A stretch of DNA of 14,432 bases from Enterovirga sp. (GTDB lineage Bacteria; Pseudomonadota; Alphaproteobacteria; Rhizobiales; Beijerinckiaceae), in assembly GCA_028290385.1 (NCBI GenBank), contig JAQGJZ010000260.1:1-14432 (forward strand), in the 5' to 3' direction. The translations under genes were made by a program, and so were the position numbers. The notes beneath the pieces are model-generated. The model was not told the DNA's origin. It ran no database searches and saw nothing but the letters and a program-made list of their open reading frames with translations. Below, piece after piece: positions 1 through 14,432 of the stretch (position 1 is its first letter; each line of letters starts with the position of its first letter).

Positions 1-1
1 G

Positions 2-691
2 GTGCGCAACATCGCCCAGGTCGCGACGGCCGTCGCGAACGGTGACCTCTCGCAGAAGATCACCGTGGACGCGCGCGGGGAGATCCTCGAGCTCAAGGAC
101 ACCATCAACACGATGGTCGACCAGCTCGGCGGCTTCGCCGACGAGGTCACGCGCGTGGCGCGCGAGGTCGGCACCGAGGGCAAGCTTGGCGGGCAGGCGA
201 CGGTGCCGGGGGTCGCGGGCACCTGGAAGGACCTGACCGACACCGTGAACGTCATGGCCGCGAACCTCACCGAGCAGGTGCGCGGCATCGTTAAGGTCGT
301 GACCGCGGTCGCGAACGGCGACCTCAAGCGCAACCTCACGGTGGCGTCGAAGGGCGAGGTCGCGGCGCTCGCCGAGACCATCAACAACATGACCGGCACG
401 CTCGCGACCTTTGCCGACCAGGTGACCACGGTCGCCCGCGAGGTCGGCGTGGAAGGGCGCCTGGGCGGTCAGGCCAACGTGCCGGGCGCCGCCGGCACCT
501 GGAAGGATCTCACGGACAACGTGAACCTTCTGGCCGCGAACCTCACCACGCAGGTCCGCGCCATCGCGGAGGTCGCGACCGCCGTGACCAAGGGCGACCT
601 GACGCGCTCGATCCAGGTCGAAGCGCGCGGCGAGGTGGCCGAGCTCAAGGACAACATCAACACGTTGATCGGCAACCTCCGTCTGACGACG
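2..691 (+). repeat. Tandem 276-bp HAMP-encoding repeats
   Basis: Direct repeats inside the first kinase gene. Units start at bases 2, 278 and 554, exactly 276 bp (92 codons) apart. Each opens with V-R-x-I-x-x-V-x-T-A-V and continues with GDL. The first two units carry the segment [19 protein letters not shown]. The third is shorter and ends near residue 230, where it passes into the linker before the GAF domain. Unit number is unknown because the array continues off the left edge. Such arrays are expected to transmit signals by alternating helical packing between HAMP units (family knowledge). Confidence 0.9.
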
Positions 692-3514
692 GAGCAGAAC
701 ACCGAGCAGGATTGGCTGAAGACCAACCTCGCCCGGTTCACGAACATGCTGCAGGGGCAGCGCGATCTCGTGACGGTCGGCCGGATGCTGCTGTCGGAGC
801 TCGCCCCGCTGGTCGAGGCGCAATACGGCGTCATCTACCAGGTGGATACGGGCGAGGGCGCCCCGACCGGGCTGCGGCTTCTGTCCGCCTATGCCGATGA
901 TGGGCTGTCCGGCCATCCGGAGCGCCTCGCCATGGGCGAAGGCCTGATCGGCCAATGTGCGCGGGACGCCCGCCGCATGCTGATCACCGAAATGCCCCCG
1001 ACCGTCGTGCCGATCGGCTCGGGCCTGTTCAAGGCCGTCCCCCGAAACGCGATCGTGCTGCCGGTGCTCTTCGAGGGGCAGGTGAAGGCGGTTATCGAGC
1101 TCGCCTCGCTCGGCCACTTCACCGACCTGCAGATGTCGTTCCTGGAGCAGCTCACGACCTCGATCGGCATCGTGCTGAACTCGATCGAGGCGACCATGCA
1201 GACCGAGGGCCTGCTGACCCAGTCGCAGCAGCTCGCGGCCGAGCTTCAGACCCAGCAGCGCGAGCTGCAGCAGACCAACGAACAGCTCGAGCAGAAGGCG
1301 CAGCAGCTCGCCGAGCGCAACGTCGAGGTCGAGGCGAAGAACCAGGAGATCGAGCAGGCCCGCCGTGCGCTCGAGGAGCAGGCGGCCGAGCTCGCGCTCA
1401 CGTCCAAGTACAAGTCCGAGTTCCTGGCCAATATGAGCCACGAGCTCCGCACGCCCCTGAACTCGATCCTGATCCTGGGGCAGCAGCTCAGCGAGAACCC
1501 TGACGGGAACCTGTCCGGCCGCCAGGTCGAGTTCGCCCGCACCATCCATGGCGCCGGCACCGACCTGCTCAACCTGATCACCGACATCCTCGACCTGTCG
1601 AAGATCGAGTCCGGGACGGTCTCGGTGGAGGCCGAGGAGATCTACTTCTCCAACCTCCTCGAGGTCATGGCCCGGCCCTTCCGGCACGAGGCGGAGGGCC
1701 GGCATCTGTCCTTCGACGTTCGCATGGCGCAGAACCTCGAACGGAGCCTCATCACGGACGCGAAGCGGCTGCAGCAGATCCTCAAGAACCTGCTCTCGAA
1801 CGCGTTCAAGTTCACGGCGGAGGGCGGCGTCACGCTCAGCGTCTCGCCGGTTGCGAGCGGCTGGAGCCCGGACCATCCGGTGCTGAAGCACGCGCCGTCC
1901 GTCATCGCCTTTGAAGTCACCGATACCGGCATCGGCATCCCGCCCGAGAAGCAGAAGATTATCTTCGAGGCCTTCCAGCAGGCCGATGCCGGCACGAGCC
2001 GTAAATATGGCGGCACGGGCCTCGGTCTCGCGATCAGCCGCGAGCTGGCCGGCCTGCTCGGCGGCGAGATTCAGCTGCGCAGCATGCCCGGGGTGGGCAG
2101 CACCTTCACGCTTTACCTGCCCCTGACCTATATCGGCCCGCCGGTGCAGCAGCAGACCCGTTCGGCCCGCGCGCTCGCGGTCGGTTCAGGTGACTTCCCC
2201 GAGCGGTCTTCGCACGCCGCGACCGCGACAGCCCCCTGGGCCGTTGCGGCGCTCGCGAAGGCGGCCGGCGCCAAGCTGTCGGACGCCGGCGCCAGCACCG
2301 AGCAGGAGGTCCCGGACGACCGCAACCGCATCGAGCCGGGCGACAACGTCCTGCTGATCGTTGAGGATGACGCGCATTACGCCCGCGTGATGGTCGACCT
2401 GGCGCACGACAACGGCCTCAAGGTCCTGGTCGCGCGCCGCGGCGTCGACGCCCTGGCGCTGGCGCGCGAGTTCAAGCCGACGGCCATATCGCTCGACGTG
2501 TTCCTGCCGGACATGATGGGCTGGACGGTTCTGAGCCAGCTGAAGCAGAACCCCGCGACCCGCCACATCCCGGTTCAGATCGTGACCATCGACGAGGACC
2601 GGAAGCACGGGCTGGCGCGCGGCGCCTTCTCGTTCATGTCCAAGCCGACCACGGCCGAGGGGCTCGACAACGCGCTCGCGCGGATCAAGACCTTCGCGCA
2701 GCCGCGCCGGCGGCGCCTCCTCGTTGTCGAGGACAACGCGGCCGAGCGGCTGAGCGTGACCGAACTGCTCGGCCACGGCGACATCGACATCAGGACGGCG
2801 GAGACCGGCGGCGAGGCGCTTCGGCTGCTCCGCGACGAGCCGGCCGATTGCGTCGTGCTCGACCTGAAGCTGCCCGACATGTCGGGGTTCGAGGTGCTGG
2901 AGCGGATCCGGGACGATGCGGCGCTCTCCGACATCCCGGTTGTCGTCTTCACCGGGCGCGAATTGTCGCCCGAGGAGGATGCGCAGCTCCACATGCTGGC
3001 CAGCAGCGTGGTCGTGAAGGGGGTGGAATCGCCCGAGCGCCTGCTCGACGAGACGGCCTTGTTCCTGCACCGCGTGGTGTCGGAGCTGCCGATCGAGAAG
3101 CAGCGCATGATCGAGCGCCTGCATTCGTCGGACGAGGACCTGATCGCCCGGACGGTGCTGCTGGTCGACGACGACGCACGCAACATCTTCGCGCTGTCGA
3201 GCGTTCTGGAGCGCCGAGGCATGAAGGTGCTCACCGCCACGACCGGCACCGAGGCGATTTCGATCCTCGAAAGCCGACCGGAGGTCGCCATCGTCCTCAT
3301 GGACATCATGATGCCGGGAATGGATGGCTACGAGACCATGCAGGCGATCCGGGCGAACCCGTCCTTCCGGCGCTTGCCGATCATCGCGCTCACCGCCAAG
3401 GCCATGAAAGGCGACCGGGAGAAGTGCCTGGAAGCGGGGGCGTCGGACTATCTGGCCAAGCCCGTCAACACCGAGCAGCTCCTGTCGTCGCTGCGCATGT
3501 GGCTGCACCGTTAG
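2..3514 (+). CDS. Hybrid histidine kinase with tandem HAMP repeats, GAF, kinase core and three receivers (5' partial)
   Basis: This is a cytoplasmic phosphorelay kinase; its signal is unknown. Residues are numbered from base 2. Tandem 92-residue HAMP units occupy about 1-230, a GAF domain about 255-396, and a Gln/Glu-rich coiled coil about 400-470. The HisKA domain has the motif SHELRTPLN with phospho-acceptor His480. The ATPase domain shows N600 in the N box, DTGIGIP at 641 and GGTGLGL at 670. Three receivers follow, with acceptor Asp832, Asp954 and Asp1101; their Lys residues are K881, K1006 (followed by Gly, not the usual Pro) and K1153. The GTG at base 2 is not the start: it matches an internal Val repeated at residues 93 and 185, so the gene begins upstream of the window. 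No HPt domain is visible. The next kinase starts 15 bases after the stop, so the two are probably co-transcribed. The repeat sequence closely resembles fungal group III (Nik1/Os-1) kinases, as recalled from that family. Confidence 0.95.
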
Positions 3515-3529
3515 GACGAGGACGCTTTC

Positions 3530-5668
3530 GTGCAGATCCAGGACCCCGATCGGGTCAACATCCTGCTCGTCGACGATCAGCCGGCGAAGCTGCTGAGCTA
3601 CGAGGTCATCCTCAGCGAGCTCAGCGAGAACCTCATCAAGGCGAACTCCGCCCGCGAGGCGCTCGAGCATCTCCTGCGGACGGAGGTGGCCGTCATTCTG
3701 CTCGACGTCTCGATGCCCGAGCTCGACGGGTTCGAGCTCGCGACGATGATCCGGGAGCATCCCCGGTTCCAGAAGACCGCGATCATCTTCGTCTCGGCCA
3801 TCCAGATCACCGAGCTCGACAGCCTGCGTGGCTACGAGGCCGGGGCGGTCGATTACGTCCCGGTGCCGGTGGTGCCGGAGGTTCTGCGCGCCAAGGTCCG
3901 CATCTTCGCCGAGCTGTATCGCAAGACGCGGCAGCTCGAGCGGCTGAACGCCGAGCTCGAACGCCGGGTCGCCGACCGCACGGCCGCCCTCGAGGCCGCT
4001 GCGGCGCGCCTGCAGGAAAGCGAGCAGCGCCGCAACCTCGCCATGCAGGCCGGCCGGATGGGCTCCTGGGAGTGGGACGTCTCCGCCGACCGCTACATCT
4101 GGGATGCGGGCCAGTTCCGCATCTTCGGCGTGGACCCGGCAGGCTTCGTGCCGACGCGGGAAGCCGTGGACGCGCTGATCCATCCCGACGACATCGAAGC
4201 GATGCGCGGGGCCACGGCCAGTGCGGCCGCGACCGGCGAGTACTACGATCGGGAATTCCGCATCTGCCGTCCCGACGGCAGCCTGCGCTGGTGCCTGGCC
4301 AGCGGCGCGGCCAGCTTCGACGAGTCCGGCAGTCCGATCCGCCTGTCGGGCATCACGCACGACATCACCGAGCGCAAGCGCGCCGAACAGGCGCTGCAGC
4401 AGCTCAACGAAGAGCTCGAGCAGCGCATCGAGGAGCGCACCCGCGAGCGCGAGGTCGCCCTGGCCCAGCTCTTCGAGGCGCAGAAGATCGACACGATCGG
4501 CCAGCTCACGGGCGGCGTCGCGCACGATTTCAACAACCTCCTCATGGCCGTGCTCGGCAGCCTCGAGCTGCTGAAGAAGCGGGTCGCCCCGGAGGATGCG
4601 CGCTCGCACCGGCTGCTGGACAACGCCGTGCAGGGCGCCGAGCGCGGCGCCGCGCTGACCCAGCGCCTTCTGGCCTTCGCCCGGCGCCAGGAGCTCAAGC
4701 CCGAGACGGTGGACGTGCCCCAACTCATCTCCGGCATGGAGGATCTGCTCCGCCGCGCCGTGGGCCCGGCCGTCATGCTGGGCAAGGACCTTCCGGCCAA
4801 TCTCGCGCCCGTGCGGGTGGACGCGAACCAGCTCGAACTCGCGATCCTGAACCTCGCCGTGAACGCGCGGGACGCGATGCCGCTCGGCGGCATGCTGTCG
4901 ATCGTGGCGGCGGAGCAGCGGATCGCAAGCGGCGAGGGGGAGGGCCCGCGCGAGCTGCCCGCGGGCCTGTATGTCCGCCTGCAGGTCGTCGATAGCGGCC
5001 TCGGCATGGACGAGGCGACGCTTGCCCGTGCGACGGAGCCGTTCTTCACGACCAAGGGTCCGGGCAAGGGAACGGGCCTCGGCCTGTCCATGGTGCAGGG
5101 CCTCGCCGTCCAATCCGGCGGCGCCATGCGGGTCACCAGCGAGCCGGGCAAGGGGACGACCATCTCGCTCTGGCTGCCCCAGGCCGAGCTGGCCGAGGTG
5201 CAGGTGGCCGCGCCCGAGCGCGGGCTGGCGCCGCGCGGCAACTCGGCCGCGATCGGGCCCGAGCTGACCGTGCTCGTGGTCGACGACGATCTTCTCGTGG
5301 CGGCGGGGACGGCCGCGATGCTCGAGGATCTCGGGCACCGCGTGATCGAGGCGAGTTCGGGCGCCCAGGCGCTCGATGCGCTCCGGCGGCACGGGCGGGC
5401 GATCGACATCGTCATCACGGACCACGCCATGCCGGGCATGACCGGCCTCGAGCTCGCGCAGCAGCTCAAGGTGAGCCATCCGGCGCTGCCCATCATCCTG
5501 GCGAGCGGCTACGCGGATATCGACGAAGCGGCCGAGTTCGGACGGCTGCCGCGGCTGGCCAAGCCGTTCCGCCAGATCGACCTCGCATCCGCGATCGCGG
5601 CGGCCCGGGACAGCGAGGCGGCGCTGCCCGGGGACAACAACGTCGTGTCCCTCGCCGCACACCTCTGA
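3530..5668 (+). CDS. Hybrid histidine kinase: receiver-PAS-HisKA-ATPase-receiver
   Basis: 712 residues, soluble. The N-terminal receiver spans about 6-125 with acceptor Asp59. The usual Lys before Pro is replaced: the segment reads DYVPVPV, with Val112 where Lys is expected. A coiled coil follows (about 128-165), then PAS/PAC at about 168-286 (GSWEWDV, then GITHDITERKR). A second coiled coil leads to the DHp helix with GGVAHDFNNLL and phospho-acceptor His332. The ATPase domain has N445 in the N box, DSGLGM at 488 and GKGTGLGL at 512. The C-terminal receiver (about 578-700) is complete, with Asp631 and Lys678. The GTG start is supported by GAGGA at 3518-3522, seven bases upstream, and by the 15-base gap after the preceding kinase. 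The two kinases probably form one operon and may share a relay (inference). The input of the N-terminal receiver could be the upstream kinase. Confidence 0.93.
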   Translation: MQIQDPDRVNILLVDDQPAKLLSYEVILSELSENLIKANSAREALEHLLRTEVAVILLDVSMPELDGFELATMIREHPRFQKTAIIFVSAIQITELDSLRGYEAGAVDYVPVPVVPEVLRAKVRIFAELYRKTRQLERLNAELERRVADRTAALEAAAARLQESEQRRNLAMQAGRMGSWEWDVSADRYIWDAGQFRIFGVDPAGFVPTREAVDALIHPDDIEAMRGATASAAATGEYYDREFRICRPDGSLRWCLASGAASFDESGSPIRLSGITHDITERKRAEQALQQLNEELEQRIEERTREREVALAQLFEAQKIDTIGQLTGGVAHDFNNLLMAVLGSLELLKKRVAPEDARSHRLLDNAVQGAERGAALTQRLLAFARRQELKPETVDVPQLISGMEDLLRRAVGPAVMLGKDLPANLAPVRVDANQLELAILNLAVNARDAMPLGGMLSIVAAEQRIASGEGEGPRELPAGLYVRLQVVDSGLGMDEATLARATEPFFTTKGPGKGTGLGLSMVQGLAVQSGGAMRVTSEPGKGTTISLWLPQAELAEVQVAAPERGLAPRGNSAAIGPELTVLVVDDDLLVAAGTAAMLEDLGHRVIEASSGAQALDALRRHGRAIDIVITDHAMPGMTGLELAQQLKVSHPALPIILASGYADIDEAAEFGRLPRLAKPFRQIDLASAIAAARDSEAALPGDNNVVSLAAHL

Positions 5669-5689
5669 CGGCCCGCCGAGCCGGGCCGT
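5668..5689. terminator. Hairpin between convergent kinase genes
   Basis: A perfect 8-bp stem (5668-5675 with 5682-5689, ACGGCCCG/CGGGCCGT) and a 6-base loop start at the last base of the stop codon of the + strand kinase and precede the end of the - strand kinase. No T-tract follows on either strand, so it may be a transcript 3'-end structure or a weak terminator rather than a classical intrinsic terminator. Confidence 0.4.
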
Positions 5690-5707
5690 GACCGCGTCAC
5701 GCCGGCT

Positions 5708-7162
5708 TCAGGAAGCGGTTCGATCCGGGATCGCGATGCAGAAGCAGGCGCCCTGCGGCGTCTCCTCCAGTACGATGGTCCCGCCGTGCAGGCGGACCAG
5801 CTCCTCCGCCACGGGCAGGCCGAGTCCGGTGCCGCCGCTCCGCTCCGAGGCCTGAAAGGCCGAGAACAGGCGGTCCCGAACCTTGGCCGGAATGCCCGGC
5901 CCGTTATCGGCGACCCGACACCGCACGATCGACCCCGCGCGGGACGCGCTGATCAGGATGCGGGCCTCGGGCGTCTTGGCTCGGGCGAGCGCCTCGACGG
6001 CATTGCGGATCAGGTTTAGCAGCACGCGGCCGAGCTGCTCCGGATCGGCATCCACGATGAGGTCGGCCGGAACCTCGTCGACCACCGCGATCGGGTGGCC
6101 GTGGCCGAGCTCGGTCAGGCCGAGCTGGTCGGCCACCACCTCCTTCAGGCGCACGCGGCGGCGCTGCGGCGCGGGCTCCGTCACGCGGCCATAGGCCAGC
6201 GTCGCGCCGCAATATTCGATCGCCCGCGCCAGCGTCCGGATCAGCCGCGGGGCGATCCTCTGGACGGCCGGGTCCTGCACGGTTCCGAGGCGGTCGCCGA
6301 GGAGCTGCGCGGTCGTGAGCATGTTGCGGAGCTCGTGATTGATCTTGCTGACCGCGAGGCCGAGCTCCGCGAGCCGCCGCTTCTGGCGCAGCTCCGCCGC
6401 GAGTGCGATCTCCATGCCGGCGAGCGCGCGCTCCGCCGCCCCGATCTCGTCCGTGCGGGCGCTCGGACGGATGATGCGGGAGGCGTCCTCCGGGGCGGCC
6501 GCGAACTCCGTGAGGTTTTCCGACAGCCGCCGGACGGGCCGCACCACCAGGACGTAGAGCGCCAGATAGAGCAGGCCCGACGTGATGCCCGAGAGGACGA
6601 GCGAAACCACCAGGAACCTGCGCGAGCAGGCGAGCATGGCCTCGCGCACCGGGCGCTCGTCGAGGACGATCTCGACCCATTCCATCCCGCTCGCCCCCGG
6701 GGGGCCAGGCGCCACGATCCGGGTCGCGGCCGGGATCGGCACGAGCAGCGTGCGGAGCGCCCCGCGGACGCTGCCGTACCAGGGCGGGGCCCGCAGATCG
6801 ATCTCGCGGTTCGCCGGCGGAGGCGACTCGTCCCCGGTGGTCAGCAGCCACTCCGTCCCGTGCCCGCGCACGCCGATCGCCTGCGCGCCCTTCACGGCCC
6901 CGAGAAGGCGCGCCTTCATCTCGCCCGAACGGGCGTCGGGCGGCGCGGCCGAGATCGCGAGCGCGATCATCTGCGCGCCCATGACCCGGTCGCTGATCCA
7001 GCTCGACCGGAAACTGGCGAGCGACGGCACGTAGACGAGGACCTGGGCCACCATCATGAACAGCAGGGTGAGCAGGATCAGCCGCCCGGACAGCCCAAGG
7101 CGATACGGGCTGGTGCGCGCTGATGCCGGCGGCTCGACCGCCCGGGACGCGATGGTCGTCAT
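5708..7162 (-). CDS. Membrane-bound sensor histidine kinase (HAMP-HisKA-ATPase)
   Basis: 484 residues. A proline-rich cytoplasmic tail precedes TM1 (about 28-48). A periplasmic sensing region spans about 49-180, TM2 about 183-207, followed by VRPVRRL and a HAMP domain to about 262. The DHp helix carries KINHELRNML with phospho-acceptor His276. The ATPase domain shows N383/N387 in the N box, DNGPGIP at 419 and SGGTGLGLP at 442, so all catalytic boxes are intact. No receiver is fused and no separate response regulator is present in the window, so the partner is unknown. The ATG at 7162 has no strong Shine-Dalgarno sequence. A short 29-codon frame (7248 to 7159) ends across this start as CCATGA, so coupled translation is possible. 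The gene is convergent with the hybrid kinases and lies beyond the hairpins that follow flgH, so it needs its own promoter in 7163-7253; I could not identify a confident one. Confidence 0.92.
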   Translation of the reverse strand: MTTIASRAVEPPASARTSPYRLGLSGRLILLTLLFMMVAQVLVYVPSLASFRSSWISDRVMGAQMIALAISAAPPDARSGEMKARLLGAVKGAQAIGVRGHGTEWLLTTGDESPPPANREIDLRAPPWYGSVRGALRTLLVPIPAATRIVAPGPPGASGMEWVEIVLDERPVREAMLACSRRFLVVSLVLSGITSGLLYLALYVLVVRPVRRLSENLTEFAAAPEDASRIIRPSARTDEIGAAERALAGMEIALAAELRQKRRLAELGLAVSKINHELRNMLTTAQLLGDRLGTVQDPAVQRIAPRLIRTLARAIEYCGATLAYGRVTEPAPQRRRVRLKEVVADQLGLTELGHGHPIAVVDEVPADLIVDADPEQLGRVLLNLIRNAVEALARAKTPEARILISASRAGSIVRCRVADNGPGIPAKVRDRLFSAFQASERSGGTGLGLPVAEELVRLHGGTIVLEETPQGACFCIAIPDRTAS

Positions 7163-7253
7163 GGCGCCCGCCGTACCGCGCGCGCCGCCATGGCGCCCGC
7201 CCGAATGCAGGTTGTCGAAAGTGCCCCCATGGGCTGAGCACTTAGCATAGGAA

Positions 7254-7281
7254 ACGGCCCCGGCGGGAGCGCCGGGGCCGT
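7254..7281 (-). terminator. Intrinsic terminator of the flgF-flgG-flgA-flgH operon
   Basis: A perfect 12-bp G/C stem pairs 7254-7265 with 7270-7281 around the loop GGAG. Read on the - strand, the stem is followed by TTTCC, a short T-run. It lies about 57 bases beyond the flgH stop and ahead of the next - strand gene, the sensor kinase. The stem is very stable; the short T-run makes efficiency uncertain. Confidence 0.75.
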
Positions 7282-7284
7282 GTT

Positions 7285-7321
7285 GGTGCTGCGACGAACG
7301 TGGGGAGCGTGCCGCAGCACC
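7285..7321 (-). terminator. Second hairpin just after flgH
   Basis: A 9-bp perfect stem (GGTGCTGCG at 7285-7293 with CGCAGCACC at 7313-7321) with a 19-base loop lies between the flgH stop and the main terminator hairpin. It has no T-tract of its own. It probably protects the 3' end or aids termination. Confidence 0.45.
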
Positions 7322-7337
7322 GGGGAAAGGGTGCGGG

Positions 7338-8087
7338 TCAGAAGGGCAGGATGATGTCCATCACCTGCTGGCCGTAGCGCGGCTGCTGGACGTCCGTGAT
7401 CTGGCCGCGGCCGCCATAGGCGATGCGCGCCTCGGCGATCTTGGTGCTGTCGATGGTGTTGTCGGCCTCGATATCCTCCGGGCGGATGATGCCGGCGACG
7501 ATCAGTTCGCGAACCTCGAAGTTCACCCGGATCTCCTGCTTGCCCTCGACCACGAGGTTGCCGTTCGGCAGCACCTGCGTGACGACGCCCGCGACGTTGG
7601 TGACCAGCTCCTCCTTCCGGGCGATCGAGCCGGTGCCTTCCGAGCTCATGCTCGAGCTGGTGCCGACGAGCGCGCTCGGGTCCGAGCCGGGGAGCAGGTT
7701 CTTGGATTCTGCGCCGAGGAAGTTCGGCACGCCGACCTTGTCGCCGCTGGTGCGGGAGCGCTTGGTTTCGTTGTCGAGGTTGGCCTTGTCGGTGACCTTC
7801 ACCTTCACGGTGACGATGTCGCCGACCTGCTGGGCGCGCTGGTCCTTGAAGAAGGCGCGCGACCCCGTCCGCCACAGCGAACTCGCCGCGTAGGACGAGG
7901 GCTGCGGGTTCGGCATCGGCATGCGCACCGGCTTGTAGCCGGGCTGCGCGGTCGGATCCTCGATCGAGGACAGGTTCGGCGCCTTGCCGACATTCGACAG
8001 CCGGTCGAGGGAGCCGCAGCCGCCGAGCGTGAGGCCGAGGGCGGCGAGGGCGAGGGCGGCGCGGGCCGCGGAGGAGAGCGTGGACAT
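7338..8087 (-). CDS. flgH: Flagellar L-ring lipoprotein FlgH
   Basis: FlgH forms the outer-membrane L ring, the bushing around the flagellar rod. The 249-residue product has a lipoprotein signal: a short N region, a hydrophobic stretch about 10-21 and the lipobox L21-G22-G23-C24, so Cys24 is the predicted lipidated residue after cleavage. The mature part carries family hallmarks: SLW near 70, RAQQVGDIVTVKVKV, a Ser/Gly-rich central region, and the C-terminal block NGNLVVEGKQEIRVNFEVRE followed by GIIRPEDI. It ends with QQVMDIILPF. Length is typical. It is the last gene of the operon, 23 bases after flgA, with a weak Shine-Dalgarno (GAGAA at 8093-8097) and two hairpins downstream. Confidence 0.96.
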   Translation of the reverse strand: MSTLSSAARAALALAALGLTLGGCGSLDRLSNVGKAPNLSSIEDPTAQPGYKPVRMPMPNPQPSSYAASSLWRTGSRAFFKDQRAQQVGDIVTVKVKVTDKANLDNETKRSRTSGDKVGVPNFLGAESKNLLPGSDPSALVGTSSSMSSEGTGSIARKEELVTNVAGVVTQVLPNGNLVVEGKQEIRVNFEVRELIVAGIIRPEDIEADNTIDSTKIAEARIAYGGRGQITDVQQPRYGQQVMDIILPF

Positions 8088-8110
8088 GGGCGTTCTCGCG
8101 GGTTCGCGGA

Positions 8111-9103
8111 TCAGTTCTGGGTGGGGAGGGCGCCTGCGGCGACCACGCGTTCGACCGGGGCCGGACGGACCGAGACTCTGCCGGGCCCGATCACGGTGGC
8201 GGGCACGGCCTTCTTGGAGCCGGGATTCGTGATGCTGATCACGTCGCCGAGCGCGCCGCCCTCATTGGCCTTCACCCGCATGGAGAGCACGAGCCCGGGC
8301 GCTTCGTAGACGGCGGCGATCACGTCGCCCTTCTGCACGAGCTCGGGCTTGGCGACGTCGGCGGCCCGCACGAAGCTGCCGGCGCCGAGCGCCCGCCGGG
8401 CGATGCGGCCGACCAGCGGCCGGCCGTCCAGGAGGGCATCCGCCGTCACGGCGTCGCGCGGACGCTTCTCGACCGAGATGTCGGCAGGCTGCACGGTGTC
8501 GCCGCGATCGAGCGCGCGGGTGAGGACCGCGACATCGACGAGATCGACCACCGTTCCGCTGACGCGCAGCGACGCGCGCCGCTCCGTCGAGGACGGACCG
8601 AGCCAGACGGTGGCGGAGAGCCGGCGGGAGCGCCTGTCGAGCAGGACGTCGCCTGCAACGAGCTCGCCCGTCTGGTCCGGCGCGACGGCGAGCGCCGGCT
8701 GCGTGCCGTCGAACACGATCCCGGTCGAGGCCGGATCGAAGCCGAGCTTCTCGCCGAGGGCCCGCTTCAGGGCGCCCTCGATCTCGCCGGCCCCGATCTG
8801 GCGGGCTGCCCGGGTGACGGTGATCTGAAGCCGGCCGCCGGTCTCGACGGTCGTCAGGCCGAGATCCCGGGCGGCCTCGGCGACCCGGCGGGCCTGGATG
8901 GTGCCCGTCTGGCCGAGGGCCGGCGAGCGGAACAGCGGCGTGTCGGCGATCGCGGCCGGCGCGCCGTCGACGAGGTCGGCGAGGGTCAGGGTGTCCCGCC
9001 CGGTGACGACGTCGCCGCGCAGGGCGGCACCGTCGGCCGCGGAGGCTGCGACCGGCCAGAAGAGGGCGGCCGCGAGAAGGGGGGTGAGGAGCTTGCGGAT
9101 CAT
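8111..9103 (-). CDS. flgA: Flagellar P-ring assembly chaperone FlgA
   Basis: Periplasmic chaperone needed for FlgI to assemble into the P ring. Numbered from the ATG at 9103, the product is 330 residues. It has a Sec signal peptide with likely cleavage after A20-S21-A22, a variable middle, and a SAF/ChapFlgA region from about 190 (LTRALDRGDTV, RPLVGRIARRAL, LVQKGDVIAAVYEAPGLVLSMRVKA) ending near VIGPGRVSVRP. I chose the ATG at 9103 over the GTG at 9112 because GAGGTG (- strand, 9115-9110) sits six bases before the ATG but would overlap the GTG. That Shine-Dalgarno overlaps the flgG stop codon, so translation of the two is tightly linked. flgI itself is not in the window. At 330 residues it is longer than the enterobacterial protein but unremarkable for alphaproteobacteria, from memory. 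Confidence 0.93.
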   Translation of the reverse strand: MIRKLLTPLLAAALFWPVAASAADGAALRGDVVTGRDTLTLADLVDGAPAAIADTPLFRSPALGQTGTIQARRVAEAARDLGLTTVETGGRLQITVTRAARQIGAGEIEGALKRALGEKLGFDPASTGIVFDGTQPALAVAPDQTGELVAGDVLLDRRSRRLSATVWLGPSSTERRASLRVSGTVVDLVDVAVLTRALDRGDTVQPADISVEKRPRDAVTADALLDGRPLVGRIARRALGAGSFVRAADVAKPELVQKGDVIAAVYEAPGLVLSMRVKANEGGALGDVISITNPGSKKAVPATVIGPGRVSVRPAPVERVVAAGALPTQN

Positions 9104-9109
9104 GCGCGC

Positions 9110-9115
9110 CACCTC
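9110..9115 (-). promoter_or_regulatory. Shine-Dalgarno that fixes the flgA start
   Basis: GAGGTG on the - strand overlaps the flgG stop codon (9114-9116) and lies six bases before the flgA ATG at 9103. It argues against the in-frame GTG at 9112, which falls inside the site. Confidence 0.75.
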
Positions 9116-9905
9116 AGCCGCGGAACATCTGGCTGGTGGAGGACAGCATCTGGTCCGCCGCCGTGATCACCTTCGAGTTCATCTCGTAGGCACGCTGCGC
9201 CGCGATCAGCCCGGAGATCTCCGTGACGGCGTTCACGTTCGCATCCTCCAGGTAGCTCTGCTGGAGGTTGCCGAACCCGTCCGCACCGGGGTTGCCGTCG
9301 ACGGCCTGGCCGGACGCGGCGGTCTCGGTGAACAGGTTGTCGCCGACCGAGTTCAGGCCCGTCTTGTTGATGAAGCGGGACAGCTGCACGGTGCCGAGGT
9401 TCTGCTGGGCGGTCTGGCCCGGGATCGTCGCCTGGACGAGGCCCTGGGCCGAGATCGTCACGGCGGTCGCGGTCTGCGGCACCGTAATGCCCGGCTCCAC
9501 CAGATAGCCGTTCTGGGTCACGAGCTGGCCTTGTGCGTCCAGGCTGAGGGAGCCGTCGCGGGTATAGGCCGCGACCCCGTCCGGCATCCGGATCTTGAAA
9601 TAGCCCTCGCCGCGGATCGCCACGTCGTAGGGCTTTCCGGTCGCGTTCAGGGTGCCCTGCGACATGTCCCGGGGTGTCGAGACCGTCTTCACGCCCGAGC
9701 CGATGGACAGCCCGGCCGGCAGCATCGTGCCCTGGTCGGAGGTGGCCGACCCGGCCCGGCGCAGGTTCTCGTAGAGGAGATCCTGAAACTGCACCTGCTG
9801 GCGCTTGAAGCCGGTCGTGCGAAGGTTCGCGATGTTGTTGGAGATGGTCTGGACGTTGAGTTCCTGGGCCGCCATCCCGGTCGCGGCGGTTTGAAGTGCG
9901 CGCAT
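9114..9905 (-). CDS. flgG: Flagellar distal rod protein FlgG
   Basis: FlgG is the main component of the distal rod that crosses the P and L rings; it is exported by the flagellar type III apparatus, so no signal peptide is expected and none is seen. The 263-residue product is full length. The N-terminal rod motif reads LNVQTISNNIANLRTTGFKRQ. The central region includes SQGTLNATGKPYDVAIRGEGYF and YTRDGSLSLDAQGQLVTQNGY. The C-terminal motif reads LEDANVNAVTEISGLIAAQRAYEMNSKVI, ending SSTSQMFRG. Both ends form the coiled-coil D0 domain. The start has a strong AAGGAGAG (9918-9911) five bases upstream, overlapping the flgF stop, so the two genes are translationally linked. Confidence 0.97.
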   Translation of the reverse strand: MRALQTAATGMAAQELNVQTISNNIANLRTTGFKRQQVQFQDLLYENLRRAGSATSDQGTMLPAGLSIGSGVKTVSTPRDMSQGTLNATGKPYDVAIRGEGYFKIRMPDGVAAYTRDGSLSLDAQGQLVTQNGYLVEPGITVPQTATAVTISAQGLVQATIPGQTAQQNLGTVQLSRFINKTGLNSVGDNLFTETAASGQAVDGNPGADGFGNLQQSYLEDANVNAVTEISGLIAAQRAYEMNSKVITAADQMLSSTSQMFRG

Positions 9906-9916
9906 GGGGGCTCTCC

Positions 9917-10663
9917 TTAAGCGGCTTGGGCGTCGGCGAGGCGGGAGACGGCGGTGCGCGTCAGCTCCTGCATCTGGCCCAGCATGCCGGCGACGCTGGC
10001 ATAGGCCCGGTTGACCTCGATCAGCCGGGTCATCTCGTGCACGGCGTTGACGTTCGAGCGCTCGAGCGCGCCGGATTCGAGCCGGCTCGTCGCGCCCGCC
10101 GGATCGGCCGGGACGCTGGCCGAGAACACGTTGCCGCCCTCCGCCTTGAGGCTGCGCATGTCGGCAAAGCGGACAAGGCGGATCCGGCCGTGCTGGGCCT
10201 GGGCCGAGCTGATCGTTCCGTCGGGCGCGATCGCGATGTCCGTCTCGGTCCGATCAAAGGTGATCGGGCCGTTGTCGCCGAGCACGAGGTTGCCGTCGCT
10301 CGTCACGATCCGGCCCTGCGGGTCGAGTGAAAAGGCGCCGTTGCGGGTGTAGCGCTCCCCGCCGGCCGTCTGGACGGCAAAGAAGGCGTCGCCCTTGATG
10401 GCGACGTCGAGCGGGTTCTTCGTGAACTCGATCGCGCCCGTCGACGTGTCGAGCGTGGTGCCCTTGTCGATGACGTAGTCGAGGGCGCGGTCGGAGCGCT
10501 TGAACGCATCCCCGCTCGCCTTCGGCATGATGTAGCTTTCGAAGCGCGACGATTGCGCCTTGAAGCCGTTTGTCGAGACGTTCGCCACGTTGTTGGCGAC
10601 GACGTCGAGCTCGCGCCTGAGCGACATTTGCCGCGACAGGCCGACGAGCAGCGCGTTCTCCAT
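9917..10663 (-). CDS. flgF: Flagellar proximal rod protein FlgF
   Basis: FlgF is a proximal rod subunit of the flagellar basal body, exported by the flagellar type III system. The product is 248 residues. It has the N-terminal rod motif ELDVVANNVANVSTNGFKAQ, the central FTKNPLDVAIKGDAFFAVQT and YTRNGAFSLDPQGRIV, and the C-terminal LERSNVNAVHEMTRLIEVNRAY. It differs from FlgG in its shorter middle and its SRFESYIMP segment, matching FlgF. It is the first gene of the flgF-flgG-flgA-flgH unit. The ATG at 10663 has GGGAG (10674-10670) six bases upstream. A near-consensus sigma-54 promoter lies about 60 bases upstream of the start codon, and possible enhancer sites lie further out. Confidence 0.95.
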   Translation of the reverse strand: MENALLVGLSRQMSLRRELDVVANNVANVSTNGFKAQSSRFESYIMPKASGDAFKRSDRALDYVIDKGTTLDTSTGAIEFTKNPLDVAIKGDAFFAVQTAGGERYTRNGAFSLDPQGRIVTSDGNLVLGDNGPITFDRTETDIAIAPDGTISSAQAQHGRIRLVRFADMRSLKAEGGNVFSASVPADPAGATSRLESGALERSNVNAVHEMTRLIEVNRAYASVAGMLGQMQELTRTAVSRLADAQAA

Positions 10664-10732
10664 GAACCGCTCCCGTTATGTGTCCCCGCCGGACCCTCGA
10701 CGCTCCCCAGCGCGAACCCGGCACGAGGTTGA

Positions 10733-10748
10733 TGGCAGGCGGCGTGCC
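10733..10748 (+). promoter_or_regulatory. Overlapping + strand -24/-12-like element
   Basis: The same bases read on the + strand give TGGCAGGCGGCGTGCC, also with GG-N10-GC spacing, because the site is partly palindromic. It would point at fliL with a leader of about 190 bases. It is weaker than the - strand reading and may be a by-product of symmetry. Confidence 0.25.
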
Positions 10749-10750
10749 AA
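10734..10750 (-). promoter_or_regulatory. Sigma-54 (-24/-12) promoter of the flgF operon
   Basis: Read on the - strand the sequence is TTGGCACGCCGCCTGCC. It matches TGGCACG-N4-TTGC with a single mismatch (CTGC), and GG and GC are exactly ten bases apart. Predicted transcription start is near 10723, leaving a leader of about 60 bases before flgF. Class III flagellar operons in Caulobacter use sigma-54 promoters of this kind (established knowledge). Confidence 0.75.
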
Positions 10751-10757
10751 ACGTGTG

Positions 10758-10780
10758 GAAAACAAAAAGCTAGCGTTTTC
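10758..10780. promoter_or_regulatory. AT-rich inverted repeat upstream of the flgF promoter
   Basis: GAAAAC at 10758-10763 pairs with GTTTTC at 10775-10780 around an 11-base centre containing the palindrome GCTAGC. It is a conspicuous AT-rich island in GC-rich DNA, placed between the sigma-54 promoter and the presumed activator sites. It could be a bending site (IHF-like) or a binding site for an unknown regulator. I see no full IHF consensus. Confidence 0.4.
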
Positions 10781-10831
10781 AGTCGGTTGAGCGCGAGGCG
10801 GTCTGGCCTGATCTGTCCCGGATAGGCCGAT

Positions 10832-10861
10832 CGGCAGGTTTCGGCCCGGCAGGAATTGCCG
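10832..10861. promoter_or_regulatory. Candidate FlbD (ftr-like) activator sites
   Basis: A palindrome CGGCA-N5-TGCCG occupies 10847-10861, and a half site CGGCAGG starts at 10832, so the motif CGGCAGG appears twice 15 bases apart. The pair lies about 110-140 bases upstream of the predicted flgF transcription start, a usual enhancer distance for sigma-54. The right half abuts the CtrA box. The likeness to Caulobacter ftr elements is from memory of that motif and has not been scored. Confidence 0.45.
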
Positions 10862-10863
10862 AC

Positions 10864-10879
10864 TTAACCCGTGATTAAC
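10864..10879 (+). promoter_or_regulatory. CtrA box upstream of fliL
   Basis: TTAACCCGTGATTAAC is a perfect TTAA-N7-TTAAC, the full CtrA recognition sequence. Its second half can serve as a -35-like element for + strand transcription, 71 bases before the fliL start codon. Class II flagellar promoters in Caulobacter, including that of fliL, are CtrA-controlled (established knowledge). Confidence 0.75.
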
Positions 10880-10923
10880 CCTGCGCGCCCAAGGTCGCGG
10901 ATGTCGTCCTGCCCGACTGTCCA

Positions 10924-10928
10924 GAGTC
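10924..10928. promoter_or_regulatory. GANTC (CcrM-type) methylation site
   Basis: GAGTC lies in the fliL leader, 22 bases before the start codon. CcrM methylates GANTC in alphaproteobacteria, and such sites near CtrA-controlled promoters can tie expression to replication. A single 5-base match can arise by chance. Confidence 0.3.
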
Positions 10929-10950
10929 GCGTCTCGGAAGCACTCAAGCG

Positions 10951-11442
10951 ATGGCGAAGAAGCCGAAGGAGCCGTCCGCGGACGGTGCCGAAGATGCCGG
11001 CGCCCCGAAGGGCGGCAAGAAGAAGCTGATCCTCGGTGCGGCCGCCGTGCTGCTGCTGGCGGGAGCCGGCGGAGGCTATCTGGCGCTCGGGCGCGGCGGC
11101 GCGAGCCATGCCGCGCCGGCCGAGAAACGGTCCGTCGCCTTTGTCGATGTGCGCGAGATGACCGTGAACCTCGCGGCCGAGCCCAACCAGGAGCGGCCCC
11201 GCTTCCTCAAGCTGAAGGTCGCGCTCGAGGTGAAGGATCCCAAGATCGTCACCGAGGTGCAGCCCCTGCTGCCGCGCGTGGAGGACATCTTCCAGGTCTT
11301 CGTGCGCGAGCTGCGCGCGAGCGACCTCGAGGGTTCGGGCGGCATTCACCGGCTGCGGGAGGAGCTCCTCCGGCGGGTCAACGTCGCGGTTGCGCCCACC
11401 CGGGTCGAAGCCGTGCTCTTCAAGGACGTGATCGTTCAATGA
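10951..11442 (+). CDS. fliL: Flagellar basal body-associated protein FliL
   Basis: FliL is an inner-membrane protein that surrounds the stator units and supports motor torque. The 163-residue product has a basic, Lys/Pro-rich cytoplasmic N terminus (1-25), one membrane segment (about 26-46, very Ala/Gly/Leu-rich) and a periplasmic domain with the family signature FVDVREMTVNLA, then RPRFLKLKVALEV and a C terminus ending EAVLFKDVIVQ. The ATG is preceded by GGAAG (10936-10940) at ten bases. The stop overlaps an ATG as ATGA, the arrangement expected if another gene, normally fliM, were coupled behind it. The gene is first in its operon, with a perfect CtrA box upstream. Confidence 0.95.
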   Translation: MAKKPKEPSADGAEDAGAPKGGKKKLILGAAAVLLLAGAGGGYLALGRGGASHAAPAEKRSVAFVDVREMTVNLAAEPNQERPRFLKLKVALEVKDPKIVTEVQPLLPRVEDIFQVFVRELRASDLEGSGGIHRLREELLRRVNVAVAPTRVEAVLFKDVIVQ

Positions 11443-11513
11443 CCGCCGCACAGGTTGGCGGGACACCGCTTATCCGCCCTTCGGCAGGCCTGCCCGCAGG
11501 TCACCGTCGATGA
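11439..11513 (+). other. 24-codon frame in the fliM position
   Basis: This small frame starts in the fliL stop (ATGA at 11439) and ends in the start of the next gene (ATGA at 11510), so it is linked at both ends. The peptide begins MTAAQVGGTPL and ends GLPAGHRR. About 10 of 23 third codon positions are A or T, unlike the flanking genes, so coding pressure looks weak. It contains a perfect 12-base palindrome. It could be a remnant of an in-frame fliM deletion, a translational bridge, or spacer. Confidence 0.25.
11483..11494. repeat. Perfect 12-base palindrome GGCAGGCCTGCC
   Basis: It lies in the fliL to DUF6468 spacer. Followed by CGCAGG, it can also pair as CCTGC/GCAGG. It contains the CGGCAGG motif seen twice near the divergent promoters, which may be coincidence. 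Confidence 0.4.
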
Positions 11514-11977
11514 ACGGCATCGTCGTCGTCGCGGCCGACATCCTGGTCGGCATCCTGCTGGTCGCGACCATCATCTCGTCCGTAAAACTGTCCCGGCGCA
11601 TCACGCGGCTCAAGGCCGACGAGAGCGCCATGCGGGCGACGATCGGGGAGCTCGTCGCCGCGACGGATGCGGCCGAACGCGCGGTCGCGGGCCTGCGCAC
11701 GACGCTTGCGGAGTGTGACCGCGATCTTTCCGACCGCATCGACCTTGCCCAGCGCCAGTCGCTGGAGCTCGGCCGTGCCATGGAGGCCGGCGAGCGGGTC
11801 GTCGGGCGTATCGAGCGGGTGTTCGATGCGACACGCCGGGCCCTGCACGCAAACCCGCCGCCGGCTGGGTCGCAACCCGACGAGGCACGCGCCTCGAGCG
11901 GGCTTCAGGCGGCGATCGCCGCGGCCCAGGCCGTGGCCGACCGGAGCGCGCGCCGCGTCGAGAGCCGGGCGGCGTGA
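11510..11977 (+). CDS. DUF6468-type membrane/coiled-coil protein
   Basis: 155 residues. One N-terminal membrane segment (about 4-25: VVVAADILVGILLVATII) is followed by a charged helical, probably coiled-coil region to about 110, then a Pro/Ala-rich tail with little predicted structure. Proteins of this layout are found next to fliL-fliM and a MotE-like gene in alphaproteobacteria and are listed as DUF6468, from memory. No biochemical role is established that I know of; the location suggests a motor or basal-body accessory. The ATG overlaps the end of the preceding 24-codon frame, and the stop overlaps the GTG of the next gene as GTGA, so translation is coupled. Confidence 0.75.
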   Translation: MNGIVVVAADILVGILLVATIISSVKLSRRITRLKADESAMRATIGELVAATDAAERAVAGLRTTLAECDRDLSDRIDLAQRQSLELGRAMEAGERVVGRIERVFDATRRALHANPPPAGSQPDEARASSGLQAAIAAAQAVADRSARRVESRAA

Positions 11978-12798
11978 TCCTGCGCCGGAGCCTGCCGAAC
12001 ATCAGGCTGATCGATGGCGTGATCATCGCCGCGGTCGCGCTGCTCGGCCTCAAAGTGCTCGGTTTTTTTGCCGACGGGCGCGGCGTGTCTGCGCTGCCGC
12101 CGCATTCGACCATCGGATCGGCCGTGGAGCAGAAGCCCGCCGCGCCGTCGGCACAGGCCGGCTTCGGCCGCGTGCTGTCCCATGCCCGCACGAATTACGA
12201 ACCCGCCGAGCCGACCACGACCGGCTCGCTCGGGAGCAAGGCGGAGGACACGCCCACGCCCAAGCAGGTGCCTGTTCCGGCCGCCGACGGAACCCCTCCG
12301 CTCGTGCCCCCCTCGACCAGCGAGCGGGTTCTGCTCGAGCGCCTCGGCGAGCGCCGGGAGGAACTGCACCAGCGCTCCCGGGAGATGGAAGCGCGCGAGC
12401 GCCTGATGCAGGAGCAGGAGCACAGGCTGGAGGAGCGCCTGAACCAGCTCAAGGCGGCGGAGGAATCCCAGAAATCCGCCGCTGCCGCGAAGCCCGCGGG
12501 CTCCGACCCGACCGCGCTGAAGAACGTCGTCGTGATGTACGAGACCATGAAGCCCAAGGAGGCGGCCCGCGTTTTCGACCGGCTGCCGATCGACGTGCTC
12601 CTGTCCGTCGTCGTCCAGATGAACGCCCGCAAGATGGCCGAGATCCTGGCCGTCATGACGCCGGAAAACGCCGAAAAACTCACCGTCGCCCTGGCCAAGC
12701 GCGCGAACGGCCCGGCCGAGAACAGGCCCGTCCCGGCGGCGGCGCTGCCGGCCGGCGAGCTCCCGGCGATTGAACGTCCGACCGCATCGCGCCGCTGA
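11974..12798 (+). CDS. MotE-like protein with MgtE N-terminal-type domain
   Basis: 274 residues. A membrane anchor lies at about 13-32, then a Pro/Ala-rich linker to about 115, a charged coiled coil at about 117-172 and a helical domain at about 180-245 (NVVVMYETMKPKEAARVFDRLP, then MNARKMAEILAVMTPENAEKL). That domain resembles the MgtE intracellular N domain, which shares a fold with FliG. In Sinorhizobium meliloti MotE is a periplasmic chaperone for the stator-associated MotC; whether this protein does the same is inference. The GTG start overlaps the previous stop as GTGA, and no ATG occurs early in frame. The linker is long compared with rhizobial MotE. Confidence 0.75.
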   Translation: MILRRSLPNIRLIDGVIIAAVALLGLKVLGFFADGRGVSALPPHSTIGSAVEQKPAAPSAQAGFGRVLSHARTNYEPAEPTTTGSLGSKAEDTPTPKQVPVPAADGTPPLVPPSTSERVLLERLGERREELHQRSREMEARERLMQEQEHRLEERLNQLKAAEESQKSAAAAKPAGSDPTALKNVVVMYETMKPKEAARVFDRLPIDVLLSVVVQMNARKMAEILAVMTPENAEKLTVALAKRANGPAENRPVPAAALPAGELPAIERPTASRR

Positions 12799-12804
12799 AT
12801 GCGG

Positions 12805-12832
12805 TTAAGCGCCCGTTAGGCCCGCGGGCGCT
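12805..12832 (+). promoter_or_regulatory. Degenerate CtrA-like box within a hairpin
   Basis: TTAA at 12805 and TTAG at 12816 are separated by exactly seven bases, one mismatch from the CtrA core. The site overlaps an 8-bp stem (12808-12815 with 12825-12832) and the palindrome GCCCGCGGGC at 12820-12829. It lies in the 100-base gap before the last gene. It may be a promoter site, a transcript end of the fliL operon, or chance. No T-tract follows. Confidence 0.35.
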
Positions 12833-12898
12833 AGGGTCGCCCCGGTCCAAACAGCTTGGGCCCAACCCGAACCGCGCTCCCATCCCTCGGTGCCGACG

Positions 12899-14432
12899 AT
12901 GTTCCATCTCGGCCGGTGGTCCGGCCCTTCCCTCGGCCGGCTGATCGGACGCCTCGCTCCGTTCGTCATCGCATTCGGGCTCGCGGCCGGCGCCGCCTCG
13001 GCCCGCGAAGTGGTCGTGACGGGCGCGAACATGAACCGCTTCGGGCGGATCCTCCTGACGTTCGACCAGCCGACCAAGGTGTCCGCCCGGGTCACGAACG
13101 CCGTCCTGATCATCACGTTCGCGGACTCGGCCAAGGTCAAGACCGAGAAGCTCGCCCTCGAGATGGCGCCCTACATCACGACGGTGCGCCGTGATCCGGA
13201 CGGGACGGGGCTGCGCCTCGCCTTGACCGGGCCCGTGAAGGCCAACGTGCTCGAGGCGGCGGAGCGGGTCTTCATCGACCTTTTGCCGCCGAACTGGACG
13301 GGCCTGCTGCCCGGCCTGCCGACGGAGGTGGTCGCCGAACTGGCCGCACGGGTGGCGCAGGCCGAGGCGAAGCTCAAGGCCGCCGCGCCGCGCGCCGTCC
13401 CGGCCAAGGTGGTGCGGCTGCGCATGGCCGAGTTGCCGGCCATGACGCGGCTGCAATTCGACATGCCGGAGCCCGTGCCGGTGCAGATCCAGGAGAACGG
13501 CGACGAGGTCGAGCTCACCTTTTCCGGGCCGGTCACCTTCGAGGACGGCGGTGCGAAGCCGAAGCTCGCGGCCGGGATCGCCGCGTTCGACCCGGCGCCG
13601 GCCGGAACCGGCCTGAGGGTCAGGGTCAAACGCGCGCCCGGCTATGTGCTGCAGAGTTTTCGCGAGCCCGATGGTCTCGTGCTGGACGTGGCGAAGCCGC
13701 TTCCCCCGCAGGTACTGCCCGAGCCGGCCGCCTTCGAGCCCGCTCCCGAAGCCGCGCCAACGGAGCCGGCCCCGGTGCAGGCGAAGGCCGAAGACAGGCC
13801 CCCGCCGCCGCCCGCACCCCCGCAGCCTGCCGCCCCGGCCGCCGCGACACCGACCTCCGCGCCGGCGGTGTCTGCGCCGGCAACGATCGTCGCCCGGGTC
13901 GAGACCGGGCCGGACGGAGCCTCGCTCGTCTTCCCGTTTCGGACCCGGACGCCCGCCGCGGCCTATGTGAGGGCGGGCGCGCTGACCCTCGTGTTCGACA
14001 GCCAGGACCGGCTCGATACGAGCGCACTCGCCGGCAGCCCGGACGGGTCCCTGCGGCCGATCGAGACGACGTCGGACGGGACGGCCACCGTCCTGCGCTT
14101 CCCGGAAGCGGCTGCCGCCTCCGCCCGGTTCGTGGCCGAGGGGAGCGGCTGGCGGCTCGCCACCGGCAACCCGAAGGTGCTGCCGCCCGACGCCTTGAAG
14201 GTGTCGCGCGGATCGGACGATCATGGCCGCGCGCGTGTCCGGGTCGGCCTCGCGGACGGCTCGCGCGTGCATTGGATGCGCGACCCCGACGGGGCGCGGG
14301 TCGGGATCGTGACGGCGGCGGGCCGCCCCCAGGCGCTGCCTCTGGCGCGCAGCTTCGTCGAATTCGTGCTCGCGCCCACCCTGCACGGCGTGGTCGTCGA
14401 GGCGCGGGCGGACGATGTCTCGGCCTCGCTCG
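12899..14432 (+). CDS. Large exported protein of unknown function (3' partial)
   Basis: The frame is open from the ATG at 12899 to the window end, 511 codons with no stop. A Sec signal peptide (basic start, hydrophobic stretch about 20-33, likely cleavage after A33-S34-A35) predicts a periplasmic or envelope protein. After it comes a beta-rich region (EVVVTGANMNRFGRILLTFDQP) reminiscent of AMIN-type domains, containing the motif FIDLLPPNWTGLLPGLP. A short helical stretch, a second beta-rich part and a Pro/Ala-rich linker (about 280-325) follow, then a third beta-rich segment to the edge. Similar proteins beside fliL/motE loci in alphaproteobacteria are long and often have C-terminal TPR repeats; this is from memory and any TPRs would lie outside the window. 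No clear Shine-Dalgarno precedes the ATG, and a 100-base gap suggests its own promoter. Confidence 0.7.
   Translation, partial: MFHLGRWSGPSLGRLIGRLAPFVIAFGLAAGAASAREVVVTGANMNRFGRILLTFDQPTKVSARVTNAVLIITFADSAKVKTEKLALEMAPYITTVRRDPDGTGLRLALTGPVKANVLEAAERVFIDLLPPNWTGLLPGLPTEVVAELAARVAQAEAKLKAAAPRAVPAKVVRLRMAELPAMTRLQFDMPEPVPVQIQENGDEVELTFSGPVTFEDGGAKPKLAAGIAAFDPAPAGTGLRVRVKRAPGYVLQSFREPDGLVLDVAKPLPPQVLPEPAAFEPAPEAAPTEPAPVQAKAEDRPPPPPAPPQPAAPAAATPTSAPAVSAPATIVARVETGPDGASLVFPFRTRTPAAAYVRAGALTLVFDSQDRLDTSALAGSPDGSLRPIETTSDGTATVLRFPEAAAASARFVAEGSGWRLATGNPKVLPPDALKVSRGSDDHGRARVRVGLADGSRVHWMRDPDGARVGIVTAAGRPQALPLARSFVEFVLAPTLHGVVVEARADDVSASL

Follow-up and report, generated by a model that had tools for sequence, protein, structure and literature searches.

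The window analyzed here, a stretch of 14,432 nucleotides from a draft genome of Enterovirga sp. (3.1 Mb in 552 contigs, completeness 77.8%), holds a flagellar gene cluster. The best named match of its FliL protein is from Enterovirga aerilata (84% identity; Methylobacteriaceae, order Hyphomicrobiales). Two operons diverge from an intergenic gap of 287 bp (10664-10950) between flgF and fliL, an arrangement which we take to be shared by Caulobacter, whose flgF and fliL are presumably likewise divergent. To the right of the gap, fliL is followed by a DUF6468 gene and by a third gene of the operon, which we read as MotE-like from an MgtE_N match under its cut-off. By direct sequence inspection, every element that the first-pass annotation had claimed for the gap is present, in the left-to-right order that it gave: a sigma-54 promoter, an AT-rich repeat, a CGGCA half site, a palindrome, a CtrA box, and a GANTC site. 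The features, including those added by our analysis, are as follows.

9917-10663, minus strand: flgF (Pfam PF22692, PF06429, PF00460), which opens the operon flgF-flgG-flgA-flgH running left from 10663
10618-10721, minus strand: divergent match to RF01736 (flg-Rhizobiales RNA), covering the leader and the first flgF codons; 35 bits, gathering score 55
10688-10722, minus strand: predicted 5'-terminal RNA hairpin with an outer stem, an internal loop, an inner stem GCGCU/AGCGU, and a loop GGGG
10723, minus strand: predicted flgF transcription start, placed from the -12 GC
10734-10750, minus strand: sigma-54 promoter TTGGCACGCCGCCTGCC, 1 mismatch to TGGCACG-N4-TTGC and 2 to the longer consensus
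10758-10780, no strand: AT-rich inverted repeat with 6-bp arms (10758-10763 and 10775-10780)
10777-10789, plus strand: weak IHF-type site TTTCAGTCGGTTG, by our own reading, 2 mismatches to WATCAA-N4-TTR
10832-10836, plus strand: extra CGGCA half site, an incomplete second site at an offset of 15 from the palindrome
10847-10861, no strand: FlbD-type palindrome CGGCAGGAATTGCCG, exact CGGCA-N5-TGCCG
10864-10879, plus strand: CtrA box TTAACCCGTGATTAAC, exact TTAA-N7-TTAA with its TTAAC end toward fliL
10924-10928, no strand: GANTC site, not conserved family-wide
10951-11442, plus strand: fliL (Pfam PF03748), in a rightward operon

A lone sigma-54 match could be due to chance, and exact copies of the palindrome, counted by themselves, are not over-represented across the genome, so conservation was needed as the arbiter. 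We searched for FliL in 60 relatives (35 matched), 297 genomes of the order (177 matched), 241 genomes of the class (135 matched), and a named collection (38 loci). Loci were fetched for a part of these matches, with 80 further loci from the order and 40 from the class being chosen among the best-scoring matches listed, so distant or rearranged systems are under-sampled. flgF is divergent from fliL in 206 of the 213 loci, and 200 of these gaps are non-identical; the other seven loci (L038, L039, L040, L162, L250, L265, and L269), some of which are short pieces, had no usable flgF match. Clustering of the gaps at 70% FlgF identity gave 110 representatives. The shuffle and jitter controls used throughout ignore descent, and clustering at 60 to 90% FlgF identity only lessens the effect of kinship.

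The core of the gap, comprising the sigma-54 promoter, an IHF-type site, the palindrome, and a CtrA-type box that many lineages have, recurs across Alphaproteobacteria far above its frequency in shuffled sequences. Compared among relatives, as the first-pass annotation had suggested, the gap keeps these core sites and the spacing between the sigma-54 promoter and the palindrome, but the AT-rich repeat, the GANTC site, and a two-base abutment of palindrome and CtrA box are not general. The sigma-54 promoter had been described as near-perfect and firing into flgF. It has the GG-N10-GC pattern with TGGCAC and TTGC context, deviates at one position, and is kept in 97 of the 110 representative gaps, compared with 1.7 in shuffles. 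The match by itself is weak, with at least one such match in 67 of 200 shuffles of the window. The flgF start at 10723, proposed earlier, agrees with our sequence-based prediction, lying 12 nucleotides past the C of the -12 element.

The CGGCA-N5-TGCCG palindrome is exact, as claimed, and is the sole copy in the window, where 0.06 would be expected. It occurs with at most one mismatch in 90 of the 110 representatives (2.8 in shuffles) and exactly in 49 of them (0.2 in shuffles), and its consensus across the representatives, CCCGGCA-AAATT-TGCCGGG, resembles what we take to be the ftr sites of Caulobacter. Genome-wide, the exact palindrome alone shows no enrichment: the host has 28 copies against 19 of the reversed pattern, and four other genomes fall below the control, so for the majority of copies elsewhere a role as a site is not implied. 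The extra half site beside the palindrome was likewise found, as a CGGCA starting at 10832. Second palindrome-like sites at an offset of -14 or -13 reach 18 counts in 85 gaps, compared to 0.2 in shuffles, and those at 13 to 14 plus 30 to 32 bp reach 40 counts in the same 85 gaps, compared to 0.6. Given this clustering, the half site at 10832 fits a tendency toward tandem sites.

The host encodes FlbD, as expected of a genome with an FlbD regulon. The protein matches the NCBIfam equivalog NF050807 with 777 bits (cut-off, 750), and its gene lies on contig C34 after fliH and fliN. The other close sigma-54 activators of the host are one NtrX, one NtrC, and one fragment that falls under all cut-offs shown. 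The first FlbD candidate considered, L128, proved to be NtrX. A one-to-one link of FlbD and palindrome is spoken against by 25 of 137 representatives, whose best palindrome has two or more mismatches; among them are six with three mismatches (G212, G131, G196, G446, G406, and G426), and each of these six genomes has a strong FlbD match.

The distance between the sigma-54 promoter and the palindrome is quantised, with peaks near 68, 77 to 79, 91, 103 to 105, 114, and 125 bp. Some distances, near 72 and 88, fall off this lattice, and the window itself has 113. Whichever of the four clustering levels is used, the best period is 11.6 to 11.9 bp, and 0 of 3000 jittered sets reached the same periodicity. 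The phase persists when the 99-to-107 peak is omitted (n = 52, projection of 0.525 at 11.5 bp, reached by 0 of 20,000 random sets). Phasing at exactly 10.5 bp is weak (p = 0.06), so the step exceeds the textbook helical repeat. Such quantisation is what would be expected of an enhancer acting by looping, and among the sequences compared the sigma-54-to-palindrome distance is the clearly conserved constraint in the gap.

The AT-rich inverted repeat pointed out in the first-pass annotation exists, but its repeat form is not conserved in nine aligned same-genus gaps as judged by eye, and it was rejected as an operator or cruciform for this lack of conservation. The repeat overlaps and adjoins a site of IHF type, for which we used the consensus WATCAA-N4-TTR, and by sequence comparison it is this IHF-type site that is the conserved element at its place. 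The CAR-N4-TTR core is retained in eight of the nine same-genus gaps (by eye from the alignment), and the consensus is found with at most one mismatch in 47 of 84 promoter-palindrome spacers, compared with 4.8% in shuffles. The center of the site is 22 to 23 bp from the sigma-54 promoter in 33 of these 47; three sites are at 33 to 34 bp, in spacers of 97 to 99 bp. The window's promoter-palindrome spacer is among the long ones, and its IHF-type match is weak. The layout is that of a sigma-54 enhancer module, with an activator site roughly 70 to 125 bp away in phase and, in relatives, an IHF site between, the window's own IHF site being weak.

Within the genus, the longest stretch of the gap that shows no change lies in the flgF leader: CGACGCTCCCCAGCG, identical in nine of nine gaps. 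Positions 10686 to 10722 are predicted to fold with -20.6 kcal/mol, with GCGCU-GGGG-AGCGU inside a longer stem; this hairpin was absent from the earlier list of elements. Of 121 leaders, 58 have a GGGG that begins 22 to 30 nucleotides past the -12 GC. For 55 of them, the hairpin is predicted to begin on its 5' side at the 9th to 14th base past the GC, within about 3 nucleotides of the expected +1, in a count that was folded from the 9th base onward and in which starts farther upstream could not appear.

Covariation was scored in alignment A1, which holds 53 of the 58 anchored leaders, with L035, L059, L148, L199, and L211 left out for their atypical loop surroundings. The inner stem is 94.8% paired in these 53 leaders, with 52 both-side-changed cells compared to 18.3 after shuffling, and its covariation score of 0.665 (0.181 shuffled) was matched in 0 of 500 shuffles; four inner pairs covary. 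Sliding the stem partner by 1 to 3 columns leaves a score of no more than 0.26. As the number of pairs is small, two of the five measures do no better than shuffles, namely both-side-changed pairs (375 of 500) and additional pair types (76 of 500). When all 58 anchored leaders are taken, the loop-adjacent pair is nearly invariant, pairs 2 to 4 beat all 500 shuffles, and pair 5 is unsupported. Under a fixed definition of the hairpin (a UGGGGA or UUGGGAGA loop with at least three flanking pairs at a set position), it is found in 54 of 93 leaders from the order, where shuffles gave 0.08, and in 0 of 28 from other orders; 39 of the 93 order leaders are without the hairpin as defined.

The leader also matches RF01736, with E values of 0.0013 in 32 kb, 1.2e-5 in 301 bases, and 3.0e-5 genome-wide, and it is the sole match in the host genome. 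Its 35 bits stay under the gathering score of 55 bits, and a covarying 5' hairpin upstream of flgF is present. Across seven genomes, five had one match each, none of which reaches the threshold, and among 15 further loci 12 match at E < 1, one of them above the threshold (L051, 56.2 bits). The score at L150 is 112 bits. The RF01736 model includes some flgF coding sequence, so it is the hairpin's covariation that counts as independent evidence. The flgF transcript is thus predicted to open with a UGGGGA-loop hairpin that shows covariation and that we read as a divergent flg-Rhizobiales RNA. A hairpin model of our own from an ungapped alignment (R1) is weak, at 0.59 bits per position, and its top three matches in 112 kb are the three flgF leaders. 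A match to RF00223 at 10970-11055 was taken as chance (24.8 bits; gathering score, 40). We also looked for csrA with PF02599 and found it in none of 16 genomes, while the same search was positive in 3 of 14 control genomes, so CsrA is an unlikely reader of the loop.

On the other side of the gap, the perfect CtrA box toward fliL that had been claimed is the only TTAA-N7-TTAA in the window, and the pattern is seen in 0 of 200 shuffles. With TTAA-N7-TTAAC oriented to fliL, its sequence is that of a CtrA class II promoter. A box with at most one mismatch is found in 63 of the 110 representatives (11.1 in shuffles), and an exact one is found in 12 (0.5 in shuffles). The host genome has a single case of an exact palindrome no more than 30 bp from an exact CtrA box, at the flgF/fliL gap. 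Of 41 genomes, 14 had this combination, with 18 matches in all; the reversed control pattern gave 1.

The first-pass annotation had singled out the two bases between palindrome and CtrA box. This abutment is true here and near-constant in the host's family, but it is not class-wide. In 48 of the family's 53 distinct gaps, the CtrA box is exact and the palindrome has no more than one mismatch; the start-to-start offset is 17 bp in 38 of these, 18 in 9, and 29 in one. Outside the family, the commonest offset is 29 to 31 bp within a span of 16 to 106 (searched from 13 to 110), with CtrA-type matches that allow up to three mismatches, so some of these offsets may be chance. Under 35 bp, offsets of 16 to 21 and 29 to 31 hold most of what remains beyond the family's 17 to 18. 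Palindrome and box thus do not abut wherever the gene order is kept, being 17 to 18 bp apart (start to start) in the family and 29 to 31 bp or more in many other lineages, and in our sample the abutment is a family trait and not a general rule. This is the chief correction to the first-pass annotation, in which the joint geometry stood out as notable. We also tried helical phasing between palindrome and CtrA box; it looked strong against jitter and was lost without the 28-to-32 peak (p of 0.05 to 0.16 at periods of 10.5 to 12 bp).

Two same-genus genomes, G008 and G005, have a second site of this kind, where a CtrA box is followed, 24 bp on as measured between starts, by a palindrome that precedes a gene start. 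No sigma-54 promoter with three or fewer mismatches was found nearby. The adjacent gene in G005 is flgB (NF004654, 150 bits versus 142), and by the similar layout the one in G008 is probably flgB as well. Judged from sequence, this is what would be expected of a repressor site on a CtrA promoter, and the palindrome is placed like ftr4, the repressor site of Caulobacter fliF (PMC3930126). The layout makes a bifunctional FlbD likelier in the group, without being proof for fliL. Similar palindrome/CtrA-box matches were also seen in G001, G022, and G047.

Taking these results together, we propose, with a probability of roughly 0.73, that the gap is a bidirectional control region in which CtrA drives fliL and a looped FlbD-sigma-54 complex drives flgFGAH, whose message is led by the hairpin. 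CtrA at 10864-10879 would drive the early class II fliL operon rightward. Once the early structure is complete, FlbD would be activated via FliX, as in Caulobacter (PMC3096577), and at an enhancer spanning 10832-10861 it would activate the sigma-54 polymerase at 10734-10750, giving leftward class III transcription of flgFGAH. For these first two steps, CtrA to fliL and FlbD to flgF, we draw on the conserved anatomy of the gap and on Caulobacter biology. With the DNA between them bent at the IHF-type site, FlbD would reach the promoter by looping, on the correct helical face. Transcription of flgF would start at about 10723, and its message would open with the UGGGGA-loop hairpin, which probably protects or regulates it, perhaps by slowing decay from the 5' end or by binding a regulator. 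One candidate for such a regulator is FlbT, which binds a flagellin leader in Caulobacter (PMC3930126). In the family, two or three bases separate the palindrome from the CtrA box, so an FlbD oligomer may also hinder CtrA at fliL while it activates flgF.

These steps differ in how firmly they can be stated. The sites, the gene order, the sigma-54-to-palindrome phasing, the position of the IHF-type site, the covariation of the hairpin, and the FlbD gene were established by comparison of sequences. From them we infer the binding of FlbD to the palindrome and of CtrA to the box, the transcription start, and the looping. Repression of fliL and a function of the hairpin are only plausible.

The palindrome might have a reader other than FlbD, for example a paralogue of NtrC or NtrX. 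By eye, 7 of the 120 fetched genomes (G094, G160, G233, G264, G375, G391, and G476) have no strong FlbD match (E above 1e-180); six of them could be scored, and five of these six retain the palindrome with at most one mismatch, so FlbD is perhaps not its sole reader, and the host does encode NtrC and NtrX. G160, G375, and G391 retain the palindrome and are listed as 100% complete, and the completeness of G094 and G233 is 86 to 90%; a palindrome in a genome without strong FlbD could possibly be due to a different activator, to divergence of FlbD, or to a gap in the assembly. The idea of another regulator is nevertheless quite improbable, given that the palindrome recurs by a sigma-54 flagellar promoter where FlbD is frequent (above the family cut-off in 160 of 297 order genomes and 74 of 241 class genomes) and that in Caulobacter FlbD is an established regulator of class III genes (PMC3930126, PMC3096577). 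We consider it very improbable that the conserved block in the flgF leader is a DNA element, for example, a downstream protein site, instead of an RNA structure. Invariance in nine of nine same-genus gaps is what a protein site could also give, but across the order the stem sequence varies while the pairing stays, as the result for pairs 2 to 4 indicates, and GGGG loops on stems of at least 4 bp are found on the sense strand of 54 of 130 leaders (2.6 in shuffles) and on none of the antisense strands.

More weight falls on the question of what FlbD does to fliL. It may act on flgF only, with CtrA alone controlling fliL and with an FlbD site that has to be some 70 to 125 bp behind the sigma-54 promoter and so, the gap being short, falls by chance next to the fliL promoter, a reading to which we give a little less than an even chance. 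That the sigma-54-to-palindrome distance is the clearly conserved constraint agrees with it, as do the 16-to-106 range of palindrome-CtrA offsets outside the family and their unconvincing residual phase. It sits less easily with the offset of 17 or 18 in 47 of 48 family gaps and of 16 to 21 or 29 to 31 in most others under 35, with the two relatives whose palindrome lies between CtrA box and gene start, and with the repression of fliF by Caulobacter FlbD (PMC3930126, PMC3096577). The first-pass annotation had favored a direct handover, in which a single FlbD-bound site turns flgF on and, by excluding CtrA, turns fliL off. Exact sites two bases apart in an arrangement kept in the family argue for a handover, as do the palindrome adjoining a CtrA box at a second flagellar promoter in relatives and the bifunctional FlbD of Caulobacter (PMC3930126); in most other sampled lineages, however, the offset is about one helical turn or more longer, which makes simple steric exclusion less likely, and we regard the handover as a tentative possibility with the odds against it. 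A more elaborate, three-layer checkpoint is unlikely. Here FlbD, freed by completion of the early flagellum, would loop to the flgF promoter and evict CtrA at fliL, and the UGGGGA loop would be read by a CsrA-independent factor that links translation or stability of the rod mRNA to assembly. For the FlbD part of the earlier annotation, then, the palindrome is conserved, the host has FlbD, and the sequences support well that FlbD would switch flgF on, but the variable offset and the unconvincing phase leave an obligatory, class-wide exclusion of CtrA by FlbD unsupported. In this family, the positions of the sites make it plausible that the same FlbD site switches fliL off.

Each part of the gap is of a known kind. 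The bidirectional control region that we propose has its closest model in Caulobacter, where FlbD binds ftr sites, including ftr4 upstream of fliF, activates sigma-54 class III genes as an NtrC-type activator, and represses a class II promoter (PMC3930126). Unlike in that system, here one palindrome lies between divergent operons, placed such that it could act on both, with repression only plausible. Rhodobacter sphaeroides also has short divergent flagellar gaps with a CtrA box, fliL2-fliF2 and flgB2-fliI2, one of them with fliL; there CtrA is needed in both directions, whereas here one direction is of the sigma-54/FlbD type (PMC6180460). Natural distances of the sigma-54 enhancers of the Vibrio qrr genes likewise cluster at intervals of about 11 bp over a range of roughly 80 to 120 bp, so quantised spacing is a known property found in a new place; the activator there is LuxO with other targets, and the present case is a bidirectional gap with a class-wide sample and an IHF-type site (PMC4740811).

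The flg-Rhizobiales RNA RF01736 is listed in PMC2864571 and has three stem-loops according to PMC3765529; in the available sections of these two papers it appears as a list entry or a test case, without a stated function. It is a leader element of Rhizobiales, and its first stem-loop and the flgF start align with the window's leader. The window scores below the gathering score; here the element is tied to a sigma-54 start, and a looser definition of the first hairpin reaches many more genomes. This tie would give the RNA a promoter, a regulator, and a 5'-end position on the message. In the literature searched, parts of a set that did not extend to the classic Caulobacter papers, we saw neither the combination in one gap nor the conservation of quantised spacing nor the link of RF01736 to a sigma-54 start, and parts of this may be in print. 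A switch known from a few Caulobacter promoters becomes testable class-wide, with an early and a late flagellar promoter, a shared enhancer region, and a quantised geometry.

The GANTC site that closed the earlier list of elements is present at 10924-10928. Across the family, a GANTC lies 45 to 80 bp past the start of the CtrA box in 13 of 49 gaps, and the site was therefore rejected as a family-wide part. GANTC is scarce in the window, with 13 occurrences compared to 75.9 expected, and in the same-genus gaps it is found at gap positions 258 to 273 in six of nine.

The palindrome CGGCA-N5-TGCCG, a predicted FlbD site, is also paired with a predicted CtrA box (TTAA-N7-TTAA) at a second flagellar site in two same-genus relatives, G005 and G008. 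On contig C2 of G005 (locus L126, 8279-8331), it lies between the CtrA box and the flgB start, 24 bp from the box, and on contig C1 of G008 (L124, 13844-13882) it is likewise 24 bp from the box and between box and gene start. No sigma-54 promoter was found near the pair in either locus. Judged from the sequence, the palindrome is placed like a repressor site in both genomes. Further palindrome/CtrA matches of the same form were seen in G001, G022, and G047.

In G160 (L185), G375 (L240), and G391 (L255), the flgF/fliL gap carries the palindrome together with a sigma-54 promoter. All three genomes are listed as 100% complete, and the genome search for FlbD gave no strong hit in them (profile match with E at or below 1e-180, read by eye from the hit tables). 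Within the sequence stretch examined, no flgF homologue was found at the fliL loci L038, L039, and L040, which are titled as Rhodobacterales genera or family. Each flgF leader of L207, L208, L225, and L231 has two predicted GGGG-loop hairpins with stems of at least 4 bp.

GANTC is strongly depleted in the window (1-14432), with 13 sites versus 75.9 expected from dinucleotide shuffles. One of them precedes fliL:

10924-10928, GANTC before fliL, at the same place in the related loci L042, L043, L044, L046, and L047

Despite this overall rarity, GANTC is present just upstream of fliL in 6/9 same-genus gaps, although the site is without family-wide conservation.

Histidine kinase and kinase-like genes lie beside the flagellar genes:

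2-5668, plus strand, two large hybrid histidine kinases with HAMP, GAF, PAS, and several receiver domains
5708-7162, minus strand, histidine-kinase-like gene, after flgH and in the same direction

The hybrid pair adjoins the flagellar genes. The kinase-like gene has a 75% identical counterpart in G008, in the matching place (L124, 1121-2557).
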